Notes under the pieces: generated by a model
What the model was told of the DNA's origin: nothing
The model's input: the letters and a program-made list of their open reading frames with translations, nothing else
Database searches by the model: none
From: Pseudomonadota bacterium
Lineage (GTDB): Bacteria > Pseudomonadota > Gammaproteobacteria > Burkholderiales > Burkholderiaceae_C
DNA: 64,000 bases
Direction: 5' to 3'
NCBI GenBank assembly: GCA_021808445.1
Contig: JAKBBP010000001.1
Location: 1 to 64,000, forward strand
Program-made: the position numbers and the translations under genes
In this document: positions 1 to 64,000 of the stretch, one piece after another
Layout: every line of letters begins with the position of its first letter
How positions within the stretch are numbered: the first letter of the stretch is position 1

Positions 1-312
1 TCAGGCGTGCTCTTCACGGCGATGCACGCGCCGCTCGATTTCGCCCCGGGAAGGCAGGGTCTTCAAGTCATAGTTGGCCTGCAAGGCCAGCCATGACGAG
101 GCATCGCCGCCAAAGTAGCGGGCCAGGCGCTCGGCGGTATCCGCGGTGATGGAGCGTCGCTCCTTGAGGATTTCGTGGATGCGGGTGGCGGGCACAGCCA
201 AGGCCAATGCAAGGGCGTTGGCGCTCAAGCCGAGGGGCTCCAGGAAGTCCTCGCGCAGGATTTCGCCCGGATGCACGGGACGCATGCGATTGGGGGGCAG
301 GGGCATTGTCAT
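1..312 (-). CDS. higA: HigA-type XRE antitoxin
   Basis: PVHPGEILREDFLEPLGLSANALA...RIHEILKERRSITADTAERLARYFG, typical HigA helix-turn-helix; start at MTMPLPPNRM, directly downstream of higB. Confidence 0.88.
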   Translation of the reverse strand: MTMPLPPNRMRPVHPGEILREDFLEPLGLSANALALALAVPATRIHEILKERRSITADTAERLARYFGGDASSWLALQANYDLKTLPSRGEIERRVHRREEHA

Positions 313-316
313 GATC

Positions 317-595
317 TCAGTGGTAGTCGACGATCTCAACCTCGTCGGGGCCATGGTTGGTCCATCGGAAGCAGACGCGGAACTGATCGTTGATGCGAAT
401 GCTGAACTGTCCTGAACGATCGCCCTTCAATGCCTCCAAGCGGTTGCCTGGAGGAGCGCGCAGGAACTCCAAGGTCCGCGCGGCGTCAAGCTGCGCGAGC
501 TTGCGTTCGGCAATCCGCTGGATGGCGCGGAAGCGCCGAGGACATTGGCCCGCGAACAGGCGCTGCGTGTCCTTGCATCGGAACGATTGGATCAT
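317..595 (-). CDS. higB: HigB/RelE-like toxin
   Basis: 92 aa; MIQSFRCKDTQRLF...LEALKGDRSGQFSIRINDQFRVCFRW matches HigB consensus; toxin precedes antitoxin as in HigBA. Confidence 0.9.
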   Translation of the reverse strand: MIQSFRCKDTQRLFAGQCPRRFRAIQRIAERKLAQLDAARTLEFLRAPPGNRLEALKGDRSGQFSIRINDQFRVCFRWTNHGPDEVEIVDYH

Positions 596-603
596 CTGGC
601 GAC

Positions 604-632
604 ATCATGCGACGCACAACGTATTACGTCAA
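604..632 (-). promoter_or_regulatory. Putative higBA promoter with ACGT-ATT-ACGT dyad
   Basis: Minus strand TTGACG (632-627), 17 nt spacer, CATGAT (609-604); dyad at 619-629 overlaps the -35/spacer. Confidence 0.5.
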
Positions 633-747
633 GCGGTGCGGGTTGGCGTGGGCGGCGGCGACAAGACGGCGTGAGGATCATCAGAGTGCCAACGTGGTGC
701 TCCAGTTCGCGGAATCGTCACACGTCCCACCCCAACGCATGCAATGT

Positions 748-775
748 CGAAAGCCCAGTTGCCGCTGGGCTTTCG
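748..775. terminator. Hairpin, possible terminator remnant
   Basis: CGAAAGCCCAG-TTGCCG-CTGGGCTTTCG, 11-bp perfect stem, 6-nt loop. Confidence 0.45.
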
Positions 776-789
776 CGTTTCTGGCGGTC

Positions 790-1033
790 TCAATTCCGCG
801 GCTCGGGCATCGGCGTGGCTTGGTGCTAGCGCACTCGCCAGCGGCCTGCGGCGCGCAGCCAGAGGGAACAGCAGTGCGCATGCCGGGCGATGGTCCCGGC
901 GCGTGTACCTGGCTCCTGATGGGCCTAGCTCCTGGAAGTCCGGATGCAGGAGCGCATCGACTCGAGCGTGATCGTGGCGAATGGACGGATCGTGATGCGT
1001 CGTCTCCAGGGTCACGAGAAGGTCGCGGAGCAT
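790..1033 (-). pseudogene. Degraded DUF4440/SnoaL-like protein
   Basis: N-part MLRDLLVTLE...VDALLHPDFQELGPSGARYTR in one frame; C-part LWLRAAGRWRVR*HQATPMPEPRN* in another frame with an in-frame TAG. Confidence 0.6.
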
Positions 1034-1175
1034 GACGGTGTCGGCTGCGGGTCGACGGGCTGGTTCACGGTCTTGATTCCATGGAGCCGCGCTGCGCTGT
1101 GTTCGAGATGGCCGGCGGCCAAGTCTTCGACGGTCTCGGCAATCTCCCCGAGCAAGTCGCGCTTCATCGGGGTGG

Positions 1176-1463
1176 GTGCCCGTAGCAAGCCTGCTGGGCC
1201 TATGGGTGCTCAACGGGCTTTGCTACGGGGTCACGGCAATGCACTTTGGCGTGACCCAGCAGTTGCGTTGCCCGGCGGAGACCATCGGCGCGGTAGCGTC
1301 GACTGCGCGCAGCGCACAGCTTGCTGCTCTTGTGGCGGGCCCTGTATTGGGCGCGTCTCTCGCGACCGTGCTTGGGGTCGCCGGCGTGCTGACCCTCGCG
1401 GGAGCGGCAGCCGTAGCCTTTGCTCTTGGCGCATCATGGGTCCGACGGACACACGCCGCATAG
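1176..1463 (+). pseudogene. Fragment resembling the C-terminal end of an MFS-type transporter
   Basis: Short hydrophobic ORF with two predicted TM segments; no upstream transporter body. Confidence 0.4.
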
Positions 1464-1748
1464 CTTGAGGGCAGAATGCAAGGTCTCCTCAGCGGGGGAG
1501 GACCGTCCGTGTGCGCGGCTTGGTGGTAGCGCACTCGCCACCGAGAGGGAACAGCGTTGAGCCTGCCGGGCGATGTGGCCGCCCGGAGGCGACGCTGGCG
1601 ACGGTCTCGGCTGCGGGGGCGACGCGCTGGATTCGGAGCCCCCAGGCTCGGACAGTGCTTTCACGCTGTTGATGCTGCTCGGGGTGCTGGTTGGCGCCTT
1701 CAATTGCGCATTTTCGTTGGGTCCGTGTTGCCGGCCTTCCTGCTGATC

Positions 1749-1898
1749 GGAATCGTGCTTTCCCAGGTGAGCCACGGCGGCGGCCAGCCAGGCATCGGGA
1801 AGGCCGTTGCCGGATAGCTGCTTGTCCATGCACAACTGTCGCAGCCTCGCCCATTCCGGGCCCAGGGGTGCCAACTCGACATCGGGGGCTGCCAGCAT
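1749..1898 (-). pseudogene. Truncated VapC-like PIN-domain toxin remnant
   Basis: DVELAPLGPEWARLRQLCMDKQLSGNGLPDAWLAAAVAHLGKH resembles a VapC C-terminal half; expected N-part and terminal VTFDRDF motif missing. Confidence 0.5.
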
Positions 1899-2011
1899 GG
1901 CGTCCCATCGGCAGCCCTTGCCACGGCGAGGATCCGTCGCCTGCCGGCGCCGGCAGGCGCAGATTCCTGAAAGGCCCTGCGTGCGTCCCCCTGGGTGATT
2001 GCAACAGCCCG

Positions 2012-2818
2012 CTAACGTGCCGGATCGCCGAAGCGCCAGTTCGACACGGATAGGCCACCGAAGAAATCATCCTCGTGGTAGTCGCGTGCGGCGGCCTCTG
2101 GCTCGGCCGCGCCGACGGCGACCATCAGCGGTAGCAGGTGCTCCTCCCGCGGGTGGGCCTGGCGTGCCGACGGAGCCGACTGCCACGCGGCAAGTGCTGC
2201 AGAACGAGCAGGACCGGTCTGGGCCAGGGAGGTGTCAAGCCAGCGGTCGAAGGCTGCCGATGCCGGCCCGCCCACCGGTCCGAAGGCTCGGAGATTGTGA
2301 TAACTCAGCCCGCTGCCGATGATCAGGATCCCCTCATCGCGCAGGGGGGCGAGCGCACGGCCCAAGGCCAGGTGCTGCTCCGGGTCCAGGCCACGTCGCA
2401 ACGACAACTGCGCGGTCGGCATGTCGGCCCGGGGATAGGCCACGGCCATCGGCGCGTACATGCCGTGATCGAATCCGCGCTCCCTGTCCTCCGCCACCGG
2501 GATGCCGCCGGCCTGAAGCAGCTCGCGCACCCGAGCAGCCAACGGCGGGGCGCCAGGAGCCGGATAGCGGATGGTGTAGGTGTGTTCCGGGAAGCCCGCG
2601 TAGTCGTAGATCATGCCCGGCGCCGGATTCGACTGAACCGTGAACATCGGTTCTTCCCAATGCGCGGACACCATCAGCACGGCCTGGGGCCTCGCGCCCA
2701 CGGCCTCGGGCAAGCGGCGCAATGCCGCGGCCAGCCGGTCGTAGGCCCCATGCCAGCTGTCCTGCATCCAGGGCCAGGGTCCGCCGCCGTGCGACACGAA
2801 CAGGGTTGGGAATCTCAT
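2012..2818 (-). CDS. ygiD: 4,5-DOPA-extradiol-dioxygenase (class III ring-cleavage) family
   Basis: FVSHGGGPWPWM, VSAHWEEP, GFPEHTY, FDHGMYAPM, IIGSGLSYHNLRAF motifs. Confidence 0.88.
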   Translation of the reverse strand: MRFPTLFVSHGGGPWPWMQDSWHGAYDRLAAALRRLPEAVGARPQAVLMVSAHWEEPMFTVQSNPAPGMIYDYAGFPEHTYTIRYPAPGAPPLAARVRELLQAGGIPVAEDRERGFDHGMYAPMAVAYPRADMPTAQLSLRRGLDPEQHLALGRALAPLRDEGILIIGSGLSYHNLRAFGPVGGPASAAFDRWLDTSLAQTGPARSAALAAWQSAPSARQAHPREEHLLPLMVAVGAAEPEAAARDYHEDDFFGGLSVSNWRFGDPAR

Positions 2819-2871
2819 GGTGACTTCCTCGATGGAACAAGGCTGGATCCGGAACGGCCGAGCGCCAGGGT

Positions 2872-3282
2872 TCAGGTCGTGCGTTTGCCGACCGGACGCA
2901 GCGCCAGGGCACCGTCACCGAGCAGGCTGAGCACGACGAGGCTCACGGCCCAGAACGCAGGATATTCCCAGCCGCCGCCCTTGTTGGTGAACAGCCAGCC
3001 GTTGTGTCCGTGCACCATGACGATCGTACCGAGCATTTCCAGCGCCAGGGGAATGGCCACCCAGGGCGCATAGATCCCGAGAATCAGCGCGATCCCTCCG
3101 AGGAGCTCCAGTGCGATGGTGGCGTAGGCCATGATCGCCGGCAGCCCCAGGGAGGCGAAGTATCCGACGAACCCCGGGATCGTGAACACGAAAATCTTGA
3201 GCCCGACGTGTGCGAGGAACAGGATGCCCAGGCTGACGCGCAGCAGCGTGACGCCATAGGGGGCGGTGGACGAGCGGATCAT
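2872..3282 (-). CDS. DoxX family membrane protein
   Basis: 136 aa, four hydrophobic segments, FLAHVGLKIF... typical DoxX pattern. Confidence 0.8.
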   Translation of the reverse strand: MIRSSTAPYGVTLLRVSLGILFLAHVGLKIFVFTIPGFVGYFASLGLPAIMAYATIALELLGGIALILGIYAPWVAIPLALEMLGTIVMVHGHNGWLFTNKGGGWEYPAFWAVSLVVLSLLGDGALALRPVGKRTT

Positions 3283-3318
3283 GGTGTACTCCGGAAGGGT
3301 GGATGGCGGTGGGGATGG

Positions 3319-3942
3319 TCAGGCTTGGCGCAACCAGGTCGGCGCGATCGAGGTGCCCAGACCCGCGGCGTAGCCGAGGTAGATGTTGAGCCCGGCCAAG
3401 GGCTCGAGGTAACGAGCATTGCGCAGCGGGCCAGCGTCGATGACGTCGAAGCCCATCGAGCGCGCAAGATCGGAGACCTTCGTCTTGGCCTGTGTATCGT
3501 CGGCGGCGACGAAGACCGGCACGGTCTGCGTGTCGCTGAACCGCGCACCGGCGGCCAGGCGCTGCGCGAACACGGTGTTGAACGCCTTGACCAGGCGCAG
3601 CCCCGGGAACACACCGGCGATCTGCTCGGCCGCGGAGCTCGTGTGCCCCAGCGTGAGTCCCATGTAGTCGGGGGTCAGCGGGTTGGTGATGTCGACCACG
3701 ATCGCTCCTGCGGGCAGCGCAAGACCACCCAGCGCGCGCACGGCGTCCTCGTACGCGGTGGCCAGCACGATCAGCTCGCTGGCCGCGGCGCGCGAGGGCT
3801 CGGCGCTGGCGCCCGTGCGATGTGCCAGTTCGCGGGCCTTGGCCTGGTCGCGCCCAACGATGTTCAGCGCATGCCCCGCCGCACGCAGTTGCTGCGCGAA
3901 GGCCGTGCCCATATTCCCGGTTCCGATGATGGTGATGTTCAT
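3319..3942 (-). CDS. NADPH-dependent F420 reductase-like / NAD(P)-binding oxidoreductase
   Basis: MNITIIGTGNMGTAFAQQLRAAGHALNIVGRD Rossmann start; start corrected from the longer ORF. Confidence 0.82.
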   Translation of the reverse strand: MNITIIGTGNMGTAFAQQLRAAGHALNIVGRDQAKARELAHRTGASAEPSRAAASELIVLATAYEDAVRALGGLALPAGAIVVDITNPLTPDYMGLTLGHTSSAAEQIAGVFPGLRLVKAFNTVFAQRLAAGARFSDTQTVPVFVAADDTQAKTKVSDLARSMGFDVIDAGPLRNARYLEPLAGLNIYLGYAAGLGTSIAPTWLRQA

Positions 3943-4216
3943 GATGAATGCCTCGAAAGTTTGTTGGGGACGGTCGGTGCGCATCGCCAGTGCGTTGCGC
4001 GACCGAACCATGGACCACAATCTAGCCCCCCATTCACCTTCGAAAAAGACCGTCAAACACAATGCATCCTTGCGTTTTTCGCAATGATGAAACCTCACCT
4101 TGGGGGCGCGGGCTGTCATGCGCGAGGGGGCGGCGGGCTGCTGGCTGTCAGGAATCCGGCACGCTCCCGACCAAACCAGGTCGGCGCCGTGCCGATGGCG
4201 ACCAGGAGATCCAGCC

Positions 4217-4663
4217 ATGACCCCATACCGTGTGCGTCCCGAGGACTTGCAGAAGCTCGAGCCGATGGCTCGCCGGGTGACGCAGGAGGGCGCGACCGAG
4301 CCACCGGGAACCGGACGCTACCTGCATCACCGCGAGCCGGGAATCTACGTCGACGTCGTCACGGGCGAACCGCTGTTCGCGTCGAGCGACAAGTTCGACA
4401 GCGGATGCGGCTGGCCAAGCTTCACGCGGCCGATCGACTCCCATCGTGTGCGCGAGCTGCGCGACCGCTCCTACGGAATGATTCGCACCGAGGTCCGCTC
4501 GGCGGGCGGTGACAGTCACCTCGGCCATGTGTTCGACGATGGGCCGCGCGACCGGGGTGGCCTGCGCTATTGCATCAACTCGGCGGCCCTTCGTTTCGTT
4601 CCCCGGGCCGACATGGTGGCGCAGGGATACGCCGACTACCTTGACCAAGTGGAGGGTGCATGA
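4217..4663 (+). CDS. msrB: Peptide-methionine (R)-S-oxide reductase
   Basis: [14 protein letters not shown] and [11 protein letters not shown] motifs. Confidence 0.95.
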
Positions 4664-5166
4664 TGACGGAGACTGCGATTCTTGCCGGTGGCTGCTTCTG
4701 GGGCATGCAGGAACTCCTGCGCCGTGTTCCTGGCGTGGTGTCCACGCGGGTGGGCTATTGCGGCGGCGACACACCGAACGCAAGCTACCGCGATCACGGC
4801 GGCCACGCGGAGGCCGTGGAGGTGGTGTTCGAGCCGGAGATCCTGAGCTACCGCTCGCTGCTCCAGAGGTTTTTTCAGATCCATGACCCGACGACACCCG
4901 GTCGCCAGGGAAACGACTGGGGTGCGTCGTATCGCTCGGCCATTCTGGTTCGCAGTTCAAGCCAGCGCGACACGGCGCTCGCCCTGATCCGCAGAATGGA
5001 CGCCAGCGGAATCTGGCCGGGCAGGATCGTGACGGAAGTCAAGCCGGCCGGCACGTTCTGGCCCGCGGAGCCTGAACATCAGGATTATCTCCAGCGCGAA
5101 CCCGATGGCTACACTTGCCACTACCCAAGGCCGGACTGGGTCCTGCCGGATCCGGATCGCGAGTAG
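4660..5166 (+). CDS. msrA: Peptide-methionine (S)-S-oxide reductase
   Basis: [32 protein letters not shown] overlap with msrB. Confidence 0.95.
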
Positions 5167-5194
5167 CCCGCCATCGAACCGGCTCGGTGGTCGG

Positions 5195-5231
5195 CGCCCC
5201 CTCGAGCCTGATCATCAGGCTCGAGGGGGCG
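5195..5231. terminator. 17-bp perfect inverted repeat downstream of msrBA
   Basis: CGCCCCCTCGAGCCTGA-TCA-TCAGGCTCGAGGGGGCG, no U-tract. Confidence 0.55.
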
Positions 5232-5541
5232 AGCTCCGCCGCGATCCCGGGAAACCAGGAGAGCTCGTCCGCGCCATGCAACCCTGCGCCCCGGAAGAGG
5301 GGCGGTGAGATCTGCCCATGACTGCCCCCGCGGCGGGTCGATCGCCTGCCGACGATCCGTCCGTCCCCAGGGATTCAAGGCGCTACGCATCGCTGGGGTC
5401 ATGGGTCCGGGCTGCGGAGGGCTCCGGGGCTAGGGCTCGATGGTGCTCCCGGCTTCCGGGCCTGGCGCCGGGAGAGGGGCAGAGGCGGTGCCGCAGCGAA
5501 GCGGAGCATGGGCAGCCGAGGCCGGGCCTTCCCCGGGAGCG

Positions 5542-7269
5542 TCACGCCCGGCGCGGGCGGCATCCCGAGTAGCTCCGGGCCAGGTACGAGTCCTTGTTCG
5601 CCCCCTGGTCCATCGCATGCTGGGCTTCACCGCGCGCCTGCGCCAGCAACACGCCCCAGGGCTCCAGATGCACGCTGCCGTCGACCAGGTCGGCACCGTG
5701 GCAGGGCGCCTGCGCCATGGCCTCGAATCCCGCGGGAAGCCTCCAGTGCAGGCTTTGCGCGCTGCAGTTGAAGGCGCACAGCAGGCGCTGGGCTGGCTCG
5801 TGGGATTCGCGGATGTAGGCCAGCAGCTGGTCGTGGGCCGGCAGCAACTGCATGGTGCCCGCCTGCAGTGCGGGCTGGTGGCGCCGCCAGGCCAGCAGCC
5901 CGCGGTAGAAGTCCAGCAGCCCGCCGGGCTGCTGCTGGGCCACGGCGTGCGCGCGGTGCCTCTCGCACAGCGGAAGCCACGGGCTGCCGTCGCTGAAGCC
6001 CGCGCAGGGCTGGAAGGCATCCCAGGGCATGGGGGTGCGGCAGCCGTCACGGCCCTTGAACATGGGCCACATGGCGATGCCGTAGGGATCGCGAAGCTCG
6101 GATTCGGACAACTCGGCCTCCTCCAGGCCGAGCTCGTCACCCTGGTACAGGCAGGGCGTGCCCGGCAGGGTCATCTGCAGCAGCGCGGCCTGGCGCAGCA
6201 GGGCCGGATCCGGGTGCGTGCCTCCCCAGCGGCTGGCCAGTCTGGGCACGTCGTGGTTGGACAAGGACCAGCAGGCCCAGCCATCGCCGAGGATGCGCAG
6301 CAGGCGCTCCAGCATGGCGTGCAAATAGGGGGCGTCGTGACGCGGGCCCAGAAGATCGAAGCTGTAGGCCATGTGCAGCTTGTCGCCCCCCTGGGTGTAC
6401 TCGGCCATGCGGCCCAGTCCGTCGTCGTCGCCGATCTCCCCGACCATCGCGGTGTCGGGGTAGCTGTCCAGCAGCGCGCGCATCCTGCGCAGGAACTGCA
6501 GGTTCTCGGGACGGCTCTTGTCGTAGACGTGACGCTGCCATGCGTAGGGATTCACCGCGGTGACCGCCGGGTCGCTCTCGACGGGCCATGCGCGGGCCGG
6601 ATTGGAGCGCAGCAGCGGGTCGTGGAAGTAGAAGTTCGCGGTGTCCAGCCGCAGCCCGTCGACCCCCTGTTCGAGCCAGAAGCGCACGTCGTCGAGCACC
6701 GCCTGTTGCACTTCGGGATGGTGGAAGTTCAAGTCCGGCTGGCTGGCCAGGAAGTTGTGCAGGTAATACTTCTGCCGACGCGAGTTCCATTCCCATGCGC
6801 TGCCTCCGAACACGCTCAGCCAGTTGTTCGGCGGAGAGCCGTCCTCGCGCGGGTCGGCCCACACATACCAGTCGGCCCTGGGGCCGGAGGCGTAGCTGCA
6901 GCTCTCACGGAACCAGGGGTGGCGGTCGGAAGTGTGGGACAGGACCTGGTCGATCACGACTTTGAGCCCGAACTCATGCGCACGGGCGACGACGCGACGG
7001 AAGTCGTCCAGGCTTCCGAACAGGGGGTCGACGTCGCGGTAATCGCTGACGTCGTAGCCGCAGTCCTTCATCGGGCTGCGGAAAAACGGCGTCAGCCAGA
7101 CGGCATCCACGCCGAGTTGCGCGACGTAGGGCAGGCGCTGCAGTACGCCGGGCAGGTCTCCGACGCCGTCGGCGTTGCTGTCCTGGAAACTGCGGAGGTA
7201 GATCTGGTAGATCGCGCCCACGCGCCACCAGGGCTGGCGCACGACGGGGGCATTCAGGGAAGGACGCAT
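5542..7269 (-). CDS. GH13 alpha-glucosidase/alpha-amylase family
   Basis: YQIYLRSFQDSNADGVGDLPG, VDAVWLTPFF, VDGLRLDTANF, SLSNHDVPR motifs; start at MRPSLNAP. Confidence 0.9.
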   Translation of the reverse strand: MRPSLNAPVVRQPWWRVGAIYQIYLRSFQDSNADGVGDLPGVLQRLPYVAQLGVDAVWLTPFFRSPMKDCGYDVSDYRDVDPLFGSLDDFRRVVARAHEFGLKVVIDQVLSHTSDRHPWFRESCSYASGPRADWYVWADPREDGSPPNNWLSVFGGSAWEWNSRRQKYYLHNFLASQPDLNFHHPEVQQAVLDDVRFWLEQGVDGLRLDTANFYFHDPLLRSNPARAWPVESDPAVTAVNPYAWQRHVYDKSRPENLQFLRRMRALLDSYPDTAMVGEIGDDDGLGRMAEYTQGGDKLHMAYSFDLLGPRHDAPYLHAMLERLLRILGDGWACWSLSNHDVPRLASRWGGTHPDPALLRQAALLQMTLPGTPCLYQGDELGLEEAELSESELRDPYGIAMWPMFKGRDGCRTPMPWDAFQPCAGFSDGSPWLPLCERHRAHAVAQQQPGGLLDFYRGLLAWRRHQPALQAGTMQLLPAHDQLLAYIRESHEPAQRLLCAFNCSAQSLHWRLPAGFEAMAQAPCHGADLVDGSVHLEPWGVLLAQARGEAQHAMDQGANKDSYLARSYSGCRPRRA

Positions 7270-7404
7270 GACGGAGATCCCGTGCCGCTGGAGCGGCGTA
7301 TGGATGGCTGCGCAAAGGGAAAAGGAACCGGTCAATGTAATCGCGCACCCGCCGCGCTTGCCCACGGGGTCGGGAAATATCTGGAGATCTTGACCCAAAG
7401 GCGT

Positions 7405-7440
7405 GGGCATTTCCCGGGGCATTCCCCGGGGCATTTCCCG
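7405..7440. repeat. Three tandem 12-bp units upstream of the GH13 gene
   Basis: GGGCATTTCCCG / GGGCATTCCCCG / GGGCATTTCCCG. Confidence 0.85.
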
Positions 7441-7598
7441 ATCCCCTGGCGGCCCACCGGAGCCTGAGCGGCCGGCGCCGGGCCTACACTGGCCCGCATG
7501 GAACTGCCGCATTCGCTTGCCCTCTCCAAGGTCTGCCGGCCCGCGCGCGAACCGGACCCGAGCCAGGCCCCGGTCCGTTCTTGTGTCCGGGGCCGTCC

Positions 7599-8315
7599 AT
7601 GAGTCGTCTCGCCCTGGAACGGGTGCTTCAGTCGCAGGGTTTCGGCACCCGCAGGCAATGCCGGCAGTGGATCCTCGCCGGGCATGTGCGCGTGGCGGGC
7701 GTGCCGGTGGACGACCCAGCTCGGATCGTGGACACGCAGGGCCTGCGGTTCCAGGTGCTCGACCAGGAATGGACCTATCGCGAGCATGTCTACCTGGCGC
7801 TGAACAAGCCCGCGGGCTACGAATGTTCCCGCCGGCCGAGCCACCATCCCGGCGTGCTCGGACTGCTGCCCGAGGAGCTGCGAGCCCGCGGGGTCCAGGC
7901 CGTCGGGCGACTGGATCACGATACCACCGGCTTGCTGCTGCTTTCCGACGATGGGGCCTTCATCCATGCGCAGACTTCGCCCCGGCGCAAGGTGCCCAAG
8001 CTCTATGTCGCCACGACCCACGACCCGGTCACGCCCGAACTGGTGGCGACCCTGCTCGCGGGGGTGCGCCTGCACGATGAGCCCGAGGCCCTGGCCGCGG
8101 TGTCCTGCGAGCCGCAGGGCGCGAATCGGCTCGGCATCGTGCTCCAGCAGGGCAAGTACCACCAGGTCAAACGCATGCTGGCGGCCGCCGGAAACCACTG
8201 TGTCGCGTTGCGACGCGTGGCGATCGGGGGCTTGCGCCTGGATGCGCTGAACCTGTCCGAGGGCAACTGGTGCTACCTGGGCGAATCCGAACTGGCGCTG
8301 CTGGCTGGCGCCTGA
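7599..8315 (+). CDS. rsuA: 16S rRNA pseudouridine synthase, RsuA family
   Basis: S4-like N-terminus and AVGRLDHDTTGLLLLSDDG, YHQVKRML motifs. Confidence 0.85.
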   Translation: MSRLALERVLQSQGFGTRRQCRQWILAGHVRVAGVPVDDPARIVDTQGLRFQVLDQEWTYREHVYLALNKPAGYECSRRPSHHPGVLGLLPEELRARGVQAVGRLDHDTTGLLLLSDDGAFIHAQTSPRRKVPKLYVATTHDPVTPELVATLLAGVRLHDEPEALAAVSCEPQGANRLGIVLQQGKYHQVKRMLAAAGNHCVALRRVAIGGLRLDALNLSEGNWCYLGESELALLAGA

Positions 8316-8423
8316 GCCGGCGCGGCCGGCGGGGCGGGGTCGGTTCCGTACGGCGCGCCTGCGAGTGCGTACCATGGGGAGGGACCGGCCCCGACGGGGT
8401 GCGGGAATGGACAGGGAGAGACC

Positions 8424-9203
8424 ATGGATCTGGGCATCGCCGGGCGCAGGGCGCTCGTGTGCGCATCGAGCAAGGGACTGGGCCGCGCCTGCGCGCTGGC
8501 GTTGGCGGCGGAAGGGGTGCACGTGACCGTGACGGCGCGGGGCGCGCAAGCGCTGGCCGAGACCGCTGCGCTCATCCGTGACCGCTACGGGGTCGAGGTG
8601 CGGGAAGTGGTGGGCGACATCACCACGCCCCAGGGACGGGAGGCCGCGCTGGAGGCCGCCGGTCCCATCGACATCCTGGTCAACAACGCTGGCGGGCCGC
8701 CGCCGGGGGATTTCCGCGATTGGCAGCGCGAGGACTGGATTCGCGCGCTGGATGCGAACATGCTGACTCCGATCGAGCTCATCAAGGCCACGGTGGACGG
8801 CATGATGGAGCGAGGCTTCGGGCGCATCGTGAACATCACCTCGGCCGCCGTCAAGGCTCCTATCGATGTCCTGGGCCTGTCCAACGGGGCCCGCAGCGGT
8901 CTGACCGGCTTCGTGGCCGGACTGGCGCGCAAGACCGTGCGACGCAACGTCACCATCAACAACCTCCTGCCCGGCCCGTTCTCCACCGACCGCCTGGCTG
9001 CCACCGCGCGGGGACAGTCCGCGGCGCTGGGAATCCCGGTCGAGGAACTGCTGGCGCGCCGTGCCTCCGAGAATCCTGCCGGACGCTTCGGGGATCCGAA
9101 GGAATTCGGCGCCGCTTGCGCCTTCCTGTGTGCCGCCACCAGCGGCTTTGTCACGGGGCAGAACTTTCTGCTGGATGGCGGCGCCTTTCCCGGCACTCTG
9201 TAG
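8424..9203 (+). CDS. SDR family oxidoreductase
   Basis: Cofactor motif variant ALVCASSKGLGRA, NNAGG, C-terminal GQNFLLDGG. Confidence 0.88.
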   Translation: MDLGIAGRRALVCASSKGLGRACALALAAEGVHVTVTARGAQALAETAALIRDRYGVEVREVVGDITTPQGREAALEAAGPIDILVNNAGGPPPGDFRDWQREDWIRALDANMLTPIELIKATVDGMMERGFGRIVNITSAAVKAPIDVLGLSNGARSGLTGFVAGLARKTVRRNVTINNLLPGPFSTDRLAATARGQSAALGIPVEELLARRASENPAGRFGDPKEFGAACAFLCAATSGFVTGQNFLLDGGAFPGTL

Positions 9204-9253
9204 TGCGAAGCGCCTTGCATAATGCCGGATCCGCGTACCGTCCATCCGGCGCC

Positions 9254-10786
9254 ATGCCCCGTCCTCAACGAAGGTCGATCGACTCGCTCATCCTGGGTGC
9301 GTTGCTGGCGTCGCTTCTGCCGGCGGTGATCGTGCTGAGCCTGCCCCCGACAGGGAGCCTGGCGATTTCTCCCGACTCGATCGCCTACCTGACGGTGGCC
9401 GGGCAGATCGCCGCCGGCAAGGGCCTGAGCATGCCGACCTTCGCCCTGTTCGGGCGCGCGACGCAGGCCTTCACCACCTGGCCTCCGTTGTTCCCACTGG
9501 TGTTGGCGTCGGGAGTGGCGCCGATCTGGGTGCAGGCGCTCGCACTGGGTGCGCTGGGGGCGGTGACCTTTGCCCTGTTTGCCGGCACCTTGCGCGTGAC
9601 TCCGCTGGCGGCCTTGCTGGTCGCATGGGCCTGTGCCTTGTCGATGCCCCTGCTGGTGGACGCCAGCTACGTGTGGAGCGAGGTGCTGGCCCTGTTGATG
9701 GCAGCGCTGATGTTGTGGTCCCTGGCGGGCATCGACGACTCCCATGCGTGGTGGCGCTGGGCAATGGGCATGGTGAGTTGTGCGCTGTCGATCTATGCGC
9801 GCTACGCCATGTTCCTGCTGGTGCCCGGTTTGATGCTGGCCTTGTGGATGGCTCCATTGCAGGCGCGCGCGCGCCGCTTGGGCCTGGTGCTGCTCACGCC
9901 AGTCGTGATGGCCGTGTTGTTCACTCCGCTGCTGGTGCATAACCTGGTGCAGGGTCACCATTTCACGGGAGCGGCCCGTCTGGCCTCGGGGCGCGGCCTG
10001 GCAAGCAACCTGAGCGACGCCGTGATGGCCGTGACATCCGCCTTCGCGGTGGCGCGTCCATGGGTGACCCTGTTCGTCGTGGCCAGCGTGGCAGCGCTGG
10101 TCGTGGCGGTGCTCGCATGGCTGGTGCGTCTGCGAGGCGCCGATGCAGGCATGGCCGACAAGCCGGTCGATGCCGCCGCGTGGCTGGCCCGGCTGACACT
10201 GGTGCTCGCCCTGGTGTACGCCGCAGGCATGGTGCTCTTGCGCAGCGTGGTGCGTTTCGATGGACTGGATACGCGTTTGATGAGTCCGGCGGTTTACCTG
10301 CTGGGCGTGGCGATCTGTGCGAGCGCTGTGGCCCATGCGCGCTCCCCGCGCCACGCCGCGTGGGAGCGCGCCGTGCTCATTCTGCCCTTCACAATGCTCA
10401 TGGCGTTGTCCCTGCACCGGGCGGCCGTGCAGGGAGATGAGGCATGGCATGCGTGGCGCAGGACGGGTGCTCCCGAGTGGCCGCGCAAGCCGCTGCTGGT
10501 CTATCTGAACATCCGGCCGATCAGCGTGCCTCCAGTGCATGGCGTGGTGTTGAGTGAACGGCCGATGATGGTGCAATTCCTCACCGGCTGGACGGTACGC
10601 CAGATTCCGCCCGGGCCGTGGAGTGATGCTGAGTTGGGCGACATCGCGACGGCCGCTCGCGCGCTGCTGGTGAGTGACCGCGACAGCGCGGAACTGGCGG
10701 CGCGCCTGCGCCAGCGCCTGCCGCGGGCGAGCTTGCGGCCACTGGCGGGCCGCCAGCTGTTGCAATGGTCAGCGCCTGGAGGGTAG
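9254..10786 (+). CDS. Polytopic membrane protein, possibly GT-C/ArnT-like
   Basis: 511 codons, many hydrophobic segments; start corrected from the longer ORF. Confidence 0.6.
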   Translation: MPRPQRRSIDSLILGALLASLLPAVIVLSLPPTGSLAISPDSIAYLTVAGQIAAGKGLSMPTFALFGRATQAFTTWPPLFPLVLASGVAPIWVQALALGALGAVTFALFAGTLRVTPLAALLVAWACALSMPLLVDASYVWSEVLALLMAALMLWSLAGIDDSHAWWRWAMGMVSCALSIYARYAMFLLVPGLMLALWMAPLQARARRLGLVLLTPVVMAVLFTPLLVHNLVQGHHFTGAARLASGRGLASNLSDAVMAVTSAFAVARPWVTLFVVASVAALVVAVLAWLVRLRGADAGMADKPVDAAAWLARLTLVLALVYAAGMVLLRSVVRFDGLDTRLMSPAVYLLGVAICASAVAHARSPRHAAWERAVLILPFTMLMALSLHRAAVQGDEAWHAWRRTGAPEWPRKPLLVYLNIRPISVPPVHGVVLSERPMMVQFLTGWTVRQIPPGPWSDAELGDIATAARALLVSDRDSAELAARLRQRLPRASLRPLAGRQLLQWSAPGG

Positions 10787-10790
10787 CGGT

Positions 10791-11465
10791 ATGCGTGTTG
10801 CACCGATTCGTCCCCTGGGTACGGCGGTCTGGGCGGCCTTCGATTTCGACGGCACCTTGCGCCGTGGGGATTCGCTGGTGGGGTTCCTGCGGGACTTGCT
10901 GGGGCCGGCGAGCCTGGGGGCCGCGCTGGCCTGCGAGGCGCCGTGGCTGGTCGGCTACGCAGCCGGCTGGGTGGGCAACGACGTGGCCAAGCAGCGGCTG
11001 CTGCAACGCTGTCTGCGCGGCATGCCGTTGCCCCAGCTGCAGCAGGCGGCGCAGCGATTCGCGGCGGACAAGCTGCCGCGGGGCTTGCGCGCACCGATGA
11101 TCGAGCGCCTGCGCGCGCATCAGGCCGCGGGGCACCACTGCGTGCTGGTGACGGCCTCGCCCAGGCTGTACACGGCGCCCTGGGCGCACGGCATGGGCTT
11201 TCACGCGGTCATCGCCACGGAACTGGAGTTCGACCCCCAGGGCCTGGCCAGCGGGCGCTTCGACGGCCTCAACTGCTGGGGCCCGGAAAAGGCCCGGCGT
11301 CTGCGCGAGTTGCTGGGGGAGCAGGCGCTGGACTACGCCTACGGCGATACCCGGGGGGACCGGGAAATGCTGGCCATGGCCCGCAGAGGGTGGCTGCTGG
11401 GCCGGGGCAATGGCTGGGGCGAGCGCCTGCCTCCTCTGGAAGGGCCGCCGGAGCCGGCCTGCTAG
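10791..11465 (+). CDS. HAD-IB family phosphatase
   Basis: FDFDGTLRRGDS, VTASPRLY, YGDTRGDREML motifs. Confidence 0.85.
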   Translation: MRVAPIRPLGTAVWAAFDFDGTLRRGDSLVGFLRDLLGPASLGAALACEAPWLVGYAAGWVGNDVAKQRLLQRCLRGMPLPQLQQAAQRFAADKLPRGLRAPMIERLRAHQAAGHHCVLVTASPRLYTAPWAHGMGFHAVIATELEFDPQGLASGRFDGLNCWGPEKARRLRELLGEQALDYAYGDTRGDREMLAMARRGWLLGRGNGWGERLPPLEGPPEPAC

Positions 11466-11836
11466 GGGCTGCCCGCGTCGCGGTTCGGCCGATTTTCCTG
11501 CCGGGCCGCGTCCGGCCAGCGACCCTCGCGGGCCGCCTGCAGCAGCATGGAGGCGCTGATGTCGGTCCCTGGCGTACCCCGGCGCCGGGCCCAGGGCCAG
11601 CGGCGCCTGGATGCCAGCAAGACACAGGCCGGTCTGGAGGCGTCGCCGCGAATGCGGAAAAAGGCGAAAAAGCGCTCCAGCAGTTCGCGTGCCTCCGTGC
11701 CACTCAGGCGCAGATCCTGGAGCAGGCGGGTGCCGGGGCCGAGCTGGTGTCCGCGGGGAATCACCGCATGGCGGCAGAGAAATGCGGCGATTTCGTTCCA
11801 AAGGGGGTCGTGCATGGGAATGCTCGCATGAAGCAT
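11462..11836 (-). CDS. DUF1493-like small protein
   Basis: LGPGTRLLQDLRLSGTEARELLERFFAFFRI and C-terminal ISASMLLQAAREGRW resemble DUF1493; start could be 11836 or 11815. Confidence 0.6.
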   Translation of the reverse strand: MLHASIPMHDPLWNEIAAFLCRHAVIPRGHQLGPGTRLLQDLRLSGTEARELLERFFAFFRIRGDASRPACVLLASRRRWPWARRRGTPGTDISASMLLQAAREGRWPDAARQENRPNRDAGSP

Positions 11837-12135
11837 GAGTGACCAAACGCCAGAATGAGCATGCTGGAAAACCATGCATGACCTCGGTGTTATTGCGGAA
11901 TCGCGGGACATTGCGGCCTTGACGGGAAAGCGTAGTATTGGTGGGGACTTGCGTCCGCAGGTGCGCATGGAGTGGCGTGCAGATGTCACGCGGAAATTCT
12001 CCGGAAATCGTGAATCACCTAGAAATCATCGGCGATTAACGGATTCTCTGGGAATGCTTGTATTACCATTTTCAAGAAATGGTTTGCAGGGGGTGCGAAT
12101 ATCGGACTTTTCCCCGTACCGGCACCGAGGTGGCG

Positions 12136-13095
12136 ATGTCTTCCGTATCCTGCTCCTTGAGCATTCCCACGCTGGAAGTCGGCGCCGAGTCGGTGCGCCG
12201 CGCCTTGCAGGCAGCCCGCGTCGCTCCGCAGTCACTGGCCGCGCATCCGGTTCCGCTGCGCGTCGTTCAGCAAGCCGCGCGCGAGGCCATCCGGGAACTG
12301 GCGGCCGCACCCCGCCCCGAGCTCGCGCAGCGCGCATGCCTGGTCCGCTTCGACCCGGGGGCCTGGCCGGCGCTGGACTTCTACCGCTGCGTGCTCGGCT
12401 GCGTGGCCGCACACTGGCTGGGCGCCGGCCAGCCTTACGGCCTGCTCGAGCAGGGGCCGGGAGTGTTCCAGGCGCTCGAGCCTGGAAGTCGCGCCGCGGC
12501 GGGGCAGCAGCCCGGGGTCGAAGGAAGATTCCACACGGAGCTCGCCGCGTTTCGCCCGGCTTTCCAGCCCGAGCTCGTGTCGTTGACCTGCTGTGCGAAC
12601 CGCGTACGGGGCGGGGCTGGCGTGGTCGACGCGGCCGAGGCCTTCGAGGCGCTGACTCCGGCGCTGCGCGAGGTCGCGCAACAGGAGCGCTTTTGCCACG
12701 GGGTGGACGCGGCGCTGGGTGCGGGCTGCGCGGGCAGCAGCGAGGCACGCAGCCTGGTGCGCAAGCTGGAGGGCCAGCCCGAGCAGGGAGTCCTCGCCGC
12801 CGTGGACCTGGCCTGCACGCGCCCGGCACGCGCCGGCGATGCGGCCGCGTTGCGCGTGCTGCAGGAGCTCGACGCGGCCGCTCGGGAGCGTGCCGTGTGG
12901 CTGCAGCTGCAGCCGGGCGACGTGCTGTTCCTGCGCAACCACCGAGTGTTGCACGCATGGCGCGCCCCCCAGGGGGCATGGCGTGCGCTGCGGGTGTACT
13001 GGCGCCAGTCCCTGATCGCACTGGGCAACTTCGCGGGGAGCCCGACGCCGGGCATGTTCAGCGCCGAGCGCGCGCTGCGCCCGCCCGCGCGATAA
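12136..13095 (+). CDS. Fe(II)/2-oxoglutarate oxygenase, TauD/clavaminate synthase-like (AsnO/VioC type)
   Basis: FHTELAAF HxE motif, distal GDVLFLRNHRVLHAW and R-x-Y-W-R. Confidence 0.72.
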   Translation: MSSVSCSLSIPTLEVGAESVRRALQAARVAPQSLAAHPVPLRVVQQAAREAIRELAAAPRPELAQRACLVRFDPGAWPALDFYRCVLGCVAAHWLGAGQPYGLLEQGPGVFQALEPGSRAAAGQQPGVEGRFHTELAAFRPAFQPELVSLTCCANRVRGGAGVVDAAEAFEALTPALREVAQQERFCHGVDAALGAGCAGSSEARSLVRKLEGQPEQGVLAAVDLACTRPARAGDAAALRVLQELDAAARERAVWLQLQPGDVLFLRNHRVLHAWRAPQGAWRALRVYWRQSLIALGNFAGSPTPGMFSAERALRPPAR

Positions 13096-13104
13096 GACGA
13101 TAGG

Positions 13105-13128
13105 GCGACAGGGCGACAGGGCGACAGG
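13105..13128. repeat. Three perfect tandem copies of GCGACAGG
   Basis: 3 x 8 bp between converging genes, degenerate copies on both sides. Confidence 0.85.
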
Positions 13129-13131
13129 ACG

Positions 13132-13884
13132 CTAGGTTCCGTCGCTCAGCAGATCGACCGCGTACTCGTGGCGATCGGTGTTGACGTAGGAGTGGCGCAG
13201 CTCGACCGCGCGTTCCTTGAAGGAGCGCGCGATGCGCACGACCAGCAGCAGGGGATGGGCGGCCGGCACCCGCAGCAGGTGGGCGCGGGCTGCATCGGCC
13301 TGGGTTGCGCGCACGCGCTCGCGGGTGCGGATCACGTTCACTCCGGCATGCTCCTGGTACAGCTGGTAGACCGTGCTGCGGCGTTCGCGCAGTACGCGCT
13401 CGCTCAGGCGGGGAAACAATTCCACCGGCACGGTGATCTCGTCCACGATCACGGGCTGGTCCTGCAGGCTGAGCAAGTTGGTGTAGCGCCACACCTTGTC
13501 GCCCGGGTGGATGTCCAGCGCCGCCGCGGCGGTCGCGTCGGCCTGGCCGCGCGCGAAGTCGATGAGCTCCACGCTGGGGAATTCGCGCAGCCCGTCCTGG
13601 CGCACGATATGGAAAAAGGAAAAGAAGTACTTGCCGCGCCCATGCGAGGCCACGAAGGTGCCCCGGCCCTGCTGGCGGATCAGCACGTTCTCCGCGCTGA
13701 GTTCGTCGACCGCCTTGCGCACCGTGCCGATGCTCACGGCGAAGCGTTCGCCGAGTTTTTTTTCCGAGGGAATCACCTCGCCCGGCTTCCATTCTCCTGT
13801 GCGCAGGGACTCCAGGATCTTGTGCTTGACCTCCTTGTACAGGTGGTTGCCGAGGGCCTGGCCGGCGTAGAGGGTGTCGCTCAT
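13132..13884 (-). CDS. GntR family (HutC/UTRA) regulator, probable regulator of the suy genes
   Basis: wHTH HKILESLRTGEWKPGEVIPSEKKLGERFAVSIGTVRKAVDEL plus UTRA domain; divergent from suyA. Confidence 0.88.
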   Translation of the reverse strand: MSDTLYAGQALGNHLYKEVKHKILESLRTGEWKPGEVIPSEKKLGERFAVSIGTVRKAVDELSAENVLIRQQGRGTFVASHGRGKYFFSFFHIVRQDGLREFPSVELIDFARGQADATAAAALDIHPGDKVWRYTNLLSLQDQPVIVDEITVPVELFPRLSERVLRERRSTVYQLYQEHAGVNVIRTRERVRATQADAARAHLLRVPAAHPLLLVVRIARSFKERAVELRHSYVNTDRHEYAVDLLSDGT

Positions 13885-13992
13885 GACGGGCAATGGGACG
13901 GAGGTGCTTGCGAGGGACGGCGGTAGGCAGCGACAGGCGCAGGGTGTCTCGAAATCGGTGCTTCGCATTCTACCCGGCCAGTCCTCCAAGTC

Positions 13993-14027
13993 ATCTAGTT
14001 GACCTAGATGATCTAGTTGCCTATGCT
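13993..14027 (+). promoter_or_regulatory. suyA promoter with overlapping three-half-site operator
   Basis: TTGACC (13999-14004) N17 TATGCT (14022-14027); ATCTAG (13993-13998), CTAGAT (14004-14009), ATCTAG (14011-14016). Confidence 0.7.
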
Positions 14028-14088
14028 GCGGCTTGACAACTGCGGCGCGGCACGAAAGCGCGGCGGTTGATCCCACCCGGAGGAAAAA

Positions 14089-14370
14089 ATGATTCACTTC
14101 GTGCTGCATGATGCAAAGGATTCCGTGGCCGTGGTCGTCGTCGAAGGCGTCAAGGCGGGCATGGACCTCAATGGCTGGATCATGGACGAGGACCGCATGA
14201 CCAGCGTCAAGGCCATCCAGGACATTCCCATCGGTCACAAGGTCGCGCTCAAGGACATGGCCCCCGGCGATACGGTGTGGAAGTACGCCGTGGACATCGG
14301 CAAGGTGGTCGCGCCGATCCGTGCCGGCGAGCACGCCCACGTGCACAACATCAAGACCAAGCGCTGGTAA
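14089..14370 (+). CDS. suyA: (2R)-sulfolactate sulfo-lyase small subunit
   Basis: SAF-domain protein [25 protein letters not shown]...[48 protein letters not shown]; adjacent to suyB-like gene. Confidence 0.85.
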
Positions 14371-14404
14371 GCCGCCTGGTTCGCAATCGTCCCGGAGATC
14401 TCCC

Positions 14405-15580
14405 ATGTCCGTCATTTCCCAAGACACCACTTTCCTCGGCTATCGGCGCGAGAACGGCCGCGTCGGGGTACGCAATCACGTCATCATCCTTCCGCTGGAC
14501 GACCTGTCCAACGCCGCGGCCGAGGCGGTCGCCCACAACATCAAGGGGGCGCTGGCGATTCCGCACCCCTACGGACGACTGCAGTTCGGCGCGGATCTGG
14601 AACTGCACTTCCGCACCCTCATCGGCACCGGCTGCAACCCCAACGTGGCGGCGGTGGTGGTGATCGGCATCGAGGATGGCTGGACCCAGAAGGTGGTCCA
14701 GGGCATCCAGGCCACCGGCAAGCCGGTGGTGGGTTTCGGCATCGAGGGCCACGGCGACCACGACACCATCCAGCGCGCCAGCAAGGCGGCCAAGGAATTC
14801 GTGCAGTGGGCCAGCGAGAAGCAGCGCGAGGCCTGCCCGATCCACGAGCTGTGGGTGTCCACCAAGTGCGGCGAGAGCGACACCACCTCGGGCTGCGGCT
14901 CCAACCCCAGCGTGGGCAACGCCTTCGACAAGCTCTACGGCCTGGGCAGCACCCTGTTGTTCGGCGAGACCTCCGAGATCACCGGTGGCGAGAGCATCGT
15001 GGCGGCGCGCTGCGCCAACGACGCGGTGCGCGAACGCTTCATGTTCATGTTCAACCGCTACCAGGACATGATCAACCGCCACAAGACCACGGACCTGTCC
15101 GAGAGCCAGCCCACCAAGGGCAACATCGCCGGGGGCCTGACCACCATCGAGGAAAAGGCGCTGGGCAACATCCAGAAGATCGGCAAGAAGTGCGTGGTCG
15201 ACGGGGTGCTGGACAAGGCGGAGGCTCCCAGCCACGCGGGTCTGTGGTTCATGGATTCCTCTTCGGCTGCCGCCGAGATGGTCACCCTGTGCGCCGCCGC
15301 GGGCTACGCCGTGCACTTTTTCCCGACGGGGCAGGGCAATGTCATCGGCAACCCGATCCTGCCGGTGATCAAGATCTGCGCCAACCCGCGCACCGTGCGT
15401 CTGATGAGCGAGCACATCGACGTGGACGTCAGCGGGCTGCTGCAGCGCGAGATCAACCTGGACCAGGCCGGGGACAAGCTGCTGGAGAGCATGCTGCGCA
15501 CCGCCAACGGCCGCCTGACCGCGGCGGAGGCGCTGGGCCACCGCGAGTTCGTGTTGACCCGGCTGTACGAAAGCGCCTGA
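14405..15580 (+). CDS. suyB: (2R)-sulfolactate sulfo-lyase large subunit
   Basis: UxaA-type large subunit [29 protein letters not shown]...[19 protein letters not shown]...[22 protein letters not shown]; shorter than and context unlike altronate/galactarate dehydratase. Confidence 0.85.
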
Positions 15581-15598
15581 ACGAGGCCATGATTGCGC

Positions 15599-15623
15599 CG
15601 CGCCGGTCCTCGAGGCCGGCGCG
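15599..15623. other. Intergenic hairpin suyB/ABC binding-protein gene
   Basis: CGCGCCGG-N9-CCGGCGCG. Confidence 0.5.
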
Positions 15624-15710
15624 TGGGCCGCCGGCGAAACGGCCCGGCATGCACGACGAGGCGGCGACCACGCTGCCCGCATCTTCGCCTTTCACGGATG
15701 AGGAGACAAC

Positions 15711-16715
15711 ATGAATCATCGCCTGATCGCCGCCGCGCTGTGCGCCGGCCTGAGCCTTGGCGCGGCCTCCGCCGCGCATGCCGAAGTCAGCAAGATCGCG
15801 GTGGCGCGCGAGTACGGCATCAGCTATTTGCCGCTGATGATCATGCAGGACCAGAACCTGATCGAGAAGCAGGCAGCAGCGCGCGGGATCAAGGACCTGA
15901 AGGTGCAGTGGGTCAAGTTCGCCGGCGGCAACGTCATGAACGAGGCCCTGCTGTCGGGAAGCCTGCAGTTCGCCTCGGGCGGCGTGGCACCGATGGTCAT
16001 CGCCTGGGCGCGCACCCGGGACAACTACGGCATCAAGGGGGTGGCGGCGCTGAACTCCATGCCCTTGTACCTCAACACCAACGACCCCGACGTCAAGACC
16101 ATCAAGGACTTCAGCTCGAAGGACAAGATCGGCCTGCCGGCGGTGAAGGTGTCGATCCAGGCCGTGACCCTGCAGATGGCCGCGGAGAAGGCCTTCGGTC
16201 CCGGGCAGGAGCACAAGCTGGACTCGCTGACCGTCACCATGAGCCACCCCGACGCGATGGCGGCGCTGGCATCGCATGCGATCACCGCGCATTTCGGGGC
16301 TCCTCCCTTCGAGTACCAGGAACTGAAGATGCCCGGGGTGCACACGGTACTGAACTCCTATGACGTGCTGGGCGGTCCGGCCAGCTTCAACCTGGTGTGG
16401 ACGACCAGCAAGTTCTACAAGGACAACCCGAAGGTCTACGCCGCCTTCGTCGCCGCGCTCGACCAGGCGATCGACGAAATCAACCACGACAAGAAGGCCG
16501 CGGCGCAGCAGTACCTCAAGGACACGCACGACAAGAAGGATTCGGTCGACTTCATCCTGAAGATGCTCGACGATCCGCAACTGGTCTACACGACCACCCC
16601 GCAGCATGTGATGAAGTACGTGCGGTTCATGCACAAGGTGGGCACCATCAAGGCGCAGCCGAAGTCCTGGAAGGAATTGTTCTTCCCGAACGCGGACAAG
16701 CTGGCCGGCAGCTGA
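15711..16715 (+). CDS. ABC transporter substrate-binding protein, sulfonate/taurine/nitrate type
   Basis: Signal peptide; VAREYGISYLPLMIMQDQNLIEKQAAARG; operon with TauB/TauC-like genes. Confidence 0.85.
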   Translation: MNHRLIAAALCAGLSLGAASAAHAEVSKIAVAREYGISYLPLMIMQDQNLIEKQAAARGIKDLKVQWVKFAGGNVMNEALLSGSLQFASGGVAPMVIAWARTRDNYGIKGVAALNSMPLYLNTNDPDVKTIKDFSSKDKIGLPAVKVSIQAVTLQMAAEKAFGPGQEHKLDSLTVTMSHPDAMAALASHAITAHFGAPPFEYQELKMPGVHTVLNSYDVLGGPASFNLVWTTSKFYKDNPKVYAAFVAALDQAIDEINHDKKAAAQQYLKDTHDKKDSVDFILKMLDDPQLVYTTTPQHVMKYVRFMHKVGTIKAQPKSWKELFFPNADKLAGS

Positions 16716-16730
16716 GGCAGCCCGGCAGGC

Positions 16731-16757
16731 GGGCCGCGGCAGGGAGTGCCGCGGCCC
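16731..16757. other. Hairpin between binding-protein and ATPase genes
   Basis: GGGCCGCGGCA-GGGAG-TGCCGCGGCCC, 11-bp stem. Confidence 0.6.
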
Positions 16758-16801
16758 TTGGGCCGGCCCCGGCCGGCGTCCGAACGACTCGCGTGTCGAG
16801 G

Positions 16802-17617
16802 ATGAACGCAGTGAGCATTCCGCAATCCCAAGCTGCCCCGCAGGTCCTCGTGGACGTGCGGGGAGTGACCCTGCAGTACAAGACGACCAATCACCTGGTC
16901 ACCGCCACCTACCGGGTGGACTTCCAGGTGTGTCGTTCCGACCGCTACATCCTGCTGGGGCCCTCGGGCTGCGGCAAGTCCACGCTGCTCAAGGCCATCG
17001 GCGGTTTCCTGACGCCCACGGAAGGGGAGATCCGCCTGAAGGACCGGGTCGTCACCAAGCCCGGCAGCGACCGCATGATGGTGTTCCAGGAGTTCGACCA
17101 GCTGCTGCCCTGGAAGACCGTCAAGGGCAATGTGATGTTCCCGCTGGTGTCCTCCGGCAAGGTGCGCGGCGCCGAGGCCGAGGCCAAGGCGATGCACTAC
17201 CTGGACAAGGTCGGCCTGACCAAGTTCGCCGATCACCATCCCCACATGCTGTCGGGGGGCATGAAGCAGCGTGTGGCCATTGCGCGCGGCATGGCCATGG
17301 AGCCGGATGTGCTGCTCATGGACGAGCCCTACGCCGCCCTGGACGCGCTGACCCGGCGCAAGATGCAGGACGAGCTCCTGCAACTGTGGGACGACACCCG
17401 CTTCACGGTGATTTTCGTGACCCACTCGATCCCCGAGGCCATCAAGCTGGGCAACCGCATCCTGCTGCTGTCCCCACATCCGGGCCAGGTTCGCGCGGAG
17501 CTCGAGGGGCTGCCGCGAGGACACCATGACCGCGCCGCTGCGGAGGCCCTCGAGTCACGCATCAACGAATTGCTGTTCGCGGGCGAGAGCCTGCACCAGG
17601 AGAGCCAGCATGGCTGA
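16802..17617 (+). CDS. ABC transporter ATP-binding protein, SsuB/TauB type
   Basis: Walker [13 protein letters not shown], signature LSGGMKQRVAIARGMAMEPDVLLMDEPYAALDALTR. Confidence 0.92.
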   Translation: MNAVSIPQSQAAPQVLVDVRGVTLQYKTTNHLVTATYRVDFQVCRSDRYILLGPSGCGKSTLLKAIGGFLTPTEGEIRLKDRVVTKPGSDRMMVFQEFDQLLPWKTVKGNVMFPLVSSGKVRGAEAEAKAMHYLDKVGLTKFADHHPHMLSGGMKQRVAIARGMAMEPDVLLMDEPYAALDALTRRKMQDELLQLWDDTRFTVIFVTHSIPEAIKLGNRILLLSPHPGQVRAELEGLPRGHHDRAAAEALESRINELLFAGESLHQESQHG

Positions 17618-18488
17618 AGGACCCACCGTGACCCTGCAGCGTCCCGAGATCCATCGGGAGCCCACCGATTCCAGTCAGTTCGGCGTGGTGGAAAAGCCGC
17701 TTTCGCGCCTCGAGACCTGCTTCAACAGCGTGGCATTGCGCAAGAGCGTGATCATCGTGCTGCTCGCCCTGGGCTGGGAGATCGGTGCGCGCGCCTTGCA
17801 CAACGACCTGTTGCTGCCCACCTTCTCCTCCACGGTGCTGGCGCTGGTACGCGGCCTGATCAGCGGCGAGCTGCTGCTCAAGATCTGGGTTTCCCTCAAG
17901 GTGCTGCTGATGGGCTACGGCATCGGCGTGGCGCTGGCCGCGGTGCTGACCGGCTTCGGCGTGGCCACGCGCGTGGGCGCCGATCTGCTGGAGACCCTCA
18001 CGGCCATGTTCAATCCGCTGCCGGCCATCGCCCTGCTGCCCATCGCGCTGATCTGGTTCGGCCTGGGGGACGGCAGCCTGGTGTTCGTGCTGGTGCACTC
18101 GGTGGTGTGGGCGGTGTCCCTGAACACCCAGTCGGGCTTCATGGCGGTGTCCAACACCCTGCGGATGGTCGGGCGCAATTACGGTCTGCGCGGCCTGCCC
18201 TACATTGCGAAGATCCTGATCCCCGCGGCCTTCCCGAGCATCCTCACCGGGCTCAAGGTGGGCTGGGCCTTCGCCTGGCGTACCCTGATCGCCTCCGAGC
18301 TGGTATTCGGCGTGAGTTCGGGATCGGGCGGCCTGGGCTGGTACATCTACGAGAGCAAGAACCTCCTGGAGATCTCCAAGGTGTTCGCCGGGTTGCTGAC
18401 CATCATCATCATCGGCCTCGTGGTCGAGAATCTGGTCTTCCACACCATCGAGCGCCACACCGTTCGCAAGTGGGGGATGCAGGCGTGA
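17610..18488 (+). CDS. ABC transporter permease, SsuC/TauC type
   Basis: Hydrophobic; IPAAFPSILTGLKVGWAFAWRTLIASELVFG; overlaps ATPase gene. Confidence 0.9.
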   Translation: MAEGPTVTLQRPEIHREPTDSSQFGVVEKPLSRLETCFNSVALRKSVIIVLLALGWEIGARALHNDLLLPTFSSTVLALVRGLISGELLLKIWVSLKVLLMGYGIGVALAAVLTGFGVATRVGADLLETLTAMFNPLPAIALLPIALIWFGLGDGSLVFVLVHSVVWAVSLNTQSGFMAVSNTLRMVGRNYGLRGLPYIAKILIPAAFPSILTGLKVGWAFAWRTLIASELVFGVSSGSGGLGWYIYESKNLLEISKVFAGLLTIIIIGLVVENLVFHTIERHTVRKWGMQA

Positions 18489-19414
18489 GCAGGATCGTCA
18501 TCAGCGAATTCATGGATGAACAGGCCGTGGATGGCTTGCGCGAGCATTTCGACGTTCGCTATGAGCCCGGCCTGGTGGACGATCCGCAGGCGCTTCGCGA
18601 TGCCCTGCGCGAGGCGCAGGCGCTGATCGTGCGCAATCGCACCCAGGTGCGTGCCGGCCTGCTCGAGCACGCGCCGGGCCTGAGGGTGGTGGGGCGGCTG
18701 GGCGTGGGGCTGGACAACATCGACATGGAGCTTTGCGCGCAGCGCGCCATCCGCGTCATCCCCGCGCTGGGCGCCAACGCGCAGGCCGTCGCCGAATACG
18801 TGATCGCGAGCGCCATGCTGCTGCTGCGCGGGGCCTATGCCAGCAGCGCGCAGGTGGCCGCTGGAGCCTGGCCGCGCGCGGCGCTGTCCGAGGGGCGCGA
18901 GATCGGAGGCAAGACCCTGGGGCTCGTGGGTTTCGGCGACATCGGGCGCCGGACGGCTCGCCTGGCGCAGGCCGTGGGCATGACGGTGGTGGCACACGAT
19001 CCGGCGCTCGCGGCGGACGCCCCCGCGTGGCGCGAGACCCAGGTACGCCGGCTGGAGCTCGATGAGCTGCTCCAGGCCTGCGACGTGCTCAGCCTGCATG
19101 TCCCCCTCACGCCGGCCACGCGCTCGCTTGTGGACGCGAATCGTCTGGCCCGCATGCGCCCCGGCGCCGTGTTGATCAACACGGCCCGCGGAGGGGTGGT
19201 CGACGAGGACGCGCTGGCCGAGGCGCTGCGCTCGGGTCGACTGGCTGGCGCCGCGCTCGACGTGTTCGAGCAGGAGCCGCTGGGCGCCGGCTCGGCCCTC
19301 CAGGGCGTGCCCGGGCTGCTGCTCACTCCCCATATCGCCGGGCTGACGCGGGAGTCCAACCTGCGCGTCAGCAGCCTGATCGCCGACCGGGTGGGAGCCT
19401 TCCTGCGCGGATGA
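18485..19414 (+). CDS. slcC: D-2-hydroxyacid dehydrogenase family, probable (S)-sulfolactate dehydrogenase
   Basis: IVISEFMDEQAV, GKTLGLVGFGDIGRR, NTARGGVVDEDAL; GTG start overlapping permease; context. Confidence 0.75.
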   Translation: MSRIVISEFMDEQAVDGLREHFDVRYEPGLVDDPQALRDALREAQALIVRNRTQVRAGLLEHAPGLRVVGRLGVGLDNIDMELCAQRAIRVIPALGANAQAVAEYVIASAMLLLRGAYASSAQVAAGAWPRAALSEGREIGGKTLGLVGFGDIGRRTARLAQAVGMTVVAHDPALAADAPAWRETQVRRLELDELLQACDVLSLHVPLTPATRSLVDANRLARMRPGAVLINTARGGVVDEDALAEALRSGRLAGAALDVFEQEPLGAGSALQGVPGLLLTPHIAGLTRESNLRVSSLIADRVGAFLRG

Positions 19415-20475
19415 GCCGCGCCCCTGGCCGTCCCGTTTCCCAAGAACCCTCATCGTCAGCTTCCATGTCCGTTCTGAGTCTTTCCCAAGCCACCGAGCTC
19501 GCCGCGGCCGCCCTGCGCGGCGCCGGTGCAGGCGCCGCCATGGCGCAGTCCACCGCGCAGGCCCTGGTCGCCGCCGAGTCGCAGGGCCTGGCCTCGCACG
19601 GCCTCTCGCGCGTACCCCAGTACAGCGCCCACCTGCGCCTGGGGCGGGTCAACGGCAGTGCCCAGGCAAAGGTGATCCACGCCCGCGCGGCGGCCTGCCT
19701 GGTCGACGCCGACGATGGGCTGGCCTTTCCCGCCTGCGAGCTGGCGGTGCGCGAGGCCATGCGGCGCGCGGGTGAATGCGGCAGTGCCTTCGCCGGGGTC
19801 ACCCGCAGCCACCACTTCGGCGCGGCCGCGCACCATCTGATGCCCCTGGCCGAGGCGGGCATGGTGGGCCTGGGCTTCGGCAACTCGCCCGCCGCCATGC
19901 CGGCCTGGGGAGGCAGGCGCGCGCTGTTCGGGACCAACCCCATCGCAGCCGTGTTTCCGCGCCGCGACGCCCCGCCCCTGGTCATCGACCTGTCGCTGTC
20001 GGAGGTGGCGCGCGGCAAGCTCATGGTGGCGGCCAAGGAGGGGCGCAGCATTCCGCTGGGCTGGGCGGTGGACCGCGACGGCCGGCCCACCACGGACCCG
20101 CAGGCCGGGCTGGAAGGCTCCATGCTTCCGGCCGGCGGGGTCAAGGGCGCCATGCTGGCATTGATCGTCGAGCTGCTGTGCTGCGCGCTCACCGGGGCCT
20201 CCTTCGGCTTCGAGGCGGATTCCTTTTTCGTGGACGAGGGCAACCGGCCCCGCATCGGCCAGGCCTTCCTGGCCATCGATCCGGGGGCGCTGGCGGGGGC
20301 GGATGTGTTCCACGAGCGCATCGAGACCCTGCTCGCGGCGATGTGCGCGGACGAAGGGGTGCGCTTGCCGGGCCAGCGTCGATTCGATCTGGCCGCCCGC
20401 GCGCGGCGCGACGGCGTCACGGTGCCGGATGCGCTGGAGCGCCAGTTGCGCGAACTCGCGGCGGCGCACGCCTGA
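19411..20475 (+). CDS. comC: Malate/L-lactate dehydrogenase family, probable (R)-sulfolactate dehydrogenase
   Basis: ESQGLASHGLSRVPQY, VTRSHHFGAAAHH, FGTNPIAAVFP, GSMLPAGGVKG; overlaps slcC; start 19411 or 19465. Confidence 0.78.
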   Translation: MSRAPGRPVSQEPSSSASMSVLSLSQATELAAAALRGAGAGAAMAQSTAQALVAAESQGLASHGLSRVPQYSAHLRLGRVNGSAQAKVIHARAAACLVDADDGLAFPACELAVREAMRRAGECGSAFAGVTRSHHFGAAAHHLMPLAEAGMVGLGFGNSPAAMPAWGGRRALFGTNPIAAVFPRRDAPPLVIDLSLSEVARGKLMVAAKEGRSIPLGWAVDRDGRPTTDPQAGLEGSMLPAGGVKGAMLALIVELLCCALTGASFGFEADSFFVDEGNRPRIGQAFLAIDPGALAGADVFHERIETLLAAMCADEGVRLPGQRRFDLAARARRDGVTVPDALERQLRELAAAHA

Positions 20476-20491
20476 CCCGCGGCCCGCGGCG

Positions 20492-21241
20492 ATGCTCATC
20501 GCCTGGCCGGCCCCCGATGCCGCGCTGGCCGCGGCAGGCGCCGTCATCCTGCTCGCCTACACGGTGTACGGCCTGACCGGCTTCGGCTCGTCGATCACCG
20601 CGGTTCCGCTGCTCACGCAATTTCTTCCGCTGCGGGAGGTGGTGCCGATGATGCTGCTGTTCGACCTCACCGGGGGCATCCTTGTGGGGCTGCGCAACCG
20701 CAGCCAGGTGCAATGGCCTGAGCTCGCACGCATGGCCCCGTTCATGGCCGCGGGCATGCTCCTGGGGCTCAGCCTGCTCCTGTACGCGCCGCAACGGGCC
20801 TTGCTGCTGGCACTCGGGAGTTTCATTTTCGCCTACGCGCTGTGGGCCCTGGTGCTGCGCCCGCCGGTGCGTCCGCTGCGGGCTGCGTGGGCGCTGCCGC
20901 TGGCCTTCGCCGGCGGGCTGTTCACGTCCATGTTCGGCACCGGGGGGCCCGTGTACGTGATCTACCTGGCACGGCGCATCCCCCAGCCCCAGGCCCTGCG
21001 CGCGACCATCAGCACCCTGATCCTCGGAAGCGGCCTGGTACGCCTGCTCCTGTTCTCCTCCGCGGGGCTGTACCACCAGCCGCAGGTGCTTCCCCGCGCG
21101 ATCCTGCTGTTTCCCTGCATGCTGGGAGGGCTGTGGCTGGGCACGCAGCTGCATCGTCGCCTGCCCGCGCATCGTGTCGTGCAGGCGGTGTGGGCGGTGT
21201 TGCTGGCGGCGGGCACCAGTCTGCTGCTGCGCAATTTCTGA
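20492..21241 (+). CDS. TauE/SafE family exporter, probable sulfite exporter
   Basis: YGLTGFGSSITAVPLL and GGLFTSMFGTGGPVYVIYLARR repeat halves typical of TauE/SafE. Confidence 0.85.
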   Translation: MLIAWPAPDAALAAAGAVILLAYTVYGLTGFGSSITAVPLLTQFLPLREVVPMMLLFDLTGGILVGLRNRSQVQWPELARMAPFMAAGMLLGLSLLLYAPQRALLLALGSFIFAYALWALVLRPPVRPLRAAWALPLAFAGGLFTSMFGTGGPVYVIYLARRIPQPQALRATISTLILGSGLVRLLLFSSAGLYHQPQVLPRAILLFPCMLGGLWLGTQLHRRLPAHRVVQAVWAVLLAAGTSLLLRNF

Positions 21242-21267
21242 ACCCGCCAGGACACCTCAGGACCGGC

Positions 21268-22158
21268 TCAGTCGGGCGCGGTGTCGGTGCACAGGGCCCT
21301 CAGGGAGCCGGCCAGCGGGCTGGCGCAGGCCAGCAGGCTGCCGGCCTGCAGCAGGCCGGGGGCCGGATCGATGGGCGCCACGTGGCCGCCCGCCTCGAGC
21401 ACGAGCAGGCTGCCCGCGGCGATGTCCCAGGGCTGCATTCCCCATTGCCAGAAGCCGTCGAGTCGCCCGGCCGCCACCCAGGCCAGGTCAAGCACCATGG
21501 AGCCGCTGCGCCGCAGCCCGGCACAGCGGCGCATGGCACGCAGCAAGGAGCCCTCGAAGCGCTCCAGCAGGGGCGAGCCCGGCTTGGGAAACACCGCCGC
21601 GAGCAGCGCCTGGTCCAGACGCGCGCAGTCGCTGGCGCGCAGGCGTTGGTCGCCGAGCCAGGCGCCGCCACCCGCGCTGGCGTGGTACATCTCGTCGCGC
21701 ACCGGGTCGTAGACCGCGGCGCACACCGGAACGTCGTGCCAGGCCAGCGCGATGGAAACGCAGTAATGCGGCACGCCATGCGCGAAATTCAAGGTGCCGT
21801 CGATGGGGTCGACGATCCAGGTATGGGCGGGTCGGTGCACGCCGCCGTGCGCTCCTTCCTGGAGCCCGCTTTCCTCGCCCAGCACCGCATGGCCGGGAAA
21901 GGCGGCGAGCAGCTCGCGAACGATCAGCGCCTCGGCCTCGCGATCGACGTCCGTGACCACGTCCGCGGGGCCCTTGGCGTGCACCCCCCAGCTGCCGCGG
22001 CGTTGCTGTGCCTCGCGCAGCAGGGCTCCCGCCGCGCCGGCCGCCGCGCGCGCGACGTCCAGGGCCTGTGCAGGCACGGCCTGCGCAGGCAGGCGGCCGG
22101 CCCGCGCAGCACCGTCCCGCGGCGGGCTGCCGGAGGAGGTGCTTCGCAAGGATGTCAT
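21268..22158 (-). CDS. Inositol monophosphatase family protein
   Basis: GPADVVTDVDREAE, GEESG, WIVDPIDGTLNFAHGVPHYCVSIAL; start overlaps the frdA-like stop by 4 nt. Confidence 0.88.
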   Translation of the reverse strand: MTSLRSTSSGSPPRDGAARAGRLPAQAVPAQALDVARAAAGAAGALLREAQQRRGSWGVHAKGPADVVTDVDREAEALIVRELLAAFPGHAVLGEESGLQEGAHGGVHRPAHTWIVDPIDGTLNFAHGVPHYCVSIALAWHDVPVCAAVYDPVRDEMYHASAGGGAWLGDQRLRASDCARLDQALLAAVFPKPGSPLLERFEGSLLRAMRRCAGLRRSGSMVLDLAWVAAGRLDGFWQWGMQPWDIAAGSLLVLEAGGHVAPIDPAPGLLQAGSLLACASPLAGSLRALCTDTAPD

Positions 22159-23921
22159 GCCGGGCCTTGGGCGACCGCGACGGCGGGGCCGGCGTCCAGC
22201 AGGCTCTGGCCCGGACGCACGCGGGAGAACACGACCGGCTCATGCCGCACTTCCGGCTCGCCCTCGATCTCGCGCACCACCGTGTAGGTGGAGGCTTGCA
22301 GGTCCCCCGCGTCGGGGTGGTCCTCGCGGAAATGCGCGCCGCGGGAATTCTCCCGGCTGGCCGCCGCCGCCGTGATGGCGCGGCTGACCTGGATCAGGTT
22401 GCGCAGATTCATCCAGTCGTGCCAGCGCAGGTTGAAGGCGCGGTCGGCCGCGCCGACGCCGGAGGCCAGCAATCGCTCGTGCAGCTCGCGAAGGCGCGCG
22501 CGTGCGCGCGCCAGCCCCGTGGCGTCGCGCAGGATGCCCACGTCGTCCCACATGCAGGCGTAGAGCTGCTCGCGGATCTCCTCCAGGTCGCCCGGAGGCT
22601 GGCGCAGGGGGCGTTCGTGCTCGACCAGCGCACGCGCCACGGCCTGCGCATCCGGCTCGCGGCGTCCGGGGTTGCGCCGCATCCAGGCGGCCATGGTCTC
22701 TCCGGCGATGCCGCCGAAGACGGTGGAGTTGGCCACTCCGTTGCCGCCCAGGCGATTGGCGCCGTGCACCCCGCCGGTATCCTCGCCGGCCGCGAACAGG
22801 CCATGCATGGCGGTGCTGCAATCCGCCTCGAACTCCACGCCTCCCATCATGTAATGGGCGGTCGGGACGACCTCCACCAGCCCGCCGGCAAGATCGAAGC
22901 CACAGTCGGCGCAGCGCTCCACCATGCCCTTGAACTGGCTGCGCACCCGCTCGGCGCCGAGGTGGGACATCTGGATGTACACACCCCCCGCCGGCGTGGT
23001 CCGCCCGGCGCGCATCTCCGCGTAGATGGAGCGCGACACCACGTCGCGCGTGGCGCGTTCGGCACGCGGGTCGTAGTTGTGCATGAAGCGCTCGCCGGCG
23101 CCGTTGAGCAGCCAGCCACCAGCTCCGCGCAGCCCTTCCTCCAGCACCGTGCCGGTCATGCGCGTGTGTTCGCCGGCCAGCAGTCCCGTGGGATGGAACT
23201 GCACCATCTCCATGTCGCGCAGGCGCATGCCGGCGCGCAGCGCCATGGCCAGGCCGTCGCAGCTCTTGTCCCCCGAGGGGGTGTGGAAGCGGTACATGGT
23301 GGGGCCGCCGCCGGTGGCCAGCAGCACCGCGCCGGCGCGAACCAGCACGAAGTCGCCCGTGCGCATGTCGATCATCAGCACCGCGGCCAGGCCGCTGCCG
23401 TCGGCGGCGGGAATCAGCTCCACCGCGCGGTGCTCCTCGAGCCGTTCGATGCCGCGCGCCCAGACCTGTTCGGCCAGGCGGTTGATGATCTCGATGCCGG
23501 TCAGATCCCCCTTGTGCACGGTGCGGTCGAAGGTCTGGCCGGCAAAGGCCTTCTGGTGCACGGTGCCGTCGGGGTTGCGGTCGAAGAAGCAGCCGAGTTC
23601 ATTCTCGAGTTCATGGATGCGCTCCACCGCCTTGGTCACCAGGGTCCACGCCAGGTCCTGGCGCGCAAGCCATTTGCTGCCCTCGATGGTGTCCATGAAG
23701 TGGCGCTCCACCGAGTCGCCGGGGGCCAGTGCCACGTTGTAGCCGCCTTGCACCATGCGGGTGCAACCGCATTTGCCCAGCAGGCCCTTGACGGCCACGG
23801 TGATGGACAGCTCGGGCGCCGCCTGGTGCGCGTGCAGCGCCGCGAACAGTCCGGCTCCACCCGAGCCCAGGATCAGGATGTCGGTATCCAGCTGACGCAG
23901 CCCCGCGAGCTCCGTGCTCAT
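22155..23921 (-). CDS. Succinate dehydrogenase/fumarate reductase-like flavoprotein subunit
   Basis: ILILGSGGAGLFAALHA, QFHPTGLLAGEHTRMTG, VPTAHYMMGGVEF, GANRLGGNGVANSTVFGG. Confidence 0.9.
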   Translation of the reverse strand: MSTELAGLRQLDTDILILGSGGAGLFAALHAHQAAPELSITVAVKGLLGKCGCTRMVQGGYNVALAPGDSVERHFMDTIEGSKWLARQDLAWTLVTKAVERIHELENELGCFFDRNPDGTVHQKAFAGQTFDRTVHKGDLTGIEIINRLAEQVWARGIERLEEHRAVELIPAADGSGLAAVLMIDMRTGDFVLVRAGAVLLATGGGPTMYRFHTPSGDKSCDGLAMALRAGMRLRDMEMVQFHPTGLLAGEHTRMTGTVLEEGLRGAGGWLLNGAGERFMHNYDPRAERATRDVVSRSIYAEMRAGRTTPAGGVYIQMSHLGAERVRSQFKGMVERCADCGFDLAGGLVEVVPTAHYMMGGVEFEADCSTAMHGLFAAGEDTGGVHGANRLGGNGVANSTVFGGIAGETMAAWMRRNPGRREPDAQAVARALVEHERPLRQPPGDLEEIREQLYACMWDDVGILRDATGLARARARLRELHERLLASGVGAADRAFNLRWHDWMNLRNLIQVSRAITAAAASRENSRGAHFREDHPDAGDLQASTYTVVREIEGEPEVRHEPVVFSRVRPGQSLLDAGPAVAVAQGPA

Positions 23922-24538
23922 GCGCGGGCTCCCGTGACGCCCAGCGCGGCCAGCACCTCCGAGCGGCGATCGCGCACTTGCGCGCGGACTTCGTCGTAGA
24001 GGCTGGCCCCGTGGCTGTCCATGCCCACCAGCAGGGGCCCGAAGTCACGGATGCGGAATTTCCACAGCGACTCGGGGTTGAGGTCATCGAGGTCGACGTC
24101 CTCGATCTGTTCGATCCAGGTGCTCTCCAGTGCCGCGGTGCCTCCCACGATGGCCAGGTACACGCCGCCGAGTTCACCCAGGGCGCGAAGCGAGTCCTCG
24201 CGCAGGCCCCCCTTGCCGACGATCATGCGCACGCCATGCTGCTGCATCAGCGGCCGCGTGAAGCGTTCCATGCGATCCGAGGTGGTGGTTCCGATGCACA
24301 CCGGGGCGTAGCCCGCCGGGTAGCGTGCATCCGCGGGTACCTTGCGCACGTTGGGCGCGGTGTGGATCACCGCATGGCCGCGCAGATCGAAGCGCGTGCT
24401 GCGCCCGCGGTCGAACATGTGGATCTGCGTGGCGTCACGGATACCGAACAGCGTCCGCTGCAGGGTCACCGTGTCGCCCACGCGCAGCGCGCGCACCTGC
24501 TCCTCGGTGGCGGGAGTGACGATCTCGTGGTGGGCCAT
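23918..24538 (-). CDS. Class I fumarase / L(+)-tartrate dehydratase beta subunit
   Basis: LRVGDTVTLQRTLFGIRDA, VCIGTTTSDRME, MIVGKGGL; 207 codons. Confidence 0.88.
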   Translation of the reverse strand: MAHHEIVTPATEEQVRALRVGDTVTLQRTLFGIRDATQIHMFDRGRSTRFDLRGHAVIHTAPNVRKVPADARYPAGYAPVCIGTTTSDRMERFTRPLMQQHGVRMIVGKGGLREDSLRALGELGGVYLAIVGGTAALESTWIEQIEDVDLDDLNPESLWKFRIRDFGPLLVGMDSHGASLYDEVRAQVRDRRSEVLAALGVTGARA

Positions 24539-24543
24539 GGTCT

Positions 24544-25419
24544 TCAGAACCCCCATTGCACGCCGGCCGCGCTCAGGCGCGCGCTGGCGCGGCGCGCCGA
24601 GTGGCATTGCATGTTCACGGCCACCGGATTCATGGTGATGTGGGTGGCGGCCAGCTCGATGTGCACGGCAAAGGAGGTGGAGTCTCCGCCCAGGCCCTGC
24701 GGTCCCACGCCCAGGCCGTTGACGGCCAGCGTGAGCTGGCTCTCCAGTGCGGCGCCATCGGGGTCCGCGCATGTCGTGCCCAGCGCCCGCGTGGCGGCCC
24801 GCTTGGCGAGCGCGACGCACAGATCCGAGGTTCCGCCGATGCCCACGCCGACGATGGTGGGCGGGCAGGTCTTGCCCCCGGCGGCGATCACACAGTCGAC
24901 GACAAAGGTCTTGATGGCATCGATGCCCTCCGCCGGAATCGCCATCTTGAGGAAGGAGTTGTTCTCCGAGCCGCTGCCCTTGGGGATCATCTCCAGTTCC
25001 AGAACGCCCGGGGCGTCGATGAAGTCGACATGGATCACCGGGACCTCGATGCCGCAGGAAGTGTGCTCGTTGCGCCGGGTCAGCGGATGCACCACGGAGG
25101 AGCGCAAGGGATGCTCGCGGGTGGCACGCTCGCAGCCGCGGCGCACCGCGGCCTTCAGCGCATGGCCGTCGAAGCGCAGGCCGCTGCCGATGCGCAGGTT
25201 GTAGATGGGCACGCCCGTGTCCTGGCACAGCAGGTTGTCTGTGCGCTCGGCCACCTCGATGTTGGTGACCATGGTGCGCAGCACCGACTTCGCGCGCCCC
25301 GAGGTCTCCGAGGCCTGCAGGCGCGAGAAGCCCTGCTTGATGTCGGGAGGCAGCATCTTGAGCGCGCGTAGGTAAAGCTCGCGCGCGATGTCCTCGACCA
25401 CCTGTGCTTGTACGTCCAT
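24544..25419 (-). CDS. Class I fumarase / L(+)-tartrate dehydratase alpha subunit
   Basis: LLCQDTGVPIYNLRIG, GSGSENNSFLKM, CPPTIVGVGIGGTSDLC. Confidence 0.9.
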   Translation of the reverse strand: MDVQAQVVEDIARELYLRALKMLPPDIKQGFSRLQASETSGRAKSVLRTMVTNIEVAERTDNLLCQDTGVPIYNLRIGSGLRFDGHALKAAVRRGCERATREHPLRSSVVHPLTRRNEHTSCGIEVPVIHVDFIDAPGVLELEMIPKGSGSENNSFLKMAIPAEGIDAIKTFVVDCVIAAGGKTCPPTIVGVGIGGTSDLCVALAKRAATRALGTTCADPDGAALESQLTLAVNGLGVGPQGLGGDSTSFAVHIELAATHITMNPVAVNMQCHSARRASARLSAAGVQWGF

Positions 25420-25444
25420 GTCCGTGCGTTCCTTGTCGCGCCGC

Positions 25445-25828
25445 TCAGCCCAGCAGCGCCAGCGCGTAGGCCATGCCGGCGGCCAGCGCGACCCCCAGCG
25501 AAAGGGCGATCCAGTCCTTGCGCAGCCCCGACCAGGGGCCGAACTCGATCAGCAGCAGCCGAAGCCCCCCGGTCATGTGCAGGGCCAGCAGGCTGACCAG
25601 CCCCCATTCGGCCACGTGTACCAGCGGCTGGTCGGCCCAGCGCACGAAGCCCTGCAGCGCATCGGCGCCGTGCAGCGCCTGCCCGAGGGCCCAGAAGTGC
25701 AGGGGCAGGAAGACCGCGAGCAGCAGTCCGGATACCCGATGCAGCCAGAAGGCCCACCAGGCGGGGTGGCGACGCGCGCGCAGATCATTGCGCCGGCGCG
25801 TCGGGCTCGCAGGGCTGCTCAGGCCCAT
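25445..25828 (-). CDS. SDH/FRD cytochrome b-type membrane anchor
   Basis: 127 aa, three hydrophobic segments, ARRHPAWWAFWLHRVSGLLLAVFLPLHFW and LLALHMTGGLRLLL. Confidence 0.75.
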   Translation of the reverse strand: MGLSSPASPTRRRNDLRARRHPAWWAFWLHRVSGLLLAVFLPLHFWALGQALHGADALQGFVRWADQPLVHVAEWGLVSLLALHMTGGLRLLLIEFGPWSGLRKDWIALSLGVALAAGMAYALALLG

Positions 25829-26181
25829 GTCAGCCCCCAGACAGCGCGCAGCCCTGCCGCCAGCAAGAGCACGGAGAACACCGCGCCCAGCGCGAGGGCC
25901 GCTCGCTCGCTCCAGCCCAGCCATTCCTCGGCGATGCGCGCCACCCCCACCGGCACATGCGCCGCGCAGGCCAGCACGAACAGGGCGTAGAAGGCGGCGA
26001 AGCCCAGGCTGTGGTGCAGGCGGCTCAGGATGGCCTGGGCGCTCAGGCCCTGGCGCACCGCCAGCACGATGATCACCAGGTGGGCCAGCACCAGCGGGGC
26101 CAGCAAGGCGGCGCTGGCCCTCTGCAGCAGCCACAGGCGCGATTGCAGCCGGGCGGTGCCGGCAAGGGACTGCGTGCTCAT
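25819..26181 (-). CDS. Second SDH/FRD membrane anchor subunit
   Basis: 120 aa, three hydrophobic segments, conserved His residues; overlaps both neighbours. Confidence 0.72.
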   Translation of the reverse strand: MSTQSLAGTARLQSRLWLLQRASAALLAPLVLAHLVIIVLAVRQGLSAQAILSRLHHSLGFAAFYALFVLACAAHVPVGVARIAEEWLGWSERAALALGAVFSVLLLAAGLRAVWGLTWA

Positions 26182-26912
26182 GGCCGCGTCCTCAGGCTCA
26201 GGCGCTTGAGCCCGGCCATGGCGCCTGTCGGGGCGATGCCCTTGGGACAGCGCTCGGTGCAGGAACCCTGGGTGTGGCAGGCATGGCAACCGCGGTTGCC
26301 CGAGACCGCCTGCAGGCGGGCTTCGCGCTGTACGTCACGCTCGTCGTTGACCAGGGTCCAGGCGCGGTTCAGGGCGGCAGGGCCGAGGAATTCCGGGCGC
26401 CAGGAGACCACGTCGCAGGAACCGTAGCAAACCCCGCAGCCGATGCATTCGATGCCGGCATCGGCCGCGCGGCGCCGGGCGCTGGCCGGATCCACCCGCG
26501 CGAAGTCCTCATGGCGGCTTCGGCTGCCGTGGAATCGGCCCATGGCGCCGGCCCATTTGTCGAAGAACTCGCGCATGTCCACTGCCAGGTCCTTGATCAC
26601 CGGCAGGTTGGGCAGGGGTGCGATCTCCAGCTCGCCGGCCGCCGAGGCCACCCGCGACACGTGGGTGCGGCAGGTCCAGCGCGCCACGCCGTTGACCTGC
26701 ATGGCGCAGGAGCCGCACATGCCCACACGGCAGGCATAGCGATAGCTCAGATCCGGGTCGAGGCGGCGCTGGATGTAGGTGACCACGTCGAGCACGGTCT
26801 GGCTGGGCAGGCGGGGTACCTCGTAGCGCACGAAGTCGCCGCTGTGCTTGCCGCGCCAGACCGACACACGCAACACGGCCGGGGCGGAATCGGGATCGGG
26901 GGCGGCGGACAT
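26178..26912 (-). CDS. SDH/FRD-like iron-sulfur subunit
   Basis: YACRVGMCGSCAMQVNGVARWTC [2Fe-2S], CIGCGVCYGSC [4Fe-4S], CHACHTQGSCTERCPKG [3Fe-4S]. Confidence 0.92.
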   Translation of the reverse strand: MSAAPDPDSAPAVLRVSVWRGKHSGDFVRYEVPRLPSQTVLDVVTYIQRRLDPDLSYRYACRVGMCGSCAMQVNGVARWTCRTHVSRVASAAGELEIAPLPNLPVIKDLAVDMREFFDKWAGAMGRFHGSRSRHEDFARVDPASARRRAADAGIECIGCGVCYGSCDVVSWRPEFLGPAALNRAWTLVNDERDVQREARLQAVSGNRGCHACHTQGSCTERCPKGIAPTGAMAGLKRLSLRTRP

Positions 26913-26931
26913 GGGGAAGCGCGGCGAGAGG

Positions 26932-26947
26932 CAATGCGAAGGCATTG
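26932..26947. promoter_or_regulatory. CAATGC-GAAG-GCATTG dyad 20 nt upstream of the iron-sulfur subunit start
   Basis: 6-bp perfect arms in the divergent intergenic region. Confidence 0.4.
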
Positions 26948-27039
26948 TGGTGGAGTCCGAGGAAAATCAAAAGCGAATGTTTGTTTGTGCCAGACCAAGA
27001 AAAACTTTAGGATGAGCCTTTGTCCCGGGGCTCCCTGCC

Positions 27040-27933
27040 GTGTCGTCCATCCGCAGCCTGCGCACCTTCCTGGCCGTCGCCCGCCTGGGCTCCTTCGCCG
27101 CGGCCGGCGCCGAGGTGGGCCTGACCGCGGCTGCCGTGGGGCTGCGCATGCGTGCGCTGGAACAGGACCTGGGCCAGGCGCTGTTCGAACGCGGCGCGCG
27201 CTCGGTGCTGCTCAACCCCGGGGGCCGGGCCATGGTCGGGCGGGTCGAGCAGATCCTGAGCGCCTACGATGCGCTGGCCGGGCAGGAGGATGACGGCAGC
27301 CTCAGCGGGACCGTGGTCGTGGGCGCGCTGGTCTCCGCCCTGATGGGAGCCTTCGCCGATGCCCTTCGCGCCGTCAAGCGCGACCACCCCCGTCTGCAGG
27401 TGAAGATCTTTGCCGGGCTGTCCAGCGACTTCGTCGCACGCGTCGAGCGCGGCGAGCTCGACGCCGCGGTGGTCACGCGCCCTCCCCAGGGGCTGCGCCC
27501 GGGGCTGCGCTGGACCGAGCTGTACACGGAGCCGATGGTGCTGATCGTGCCGCGCAAGCCGCAATTCGAACTTCCGGCCCAGGTGCTCGCCACGCTGCAG
27601 CAGGCACCGTTCATTCGCTTCGACCGTCACACCTGGACCGGCCTGCTGGTCGACGAAGTGCTGCGCCGCTGTGGCGCGCGCTCGCGTGACGAGATGGAGC
27701 TCAACTCGGTGGAGGCGATCATCGAGATCGTGCGACAGGGCTTCGGGGTGTCCATCGTGCCCCGCCTGGCCCATGTGAACTGGAGCGGTGACCGGGCGCT
27801 TCGGGTGCTGGAACTGCCGGGGGCCAGGGTGCAGCGGCGCGTCGGCCTGATCGAGCGCGCCAGCCACGCACGCAGCGGCTTCACGGAGGCGATCAAGCGC
27901 CACCCCTTCGTGCCCGTGGACGAAGCCGGCTGA
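27040..27933 (+). CDS. LysR family transcriptional regulator
   Basis: N-terminal wHTH IRSLRTFLAVARLGSFAAAGAEVGLTAAAVGLRMRALEQDLG; GTG start; divergent from the SDH/fumarase operon. Confidence 0.92.
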   Translation: MSSIRSLRTFLAVARLGSFAAAGAEVGLTAAAVGLRMRALEQDLGQALFERGARSVLLNPGGRAMVGRVEQILSAYDALAGQEDDGSLSGTVVVGALVSALMGAFADALRAVKRDHPRLQVKIFAGLSSDFVARVERGELDAAVVTRPPQGLRPGLRWTELYTEPMVLIVPRKPQFELPAQVLATLQQAPFIRFDRHTWTGLLVDEVLRRCGARSRDEMELNSVEAIIEIVRQGFGVSIVPRLAHVNWSGDRALRVLELPGARVQRRVGLIERASHARSGFTEAIKRHPFVPVDEAG

Positions 27934-27994
27934 GTTTCCCGCCGCGGCGTGGCGTGGCCCCGGGGCCGCCTTCGCCGACGAGGCCGAGCCTGGC

Positions 27995-28333
27995 TCAGCG
28001 CGCGGCGGAGCCCGCGGGCAGGGCGGCGCTGGCGGCGCCGGCCGGCACGATCATGACCTGGAAGTACCACTGCGCCGAGGCCGCACCGGGATTGGCCACC
28101 ACCGCGCGCGCCACGCCGCCGATGCGCCGGTAACCCAGGCGTTCGCAGCCGGCCACCAGCGAGGCCAGATCGGAGGGGGAGCTCGCGCGCAGGCTGACGT
28201 AGGCGTCGCGCCCCGGAGCGCTGGAGCAGCGCTGCGGGGGCTGCGCGCCCGCAGCGGAGGCTGGCAGGCCGGCCTCCGCAGGCCGGGCGCAGACGACCAC
28301 CGCCAGCAGCGCGGCGGCGGGCAACGTCCTCAT
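27995..28333 (-). CDS. Small secreted hypothetical protein
   Basis: 112 aa with N-terminal signal peptide; overlaps the start of the GntR gene. Confidence 0.5.
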   Translation of the reverse strand: MRTLPAAALLAVVVCARPAEAGLPASAAGAQPPQRCSSAPGRDAYVSLRASSPSDLASLVAGCERLGYRRIGGVARAVVANPGAASAQWYFQVMIVPAGAASAALPAGSAAR

Positions 28334-29025
28334 GCGCCTGCCGGCTCCGGCACGGCTGGCTGGCTGGCCTGCCAGTGGGCCAGCGCCGCCATCAGGTCGG
28401 CGAAGCGTTCGCCCTGCACGACCACATGGGCACGCAGAGCCTGTGCGGCCACGTCTCCCTCCCCGGCGATGATCGCGTCCACCACCGCCTGATGCTCGGA
28501 ATAGGAGGCGCCGAGCCGCCCCTTCACACGCAGCTGGAGGCGCCGGTACGGCCGCAGCCGGCGGCTCAGCGCGAGCGCCTGCTCATGCAGGAATTCGCTG
28601 TGGCTGCCCGCGTAGATCAAGTGATGGAAGCGTTCGTTGAGGTGGTAGTAGCGGTCGGCGTCGCCGTCGCTGCGCGCGGCCTCGCAGGCGCGGTGCGCGG
28701 CCAGCAATTCCACGCGTTCCTCGTCGCTCATGCGCCTCGAGGCATGGCGCCCGCACATGGCCTCGAGTTCGGCCATGACCTCGAACATCTCGATCAGGCG
28801 CCGCGCGCCGAGCTCCGCGACCGCGGCACCACGGCGGTGGCGCATGTCCACCATGCCGGTGGCGGCGAGTTGCAGCAAGGCCTCGCGCACGGGCGTGCGC
28901 GACACCTTGTATTGGCGGGCCAGTTCGACTTCGTCCAGCGGTGCACCGGGGGCCAGGGTCCCGGTGGCGATCGATTCCTCGATGCTTTCACGCAGCTGGT
29001 CGGCCAGGGAAGCATTCTTGTCCAT
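28330..29025 (-). CDS. GntR family (FadR/FCD) regulator, probable regulator of mdc operon
   Basis: ESIATGTLAPGAPLDEVELARQYKVSRTPVREALLQLAATGMV and FCD domain; divergent from mdcA. Confidence 0.88.
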   Translation of the reverse strand: MDKNASLADQLRESIEESIATGTLAPGAPLDEVELARQYKVSRTPVREALLQLAATGMVDMRHRRGAAVAELGARRLIEMFEVMAELEAMCGRHASRRMSDEERVELLAAHRACEAARSDGDADRYYHLNERFHHLIYAGSHSEFLHEQALALSRRLRPYRRLQLRVKGRLGASYSEHQAVVDAIIAGEGDVAAQALRAHVVVQGERFADLMAALAHWQASQPAVPEPAGA

Positions 29026-29119
29026 GGCCTCCATCGTAGGGCCTCGCCAGGGGGAATGCACCTGTTTCCGGGCTTCCGTACAGGAAAACCCTGGTTTTGC
29101 AATACACGTGAATCCGTGA

Positions 29120-29148
29120 AAAATACAGGAAACTAAATCTTGTATTTT
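29120..29148. promoter_or_regulatory. AAAATACA-N13-TGTATTTT dyad upstream of mdcA
   Basis: 8-bp perfect arms; direct repeat TACAGGAAA at 29079-29087 and 29124-29132. Confidence 0.5.
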
Positions 29149-29167
29149 GACGGAGTCGTTCCGATCA

Positions 29168-30834
29168 TGCCCAGCGAATCCCCAGCCACCCCTGCCGGCG
29201 AAGCCCCGCGTTGGGCGCGGCGCGCTGCCGCGAAGGCCCGGAGGCTGGGCGCGGTGGCCCACCTGGCGGATGGATGCGTCCTGCCGACCCATCAGCTGGA
29301 GCGGGCGCTGGCGCTGCTGCTGCGCCCCGGCGACCGCGTCGCCCTGGAGGGCAACAACCAGAAGCAGGCCGACTTCCTCTCGCGCAGCCTGGCGCGCCTG
29401 GATCCTGCGCAGGTCCATGACCTTCACCTGCTGATCTCCAGCATCAGCCGCCCGGAACACCTGGACCTGTTCGAGCGCGGAATCGCGCGCCGTCTGGACT
29501 TTTCCTTTGCCGGGCCCCAGAGCCTGCGCGTGGCCCAGCTCATCGAAGACGGCAGGCTCGAGGTCGGCGCGATCCACACCTACGTGGAGCTGTACGCGCG
29601 CATGCTCATCGATCTGCAGCCCGATGTCGCCCTGGTGTGCGCCGACAAGGCCGACGCGCAGGGCAACCTGTACACCGGACCGAATACCGAGGACACCCCC
29701 ACCATCGTCGAAGCCACGGCGTTTCGACAGGGCATTGTCATCGCGCAGGTCAACGAGATCTGCGGCGAGCTTCCACGCGTGGATATCCCGGGTTCCTGGG
29801 TCGATTGGGTCGTGGTGGCCGATCGGCCCTTCGCCATCGAGCCCCTCTTCACCCGGGATCCCCGGCACATCACCGACCTGCAGGTGCTCATGGGCATGAT
29901 GGCCATCCGGGGCATCTACGAGCGCTATGGCATCACGTCGCTGAACCATGGCATCGGCTTCGACACGGCGGCCATCGAGCTGCTGCTGCCCACCTACGGT
30001 GAGTCGCTGGGCCTCAAAGGCAAGATCTGTCGCAACTGGGCTCTGAACCCGCATCCCACCCTGATCCCGGCCATCGAGAGCGGCTGGGTGGAAAGCGTGC
30101 ACTGCTTCGGCAGCGAGGTGGGCATGGAGCGCTACATCGAGGCGCGTCCGGACATCTTTTTCGTGGGCCGTGACGGCAGCCTGCGCTCCAACCGCGTGCT
30201 GTGCCAGATGGCCGGGCAGTACGGGGTGGACATGTTCATCGGCTCCACCCTGCAAATGGACGGCGATGCGAATTCCTCGACCGTCACGCTGGGTCGTCTG
30301 ACCGGCTTCGGCGGCGCGCCGAACATGGGGCATGACCCGCGAGGCCGGCGCCATGCCACGCCCGCCTGGCTGCAGCTGATCACCGCGGACAGCCCGGTGG
30401 TGCGTGGCCGCAAGCTGGTGGTGCAGCTGATCGAGACCTTCCAGAGCGGAGGCGTGCCGGCGCTGGTGGAGTCCCTGGACGCCGTGGAGGTGGGCCGCCG
30501 GAGCGGCATGCCGATCGCGCCGGTGATGATCTACGGGGATGACGTCACCCACGTGGTCACCGAGGAGGGCATCGCCTATCTGTACAAGGCGCAGGGCGAG
30601 CAGGAGCGGCGCGACGCGCTGGCCGCGGTGGCCGGCGTGACACCCATCGGGCAGCGGGTGAACGCGCAGCGGGTCGAGCAGTTGCGCCAGCGCGGCCTGG
30701 TCGCCTTCGCCTCCGACCTGGGGGTCAGCCCGCTGCAGGCCCAGCGCTCCATGCTGGCCGCGCGCAGCATCGAGGACCTCGTCGCCTGGTCCGGCGGGCT
30801 GTACCAGCCTCCCGCGCGCTTTCGCAGCTGGTGA
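29168..30834 (+). CDS. mdcA: Malonate decarboxylase alpha subunit (acetyl-S-ACP:malonate ACP transferase)
   Basis: GDRVALEGNNQKQADFLSRSL, ALNPHPTLIPAIESGW; first gene of complete mdc operon. Confidence 0.92.
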
Positions 30835-31706
30835 AGGCGATGCACGCGGCGCTGCTGTCCCGGACCCTGGTGCGCACCAGCGAGCGCGCGCAGGCCGAGC
30901 ACCTGGCCGAATGCGCGGTGCAGGCGCTGCGCGAGGAGGCCCTGCTCAGCCCGAAGCCCGCGCTGGTGGATGCGCGCGGCAGCGGCGCGCACGCCGACCT
31001 GGACCTGGCGCGCATGCTGCGCTCGGCGAACTCGCTGCGCGGACCCTTCGTCGACATGGCGCTGGCCGCCTGCACGGCACGGCTCGACGGCGCGTTGCGC
31101 ACGCGCCTGGCCGCCATCGGGCGTGTGGCCGAGCAGCGCATGCTGCTGGCCACGCAGGGCAGCAACGCGCACCGCGGCGCCATCTGGGCGCTGGGCCTGC
31201 TGCTGGGCGCGCGCGCCCGCCTGGGCGCAGGCACCAGCGCGGCGCAGATCTGCGAGGCCGCCGCGTGCATCGCGCGCCACGACGATGCCGGGCAGGCGCC
31301 GAGCCCGAGCACGCACGGAGCGCGCGCCATGCGTCGCTTCGGCGTCGGCGGGGCGCGCGGCCAGGCCTGCGCGGGATTTCCGCAGGTGCTGCAGTCGGGG
31401 CTGCCGATGCTGCGTCGGCGCCTGGCCGCGGGCGCGCGCATCGAGCACGCGCGGCTGGATGCACTGCTGGCGATCATGGTCGAACTCGACGACACCTGCC
31501 TGCTCCATCGCGGAGGCGACAAGGCCCTGCAGGCGGCGCAGTCGGGCGCGCGCCGGGTTCTGGAGCTGGGCGGCGCCGGGACCCGCGAGGGGCATGCCCA
31601 ACTGCTGTGCCTGGATGCCGAACTGATGGCGCGCAAGGCCTCGCCGGGGGGGAGCGCGGACCTGCTCGCGGCGAGTCTGTTCCTGCATGCGGTGACAACG
31701 AGCTGA
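30831..31706 (+). CDS. mdcB: Triphosphoribosyl-dephospho-CoA synthase
   Basis: CitG/MdcB-like KPALVDARGSGAHADLDLARML, GSNAHRGAIWALGLL. Confidence 0.9.
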   Translation: MKAMHAALLSRTLVRTSERAQAEHLAECAVQALREEALLSPKPALVDARGSGAHADLDLARMLRSANSLRGPFVDMALAACTARLDGALRTRLAAIGRVAEQRMLLATQGSNAHRGAIWALGLLLGARARLGAGTSAAQICEAAACIARHDDAGQAPSPSTHGARAMRRFGVGGARGQACAGFPQVLQSGLPMLRRRLAAGARIEHARLDALLAIMVELDDTCLLHRGGDKALQAAQSGARRVLELGGAGTREGHAQLLCLDAELMARKASPGGSADLLAASLFLHAVTTS

Positions 31707-31729
31707 TACCCATCGATCCACGTTCCATC

Positions 31730-32020
31730 ATGGAAAACCTCGAATTCGAATTCCGGGCGGATCGCCCCGTGGCGCAGCGAGCGCATGTCGGGGTGGTCGG
31801 ATCCGGGGATCTGGAAATCCTCATGCTTCCCGCCGAGGGCGGCGCGCGAGTGCGTGTATGCACCAGCGTGGACGGCTATGGCGAAATCTGGCGCCGCGTG
31901 CTGGAGCGGTTTTTCGAACGCCATCCGGTGGCCGCGTCGCTGCAGATCCACGATTTCGGGGCCACGCCGGGGGTCGTCGCCCTGCGCCTGGAACAAGCCC
32001 TGGAGGCCTCGCGCTCATGA
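31730..32020 (+). CDS. mdcC: Malonate decarboxylase acyl carrier protein
   Basis: 97 codons, VGSGDLEILM prosthetic-group motif, operon position. Confidence 0.9.
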   Translation: MENLEFEFRADRPVAQRAHVGVVGSGDLEILMLPAEGGARVRVCTSVDGYGEIWRRVLERFFERHPVAASLQIHDFGATPGVVALRLEQALEASRS

Positions 32021-32898
32021 ATCCCGCCCAGACCGCGCCCCGGCCCTCCGTGCTGGCGCGCCAGAGTTTCATCGAGATGAGCGCGCGAGAACGTGCGCGC
32101 AGCCTGCTCGACGCCGAGGGCCGACGCGAACTGCTCGGTCCTTTCGACGGCATGCAATCGCCCTGGCTGCCCCGCCAGGGCATCGTGCCGCAGTCCGACG
32201 ACGGCGTGGTCGTGCTGCGCGGGCGCCTGGACGGACGCGAGGCCGTGGTCACCGCGTTGGAGGGGCGCTTCCAGGGCGGCAGCATCGGCGAGGTGTGCGG
32301 TGCCAAGATTGCCGCCGCGCTGGAACTGGCGCTGAGGGACTGCGAGGCCGGGCGGCCGGTGCTGCCGGTGTTGCTGCTGGAGACCGGGGGGGTGCGTCTG
32401 CAGGAGGCGAACCTGGGTCTGGCGGTGATCGCGGAAATCCAGTCGGCGGTGGTGGCGCTGCGCCGCCACGTGCCGGTGGTGGCGGTGATCGCCGGCATGG
32501 TCGGGTGCTTCGGGGGCATGTCGCTGGTGGCCGGACTGTGCTCGCACATCGTGATCACCCGACAGGCCCGTCTGGGCATGAATGGCCCCGAGGTGATCGA
32601 GCAGGAGGCCGGTGTGGAGGAACTCGATGCCGCCGACCGGCGACTGGTGTGGAGCCTGATCGGCGGCGAGCAGCGCGTGGCCACCGGCCTGGCCGACGCG
32701 CTGGTCGATGACGACGTGGCGCAGGTGCGCGAACAAGTACGAGGCTTCGCGTCGCAGGCGCCCGCCGCCGCCCGAAGCACCCGGGTGGCGACCTGGCGCG
32801 CGCGCATCGACGCGCTCGAGGCGCGCGAGGACCTGGGGCCGGGCGAGTTGCGCGCGGCCTGGAAGGCGCCGCGCCAGGCACAGGGAGACAAGGCATGA
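32017..32898 (+). CDS. mdcD: Malonate decarboxylase beta subunit
   Basis: Carboxyltransferase-like; GGSIGEVCGAKIAAALELAL, LLETGGVRLQEANLGL. Confidence 0.92.
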   Translation: MNPAQTAPRPSVLARQSFIEMSARERARSLLDAEGRRELLGPFDGMQSPWLPRQGIVPQSDDGVVVLRGRLDGREAVVTALEGRFQGGSIGEVCGAKIAAALELALRDCEAGRPVLPVLLLETGGVRLQEANLGLAVIAEIQSAVVALRRHVPVVAVIAGMVGCFGGMSLVAGLCSHIVITRQARLGMNGPEVIEQEAGVEELDAADRRLVWSLIGGEQRVATGLADALVDDDVAQVREQVRGFASQAPAAARSTRVATWRARIDALEAREDLGPGELRAAWKAPRQAQGDKA

Positions 32899-33713
32899 GC
32901 ACGCCCTTCACGCGCGGCAGGATCTGGTTCGAGCATCTGGCCGCGGGGGCCAGGCCGGTGGACGGCCTGCCTGCGTCGGTGCTGGCCGCCGACGGTACGC
33001 TCGACGGAGCCCCGGCTCGTTTTCTCGCGGTCGTGCCCGACCCGCACAGTCCTTTCGCCAGGGCCCGCCACGGCGAGGTCGGGCTGCGTGAGGCCTGGGG
33101 TCTGGCCGCGGCGGTTCGCCATGCCGTGCAGACCGACCGGGACGAGGCTCGCAGAGCCCTGGTCGCGGTCGTGGACGTACGCGGGCAGGCCTACGGCCGC
33201 CGCGAGGAAATGCTGGGGATCCACCTCGCCTGCGCCGCGGCCGTGGACGCCTATGCCAGCGCTCGCCAGGCCGGCCACAAGGTGGTCGCGTTGCTGGTGG
33301 GGGGGGCCATGTCGGGCGCCTTTCTGGCGCATGGCTACCAGGCGCACCGCCTGCTGGCTCTGGACGATCCGGGCGTGACGGTGCATGCGATGGGCCGGGA
33401 GGCCGCGGCGCGGGTGACGCGGCGCAGCCTGGCCGAGCTCGACGAAATCGCAGGCGCGCAGCCGCCGATGTCCTACCGCATCGCCGATTACGCCGGACTG
33501 GGCCTGTTGCACCGGCTGATCGGCGGGGTGGACCCGCAGGCGCCGAGTGCGCAACAACTGCAGACCGTGCGCGAGGCGCTGGTCGAGGCCCTGCGGGACA
33601 TCGGAACCGACGAACGCGACCTCTCCGTGCGTTGGACCTCGGCGAGGGCTCGCGAGGCGAGGGCGGCCTCCGTCGAGGTGCGCCGGCGCATGGCCGAGCA
33701 ATGGTCGCGCTGA
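32895..33713 (+). CDS. mdcE: Malonate decarboxylase gamma subunit
   Basis: VALLVGGAMSGAFLAHGYQAHRLLAL; operon position. Confidence 0.92.
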   Translation: MSTPFTRGRIWFEHLAAGARPVDGLPASVLAADGTLDGAPARFLAVVPDPHSPFARARHGEVGLREAWGLAAAVRHAVQTDRDEARRALVAVVDVRGQAYGRREEMLGIHLACAAAVDAYASARQAGHKVVALLVGGAMSGAFLAHGYQAHRLLALDDPGVTVHAMGREAAARVTRRSLAELDEIAGAQPPMSYRIADYAGLGLLHRLIGGVDPQAPSAQQLQTVREALVEALRDIGTDERDLSVRWTSARAREARAASVEVRRRMAEQWSR

Positions 33714-34345
33714 ACCTGGAGCGCGCTGCCCGCGTGCACGATCTGCTGCGCCTGGCCTCGCCGTGCCTGCTGCGGTGGGAGCATGGCCCCGAGCCCTGGG
33801 CCGAGGCCGCGCTCGCGGCGGCTCCCTGGGTGGTGACGCGACGTGCCCCCATGCGCGTCGGGCGCATTGCCGTGGGCGTGCGCGGCGCGCAGCGCAGCCA
33901 GAGGCTGGCAGCCTGGGTGGACGCGGACCAGGTTCAGGAGTTGCTGCGCCCGGCCGAACTGCGCCGGCGCGCAGCCGGGCTGGACCCGGAGCGCTCGGCG
34001 CTGGGACCCTTTCGCGCGCTGGACCAACTGGAGCAGGCCTGGCGCGAGGCGGGCCCGCGTGAATGGGGTCCCGCGGGCAGCGCGGGCTTCGAGCTGGCCA
34101 GTGGCTTTCCCAGCACCGGTCCGGGCAGTGATCTGGACATCGTGGTGCGCTGCCCGCGCGCCCCGTCACGCGCCCGCGCCCGCGCCTGGATGGACGCCCT
34201 GCCGCAGGACGGCCGCGCGCGCATCGACGTGCTGCTGGAGTGGCCGGCGGGCGGTGCGGCGCTCGCCGAGTTCGCCGCCGGTGGGGCCTATGTGCTGCGC
34301 CGCCCCCAGGGGGCCCTGCTGCGGCCCGCCGCGCGGAGAGCCTGA
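33701..34345 (+). CDS. mdcG: Malonate decarboxylase holo-ACP synthase (phosphoribosyl-dephospho-CoA transferase)
   Basis: VRGAQRSQRLAAWVD, GFELASGFPSTGPGSDLDIVVR nucleotidyltransferase motif. Confidence 0.9.
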   Translation: MVALNLERAARVHDLLRLASPCLLRWEHGPEPWAEAALAAAPWVVTRRAPMRVGRIAVGVRGAQRSQRLAAWVDADQVQELLRPAELRRRAAGLDPERSALGPFRALDQLEQAWREAGPREWGPAGSAGFELASGFPSTGPGSDLDIVVRCPRAPSRARARAWMDALPQDGRARIDVLLEWPAGGAALAEFAAGGAYVLRRPQGALLRPAARRA

Positions 34346-35289
34346 TGCAACTGGCCTTCCTGTTCCCGGGGCAGGGTGCGCAGTCCGAGGGCTATCTGCG
34401 GCGCCTGCCGGACCATGTCCGGGTGCGCGAGACCCTGGAAGAGGCTTCCGAGGTGCTGGGTGAGGCGGTGGAACGCTACGACCGAGAGCCCGCACTGCGC
34501 TCGACGGTAGGCGTGCAGCTGGGGCTGCTGGTCGCCGCGGTGGCACAGGCGCGGGCCCTGGCCGCGGAGGAGGTGCGACCCGATGCGGTGGCCGGTCTGT
34601 CCGTCGGGGCCTTCGGCGCCGCGGTGGTCTGCGGCAGCCTGGAGTTCGCCGACGCCCTGCGCCTGGTGCGACTGAGGGCGCGCAGCATGGAGCAGGACTT
34701 CCCGCAAGGCTACGGCATGCTGGCCGTGTCGGGTCTGCGCCAGGGGGTGCTGGAGATCCTGCTGGACGAGATCAATGCAGAGCGCGCCCAGGAGCGCGAG
34801 CGGGTGTACCTGGCCAATCTCAATGGTGAATCGCAGTTCGTCGTCGCCGGCGCGGATGCCCCACTGGGCGAGCTGCTCGGTGCGGCGCGAGCCGCGGGCG
34901 CCCGCCAGGTCGAGCGCCTGGCCGTGGCGGTGCCCTCGCATTGCCCGCTGCTGGCGCACTGCAGCGAGCAACTGGTCGAGGCCCTGCGCGGCCTGCGGCT
35001 GCGCGATGCGCAGCTGCCCTACATCGCCAACACCACGGCGCGCGCGCTGCGCGCGGCGCCCGACATCGCGCGCGATCTGGCCGAAGGGGTCATGCGCCCG
35101 GTGCGCTGGAGCGACGCCAGCCGGCTCCTGATCGAGCTGGGCGTGCAGTGCGTGATCGAAATGCCACCCGGACAGGCGTTGGGGCGCATGATCCGACAGC
35201 TCAGCTGCCGCGTGGAAGTTCTGGACAGCGAGGAATCGAGCCTGCGCTCGCTGGTCCTTCGAGCGCATCGTGCGCGAGCCCGGCAGTAG
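34345..35289 (+). CDS. mdcH: Malonyl-CoA:ACP transacylase of malonate decarboxylase
   Basis: FLFPGQGAQSEGYL, AVAGLSVGAFGAAVVCG; TGATG overlap with mdcG. Confidence 0.9.
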   Translation: MQLAFLFPGQGAQSEGYLRRLPDHVRVRETLEEASEVLGEAVERYDREPALRSTVGVQLGLLVAAVAQARALAAEEVRPDAVAGLSVGAFGAAVVCGSLEFADALRLVRLRARSMEQDFPQGYGMLAVSGLRQGVLEILLDEINAERAQERERVYLANLNGESQFVVAGADAPLGELLGAARAAGARQVERLAVAVPSHCPLLAHCSEQLVEALRGLRLRDAQLPYIANTTARALRAAPDIARDLAEGVMRPVRWSDASRLLIELGVQCVIEMPPGQALGRMIRQLSCRVEVLDSEESSLRSLVLRAHRARARQ

Positions 35290-35353
35290 CGCGACAGCAG
35301 CCGGCCAACGTTTTGACACAAGCGGGATGCACCCGCATGGAGGAGACGACACC

Positions 35354-36649
35354 ATGAATCAGATCACCCGCGATGGCGCCTTGCGACGCATGCGAACCCC
35401 CCTCAATGCGCAGCAGATCCGCGGCTTCTGGGCCGCATGGTTCGGCTGGACCCTGGACGGCATGGACTCGATCATCTACGCGCTGGTGCTGGTTCCTGCG
35501 CTGACCGAGCTGCTGCCCAAATCCGGCATCGCGCCCACGCCGGCCCATATCGGACTGGCGGGGTCCATCCTGTTCGCGCTGTTCCTGGTGGGATGGGGCC
35601 TGTCCTTCATCTGGGGCCCCATCGCCGACCGCTTCGGCCGCACCCGCGTACTGGCCGCAACCATTTTCGGCTATGCGCTGTTCACGGGCCTGGCGGCGAT
35701 GTCGCAGAATGTCTGGGAACTCGGCCTGTTCCGGCTGCTGGCTGGCATCGGCATCGGCGGCGAGTGGGCGCTGGCCGGGACCTACGTGGCCGAATCGTGG
35801 CCCGAGGATCGTCGCAAGATGGGCGCGGGCTTCCTGCAGACCGGCTACTACGCGGGATTCTTCATCGCCGCGGCGCTGAACTTCACGGTCGGCGCGCACT
35901 ACGGCTGGCGCGCCATGTTCCTGTGCGGCCTGTTCCCGGTGGTGGTGTCGATCTACACCATGCTCAAGGTGGGCGAGCCCGAGAAGTGGCAGCACGCCGG
36001 GTCGCCGACCCGCCGCAGCCCTCTGTCGGAGATCTTCAGCGCCCAGTATCGGCGCCGCACCCTGGTCAATGCGACGCTGCTGACGGTGGCCATCATCGGC
36101 CTGTGGGCTGGCGCGGTCTATGAGCCCGCGGCCATCATCCAGCTCGCGCTCAAGCAGGGCATGAGCCACCTGCAGGCCGTGCACATGGCCTCGATCGGAA
36201 CCGGCATCCTGTCCATCGGCACCATCCTGGGCTGCCTGGCGCTTCCGCCGCTGGCCGAGCGCTTCGGGCGAAAGAGCACGCTGGCACTGTACTTCCTGGG
36301 CATGGCCGTGTGCATCGTGGTGAGCTTCGGCTGGGCCTTCTACGTGCCCGACGGCCTGCAACTGTTCATCGGCACGCTGTTCTTCCTGGGCTTTTTCGGG
36401 GGCAATTTCGCGATGTTCAGCCTGTGGCTGCCCGAGCAGTACGAAACCCGGGTGCGCGCCACGGCGTTCGCCTTCAACACGTCGATCGGGCGTTTCCTCG
36501 GCGCGGTGGTGAATTTCATCCTTGCCGCCGGGGTCGCGCACATGGGCACGCTGGGGACTCCCGTCGCGTGGACCGCAGTGGCCTTCATCGCGGGCCTGCT
36601 GGTGATCCCCTTCGCGCTGGAGACCCGCGGCGACGTGCTGCCCTCCTGA
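35354..36649 (+). CDS. MFS transporter (SHS/AAHS-like), candidate malonate transporter
   Basis: 12-TM pattern, PIADRFGRTRVL, GIGGEWALAGTYVAESWP. Confidence 0.85.
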   Translation: MNQITRDGALRRMRTPLNAQQIRGFWAAWFGWTLDGMDSIIYALVLVPALTELLPKSGIAPTPAHIGLAGSILFALFLVGWGLSFIWGPIADRFGRTRVLAATIFGYALFTGLAAMSQNVWELGLFRLLAGIGIGGEWALAGTYVAESWPEDRRKMGAGFLQTGYYAGFFIAAALNFTVGAHYGWRAMFLCGLFPVVVSIYTMLKVGEPEKWQHAGSPTRRSPLSEIFSAQYRRRTLVNATLLTVAIIGLWAGAVYEPAAIIQLALKQGMSHLQAVHMASIGTGILSIGTILGCLALPPLAERFGRKSTLALYFLGMAVCIVVSFGWAFYVPDGLQLFIGTLFFLGFFGGNFAMFSLWLPEQYETRVRATAFAFNTSIGRFLGAVVNFILAAGVAHMGTLGTPVAWTAVAFIAGLLVIPFALETRGDVLPS

Positions 36650-36660
36650 TCCCGGACGGA

Positions 36661-36963
36661 TCAGCCGGCCGGCCAGCCCAGCAGTTCGGCCAGGCGCGTG
36701 CTCACCCACCGTGCCTCGGCCGCGTCCACGCCGGCCGAGGCGTCGTCCAGGCCGCGGCCCATGCGCTCGAGGACGTCGGCCGGGGTGATGCCCAGGTCGG
36801 CGCGGATCTCGGTGGCGCGCTGGGCCAGCAGCTGGGCCAGGTCTTCGCAGTACTCGTAGCGCTCGGTGATGTGCGCGCGCGAAGCCCTGGGCTTGATGCG
36901 CCCCGGCTCCAGGTACAGCGCGACGAAGGAAGCCGGTACCTGGATCTGCGATTCCTCGTCCAT
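36661..36963 (-). CDS. Conserved hypothetical protein
   Basis: MDEESQIQVPASFVALYLEPGRIKPRASRAHITERYEYCEDLAQLL. Confidence 0.65.
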   Translation of the reverse strand: MDEESQIQVPASFVALYLEPGRIKPRASRAHITERYEYCEDLAQLLAQRATEIRADLGITPADVLERMGRGLDDASAGVDAAEARWVSTRLAELLGWPAG

Positions 36964-36982
36964 GGCGCTGGGATCCTCGGGC

Positions 36983-37441
36983 TCAGGCGCGCGGCGGGCG
37001 CGCCAGCTGTTCCTGCACGGCGCGGCGAAAACCCAGTGGATCGGCGATGAGATGGAAGGGGTCCTTCGTGCCACCGGTGCCGACGATGGACACGGAGCCG
37101 AAGTCGAACACCCGCCCGAGCAGGCCCTGTTCGACGATCAGGCTTTCCACGCGCTCGAGCACGATCTCCAGGGACATGCGCCGGATCAGCCCCAGCTTCA
37201 TGATCACTCGGCGATCCGTGACCGCGAACTCGGCGCCGGCATAGCGCATCCAGGCGCGCAGCCCGTAGCCCAGCGCGAACAATCCCAGCAGGGCGCCCAG
37301 GCCGAGGGCCGCGCCACCGATCAGCGGAAGGGCCGCTGCCGCCGCCAGCATGCCCAGTGGCAGCGCGAACACGCTGCGGCTCAGGCGGGCGCGATACACC
37401 ACGCGCTCGTGGCTCAGCAGGTGACGGTCGACGTAGCTCAT
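36983..37441 (-). CDS. PH domain (bPH2/YdbT-like) membrane protein
   Basis: LLSHERVVYRARLS, FAVTDRRVIMKLGLIRRMSLEIVLERVESL. Confidence 0.8.
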   Translation of the reverse strand: MSYVDRHLLSHERVVYRARLSRSVFALPLGMLAAAAALPLIGGAALGLGALLGLFALGYGLRAWMRYAGAEFAVTDRRVIMKLGLIRRMSLEIVLERVESLIVEQGLLGRVFDFGSVSIVGTGGTKDPFHLIADPLGFRRAVQEQLARPPRA

Positions 37442-37529
37442 CGGCGGGGTACGGGGCCCGGGGACGTCCGGGTGCAAAAGGTCAACTGTAGCCGCCCGCA
37501 GGGCCCCGATCGAAACGGCTCGAGCTGCT

Positions 37530-38507
37530 ATGGTCGCCGGAGGAGGACAAGCCTTGGACGCACATCGCAGGATTCGCATCGGACTCGCGCTGGGCAGCGG
37601 TTCCGCGCGTGGCTGGTCGCACGTGGGGGTGATCCGCGCGCTACTGCGTGCGGGCATCGAGCCGGACCTGGTCTGCGGAAGCTCGATCGGCGCGCTGGTC
37701 GGCGCCGCCTATGCGGCCGGCGACATCGATCGCCTCGAGCGCTGGGTGGCCTCGCTGACCCGCCAGGGGGTGATGAGCCTGATCGACCTGAAGCTGGCCG
37801 CCGGGATGATCGAGGGGCGCAAGCTCGTGGACTATTTCCGTGCGCAGTTCGAAGACCACGGCATCGAGGCCCTGCAGCGGCCCTTTGCCTGCGTGGCCAC
37901 CGAACTCGACACGGGGCGTGAGGTCTGGCTGCGCGATGGCCCGGTGATCGATGCGGTGCGGGCGTCCATCGCCCTGCCGGGTCTGTTCACGCCGGCGCAG
38001 CGCGACGGGCGACTGCTGGTTGACGGCGGCCTGGTCAACCCCGTGCCGGTGTCCCTGTGCCGTGCCATGGGAGCCGACGTGGTCATCGCGGTGGACCTCA
38101 ACTGGGACCTCGTCGGCAGGCGCTCGCGCCCGGCGCCCTCGCTCTACGCCGAACCGACCCGCCCCGCCGAGCTCGAGGAGGGTTCGGGGGAGTCGGCCGA
38201 GGGCGCGGCAGGCCCGCGCGGGCGCAAGCGCAGCCTGGAAGCCTTGTGGAGCCGGCTGTGGCCCAGCAGCGATGCGCCGCCCGCGCTGCCCATGCCTTCC
38301 ATGCTGGGCGTGCTCACGGCCAGCCTGAACATCATGCAGGTGCGCATCACCAACAGCCGTCTCGCCGGCGAACCCGCCGACGTCGTGATCCGCCCCCGCG
38401 TATCAGGCATCGGACCGCTGGACTTCCACCGGGGTGAAATCGCCATGGCCGAGGGGCTGCGCGCCGCCGAGCACGCCTTGCCCCTATTGCGCGAACTGCT
38501 CTCCTGA
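37530..38507 (+). CDS. Patatin-like phospholipase, RssA type
   Basis: [43 protein letters not shown]. Confidence 0.9.
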
Positions 38508-38541
38508 AGCCCGCATCGCGCCGGCCCGATACACTCCAGGC

Positions 38542-39300
38542 ATGCGCATCCTGCTCTCCAACGACGACGGTTACCTGGCCCCCGGCCTGCATGCCTTGTA
38601 TGCCGGGCTGAGGCGCCTCGGAGAGGTCACGGTGGTGGCGCCGGAGCAGAACGCCAGCGCCGCGTCCAACGCCCTGACCCTGAGTCGACCTCTTTCGGTG
38701 TTCCGCGCCGAAAACGGCTTTCTCTACATCAACGGCACGCCGTCGGATTGCGTGCACATCGCGCTGACCGGTCTGCTGGAGTTCCGTCCGGACCTCGTGG
38801 TCAGCGGGATCAACAACGGCGCCAACCTCGGCGACGACACGATCTACTCCGGCACCGTGGCCGCGGCCACCGAGGGCTTCCTGTTCGGATTGCCGGCGCT
38901 GGCGGTGTCGCTGGTTCACAAGGGCTGGGAGCACGTGGACACGGCCGTGGAGGTCGCGGTTCGCGTGGTCGAGCACATGATGCGCGACCCCGGCGCCCCT
39001 GCGGCGCTGTACAACCTGAACGTGCCGAACCTGCCCGCGGCCCGGCTGCGCGGGGTGCAGGTCGCGCGCCTGGGCAAGCGCCACCCGAGCCAGCCCGTGG
39101 TGATGCAGCGCAACCCGCGCAATGAACCCGTGTACTGGATCGGCTCGGCCGGCGACGCGCTGGACGATCAGCCCGGCACCGATTTCCATGCCATAGCGCA
39201 GGGCTTTGCCGCGTTGACGCCCCTGCAGCTGGACCTGACCCATCATCGTCTGCTCGAGCCCAGCCGCGAGCGTTTCGCGGATCTCGCGCAGGCGTCCTGA
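38542..39300 (+). CDS. surE: 5'/3'-nucleotidase SurE
   Basis: [54 protein letters not shown]. Confidence 0.97.
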
Positions 39301-39310
39301 CGCGACGCGC

Positions 39311-40102
39311 ATGGCGACCAGCTCCATCCCGAAGCGCGCCAGCTTTCCGGCACGTCTACCCTCGGTGGGCTCGCCGGCGAGCGCTTCGGGTACGGCAGGC
39401 GTCTCGCGATCCTCCCCACCACCCGCGGCGCGGACCTCCGCGCCGCAGATGCCCAGCGGCGCAGGCATGGATTCCCAGGCGGTGCGCAGCGCGATGGTCG
39501 AGCGACTGCGCGCGCTGGGCGGCATGGACAGCGCGGTGCTGGAGTCCATGCAGCGCGTGCCTCGGCATCTGTTCCTGGAGCCGGGCCTGGCGGCGCAGGC
39601 CTACCTGGACAACGCCTTGCCCATCGGGCATGGCCAGACCATCTCCAAGCCCTCGGTGGTCGCGCGAGCGGCCTCCGTGCTGCTGCAGGCGCTCGGCGGG
39701 CGCCCGGCCAGGGTGCTCGAGATCGGCACCGGATGCGGCTACCAGGCGGCGGTGCTGGCGGGCGTGGCGGACGAGGTCTACAGCATCGAGCGCATACGCG
39801 CGCTGCATGAACTGGCGCGGCGCAACCTGCGCGCACTGCGGCTTCCCAATCTGCGCCTGCTGCTGGGGGATGGCATGCTTGGCGCGCCGGGCGGCGCGCC
39901 CTTCGACGCGGTGATCAGCGCCGCGGCCGGGGAACAGGCGCCACCGGCCTGGCTGGAACAGCTGCGCCCCGGGGGCGTGCTGCTGGCGCCGCTGGGTCAG
40001 CCCCAGCGGCTGACGGCCATGCGCAAGCTCGGCGGGGGCAGGGTCGAGAGCTGGAGTGTCGAGGATGCGCGCTTCGTCCCTCTAAAATCTGGCGTCCTGT
40101 GA
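39311..40102 (+). CDS. pcm: Protein-L-isoaspartate O-methyltransferase
   Basis: MQRVPRHLFLEPGL, LPIGHGQTISKPSVVA, VLEIGTGCGYQAAVLA. Confidence 0.95.
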   Translation: MATSSIPKRASFPARLPSVGSPASASGTAGVSRSSPPPAARTSAPQMPSGAGMDSQAVRSAMVERLRALGGMDSAVLESMQRVPRHLFLEPGLAAQAYLDNALPIGHGQTISKPSVVARAASVLLQALGGRPARVLEIGTGCGYQAAVLAGVADEVYSIERIRALHELARRNLRALRLPNLRLLLGDGMLGAPGGAPFDAVISAAAGEQAPPAWLEQLRPGGVLLAPLGQPQRLTAMRKLGGGRVESWSVEDARFVPLKSGVL

Positions 40103-40143
40103 TCTCGCAAGACCCCGAAACGGACCCCTGCCCGCACTCCACC

Positions 40144-41073
40144 ATGCGTCTGCTGCCCGCTGCCATCCTGCTGTTCTGCGCAACCCTGGCCGGCTGTTCC
40201 TCCGTGGCGCTCAACCCGGCGCCGGTGGTCAGTCGTACCGCGACCCCCGTAGGCTCGTCGATGCCGCCCGTGGCGGGCGCGTCCGCCGCGTCGGCTGCGG
40301 CCAGCGCCGCGCTGCCTGCGGGCTACTACCGGGTGCAGCGCGGAGACACCTTGCGATCGATCGCCCGCAGCACCGGGCAGAGCTGGCGGCAACTGGCGGC
40401 GTGGAACCAGCTGAGCAACCCCAACGTCATCGAGGTCGGGCAGGTCTTGCGGGTATCGGCCACGGCCGCGCCGCTGGCAGCGGCGAGCGGCGCGGCCGTG
40501 GCGGCACCCGCCGCCGCGCCGTCCGCACCCCAGGAAGTGGCGCTGGCGCCTGCCGCAAGCGCCGCGCCGCAGCCGGCCCGCGCCCCGACCCCGGCGCCGG
40601 CCAGCAGCGCGCAGCATGCGCCCGCGGTCGCCTCGGCCGCGGCGCCTGCCGCGCCGGCTGCCGCCGGGCCGGCCACGCCTGCGCCTGGCGCGCATGCCGC
40701 GGCGGGGGGGCTGAGCTGGTCCTGGCCGGCGCAAGGGCGCATCGTGCAGGCCTACAACGGCAGCACCAGCAAGGGGCTGGACATCGCCGGCCAGGCCGGC
40801 GAGCCCGTGCGTGCCGCGGCCGCCGGCAAGGTGGTCTATGCGGGCAACGAGCTGCGTGGCTTCGGCAACCTGGTCATCGTCAAGCACAACGCCGAGTACA
40901 TCTCCGTCTACGCGCACAACCAGAAGCTGCTGGTGCACGAAGGCGAGCAGGTCCGGCGCGGGCAGACCCTGGCGCTGATGGGCTCGACCGACGCCTCGCG
41001 CGTGGAACTGCATTTCGAAGTCCGCCTTCGCGGCAAGCCGATCGACCCGACGCAGGTGCTGCCGCCGCGCTGA
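40144..41073 (+). CDS. nlpD: LysM/M23 peptidase lipoprotein NlpD
   Basis: Lipobox LAGC, Lys[15 protein letters not shown], LytM-like C-terminus. Confidence 0.92.
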
Positions 41074-41098
41074 GCGGCCCGAGCCTAGCGCCCCGTCC

Positions 41099-42124
41099 AT
41101 GCCCACACGATCGCGCCAGCCTCCCGGCTCCGATGCCACCCGGCGGCCCCGCCTCGCGCGAGGCGATCCGGGGGCGGCCGACGCGCGAGTTCCGCAGGCC
41201 GCAGAGCCTGCGCCCCTGGAGGGGCTTCACGATGGCGCGGATTCGTCCGCCGTGGAGCCGGCGCGCGCTTTCGAGGCCGATACCGATTCCGCCAGCCAGA
41301 GCGTGCTGCAGGCCTATCTGAACCGCATCCGCGGCAAGCCTCTGCTCAGCGCCCAGCAGGAATTCGACACGGCCGTGCGTGCCCGGCAGGGCGATTTCGA
41401 GGCGCGCCAGTCGATGGTGGAGCACAACCTGCGGCTCGTGGTGTCGATCGCCAAAGGCTATGGTGGACGCGGCGTGGCGCTCGCCGACCTGATCGAGGAA
41501 GGCAACCTCGGCCTGATGCACGCGATCGAGAAATTCGAACCCGAACGCGGCTTTCGCTTCTCCACCTACGCGAGCTGGTGGATCCGTCAGAACGTGGAGC
41601 GCGCGATCATGCAGCAGGCGCGCACCATCCGGCTGCCCGTGCATGTCATCCGCGAGCTCAACCAGGTCCTGCGCGCACGCCGGCACCTGGAGGATTCCAG
41701 CCCCGACGGCAGTGCCTCCGTCGAGGACATCGCAAGCCTGACCGGGCGCAGCGCCGACGAGGTGTCCGATCTGCTCACCCTGGGCGAACTGCCGGTTTCG
41801 CTCGATCTGATGCGCGAGAACGCCGGCGGCGAGAGTTTCGTGGAGCAGTTCCCCGACCAGCAGGCCCCCGCGCCGGACGATACGGCGCAGGCTCACGAGC
41901 TCGAGCGCCTGCTCGAGGGTTGGCTGGGTACCCTGGGCGAGCGCGAGCGCGAGGTGATCGAGGCGCGCTTCGGGCTGCACGGGCGTGAGCTCGAGACCCT
42001 CGAGAGCCTGGCGCGACGGCTGGACCTGACGCGCGAGCGCGTGCGGCAGATCCAGCAGGAGGCGCTGGGCAAGCTCAAGCGCCGCCTTTCGGGCGGTGGG
42101 GTCGACAAATCCTCCGTACTCTGA
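41099..42124 (+). CDS. rpoS: RNA polymerase sigma factor RpoS
   Basis: Sigma-70 region 2-4 motifs; surE-pcm-nlpD-rpoS synteny. Confidence 0.93.
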
Positions 42125-42135
42125 AGGTCCAGCCG

Positions 42136-42921
42136 ATGGCCGCACCGATCGTCGTGTTCGACATCGAGACCGTACCCGATGCGCGCGCCGTGCGCGCGGC
42201 TGGCCTGGCCGATGCCGGGCTGGACGACGACGCCGCCATCGCGCAGGCGCAGCAGCGCCGGCTGGAGGCCACGGGCAGCGATTTCCTGCCCATCGTCTGC
42301 CATCGCGTGGTGGTCATCTCCTGCATCTTCCGAGAGTCCAGCAAGGGTCTGAAGGTGCACTCCTTCGTCGACCGCGGCGGACAGGAGGCGGCCGTGGTGC
42401 AGGGTTTCTTCCGCCTGATCGACCGCCACGAGCCCCAGCTGGTCTCGTGGAACGGCGGCGGCTTCGACCTGCCGGTGCTGCACTACCGAGGCCTGGTGCA
42501 CGGCGTGCAGGCGTCGAAGTACTGGGACATGGGCGAGGACGACCGCGATTACAAGTGGAACAACTACATCTCGCGCTACCACAGCCGGCACCTGGACCTG
42601 ATGGACCTGCTCGCGCTGTACCAGGCCCGCGCCAATGCCGGCATGGACACCCTCGCGCAGTTGTGCGGCCTGCCGGGCAAGCTGGGCATGGACGGCTCCC
42701 AGGTGCACGCCGCCTGGCAGCGCGGCGAGCTGGAGCAGATCCGGCGCTATTGCGAGACCGATGTGCTGAACACCTACCTGCTGTATTGCCGCTTCCAGCT
42801 CATGCGCGGAGGGCTGACTGCGCAGGAACATGCCGATGAGGTCGAACTGGTGCGGCGCACCGTGGGCGAGTGGGCGGTCGAGGAGCCGCACTGGGCCGAG
42901 TACATGCGGGCCTGGTCATGA
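42136..42921 (+). CDS. Predicted 3'-5' exonuclease, DnaQ/PolB-like
   Basis: [48 protein letters not shown]. Confidence 0.88.
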
Positions 42922-44399
42922 ATCGGCGAGGCGGCCGCCGAGGCGCCACCCCTGGCGCGAGTCGCGCTCCCAGCCCCGCCGCGGCCGATGCCGAGCTGGA
43001 GTGGTTGCGCGTCGAATCCCTGGACCTGGAGGCGCGCGGTGTCGCGCACCGTGCCGACGGCAAGGTGGTGTTCATCCACGATGCGCTGCCTGGCGAGCAG
43101 GTGCGCGTGCGCGTGCTGCGCGGCAAGCCCAAGTGGGAGCAGGCGCAAGTGCTGCAGCGCCGCGGCGAGGCCTCCACGCGGGTGAAGCCGCGATGCGAGC
43201 ATTTCGGAACCTGCGGCGGTTGCAGCATGCAGCATGTCGAATTGCGCGCGCAACTGGCCTTCAAGCAGCGAACCCTGGAGGATGACCTGCAGCATCTGGC
43301 GCAGCTGCGCCCCGAACTGATGCTGCGCCCCCTGGCCGGGCCCGACTGGGGCTATCGCCGGCGTGCCCGCCTGACGGTGCGCCTGGTGCCCAAGAAAGGT
43401 GGCGTGCTGGTCGGTTTCCACGAGCGCGGCTCCAGCTACGTGGCGGACATGCGCTCCTGCCAGATTCTGCCGCCCCGGGTCTCGGCGCTGCTGCTGCCCC
43501 TGCGCGCGCTGGTCGGGTCGCTGTCGTGCCCGGACCGGCTGCCGCAGATCGAGCTTGCGATGGGCGACGACAGCATCGTGCTGGTGCTGCGCAACCTGCA
43601 GGAACTGGACGACCAGGACCTGCAGCGCCTGCGGGACTTCGCCGCCGAGCACGCGGTCCGCTGGTGGCTGCAGCCGGGGGGGCCGCAAAGCGCCCAGCCC
43701 CTCGAGGCGCAGCAGGCGCTGCCCTTCTATACCTTGCCGGAGTTCGGGCTGCGCATGCCCTTCCGGCCCACGGATTTCACCCAGGTCAACCACAGCGTCA
43801 ACCGCGCGCTGGTCTCGCGCGCCCTGCGCCTGCTGCAGGTGGGGGCCGGCGATCGCGTGGCCGACTGGTTCTGCGGCCTGGGCAATTTCACGCTGCCGCT
43901 GGCGACCCGAGCCGCTTTCGTGCTGGGGGTCGAGGGCAGCGAATCCCTGCTGGCTCGTGCGATGGACAATGCTCGCGCCAGCGGGTTGGCCGCGCATGTG
44001 GCCTTCCGGACCTCGAACCTGTTCGAGGCCGACGCATCCTTCCTGTGCGATTGCGGCAGCTTCGACAAGTGGCTCGTGGATCCGCCGCGCGAAGGGGCGC
44101 TTGCCCTGTGCAAGGCGCTGGTGCGGGCGATGGGGCGCGCTGCCGACGAGCAGCCGGCGGCCGACGCGCAGCCTGGGCCCGACCAGGAGCGGGCCGACGC
44201 CCATCCGGGGTTCATCCCCCCGCGGCGCATCGTCTACGTTTCCTGCAACCCGGCCACGCTGGCACGCGACGCAGGCGTGCTGGTGCATCAGGGGGGGTAC
44301 GTGCTGAAGGCGGCGGGGGTGGTCAACATGTTCCCCCATACCTCGCACGTCGAGTCCATCGCCGTGTTCGAACTTCCCGACGCGCACCCCAGCACCTGA
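42918..44399 (+). CDS. rlmD: 23S rRNA (uracil-1939-C5)-methyltransferase
   Basis: TRAM domain, [14 protein letters not shown] cluster, [12 protein letters not shown]. Confidence 0.93.
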
Positions 44400-44430
44400 G
44401 CAGCACCCTGCCTGGCACGCCTCTGCACAG

Positions 44431-44446
44431 GAACACCCGTCCAAAA
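44431..44446. repeat. Direct repeat copy 1 (GAACACCCGTCCAAAA)
   Basis: Identical to 45193-45208. Confidence 0.95.
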
Positions 44447-44521
44447 GAGTGTTAACAAGCAGTTGACCCAACCGCCGCCATAGCGGGCGCGGAATTTGGC
44501 AGGGAATGCGGTCGATGAGTG

Positions 44522-44545
44522 ACAATGTAGCTACAATGTGGTAGC
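44522..44545. promoter_or_regulatory. TA module operator candidate
   Basis: Palindrome TGTAGCTACA (44526-44535); direct repeats ACAATGT (44522-44528, 44533-44539) 11 bp apart; GCTAC-N6-GTAGC. Confidence 0.55.
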
Positions 44546-44575
44546 ATGATGGCCTTGTCGAAAGGGGGGTGAACC

Positions 44576-44809
44576 ATGTTGACCGTTGACGTTCGTGCCC
44601 GTGTCGAGCCTGAACTCAAGCGTGAGGCCGCAGCAGTGCTGGAGGCTGCGGGCCTGGACGTGAGTACGGCCATTCGGTTGTTTCTGCGCAGCGTGGTCGA
44701 AAAGGGTGGTCTTCCCATGGAACTACCTCGGGCCAACCCCACGACGCTGGCCGCCATCCGTGATGCGAAGGCCGGCAGGACCTCCCGTACGACGCTCGAG
44801 GACCTCTGA
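44576..44809 (+). CDS. RelB/DinJ family antitoxin
   Basis: VDVRARVEPELKREAAAVLEAAGLDVSTAIRLFLRSVVEKGGLP RHH pattern. Confidence 0.92.
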   Translation: MLTVDVRARVEPELKREAAAVLEAAGLDVSTAIRLFLRSVVEKGGLPMELPRANPTTLAAIRDAKAGRTSRTTLEDL

Positions 44810-44811
44810 GG

Positions 44812-45096
44812 GTGCCGAGAGCGCTTGAAGAAACCAGTCAGTTCAAGCGCGACCAAAAGCGCGTCAAGGGCTCTGGCCGCCATGACTGGACCAAGATGCG
44901 CGAATTGGTCGCAGAACGGATGAACGACCGCCCACTCGACCAGAGGCATCGAGACCATGCCCTGTCCGGAGAGTACGAGGGGGTCCGGGAGTGTCACATC
45001 GCTCCGGACTGGCTTCTCATCTACGACAAACAGGGGCCCGTCGAGGGCGGCCTCCTGAAGCTCGTCCGAACCGGGTCTCACAGCGAGCTATTCTGA
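44812..45096 (+). CDS. YafQ family toxin
   Basis: SQFKRDQKRVKGSG, LSGEYEGVRECHIAPDWLLIYDK, LVRTGSHSELF; GTG start. Confidence 0.92.
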   Translation: MPRALEETSQFKRDQKRVKGSGRHDWTKMRELVAERMNDRPLDQRHRDHALSGEYEGVRECHIAPDWLLIYDKQGPVEGGLLKLVRTGSHSELF

Positions 45097-45192
45097 GGAT
45101 GCAGCAAGGTCCGACGGCTCCTTTTGTTGGCTTGCTGAATCATGCTTGCGTGCCAAGTCCTTGATGTGACAAGGCTTTGGCCATCTGCTGAT

Positions 45193-45208
45193 GAACACCC
45201 GTCCAAAA
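45193..45208. repeat. Direct repeat copy 2 (GAACACCCGTCCAAAA)
   Basis: Identical to 44431-44446. Confidence 0.95.
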
Positions 45209-45210
45209 CA

Positions 45211-45236
45211 CGAAGCCCGGCCAGGGCCGGGCTTCG
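45211..45236 (-). terminator. Terminator of the yccA-like gene
   Basis: CGAAGCCCGGC-CAGG-GCCGGGCTTCG followed on the minus strand by TGTTTT. Confidence 0.75.
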
Positions 45237-45272
45237 AAGCGAGGGGGCAGTGCCCCCGCGGACAGGCTGGGT

Positions 45273-45980
45273 TCAGCGGCGGCTGCCGCCACCGCCGAAG
45301 ATGCTCAGCAGTGCCAGCAGGTTCACGAACACGTTGTAGAGGTCGAGGTAGATCGCCAGCGTGGCCGAGATGTAGTTGGTCTCGCCGCCGTCGAGCACGC
45401 GCCGCACGTCGATGAGCATGAAGGCCGAGAAGATGCCCACCGCGGCCACCGAGAAGGTGATCATCAGCGCGGGCATGCGCAGCCAGATGTTCGCGATGCC
45501 GGCGATCATCAGCATGATCACGCCGACGAACAGGAACTTGGCGAGACCGCTGAGATCGCGCTTCACCACCGTCGCCAGCGAGGCCATCGCGGCGAAGATG
45601 ATGGCCGTACCGCCGAAGGCCATCGTGATCAGCTGCACGCCGTTGGCCAGACCCAGCACCACGCTGAGCATCTGCGAAAGCATCAGCCCCATGAAGAAGG
45701 TGAATGCCAGCAGGAAGGCCACGCCGAGGCCGGACTCGCGGTTGCGCTGCACCGCGAACATCAGGCCGAAGGCACCGGCCAGGAACAGCAGCATGCCCAT
45801 GCCCGGGTTGCGGAGCATCCACAGGCCCAGGCCCGTGGTCAGGCCGGCCCAGGCGCCCGCCACCGTGGGCACGAGGGAGATCGCCAGCAGCGTGTAGGTG
45901 TTGCGCAGCACGCGGTTGCGCTCGACGGCGTAGCCCCCCGAGGCGTAGGAGGGATATTGCGGTTGGAAGCGATCGTTCAT
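45273..45980 (-). CDS. Bax inhibitor-1/YccA family membrane protein
   Basis: Seven TM segments; VERNRVLRNTYTLLAISLVPTVAGAWAG, DLYNVFVNLLALLSIFGG. Confidence 0.92.
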   Translation of the reverse strand: MNDRFQPQYPSYASGGYAVERNRVLRNTYTLLAISLVPTVAGAWAGLTTGLGLWMLRNPGMGMLLFLAGAFGLMFAVQRNRESGLGVAFLLAFTFFMGLMLSQMLSVVLGLANGVQLITMAFGGTAIIFAAMASLATVVKRDLSGLAKFLFVGVIMLMIAGIANIWLRMPALMITFSVAAVGIFSAFMLIDVRRVLDGGETNYISATLAIYLDLYNVFVNLLALLSIFGGGGSRR

Positions 45981-46421
45981 CTAGGGTTCTCCCGATACGA
46001 GATGCCGCGGTCCGGCGAGGTCGAGGTTTCGACTCCGTCCCTCCACCCGAGTTCCCCGCGAGGGCTGGGAACTGCGCTGGCAGGACGACCGAACCGCGAT
46101 TTCGATGCCCAGTGTAGGGCCTGTGGCTGAAATGGGGCTGAACGGACGGATTCCAAGTCCCTCCGCAAGGCCCTTCCCGCAGGCCAGCCAGGGCGTGCTG
46201 CAGCGCGGCAATCGAGCCAAAAGGCTCAAAAAACTGTACAATGCCAAGGATTTGCGTGCGGCCTGCGCGGCCGGCGCCCAACCCACAACGCCGCCGCCGA
46301 GGCGCCTTTCGCCGTACCGCTCCCGCCCTGCCAGCCCGGCGCCTCAGCGCGCCCGAGCCGGCACGCGCCGCCCGGTCAGCGAGCAGCCCTGCGGCGCGGT
46401 GCTCGAGCGGAGAGAACATCC

Positions 46422-47582
46422 ATGCTGCCGTTGCAAGCGAAGGCGATCCTGGCCCTGGCCGACGGGTCGGTCTTCGAAGGGGTGTCGATCGGTGCCGCCG
46501 GGGAGAGCGCCGGGGAGGTGGTGTTCAACACCGCCATCACCGGCTACCAGGAAATCCTGACCGACCCGAGCTACAGCCACCAGATTGTCACGCTGACCTA
46601 TCCGCACATCGGAAACGTCGGTGCCAACCCGGAGGATGCGGAATCCACGCGCATCCACGCCGCCGGACTGGTCATTCGCGACCTTCCCCTGCAGGACTCC
46701 AACTTTCGCCGTGCGGAGGGCCTGGCCGAGTACCTGCAGCGCCACGGCACCGTGGCCATCGCCGAACTCGACACCCGTCGCCTGACCCGGCTGTTGCGCA
46801 CGGCGGGCGCGCAGAACGGCTGCATCGTCGCCCTTCCGCCCGGCGAGGCGGTGAGCGCGGACCTGCGCGCGCGCGCCGTGGCCCGGGCCAAGGCCACGCC
46901 CAGCCTGGCCGGCATGGACCTGGCCAAGGTGGTCAGCACCCCCGAAGCCTACGCCTGGACCGGTTCGGCCTGGGCGCTGGGCCGGGGCTACGTGCAGCGC
47001 CAGGGCGACGGGCCTCACGTGGTGGTCTACGATTTCGGCGTCAAGCACAACATCCTGCGCCTGCTGGCCGAGCGTGGCTGCCGCGTGAGCGTGGTGCCCG
47101 CGCAGACCGGCGCCGCCGAGGTGCTCGCCATGCGCCCCGACGGCGTGCTGCTGTCCAACGGCCCCGGGGATCCGGAACCCTGCGACTACGCCATCGCCGC
47201 CGCGCGGGAGTTGATGCAGCGCGGCGTGCCGGTGTTCGGCATCTGCCTGGGGCACCAGATCCTGGCGCTGGCAGCGGGCGCGCGCACCTTCAAGATGAAA
47301 TTCGGCCACCACGGTGCCAATCACCCCGTGCGCGACCTGGACACAGGCCGGGTCAGCATCACCAGCCAGAACCACGGTTTCGCGGTGGACCCCGACAGCC
47401 TGCCCGCGAACCTCCGCGCCACCCACGTCTCGTTGTTCGACGGCACGCTGCAGGGCTTCGCCTACACCGACCGGCCGGCGATGGGCTTCCAGGGCCATCC
47501 CGAGGCCAGTCCCGGCCCTCACGACATCGGCGGGCTGTTCGACCGCTTCACGGCCATGATGCAGCGCGCGAGCGCCGCCTGA
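46422..47582 (+). CDS. carA: Carbamoyl-phosphate synthase small subunit
   Basis: [44 protein letters not shown]. Confidence 0.97.
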
Positions 47583-47625
47583 GCCCGGGTACGCAGACGC
47601 CGCGCACCTTCCCGGAGACCCCAGC

Positions 47626-48276
47626 ATGCACCCCTTCGGCATCACCGACCTCCCGCTGTACGTGCTCGGCGTGGTGTTCATCGTGTTGCTGCCGGGGCCG
47701 AACTCGCTGTACGTGCTGGGACTGGCCGCGCAACGCGGGGTGCGCGCCGGCTACCTCGGCGCCATGGGCATCTTCCTCGGAGACAGCGTGCTGATGGTGC
47801 TGGCAGCGGCCGGGCTGGCCAGCCTGCTGGAGACCGTCGCATGGCTGTTCATGCTGGTCAAGTTCGCCGGCGCCGCCTACCTGGCCTGGATCGGCCTGGG
47901 CATGCTGCGCGCGGGGCTGCGCAACTGGCGCCGCGCCGAGGCCGCGGCGCCGCCCGCGGCGAAAGTGGACGCCTCGCATCCCCTGGGCAAGGCGCTGTTG
48001 ATCAGCCTGCTCAATCCGAAGGCCATCCTGTTCTTCATCTCGTTTTTCATCCAGTTCGTGCAACCGGGCTATGCCCACCCTGCGCTGTCCTTCCTGATCC
48101 TCGGGGCGATCGTGCAGTTCTTCAGCGTGCTGTACCTGTCCACGCTGATCTTCGCCGGCTCGCGCCTGGCCGAGGCCTTCCGCCGCAGGCGCCGCGTCGC
48201 CGCCGGGCTGACCGGCGCGCTGGGCACGGCCTTCATGGCCTTCAGCCTGCGCCTGGCCACCGCCTCCCCGCATTGA
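47626..48276 (+). CDS. LysE/RhtB family (LeuE-like) amino acid exporter
   Basis: GVVFIVLLPGPNSLYVLGLAAQRGVRAGYLGAMGIFLGD, SLLNPKAILFFISFF. Confidence 0.9.
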   Translation: MHPFGITDLPLYVLGVVFIVLLPGPNSLYVLGLAAQRGVRAGYLGAMGIFLGDSVLMVLAAAGLASLLETVAWLFMLVKFAGAAYLAWIGLGMLRAGLRNWRRAEAAAPPAAKVDASHPLGKALLISLLNPKAILFFISFFIQFVQPGYAHPALSFLILGAIVQFFSVLYLSTLIFAGSRLAEAFRRRRRVAAGLTGALGTAFMAFSLRLATASPH

Positions 48277-48333
48277 GGCCCGTCGCAGCCCGAGCCCGCA
48301 CGAACCCCGCCAACACCTGAAACCTGTCGTCCC

Positions 48334-51567
<3,234 letters not shown>

Positions 51568-51574
51568 AAATTTC

Positions 51575-51603
51575 GCCGGGCGCCGACGCGCCCGGCGCTT
51601 TTC
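51575..51603 (+). terminator. Rho-independent terminator-like hairpin after carB
   Basis: GCCGGGCGC-CGAC-GCGCCCGGC then GCTTTTC. Confidence 0.7.
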
Positions 51604-51651
51604 TTTCCATCCGTCTTTTCATCCGGATCGTTCAGAGGATTCTTCGTTCCC

Positions 51652-52125
51652 ATGCCTACCCCCATGACCCGCCGCGGCGCGGAGAAGCTGCGCGCCGAGT
51701 TGCAACGGCTGAAGACGGTCGAGCGCCACGCGGTGATCCAGGCCATCGCCGAGGCCCGCGCGCAGGGCGACCTGTCGGAAAACGCCGAGTACGAGGCGGC
51801 CAAGGACCGTCAGGGCTTCATCGAGGGGCGCATCGCCGAGATCGAAGGCAAGCTTTCCTCGGCGCAGGTCATCGACCCTGCCGAGCTCGACGCGGGCGGT
51901 CGGGTGGTGTTCGGCGCCACCGTCGAGCTCTGCGACGAGGACAGCGGCGACGAGGTGGCCTACCAGATCGTCGGCGACGACGAGGCCGATCTGAAGCAGG
52001 GCATGATCTCGGTGAGCTCGCCCATCGCGCGCGCGCTGATCGGCAAGGAGGAAGGCGACCTGGTGAAGGTCATGGCTCCGGCCGGAACGCGCAGCTACAG
52101 CATCGTCAAGGTTTCCTACGCCTGA
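51652..52125 (+). CDS. greA: Transcription elongation factor GreA
   Basis: [57 protein letters not shown]. Confidence 0.97.
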
Positions 52126-52144
52126 TTCCGCGAGCGCATCCGCC

Positions 52145-52594
52145 ATGGCCCCTCTACGCCGACTCCGCCTGCAGATCCTCCTGGTGGGCCTGTGGCTGGG
52201 CGGCATGGCCGCCGTGGGCCTCATCGGAGCGCCCACCGTGTTCTCGCTGGTGGTGCCCAGGATGACCGCCGCGACGGTGGCCAGCCGCATGTTCTACCTC
52301 ATGGCGCTGGCTGGCGTGATCCTCGGGGCCGTGCTGCTCGTGGTGGAGAGAAACCGCAGCTCAGGCATGAGCACGCCGCTGCTGCTGGTCATGGGCGCTC
52401 TGTTCTTCGACGTGCTGGGCGAATTCGTGGTCGTGCCCAGGCTGCTGGAAGCCGCCGCCATGGCGGCGCCGGATGCCGCCGGCTGGCACGTGGCGGCCAG
52501 CGCGGTGTACGGCCTGCAGGCCCTGTGCGTGCTGGCCTATGCGTGGCTGCTGCCTTCGCAGCTCGGGCGCGACCTGCCGCGTCCGAGTGCCTGA
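52145..52594 (+). CDS. DUF4149 family membrane protein
   Basis: Four TM segments, downstream of greA. Confidence 0.7.
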   Translation: MAPLRRLRLQILLVGLWLGGMAAVGLIGAPTVFSLVVPRMTAATVASRMFYLMALAGVILGAVLLVVERNRSSGMSTPLLLVMGALFFDVLGEFVVVPRLLEAAAMAAPDAAGWHVAASAVYGLQALCVLAYAWLLPSQLGRDLPRPSA

Positions 52595-52596
52595 GC

Positions 52597-53076
52597 TCAG
52601 CCCAGGCGCACCTTCTTCACGCTGGAGCGTCGCGGCTTGGCGCGCTTGACCTTCCCCGCCGGCGTCACGCGCTGGTTGCCCAGCACGGTCAGACGCTTGA
52701 CCTTCGGCCGGTGGGTGGGGCTGCTCGAGGGAACGACCACCTTGACCTTGCGCGGCGCGGCTCCGCGCGTGCTGCGCTCGGCGGCTTCGGCTTCCTTCGG
52801 CGGCAGGGGCCTGAACAGCACCAGCACGCGGCCGATGCTCTGCACCGGCGCAGCCCCGAGGCGTTCGCAGATGCTCTCGAGCATGCGTGCGCGTTCGTCG
52901 CGGTCGTCGCCGGCCACGCGGACCTTGATCAGGTCGTGGGCCTTGAGGGCGCGGTCGATCTCGGCCAGCACGGCTTCGCTCAGCCCGGCGTCTCCGATGA
53001 GTACGCTGGGCTTGAGGGGATGGGCCAGCGCGCGCATCGCGCTGCGTTCGGCCGGGGTCAGGAGTAGGGCGCTCAT
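52597..53076 (-). CDS. CRS1/YhbY family RNA-binding protein
   Basis: [51 protein letters not shown]; divergent from rlmE. Confidence 0.9.
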
Positions 53077-53142
53077 GGGCACATTATCCGTCTTCCGGCC
53101 GCCGCATCCCGCGCGCGGCCTCCAAAATTCCGCGGCAAGCGC

Positions 53143-53790
53143 ATGAAGAAGAACCGTTTCAGCAAGAAGTGGCTCAATGAGCACCTGCATGATCCTTTCG
53201 TGAAACTGGCGCAGAAGGACAACTACCGCTCGCGCGCCGTGTACAAGCTGCAGGAGATCGACGAGGCGCACCGCCTGGTGCGCCCAGGCCAGTGCATCGT
53301 CGAACTCGGCAGCGCCCCCGGCGCCTGGTCGCAGTACCTGGCGCGCCGCCTGGGGACGGATGCGGCGGGGGCCTTGCGCGGGCGGGTGGTGGCCCTGGAC
53401 CTGCTGCCCATGGAGCCGGTCGAGGGGGTGGAGTTCATCCAGGGTGACTTCCGCGAGGCCGAGGTGTTGCAGCGCATCGAAGCCATGCTCGAGGGCCGGC
53501 GCGTCGACCTCGTGCTGTCCGACATGGCGCCCAACCTCTCCGGGATCGCCTCGGCGGACGCGGCGCGCGTGGAACACCTGGCCGACCTCGCGCTGGAGTT
53601 CGCGGGCAACTGGCTGTCCGACGAAGGCGCGCTGCTCATCAAGACCTTCCACAGCGGCTACTTCAGCCAGATCGTGACTCGCTACAAGCAGCGATTCCGT
53701 ACGGTCAAGACCCTCAAGCCCAAGGCCTCGCGGGAACGTTCGGCCGAGGTTTTCGTGCTGGCCATGCACCCCAAGCCGGACACGAAATAA
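53143..53790 (+). CDS. rlmE: 23S rRNA (uridine-2552-2'-O)-methyltransferase
   Basis: [55 protein letters not shown]. Confidence 0.95.
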
Positions 53791-54019
53791 AGAATTCGAC
53801 TATCATTGAAAATAAATTGATAGAAAGGAAAAATGGCCGACGGGGCGATGGTCGCGGGTATTTGACCTTTCATGGATTAAGGGAATTCCCGAATGGATCG
53901 GGGAGGCGTGCGCCGTCTGAGCAGAATCAGGGCGAGGGGCCTTGATTCGCCTAGAATCGGCAACACATTGAAGGGAATGGCGCGCGGCGTCGGTCCCAGC
54001 GGGGCTTGAGGAGTCTGTC

Positions 54020-55918
<1,899 letters not shown>

Positions 55919-55934
55919 GTCGGGACGGCCGGCC

Positions 55935-56807
55935 TTGACCGAGCTGGCGTCGAAGCCCGACGCGCCCGGTCTGCCCCCCGCGAGGGTGTGGCAGGCCGGG
56001 CGTTTCGCATTGGAGCTGCGGCGCACGCTGCTGATGGGCATCGTCAACCTGACGCCCGATTCCTTCTCCGACGGCGGGCTGCACGCGGGCACCGAGGCCG
56101 CGCTGGCGCATGCCCGCCGCCTGCTGGACGAGGGTGCGGACATGCTGGACCTGGGCGCCGAATCGACGCGCCCCGGCGCCGTGCCGGTGGACGACGAGGA
56201 GGAGTGGCGCCGGCTCGAGCCGGTGCTGCGCGAGCTGGTGCAATGGAAGGTTCCGCTGTCGGTGGACACCTACCATGCGCGTACCATGCGTGCCGCGCTG
56301 GAACTCGGGGTCGACGTGGTCAACGACGTGTACGCGCTTCGCCGTCCAGGGGCCCTGGAGGCAGTTGCCGCAAGTCCCGTGGCGGGAGTCTGCCTGATGC
56401 ACATGCAGGGCGAGCCTTCGACCATGCAGCAGGCACCGCAGTACGAGGATGTGGCGGCCGAGGTGCTCGAGTTCCTGCGCCAGCGCGTGCAGGCCCTGCG
56501 CCAGGCCGGCGTGGCCCTGGAGCGCCTGTGCGTCGATCCGGGCTTCGGTTTCGGCAAGACCCGCGAGCACAACCTGCAGCTGGCGCGGCAGCTGGCCCGA
56601 CTGCGTGGCCTGGGCTGCGCGGTGCTGGTGGGCGTGTCGCGCAAGTCGATGCTGGCCGCCACCTCGGGCCAGGCGCCGCGCGAGCGCGTGGCCGCCAGCC
56701 TGGGCGCGGCGCTGGCCTGCGTGGCCGGCGGCGCGCAGGTGCTGCGCGTGCACGACGTGGCCGCCACGCGCGACGCCGTACGTACCTTCGAGGCGATGCG
56801 CGCCTGA
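55935..56807 (+). CDS. folP: Dihydropteroate synthase
   Basis: [51 protein letters not shown]; probable TTG start. Confidence 0.93.
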
Positions 56808-56856
56808 GTCGTCGGGCGTGCATCGCGCATCTATCGCAAGCAGGGGAGCTGGGATC

Positions 56857-58185
56857 TTGGGCAGCAGGAAATACTTCGGCACCGATGGGGTGCGCGGGCG
56901 CGTGGGCACGGCGCCGATCGTTCCGGAATTCGGCCTGCGCCTGGGGCATGCGGCCGGCCGGGTGCTGCGAGCACGGGGCGCCAGGCGCCCGACCGTGCTC
57001 ATCGGCAAGGACACGCGCGTGTCCGGCTACATGCTGGAGGCCGCCCTGGAGTGCGGCTTCGCCGCGGCCGGCTGCGACGTCGTGCTCGTGGGGCCGTTGC
57101 CCACCCCCGGCGTGGCCTACCTGACGCGTGCGCTGCGTCTGGACCTTGGCGTGGTGGTCAGCGCCTCCCACAATCCCTACGCCGACAACGGCATCAAGTT
57201 CTTTTCGGCCGGGGGCAGCAAGCTGCCCGACAGCTGGGAGCTGGAAGTCGAGGCGGAGCTTTCCCGCGCGGAGGGCTGCGTGGCCTCCGAGGAACTGGGC
57301 AAGGCACGCCGCCTGGACGATGCCGCGGGGCGCTACATCGAGTTCTGCAAGAGCACCTTTCCCAACGACCGCACCCTCAAGGGGCTGCGCCTGGTGGTCG
57401 ACTGCGCGCATGGCGCGGCGTACCACATCGCCCCCTCGGTGTTCCACGAGCTGGGGGCCGACGTCGTGGCCATCGGCGCGCAGCCGGACGGCTTCAACAT
57501 CAACCAGGGCGTGGGTGCCACCGCTCCGCAGGCGCTGATCGCGGCGGTGCGCGAACAGCGAGCCGATTACGGCATCGCGCTGGACGGCGACGCCGACCGG
57601 CTGCAACTGGTCGACGCCAGCGGGCGCCTGTTCAACGGCGACGAACTGCTGTACCTGCTGGCCATGGACAGGCGGCCCGCGGGGGTGGTCGGCACGCTGA
57701 TGACCAACCTCGCGGTGGAACAGGCCCTGGCAGCGCAGGGCATGGAGTTCGTGCGCGCCGCGGTGGGAGACCGCTACGTGCTCGAGGAGCTGCTGGCGCG
57801 CGACTGGAAGCTCGGCGGCGAAGGCTCCGGACACATGCTGCTGCTGGACCGCCACACCACGGGAGACGGCATCGTCGCGGCGCTGCAGATGCTGGAACTG
57901 GTGGTGCGCACGGGGCGCTCGCTGGCCGAGCAGCTGGCCAGCCTGCGCCTGCTGCCGCAGACCCTGCTGAACGTGCGCATGCGCGAGGGCATCGACTGGA
58001 AGACCCACGCGGGGCTGGCGCGTGCCAGCGGCGAGGTGCGCTCCGAGTTGGGCGGCCAGGGCCGGCTGCTGGTGCGCGCCAGCGGGACCGAGCCGGTCCT
58101 GCGCATCATGGTCGAGCATCCCGACCCGAGCTTCGGGCAGGCCTGCGCGCAGCGCCTGGGCCAGGCCATCCAGCAGGAAGGCTGA
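56857..58185 (+). CDS. glmM: Phosphoglucosamine mutase
   Basis: [35 protein letters not shown]; probable TTG start. Confidence 0.95.
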
Positions 58186-58232
58186 GGCAGCCACGCGGCG
58201 CGAGCGGGCCGGGGCCCGCGACATTTCTGGGT

Positions 58233-58250
58233 CTTTCACCAAAATGTCAT
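58233..58250 (+). promoter_or_regulatory. Candidate Pho box upstream of pstS
   Basis: CTTTCAC-CAAA-ATGTCAT vs CTGTCAT-N4-CTGTCAT: 11/14 in the two heptamers. Confidence 0.55.
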
Positions 58251-58318
58251 AATCCGCGTATCCAATGAGCGTCCAGACACCAGCCTCTCACTGGTGCATG
58301 ACCTCAGGAGAAACTTGC

Positions 58319-59401
58319 ATGTCGATCGATACGACCCGCCGCCAACAGCTCAAGCTGGCCCTCGCCACTGCGGGCCTGGTGGTCGCCACCTCCGTGGCTC
58401 CGATGGCCGCGCACGCTGCCGACGTGACCCTGCTGGAGACCGGCTCCACGCTGCTGTACCCGCTGTTCAACCTGTGGGTGCCCGATTACACGAAGGCCCA
58501 TCCCGGCGTGCGCATCACCACCCAGGGTACCGGCAGCGGCACCGGCATCGCGCAGGCGATCTCGGGCGTGGCCCAGATCGGCGCCTCCGACGCGTACATG
58601 AGCGACGGTCAGATCAAGCAGAACCCCAGCATCCTGAACATCCCCCTGGCGATCTCTGCGCAGACCGTCAACTTCAACGTCCCGGGCCTGAACAAGGATC
58701 ACCTCAAGCTCGACGGCCCGGTGCTCGCGGGCATCTACAGCGGCGCCATCAAGAACTGGGACGACGCGGCCATCAAGGCGCTGAACCCCGGCGTGAAGCT
58801 GCCCAACCACACCATCGTGCCGATCCACCGCACCGATGGCAGCGGCGACACCTTCATTTTCAGCCAGTATCTTTCCTTCTCCGACAGCAAGTGGAACGGC
58901 AGCGTGGGCTACGGCACCACGATCAGCTGGCCGGCGGTGCAGGGCGGCGTGGGTGCCAACGGCAACCCCGGCATGGTGCAGGCCTGCCAGCAGACCCCGT
59001 ACTCCATCGCCTACATCGGCGTGAGCTTCCATGAGCAGGTCGCGAAGGCCGGCCTGGGCACCGCGATGCTGAAGAACCGCGCCGGCAAGTTCCTGCTGCC
59101 GACCCCCAAGACCGTCAGCGCGGCCGCCGCCGGCCTGATCGCCAAGACCCCGGCCGATGAGCGCCTGAGCCTGGTCTTCGCCCCGGGTGCCGAGTCCTAC
59201 CCCATCATCAACTACGAATACGCGATCGTCAACGCCAAGCAGGCCAACCCGGCACAGGCCAAGGCCATCAAGGAATTCCTGGGTTGGGCGGTGGAAAGCG
59301 ATGGCGGCAATGCCTCCAAGTACCTGGAAGCGGTGCGCTTCATCGCGCTGCCCAAGCACATCCAGGAGCTGAGCAAGGCCCAGATCGCGAAGATCCAGTA
59401 A
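58319..59401 (+). CDS. pstS: Phosphate ABC transporter substrate-binding protein
   Basis: Signal peptide; LLETGSTLLYPLFNLWVPDY, GTGSGTGIAQAISGVAQIGASDAYM. Confidence 0.95.
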   Translation: MSIDTTRRQQLKLALATAGLVVATSVAPMAAHAADVTLLETGSTLLYPLFNLWVPDYTKAHPGVRITTQGTGSGTGIAQAISGVAQIGASDAYMSDGQIKQNPSILNIPLAISAQTVNFNVPGLNKDHLKLDGPVLAGIYSGAIKNWDDAAIKALNPGVKLPNHTIVPIHRTDGSGDTFIFSQYLSFSDSKWNGSVGYGTTISWPAVQGGVGANGNPGMVQACQQTPYSIAYIGVSFHEQVAKAGLGTAMLKNRAGKFLLPTPKTVSAAAAGLIAKTPADERLSLVFAPGAESYPIINYEYAIVNAKQANPAQAKAIKEFLGWAVESDGGNASKYLEAVRFIALPKHIQELSKAQIAKIQ

Positions 59402-59419
59402 GCATCATCCGCCTCGAAC

Positions 59420-59472
59420 GCACGCGCCTCGCGGCGCGTGCGCAGCAGACTCGGCACCCGCGAGGGTGCCGA
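59420..59472. other. Two tandem hairpins between pstS and pstC
   Basis: GCACGCGCC-TCGC-GGCGCGTGC and TCGGCACCC-GCGA-GGGTGCCGA, 9-bp perfect stems. Confidence 0.7.
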
Positions 59473-59516
59473 AGCTGTTCTCCGGTTTCGCAACACGATC
59501 GCAGGTGCAAGCAAGC

Positions 59517-60470
59517 ATGAAATGGTTTCAACGCGGACTGCAGGCGACCTCGGCGGTCATCCCGCTGGGCCTGATCGCCCTGTTCGTGTTCCTCACCGCC
59601 TATTCCTGGCCTGCGATCCGGTTCAACGGTTTCGGATTCCTTTTTTCCAATACCTGGAGCCTGGGCAACCTGTACGGCAACCCGGTGCATGTGCACGGGG
59701 CCCTGGTGCCCCCGGGTGCCCACTATGGCATCTGGGTGTTCATCGTCGGCACCCTGGCCAGCTCCGCCCTCGCGCTGCTGCTGGCCGTGCCGGTGGGTGT
59801 CGGTGTCGCCCTGTATCTGGTGGAATATGCGCCGCACCGTCTCAGCGGCGCGTTCGCGCAGATCGTCGAACTGCTGGCCATGGTGCCCAGCGTGGTCTAC
59901 GGTCTGTGGGGCTTCGAAGTGCTGGCGCCGCTGACCCTCAAGTACCTCGCGCCGGCCATCTCCGCGTCCATTCCCTTCCTGTCCTTTTTCTCCACGCCGG
60001 CGAGCAGTGGTTTCGGCCTGTTCACCGCCAGCCTGGTGCTGGCGCTCATGGTGCTGCCGGTGATCGCCAGCACCCTGATCGAGGCCCTGCGCCGCGTGCC
60101 CCGCGAGCTGCGGGAATCCTGCTTCGCGCTGGGAGCCACGCGGGCCGAGGTCCAGCGCCGCGCGCTGCTTCCCGCCGTGCGTACCCCGCTGATCGGCGCC
60201 GTCATCCTGGCGCTGGGGCGCGCGCTGGGCGAGACCATGGCGGTGCTCATGGTCAGCGGCGGAGCCCTGAACTACCTGCCCGGATCCCTGTTCAGCCCGA
60301 TCACCAGCATGGCGGCCTTCATCGCCTCGCAACTCGACAGCGCCCTGCAGGACACCAGCGGCATGGCGGTGCGTTCGCTGGCCGAGATCGCCCTCGTTCT
60401 TCTCATCATCGCGGTCATCGTCAATGTCATCGCTCGCATCCTCACGCGACGTGTTGCCGTCTCCGGCTGA
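59517..60470 (+). CDS. pstC: Phosphate ABC transporter permease PstC
   Basis: Hydrophobic permease, operon position; start after the hairpins. Confidence 0.93.
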   Translation: MKWFQRGLQATSAVIPLGLIALFVFLTAYSWPAIRFNGFGFLFSNTWSLGNLYGNPVHVHGALVPPGAHYGIWVFIVGTLASSALALLLAVPVGVGVALYLVEYAPHRLSGAFAQIVELLAMVPSVVYGLWGFEVLAPLTLKYLAPAISASIPFLSFFSTPASSGFGLFTASLVLALMVLPVIASTLIEALRRVPRELRESCFALGATRAEVQRRALLPAVRTPLIGAVILALGRALGETMAVLMVSGGALNYLPGSLFSPITSMAAFIASQLDSALQDTSGMAVRSLAEIALVLLIIAVIVNVIARILTRRVAVSG

Positions 60471-61311
60471 AGCCGTGCTGCGCGTGTCGCGCCGGCGCCG
60501 CGTGGACGCGGTGCTTTTCGGCATCTTCTGCGCCATCTCCTTCGTCCTGGTGGTCGTGCCCCTGGCCGACATCCTCTGGACCGTGCTGTCGCGCGGAGCC
60601 AGGGCGCTGAACCTGACGGTGTTCACCCAGGTCACCAACGGCATCAGCGGCGGCCTGCTCAATGCCATCGAGGGCACGTTGGTGCTCAGTGGAGGCGCCC
60701 TGCTGTTCGCCGCTCCGGTGGGAGTGATCACGGGCATCTACCTGGCCGAGTACGGCGGGGGGGCCTGGGGGCGTTCGGTGCGCTTCCTGGCGGACGTGCT
60801 CACCGGAGTGCCGTCGATCGTGCTCGGCTACTTCAGCTACGTCACGCTGGTGGAGGGCCTGGGCTGGCAGTTCTCGGCGCTGGCCGGCGCGCTGACCCTG
60901 GCGCTGATGATCGTTCCCTACATCGCGCGCTTCACCGAGCTGGCCATGCGCCAGAATCCCGCCAGCCTGCGCGAGGCCGGCTATGCGCTGGGCTGCAAGG
61001 AACACCAGGTGGTGTTCAAGATCCTGTTGCCGGCAGCGCGCTCGGGCGTGATCACCGGGGTGCTGCTGTCGCTGGCCATCTCGGTGGGCGAGACGGCACC
61101 GTTGATCTACACGGCAGGATGGTCGAACTACCTGTGGAACGGCCAGCTCACGCGCGAGCCCATCGGCTACCTCACCTACGTGATCTGGAGCTTCATCAAC
61201 CAGCCCTTCGCCTCCGCGCATGCGCTGGCCTACGCGGCGGCCTTCCTGGTGATCGCCGTGGTGCTGGTGATCAACATCGCCACCCGCATCTTCCTGCGCA
61301 AGCGCCTGTGA
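60424..61311 (+). CDS. pstA: Phosphate ABC transporter permease PstA
   Basis: Permease motifs, overlaps pst[17 protein letters not shown]. Confidence 0.93.
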
Positions 61312-61333
61312 ACCTCGCCCCCGAGAACCGACG

Positions 61334-62122
61334 ATGACCCAAGAGGCAATCGAGCCGAACGCGCCCAGCAAGACGCGCGTGTCCGTGCGCAATGTCAATT
61401 TCTACTACGGCAAGTACCGCGCCATCAAGGACGTGAGCCTGGACATCGCGGACCGCCAGGTCACGGCCTTCATCGGGCCCTCGGGCTGCGGCAAGTCCAC
61501 GCTGCTGCGCATCTTCAACCGCATGTTCGAGCTCTACCCGGATCAGCGCGCCGAGGGCGAGGTCATGTTCGACGGCCGCAACATCCTGTCCAAGACCGAG
61601 GACGTGTCGCTGCTGCGCGCGCGCGTGGGCATGGTGTTCCAGAAGCCCACGCCGTTCCCGATGTCGATCTTCGAGAACATCGCCTTCGGCATCCGCCTGT
61701 ACGAGAAGCTGCCGCGCGCCGACATGGAGGAGCGCGTGCAGTGGGCGCTGACCAAGACCGCGCTGTGGGAGGAGGTGAAGGACAAGCTGCACCAGAGCGG
61801 CCTGAGCCTGTCCGGCGGCCAGCAGCAGCGCCTGTGCATCGCGCGGGCCATCGCGATCCGTCCCGAGGTGCTGCTGCTCGACGAGCCCACCTCGGCGCTG
61901 GATCCCATCTCCACCGGCAAGATCGAGGAGCTGGTCACCGAGCTCAAGAGCGACTACACGGTGGCCATCGTCACCCACAACATGCAGCAGGCCGCGCGCG
62001 TGTCCGACTACACCGCCTACATGTACCTGGGCGAGCTCATCGAATTCGGCGATACCAACCAGATCTTCCTCAAGCCGCGCAAGCAGCAGACCGAGGATTA
62101 CATCACCGGCCGTTTCGGCTGA
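61334..62122 (+). CDS. pstB: Phosphate ABC transporter ATP-binding protein PstB
   Basis: [54 protein letters not shown]. Confidence 0.97.
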
Positions 62123-62144
62123 ACGCGCGCCAGGAGATCCTGTC

Positions 62145-62846
62145 ATGGACAAGCACCTTTCCACCCAGTTCGACGCCGAGATCAGCGCCATCACCACGCG
62201 TGTGCTGGAGATGGGCGGCCTGGTCGAATCCCAGATCGCGCAGGCCGTGTACGCGCTGCGCCACTTCGACGCCGAGGCCGCGCGCGGGGTGATGCTCAAC
62301 GAGAAGAGGGTGAACCAGCTGGAGGTGGAGATCGACGCCGACGTGGCGCAGATCATCGCCAAGCGCCAACCCACCGCGCGAGACCTGCGCCTGATGCTGG
62401 CCATCTCCAAGACCATCACCAATCTTGAGCGCGTGGGCGACGAGGCCGACCGCATCGCGCGCATGGCGCGCGACCTGGTCGAGGCGGGTGCCAACCTGAG
62501 CATCTCCTTCAACGAGATCATCCGCGAGTCCGACCTCGCCGTGGCGCAGATCCGCAAGGCGCTGGACGCCTTCGCGCGCCTGGACGAACGCGCTGCGGTG
62601 GACATCGTGACCGCCGACAGCGCCATCGACGCCGAATTCGATTCCTTCATGCGCAAGCTCATCACCTACGTGATGGAGGATCCGCGCAACATCTCCGCCA
62701 GCTTGGACATGGTGTTCATCGCCAAGGCCATCGAGCGCATCGGCGACCACGCCAAGAACATCGCCGAGTTCGTCATCTACGTGGTGCGCGGCACCGACGT
62801 GCGCCACAACAAGGAAGCCTTCAACGAAGTGGCGGGAACCCTCTGA
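62145..62846 (+). CDS. phoU: Phosphate signaling protein PhoU
   Basis: Paired helical repeats, ARDLRLMLAISKTITNLERVGDEADRIA. Confidence 0.96.
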   Translation: MDKHLSTQFDAEISAITTRVLEMGGLVESQIAQAVYALRHFDAEAARGVMLNEKRVNQLEVEIDADVAQIIAKRQPTARDLRLMLAISKTITNLERVGDEADRIARMARDLVEAGANLSISFNEIIRESDLAVAQIRKALDAFARLDERAAVDIVTADSAIDAEFDSFMRKLITYVMEDPRNISASLDMVFIAKAIERIGDHAKNIAEFVIYVVRGTDVRHNKEAFNEVAGTL

Positions 62847-62898
62847 ACCCGCGACACACGCGTCGCGGGACAGGCAGTCGCAGGCCCGAGTCCTATCC

Positions 62899-63621
62899 AT
62901 GCCCAGCAACATCCTGATTGTCGAAGACGAGCCCGCGATCGCCGAATTGCTCGCGGTGAATCTGCGTCACGCCGGCCATTGCCCCATCGTGGCAGGCAGC
63001 GCGGAGGAGGCCTTGCGCCTGATTCGCGACGTGCTCCCCGACGTGATGCTGGTGGACTGGATGCTCCCGGGGATGTCCGGCGTGGCCTTGCTGCGTGAGC
63101 TGCGGCAGGGAGCGCGCACGCGGGGCATCCCGATGATCCTGCTCACCGCGCGAAGCGAGGAGACCGACACCATCGCCGGGCTCGACGCGGGCGCCGACGA
63201 CTACATCACCAAGCCCTTCTCGCCCAAGGAGCTGCTGGCGCGCATCCGTGCGGTGCTGCGCCGGCGTTCGCCGCAGCTCACCGACGAGCCCGTGCGCGCA
63301 GGCGCGCTGGCCGTGGATCCGGGTACGCGTCGGGTCACCTACACCGGGCCCGATGGCGCGGAGAAGGAGCTGCGCCTCGGTCCCACCGAGTTCAAGCTGC
63401 TGCACTTCATGATGACCCACCCGGAGCGCGTGCACAGCCGCGGCGCGCTGCTCGACAAGGTGTGGGGCGACCACGTGTTCATCGAGGAGCGCACCGTGGA
63501 CGTGCACATCAAGCGCCTGCGCGAGGCGCTGGCCCCGGCGCATTGTTCCGAACTCGTCGAGACGGTGCGGGGGGCGGGGTACCGGTTCACGCAGCGTCAG
63601 GGCGCCACCGCCGCTGGCTGA
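62899..63621 (+). CDS. phoB: Phosphate response regulator PhoB
   Basis: ILIVEDEPAIAELLAVNLRHAG, VDWMLPGMSG, C-terminal wHTH. Confidence 0.96.
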   Translation: MPSNILIVEDEPAIAELLAVNLRHAGHCPIVAGSAEEALRLIRDVLPDVMLVDWMLPGMSGVALLRELRQGARTRGIPMILLTARSEETDTIAGLDAGADDYITKPFSPKELLARIRAVLRRRSPQLTDEPVRAGALAVDPGTRRVTYTGPDGAEKELRLGPTEFKLLHFMMTHPERVHSRGALLDKVWGDHVFIEERTVDVHIKRLREALAPAHCSELVETVRGAGYRFTQRQGATAAG

Positions 63622-63637
63622 GCATCGGGCCCCGCCC

Positions 63638-64000
63638 ATGCGCTCCGTGATCCTCCGCCTGGCCGCGCTCGCGGCCGTGATGGCGCTCGCCGGCGGCCTG
63701 CTCGCGCACTGGCTGGACGAGGCCGCGGGCCTGTCGCTGGCCTGCGCCATCGCCCTGGGCGTGGTGGCCTTCGATACCCTGGCGCGCTCGCGCCTGCTGG
63801 CGTGGCTGCGCTTTCCGCAGCGCGACAGTGTCCCGGCTTCCTTCGGCGCATGGGGCGAGGTGTTCTACCGCAGCGCACGCCAGTTGCGCCTGTGGCAAAG
63901 CCGCGTGCAGCGCGAGGAGGGCAAGCTGGCGCGCTTCATCGAGGCGCTCCAGGCCTCGCCCAACGGGGTGATGCTGATCGACGAGCAGGGCCAGATCGAC
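63638..64000 (+). CDS. phoR: Phosphate regulon sensor kinase PhoR, truncated by window end
   Basis: Two N-terminal TM segments and start of PAS domain (SPNGVMLIDEQGQID). Confidence 0.88.
   Translation, partial: MRSVILRLAALAAVMALAGGLLAHWLDEAAGLSLACAIALGVVAFDTLARSRLLAWLRFPQRDSVPASFGAWGEVFYRSARQLRLWQSRVQREEGKLARFIEALQASPNGVMLIDEQGQID

Follow-up and report, generated by a model that had tools for sequence, protein, structure and literature searches.

The window analyzed here, a stretch of 64,000 nucleotides from a bacterium of the Burkholderiaceae_C (contig JAKBBP010000001.1), contains two convergent gene units whose stop codons are separated by 26 bp (Table 1). A sulfolactate cluster on the plus strand faces an operon for a complex-II-like enzyme and a fumarase-like hydratase on the minus strand. 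This is the gene content claimed in an earlier note on this DNA, and all genes were found where that note had placed them. The GntR/UTRA regulator gene is frequently retained next to suyAB in relatives, and the position of the LysR gene is conserved in many of them. A neighboring malonate decarboxylase cluster was considered as part of the pathway and judged unlikely to belong to it, as it adjoins the module only in two near relatives. The region is probably a sulfonate-catabolic island, a grade that applies jointly to the whole of the explanation favored below.

Table 1. Features of the two convergent gene units and their regulators in the window
Feature	Position	Strand	Domain match or remark
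GntR/UTRA regulator, divergent from suyAB	13132..13884	-	Pfam GntR + UTRA; start at 13884
SuyA-like small subunit, putative (R)-sulfolactate sulfo-lyase	14089..14370	+	93 aa; galactarate dehydratase N-terminus, weak match, E 5e-07
SuyB-like large subunit, putative (R)-sulfolactate sulfo-lyase	14405..15580	+	Pfam GD_AH
ABC importer substrate-binding protein (NMT1 family)	15711..16715	+	Pfam NMT1_2 + NMT1
ABC importer ATPase	16802..17617	+	Pfam ABC_tran
ABC importer permease	17610..18488	+	Pfam BPD_transp_1
SlcC-like D-2-hydroxyacid dehydrogenase	18485..19414	+	Pfam 2-Hacid_dh; no curated equivalog reached
ComC-like putative sulfolactate dehydrogenase (Ldh_2)	19465..20475	+	Pfam Ldh_2
TauE/SafE-type sulfite exporter	20492..21241	+	Pfam TauE
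Inositol-monophosphatase-family (IMPase) gene, operon end	21268..22158	-	Pfam Inositol_P
FrdA/SdhA-like flavoprotein, proposed 3-sulfopropionate dehydrogenase	22155..23921	-	Pfam FAD_binding_2 + Succ_DH_flav_C
TtdB/FumA-C-like hydratase beta	23918..24538	-	Pfam Fumerase_C
TtdA/class I fumarase-like hydratase alpha, proposed sulfoacrylate hydratase	24544..25419	-	Pfam Fumerase; NF004885 (fumarate hydratase) above cut-off
SdhC-like cytochrome b556 membrane anchor	25445..25828	-	Sdh_cyt; TIGR02970 above cut-off
SdhD-like membrane anchor	25819..26181	-	Pfam Sdh_cyt
FrdB/SdhB-like iron-sulfur subunit	26178..26912	-	Pfam Fer2_3 + Fer4; all three cluster motifs readable
LysR regulator, divergent from module operon	27040..27933	+	Pfam LysR_substrate + HTH_1

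The SuyA-like and SuyB-like subunits, both of the UxaA/GD_AH family, are adjacent in the window as expected of a sulfo-lyase, and in relatives the SuyA-like gene also lies immediately 5' of SuyB. The SuyB-like protein is 84.7% identical to a UxaA protein of Cupriavidus pinatubonensis HN-2 that adjoins hpsN/hpsO. The best NCBIfam match of the ComC-like protein is NF040650 (L-sulfolactate dehydrogenase) at 206 bits, under the cut-off of 500, and its second-best solved relative is the L-sulfolactate dehydrogenase 2x06. The families of the SlcC-like and ComC-like proteins fit a pair of sulfolactate dehydrogenases, for which opposite stereospecificity is predicted. None of the curated sulfolactate models reached its cut-off with a protein of the window, and the SuyB, SlcC and ComC assignments, made by homology and gene neighbors, are putative. 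The known sulfolactate degradation by SuyAB with SlcC/ComC in Chromohalobacter, Paracoccus and Cupriavidus likewise involves SuyA, SuyB, two dehydrogenases, an importer and TauE. The window differs in adding the complex-II-like and fumarase-like module, which is proposed here to be an additional supply line to sulfolactate.

The minus-strand operon is one tight unit in which genes overlap or are separated by gaps of ≤25 bp. Its core consists of six genes, four for the complex-II-like enzyme and two for the fumarase-like hydratase. The IMPase gene at the operon end was rejected as a pathway member, being in the operon only among the nearest relatives of the window. A flavoprotein, an iron-sulfur subunit and two membrane anchors are all present, which is the composition of complex II. 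Elsewhere in the host genome lie genes for an ordinary SdhA (806 bits) and a NadB-like protein, along with fumarases of the FumC type and, as a further copy, of PF05681. The copies in the window are therefore extra paralogues, and a housekeeping identity for the operon was rejected. It is noted that annotation pipelines assign the genes of the operon to succinate dehydrogenase and fumarate hydratase.

The hydratase resembles the class I two-subunit fumarases and L-tartrate dehydratases (PDB 7xky, E. coli TtdAB) in its cluster cysteines and core active-site residues, with C65, C185 and C272 together with D67 and R106 conserved in the alpha subunit and R89 and K109 in the beta subunit. It is, however, only 29-34% identical to E. 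coli TtdAB. The FrdA-like flavoprotein shares with E. coli SdhABCD/FrdABCD the four-subunit arrangement, the iron-sulfur motifs, the catalytic His/Arg/Glu residues and the fold, at ~32% identity to the E. coli SDH/FRD enzymes. Its orthologues form a sharp group on a separate long branch, with 69-88% identity in 12 of the 300 sampled relatives and ≤39% for the next best. The curated flavoprotein models remain below their cut-offs (429 bits against 567 for TIGR01812, 501 against 718 for the TfrA model). The positions of H242, E255, R258, R286, H354 and R399 of E. coli SdhA are conserved in 119-120 of 120 orthologues. In contrast to E. coli complex II, the position of T254 is occupied by Glu in 120/120 (Glu261 in the window), an insertion carries Arg or Lys in 120/120 (R254 in the window), and the flavin-attachment His (SdhA H45) is replaced by Cys in 120/120 (Cys53 in the window). 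The subfamily lacks both the substrate Thr and the covalent-flavin His of complex II. Because the catalytic residues are conserved while Thr is changed to Glu and Arg/Lys is inserted, the pocket is predicted to keep its carboxylate end unchanged and to have the other acid end rebuilt. The AlphaFold model confirmed the SDH/FRD fold (match to E. coli FRD with a TM of 0.82); no pocket geometry was taken from it because the pocket pLDDT is below 50.

A link between the two operons had been suggested in the earlier note from their juxtaposition and the fit of the chemistry, and the genome survey supports it. Taking ≥74% identity as a close FrdA orthologue, SuyB was found in 11/11 genomes of the family with such an orthologue versus 28/290 of the others (301 genomes, p=4.4e-11). 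The operon would have lost its connection to sulfonates had it been common without suyAB, but the module is nearly absent from suyAB-free genomes of the window's lineage. Within the window's own clade (clade 1), 61 of the 63 named genomes assessed have SuyB; in 47 of them the gene lies within the retrieved segment, and in the other 14 at another site of the genome. For the named loci with full flanks, suyB lies ≤10 kb from the module in 30/40, some sulfonate gene is present in 36/40, and TtdAB is encoded together with the FrdA subfamily in 39/40. For 14 of 17 loci without suyB nearby, the gene was found at another place in the genome. Altogether, 27 different arrangements link SuyB and FrdA, including single co-directional suy-module units (L096, L108, L110, L112, L115, L123), and the ABC importer lies within the frd-ttd operon at L057, L070 and L121. 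In Rhodobacteraceae the association is weak (SuyB in 10/34 genomes versus 42/264, p=0.049). These co-occurrence and layout counts led us to reject a chance neighborhood. The co-occurrence of an SDH/fumarase/IMPase operon with sulfolactate genes, which the earlier note had proposed to survey, is borne out for the FrdA module with SuyB; the IMPase is outside the conserved module.

The set also recurs at greater distance. A plasmid of Rhodococcus jostii combines SuyAB, YihU-like, SlcC, ComC, GabD-like, FrdBA and TtdAB, and two haloarchaeal plasmids carry SuyAB, TauE and FrdAB with an ArgH-family lyase in place of TtdAB. The FrdA proteins of Rhodococcus and the haloarchaea also have the Glu for Thr and the Arg/Lys insertion. 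In the NT-25/NT-26 plasmids the module is accompanied by sulfolactaldehyde-3-reductase-like and SSADH-like genes, which, as would be expected from their families, fit the conversion of 3-hydroxypropanesulfonate via 3-sulfopropanal to 3-sulfopropionate. A search with E. coli GabT for a homotaurine aminotransferase beside the module gave one weak match only. A ThDP enzyme is common next to the module in relatives; the best match in the genome of this host is 31% with no orthologue, so the enzyme is not required here.

Since relatives in three phyla keep the set beside sulfonate-degradation genes, we propose that the module likely feeds 3-sulfopropionate via sulfoacrylate into the SuyAB sulfolactate pathway. 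The ABC importer would take up a C3 sulfonate. FrdABCD, as a dedicated complex-II-like enzyme, would act on 3-sulfopropionate, the isostere of succinate that carries a sulfonate in place of one carboxylate; it would oxidize this to 3-sulfoacrylate and pass the electrons to quinone. TtdAB, as a dedicated hydratase of the class I fumarase type, would add water to sulfoacrylate to give 3-sulfolactate. Fumarase-like stereochemistry would produce the L form, which is (R)-sulfolactate, the substrate of SuyAB; SuyAB would then yield pyruvate and sulfite, the latter exported by TauE, and SlcC and ComC would interconvert the sulfolactate enantiomers via sulfopyruvate. The SDH and fumarase chemistry that the earlier note had called an exact fit does suit 3-sulfopropionate, while the substrate and the regiochemistry of hydration are those that we infer from gene context and active-site changes; the direction and stereochemistry are predicted. 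It should be mentioned that the Glu at the former Thr position is no obvious sulfonate ligand, which counts against this reading, as does the lack of a reliable GabT-like match beside the module.

The chemical sequence is identical to one reported for Roseovarius nubinhibens ISM, in which homotaurine is converted to 3-sulfopropionate, sulfoacrylate and sulfolactate (thesis of J. Mayer, as cited in PMC11489063). The earlier note was thus right only in part to call the pathway undescribed; its genes are a different matter from its chemistry, as our literature searches, which reached the thesis through its citation, found no genes or enzymes assigned to the 3-sulfopropionate and sulfoacrylate steps. 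In Paracoccus wurundjeri grown on sulfofucose, an 11-gene 'fumarate and tartrate' cluster 3 with TauE as gene 7 rises together with SuyAB/SlcC/ComC, and was tied by its authors to the Krebs cycle (PMC12421959). Seven clade-2 loci have the exact 11-gene order FrdBDCA-TtdAB-TauE-LysR-TctCBA with TauE in seventh place, so that they agree with the Paracoccus cluster in gene number and TauE place, a match by number and order and not by sequence.

The hydration could take another course. If TtdAB placed water on the sulfonate-bearing carbon, it would form the bisulfite adduct of malonate semialdehyde, and the breakdown of this adduct to malonate semialdehyde and sulfite would make SuyAB dispensable for that substrate. 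The carboxylate is the better carbanion stabilizer, and fumarase-type chemistry might favor the hydroxyl on the sulfonate carbon. A sister clade has a different TtdAB (~34% identity, with CGDT or CADT where the window type has CQDT), and its modules are mostly without suyAB close by and frequently with TauE or YeiH exporters. In Pseudomonas sp. MPC6 a methylmalonate-semialdehyde dehydrogenase gene (695 bits, cut-off 448.5) overlaps TtdB directly 3' of it and a sulfite oxidase is close to the module; such a dehydrogenase adjoins the module in Cupriavidus sp. P-10 too. The sister branch may therefore release sulfite directly via malonate semialdehyde. For the window we regard this course as unlikely: suyAB is present in nearly all clade-1 genomes, often in the same transcription unit, and the island has no malonate-semialdehyde dehydrogenase, the neighboring malonate decarboxylase having a different function. 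Another sulfonated dicarboxylate analogue such as sulfosuccinate, or another C3 sulfonate, entering at the same node as sulfolactate or sulfite, would agree with a pocket altered at one end and with transporters that differ among relatives (ABC, tripartite tricarboxylate, TRAP and DctA families). We consider it quite improbable, as the SSADH-like and YihU-like partners indicate a C3 acid formed from an aldehyde, and the two steps of the module would not turn sulfosuccinate into sulfolactate.

E. coli FRD without its flavin-linking His loses succinate oxidation and retains fumarate reduction. The Cys at this position resembles such variants and would favor the reductive direction, unless it binds FAD too, and the module could then dehydrate sulfolactate to sulfoacrylate and reduce it to 3-sulfopropionate as an electron sink. 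Induction on sulfofucose, a sulfolactate source, would agree with this if the Paracoccus match holds (PMC12421959). SuyAB beside the module, however, would consume sulfolactate for carbon, and the upstream aldehyde dehydrogenase genes would produce the acid rather than consume it. Many hosts also belong to Burkholderiales genera known as aerobes, which further counts against reverse operation, and we judge it very unlikely. Least probable, and already disfavored, is an ordinary succinate, fumarate or tartrate operon that happens to lie beside a sulfolactate cluster: the family names and the fold are those of SDH/FRD and fumarate hydratase, but the co-localization recurs across phyla, the housekeeping enzymes are encoded separately, and the FrdA subfamily is a distinct long branch with a changed pocket.

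Our preferred reading, the supply of sulfolactate from 3-sulfopropionate, can be extended. We give about even chances to the joint proposal that a widespread branch of complex II, in Pseudomonadota, Actinomycetota and haloarchaea, is a respiratory 3-sulfopropionate:quinone oxidoreductase that works with sulfoacrylate hydratases of at least three origins (two types of TtdAB and the ArgH-family lyase), one branch leading to sulfolactate for SuyAB and the other to sulfite via malonate semialdehyde. If the preferred reading is true, the genes of the window would supply the missing enzymes of 3-sulfopropionate breakdown, and complex II would gain a new substrate class. It would also account for a proteomics cluster hitherto tied to the Krebs cycle, and the marker HPTGLL...[RK]...EEG with GCTRMVQGGYN could serve to follow the turnover of C3 sulfonates in genomic and metagenomic data.

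The gene content that the earlier note had described for the island was confirmed, all of the genes being present in the window as two units whose converging ends are separated by 26 bp. In the minus-strand unit, which carries the complex-II-like genes and the fumarase-like hydratase TtdAB (together the module), neighbouring genes overlap or lie no more than 25 bp apart. The GntR gene, which starts at 13884, is adjoined by a TauD-family dioxygenase gene. Elsewhere in the genome are an SdhA that passes the curated cut-off, a NadB-like protein and two more fumarases, one FumC-type and one of PF05681; the SDH- and fumarase-like genes of the window are therefore extra copies. Thiomonas sp. FB-6 is the nearest named relative (FrdA 91%). 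The IMPase-family gene overlaps frdA, and only the window's nearest relatives have it in the operon; the malonate decarboxylase cluster behind the module adjoins it in two near relatives only.

Features of the window and of other module loci (L numbers) in named genomes and plasmids
Feature	Record	Position	Strand
Alpha-amylase-family protein	window	5542-7512	-
TauD-family dioxygenase	window	12058-13095	+
SuyA-like, SuyB-like, NMT1-type ABC importer, 2-hydroxyacid dehydrogenase, Ldh_2 dehydrogenase, TauE	window	14089-21241	+
Iron-sulfur subunit, two membrane anchors, fumarase alpha, beta, FrdA/SdhA-like flavoprotein, IMPase	window	26912 down to 21268	-
IMPase-family gene	window	21268-22158	-
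Malonate decarboxylase cluster (mdcA, mdcB, beta, gamma, mdcH-like, MFS transporter)	window	29167-36649	+
NT-25/NT-26 module plasmids, also with YeiH and TauE	L184	10480-24569	
same	L191		
Haloarchaeal plasmid: FrdA relative, SuyAB, ArgH-family lyase	L183	13203-16653	
same	L185	10284-13659	
Methylmalonate-semialdehyde dehydrogenase beside clade-2 module	L186	13911-18815	
same	L190		
Gene annotated 3-sulfinopropanoyl-CoA desulfinase near module (Sulfitobacter plasmid)	L188	24403-25575	
ThDP enzyme	L114	580-2256	
same	L043	4522-6147	
same	L152	16513-18261	
same	L182	13727-15352	

The earlier note had inferred a link between the two operons and asked for a survey of their co-occurrence across genomes. 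The FrdA orthologue group comprises 13 of 301 family genomes, the window's included, the other 12 having 69-88% identity and all remaining FrdA matches 39% or less. SuyB, present in 39/301, was found in all 11 genomes with an FrdA orthologue of at least 74% vs 28/290 others (Fisher p=4.4e-11, which overstates independence as the genomes are related). The two orthologue-bearing genomes without SuyB, G183 and G267, have the most divergent FrdA of the group (69%); the hydratase of G183 is another one (36%), and none was seen on the short contig of G267. Of 80 named loci, 40 are flanked by 9 kb or more on either side. Within these, suyB is at most 10 kb away in 30, at least one of suyA, suyB, slcC and comC is found in 32, and one of these, TauE or the ABC importer in 36. 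Where suyB is outside the fetched stretch, the genome has a copy elsewhere in 14 of 17 loci; no SuyB was found anywhere in the genome for a MAG (L058), Pseudomonas sp. Q2-TVG4-2 (L078) and L118, a locus of clade 2, the sister of the window's FrdA clade (clade 1). In L078 the module is of clade 1 and is accompanied by TauE and a TctC-like protein. Across the loci, 27 different gene arrangements bring SuyB and FrdA together, one type being a co-directional suyA-suyB-frdB-sdhD-sdhC-ttdA-ttdB-frdA-comC unit and others an frd-ttd operon with the ABC importer inside. This count is a stronger argument for the link than the Fisher p, and together they bear the proposed link out. The module is very probably a sulfonate module.

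Plasmid records widen the association with SuyAB. Methylobacterium radiotolerans pMRAD01 carries FrdBDC-TtdAB-FrdA, a ThDP enzyme, TauE, SuyAB, DctA, SlcC-like and ComC-like genes in one run; Paracoccus versutus pTAV3 holds the module, YeiH, TauE, ComC-like, SlcC-like, HpsN/HpsO-like and SuyAB genes within 30 kb, with a sulfite oxidase farther along. The actinomycete plasmid Rhodococcus jostii pRHL1 has SuyAB, YihU-like, SlcC, ComC, GabD-like, FrdB, FrdA (54%) and TtdAB (50-54%). In the archaea Natribaculum luteum and Haloarcula sp. GH36, SuyAB, TauE, FrdA (48%) and FrdB occur with an ArgH-family lyase replacing TtdAB. This lyase scores above the argH cut-off. It also matches the model of XcbC, an enzyme of phosphosulfolactate metabolism, with a score far short of that model's cut-off. 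The ArgH family belongs to the fumarase superfamily, and the finding of another hydratase-like gene where TtdAB would stand points to a need for the hydration step as such. HpsN-like genes (78-82%), which belong to DHPS degradation, occur close to the module or to suyAB in L039, L055, L056, L061, L069, L073, L079 and L081, most of which also have HpsO-like genes. Loci with a gene for a ThDP enzyme next to the module number 27 in clade 1 and about 12 in clade 2. The enzyme is a relative of 2-hydroxyacyl-CoA lyase and acetolactate synthase, and it has no orthologue in the window's genome.

By analogy, succinate, fumarate and malate would correspond to 3-sulfopropionate (3-SP), sulfoacrylate and sulfolactate. 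The FrdA subfamily retains the E. coli SdhA catalytic residues H242, E255, R258, R286, H354 and R399. The position of SdhA T254, which contacts one carboxylate, is Glu in 120/120 members, all of which also have an insertion with Arg or Lys between H242 and T254; Thr is kept in 16/17 outgroup sequences. The same signature is found in Rhodococcus and haloarchaeal FrdA. The residues thus predict a pocket of which one end is as in SdhA and the other remade, the pattern to be expected if the substrate has a carboxylate at one end and another kind of acid group opposite; the structural model is weak in this region. Sulfosuccinate is a less favoured substrate than 3-SP because of the partner genes. 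On the NT-25 and NT-26 conjugative plasmids the module is followed by genes for a TRAP importer, a sulfolactaldehyde-3-reductase-like (YihU-like) protein (324 bits, cut-off 348) and a succinate-semialdehyde dehydrogenase-like (SSADH-like) protein; the latter two would convert 3-hydroxypropanesulfonate (3-HPS) to 3-SP. SSADH-like genes are also near four clade-2 modules.

The direction of the FrdA reaction and the site of hydration also need to be weighed. In every subfamily member Cys takes the place of the His that binds flavin in SDH/FRD, and E. coli FRD without this His is blocked in succinate oxidation and retains fumarate reduction. A reductive direction would thus be favoured, unless the objection is lifted by FAD being bonded to the Cys or by another redox couple; however, placement with SuyAB and aldehyde dehydrogenase genes favours oxidation. 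Fumarases produce L-malate, the (S) form. Fumarase-like geometry with CH2SO3 for CH2COO would, by priority rules, yield (R)-sulfolactate. As SuyAB is (2R)-specific (PMC11489063), the product could enter SuyAB directly. Alternatively, water may add at the sulfonate-bearing carbon, giving sulfite and malonate semialdehyde with no lyase needed, and clade 2 may do so. In the family of L118 (Rhodobacteraceae/Paracoccaceae), 34/298 genomes carry FrdBDCA (62-72%) together with a different TtdAB (~34%); suyAB was not found within their fetched stretches, and the association with SuyB is weak (10/34 vs 42/264, p=0.049). A methylmalonate-semialdehyde dehydrogenase gene overlaps the clade-2 ttdB on a Pseudomonas sp. 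MPC6 plasmid, with a sulfite oxidase nearby, and is beside the module on a Cupriavidus sp. P-10 plasmid, suggesting lyase-free desulfonation. In clade 1, by contrast, suyAB is nearly constant, which favours the sulfolactate route there. That the module acts on 3-SP, with sulfolactate as the product in the window's organism, is considered probable.

The earlier note called this a candidate undescribed pathway. PMC11489063 describes degradation of 3-HPS and 3-SP as unreported except in a thesis by J. Mayer (Konstanz), according to which Roseovarius nubinhibens ISM uses homotaurine by way of 3-SP, then sulfoacrylate, then sulfolactate. The chemistry is therefore not new. The gene assignment would be new, as the open-access literature searched yielded no genes assigned to the 3-SP/sulfoacrylate route. 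Seven clade-2 loci have exactly the 11 genes FrdB-SdhD-SdhC-FrdA-TtdA-TtdB-TauE-LysR-TctC-TctB-TctA, with TauE seventh. By gene number and order, the 11-gene cluster of Paracoccus wurundjeri raised on sulfofucose (PMC12421959) is likely the module, co-induced. Sulfofucose gives sulfolactate, not 3-SP, so the inducer may be sulfolactate. The desulfonation node is known and the chemistry has been proposed; new are the assignment of enzymes to it and, within complex II, a separate branch.
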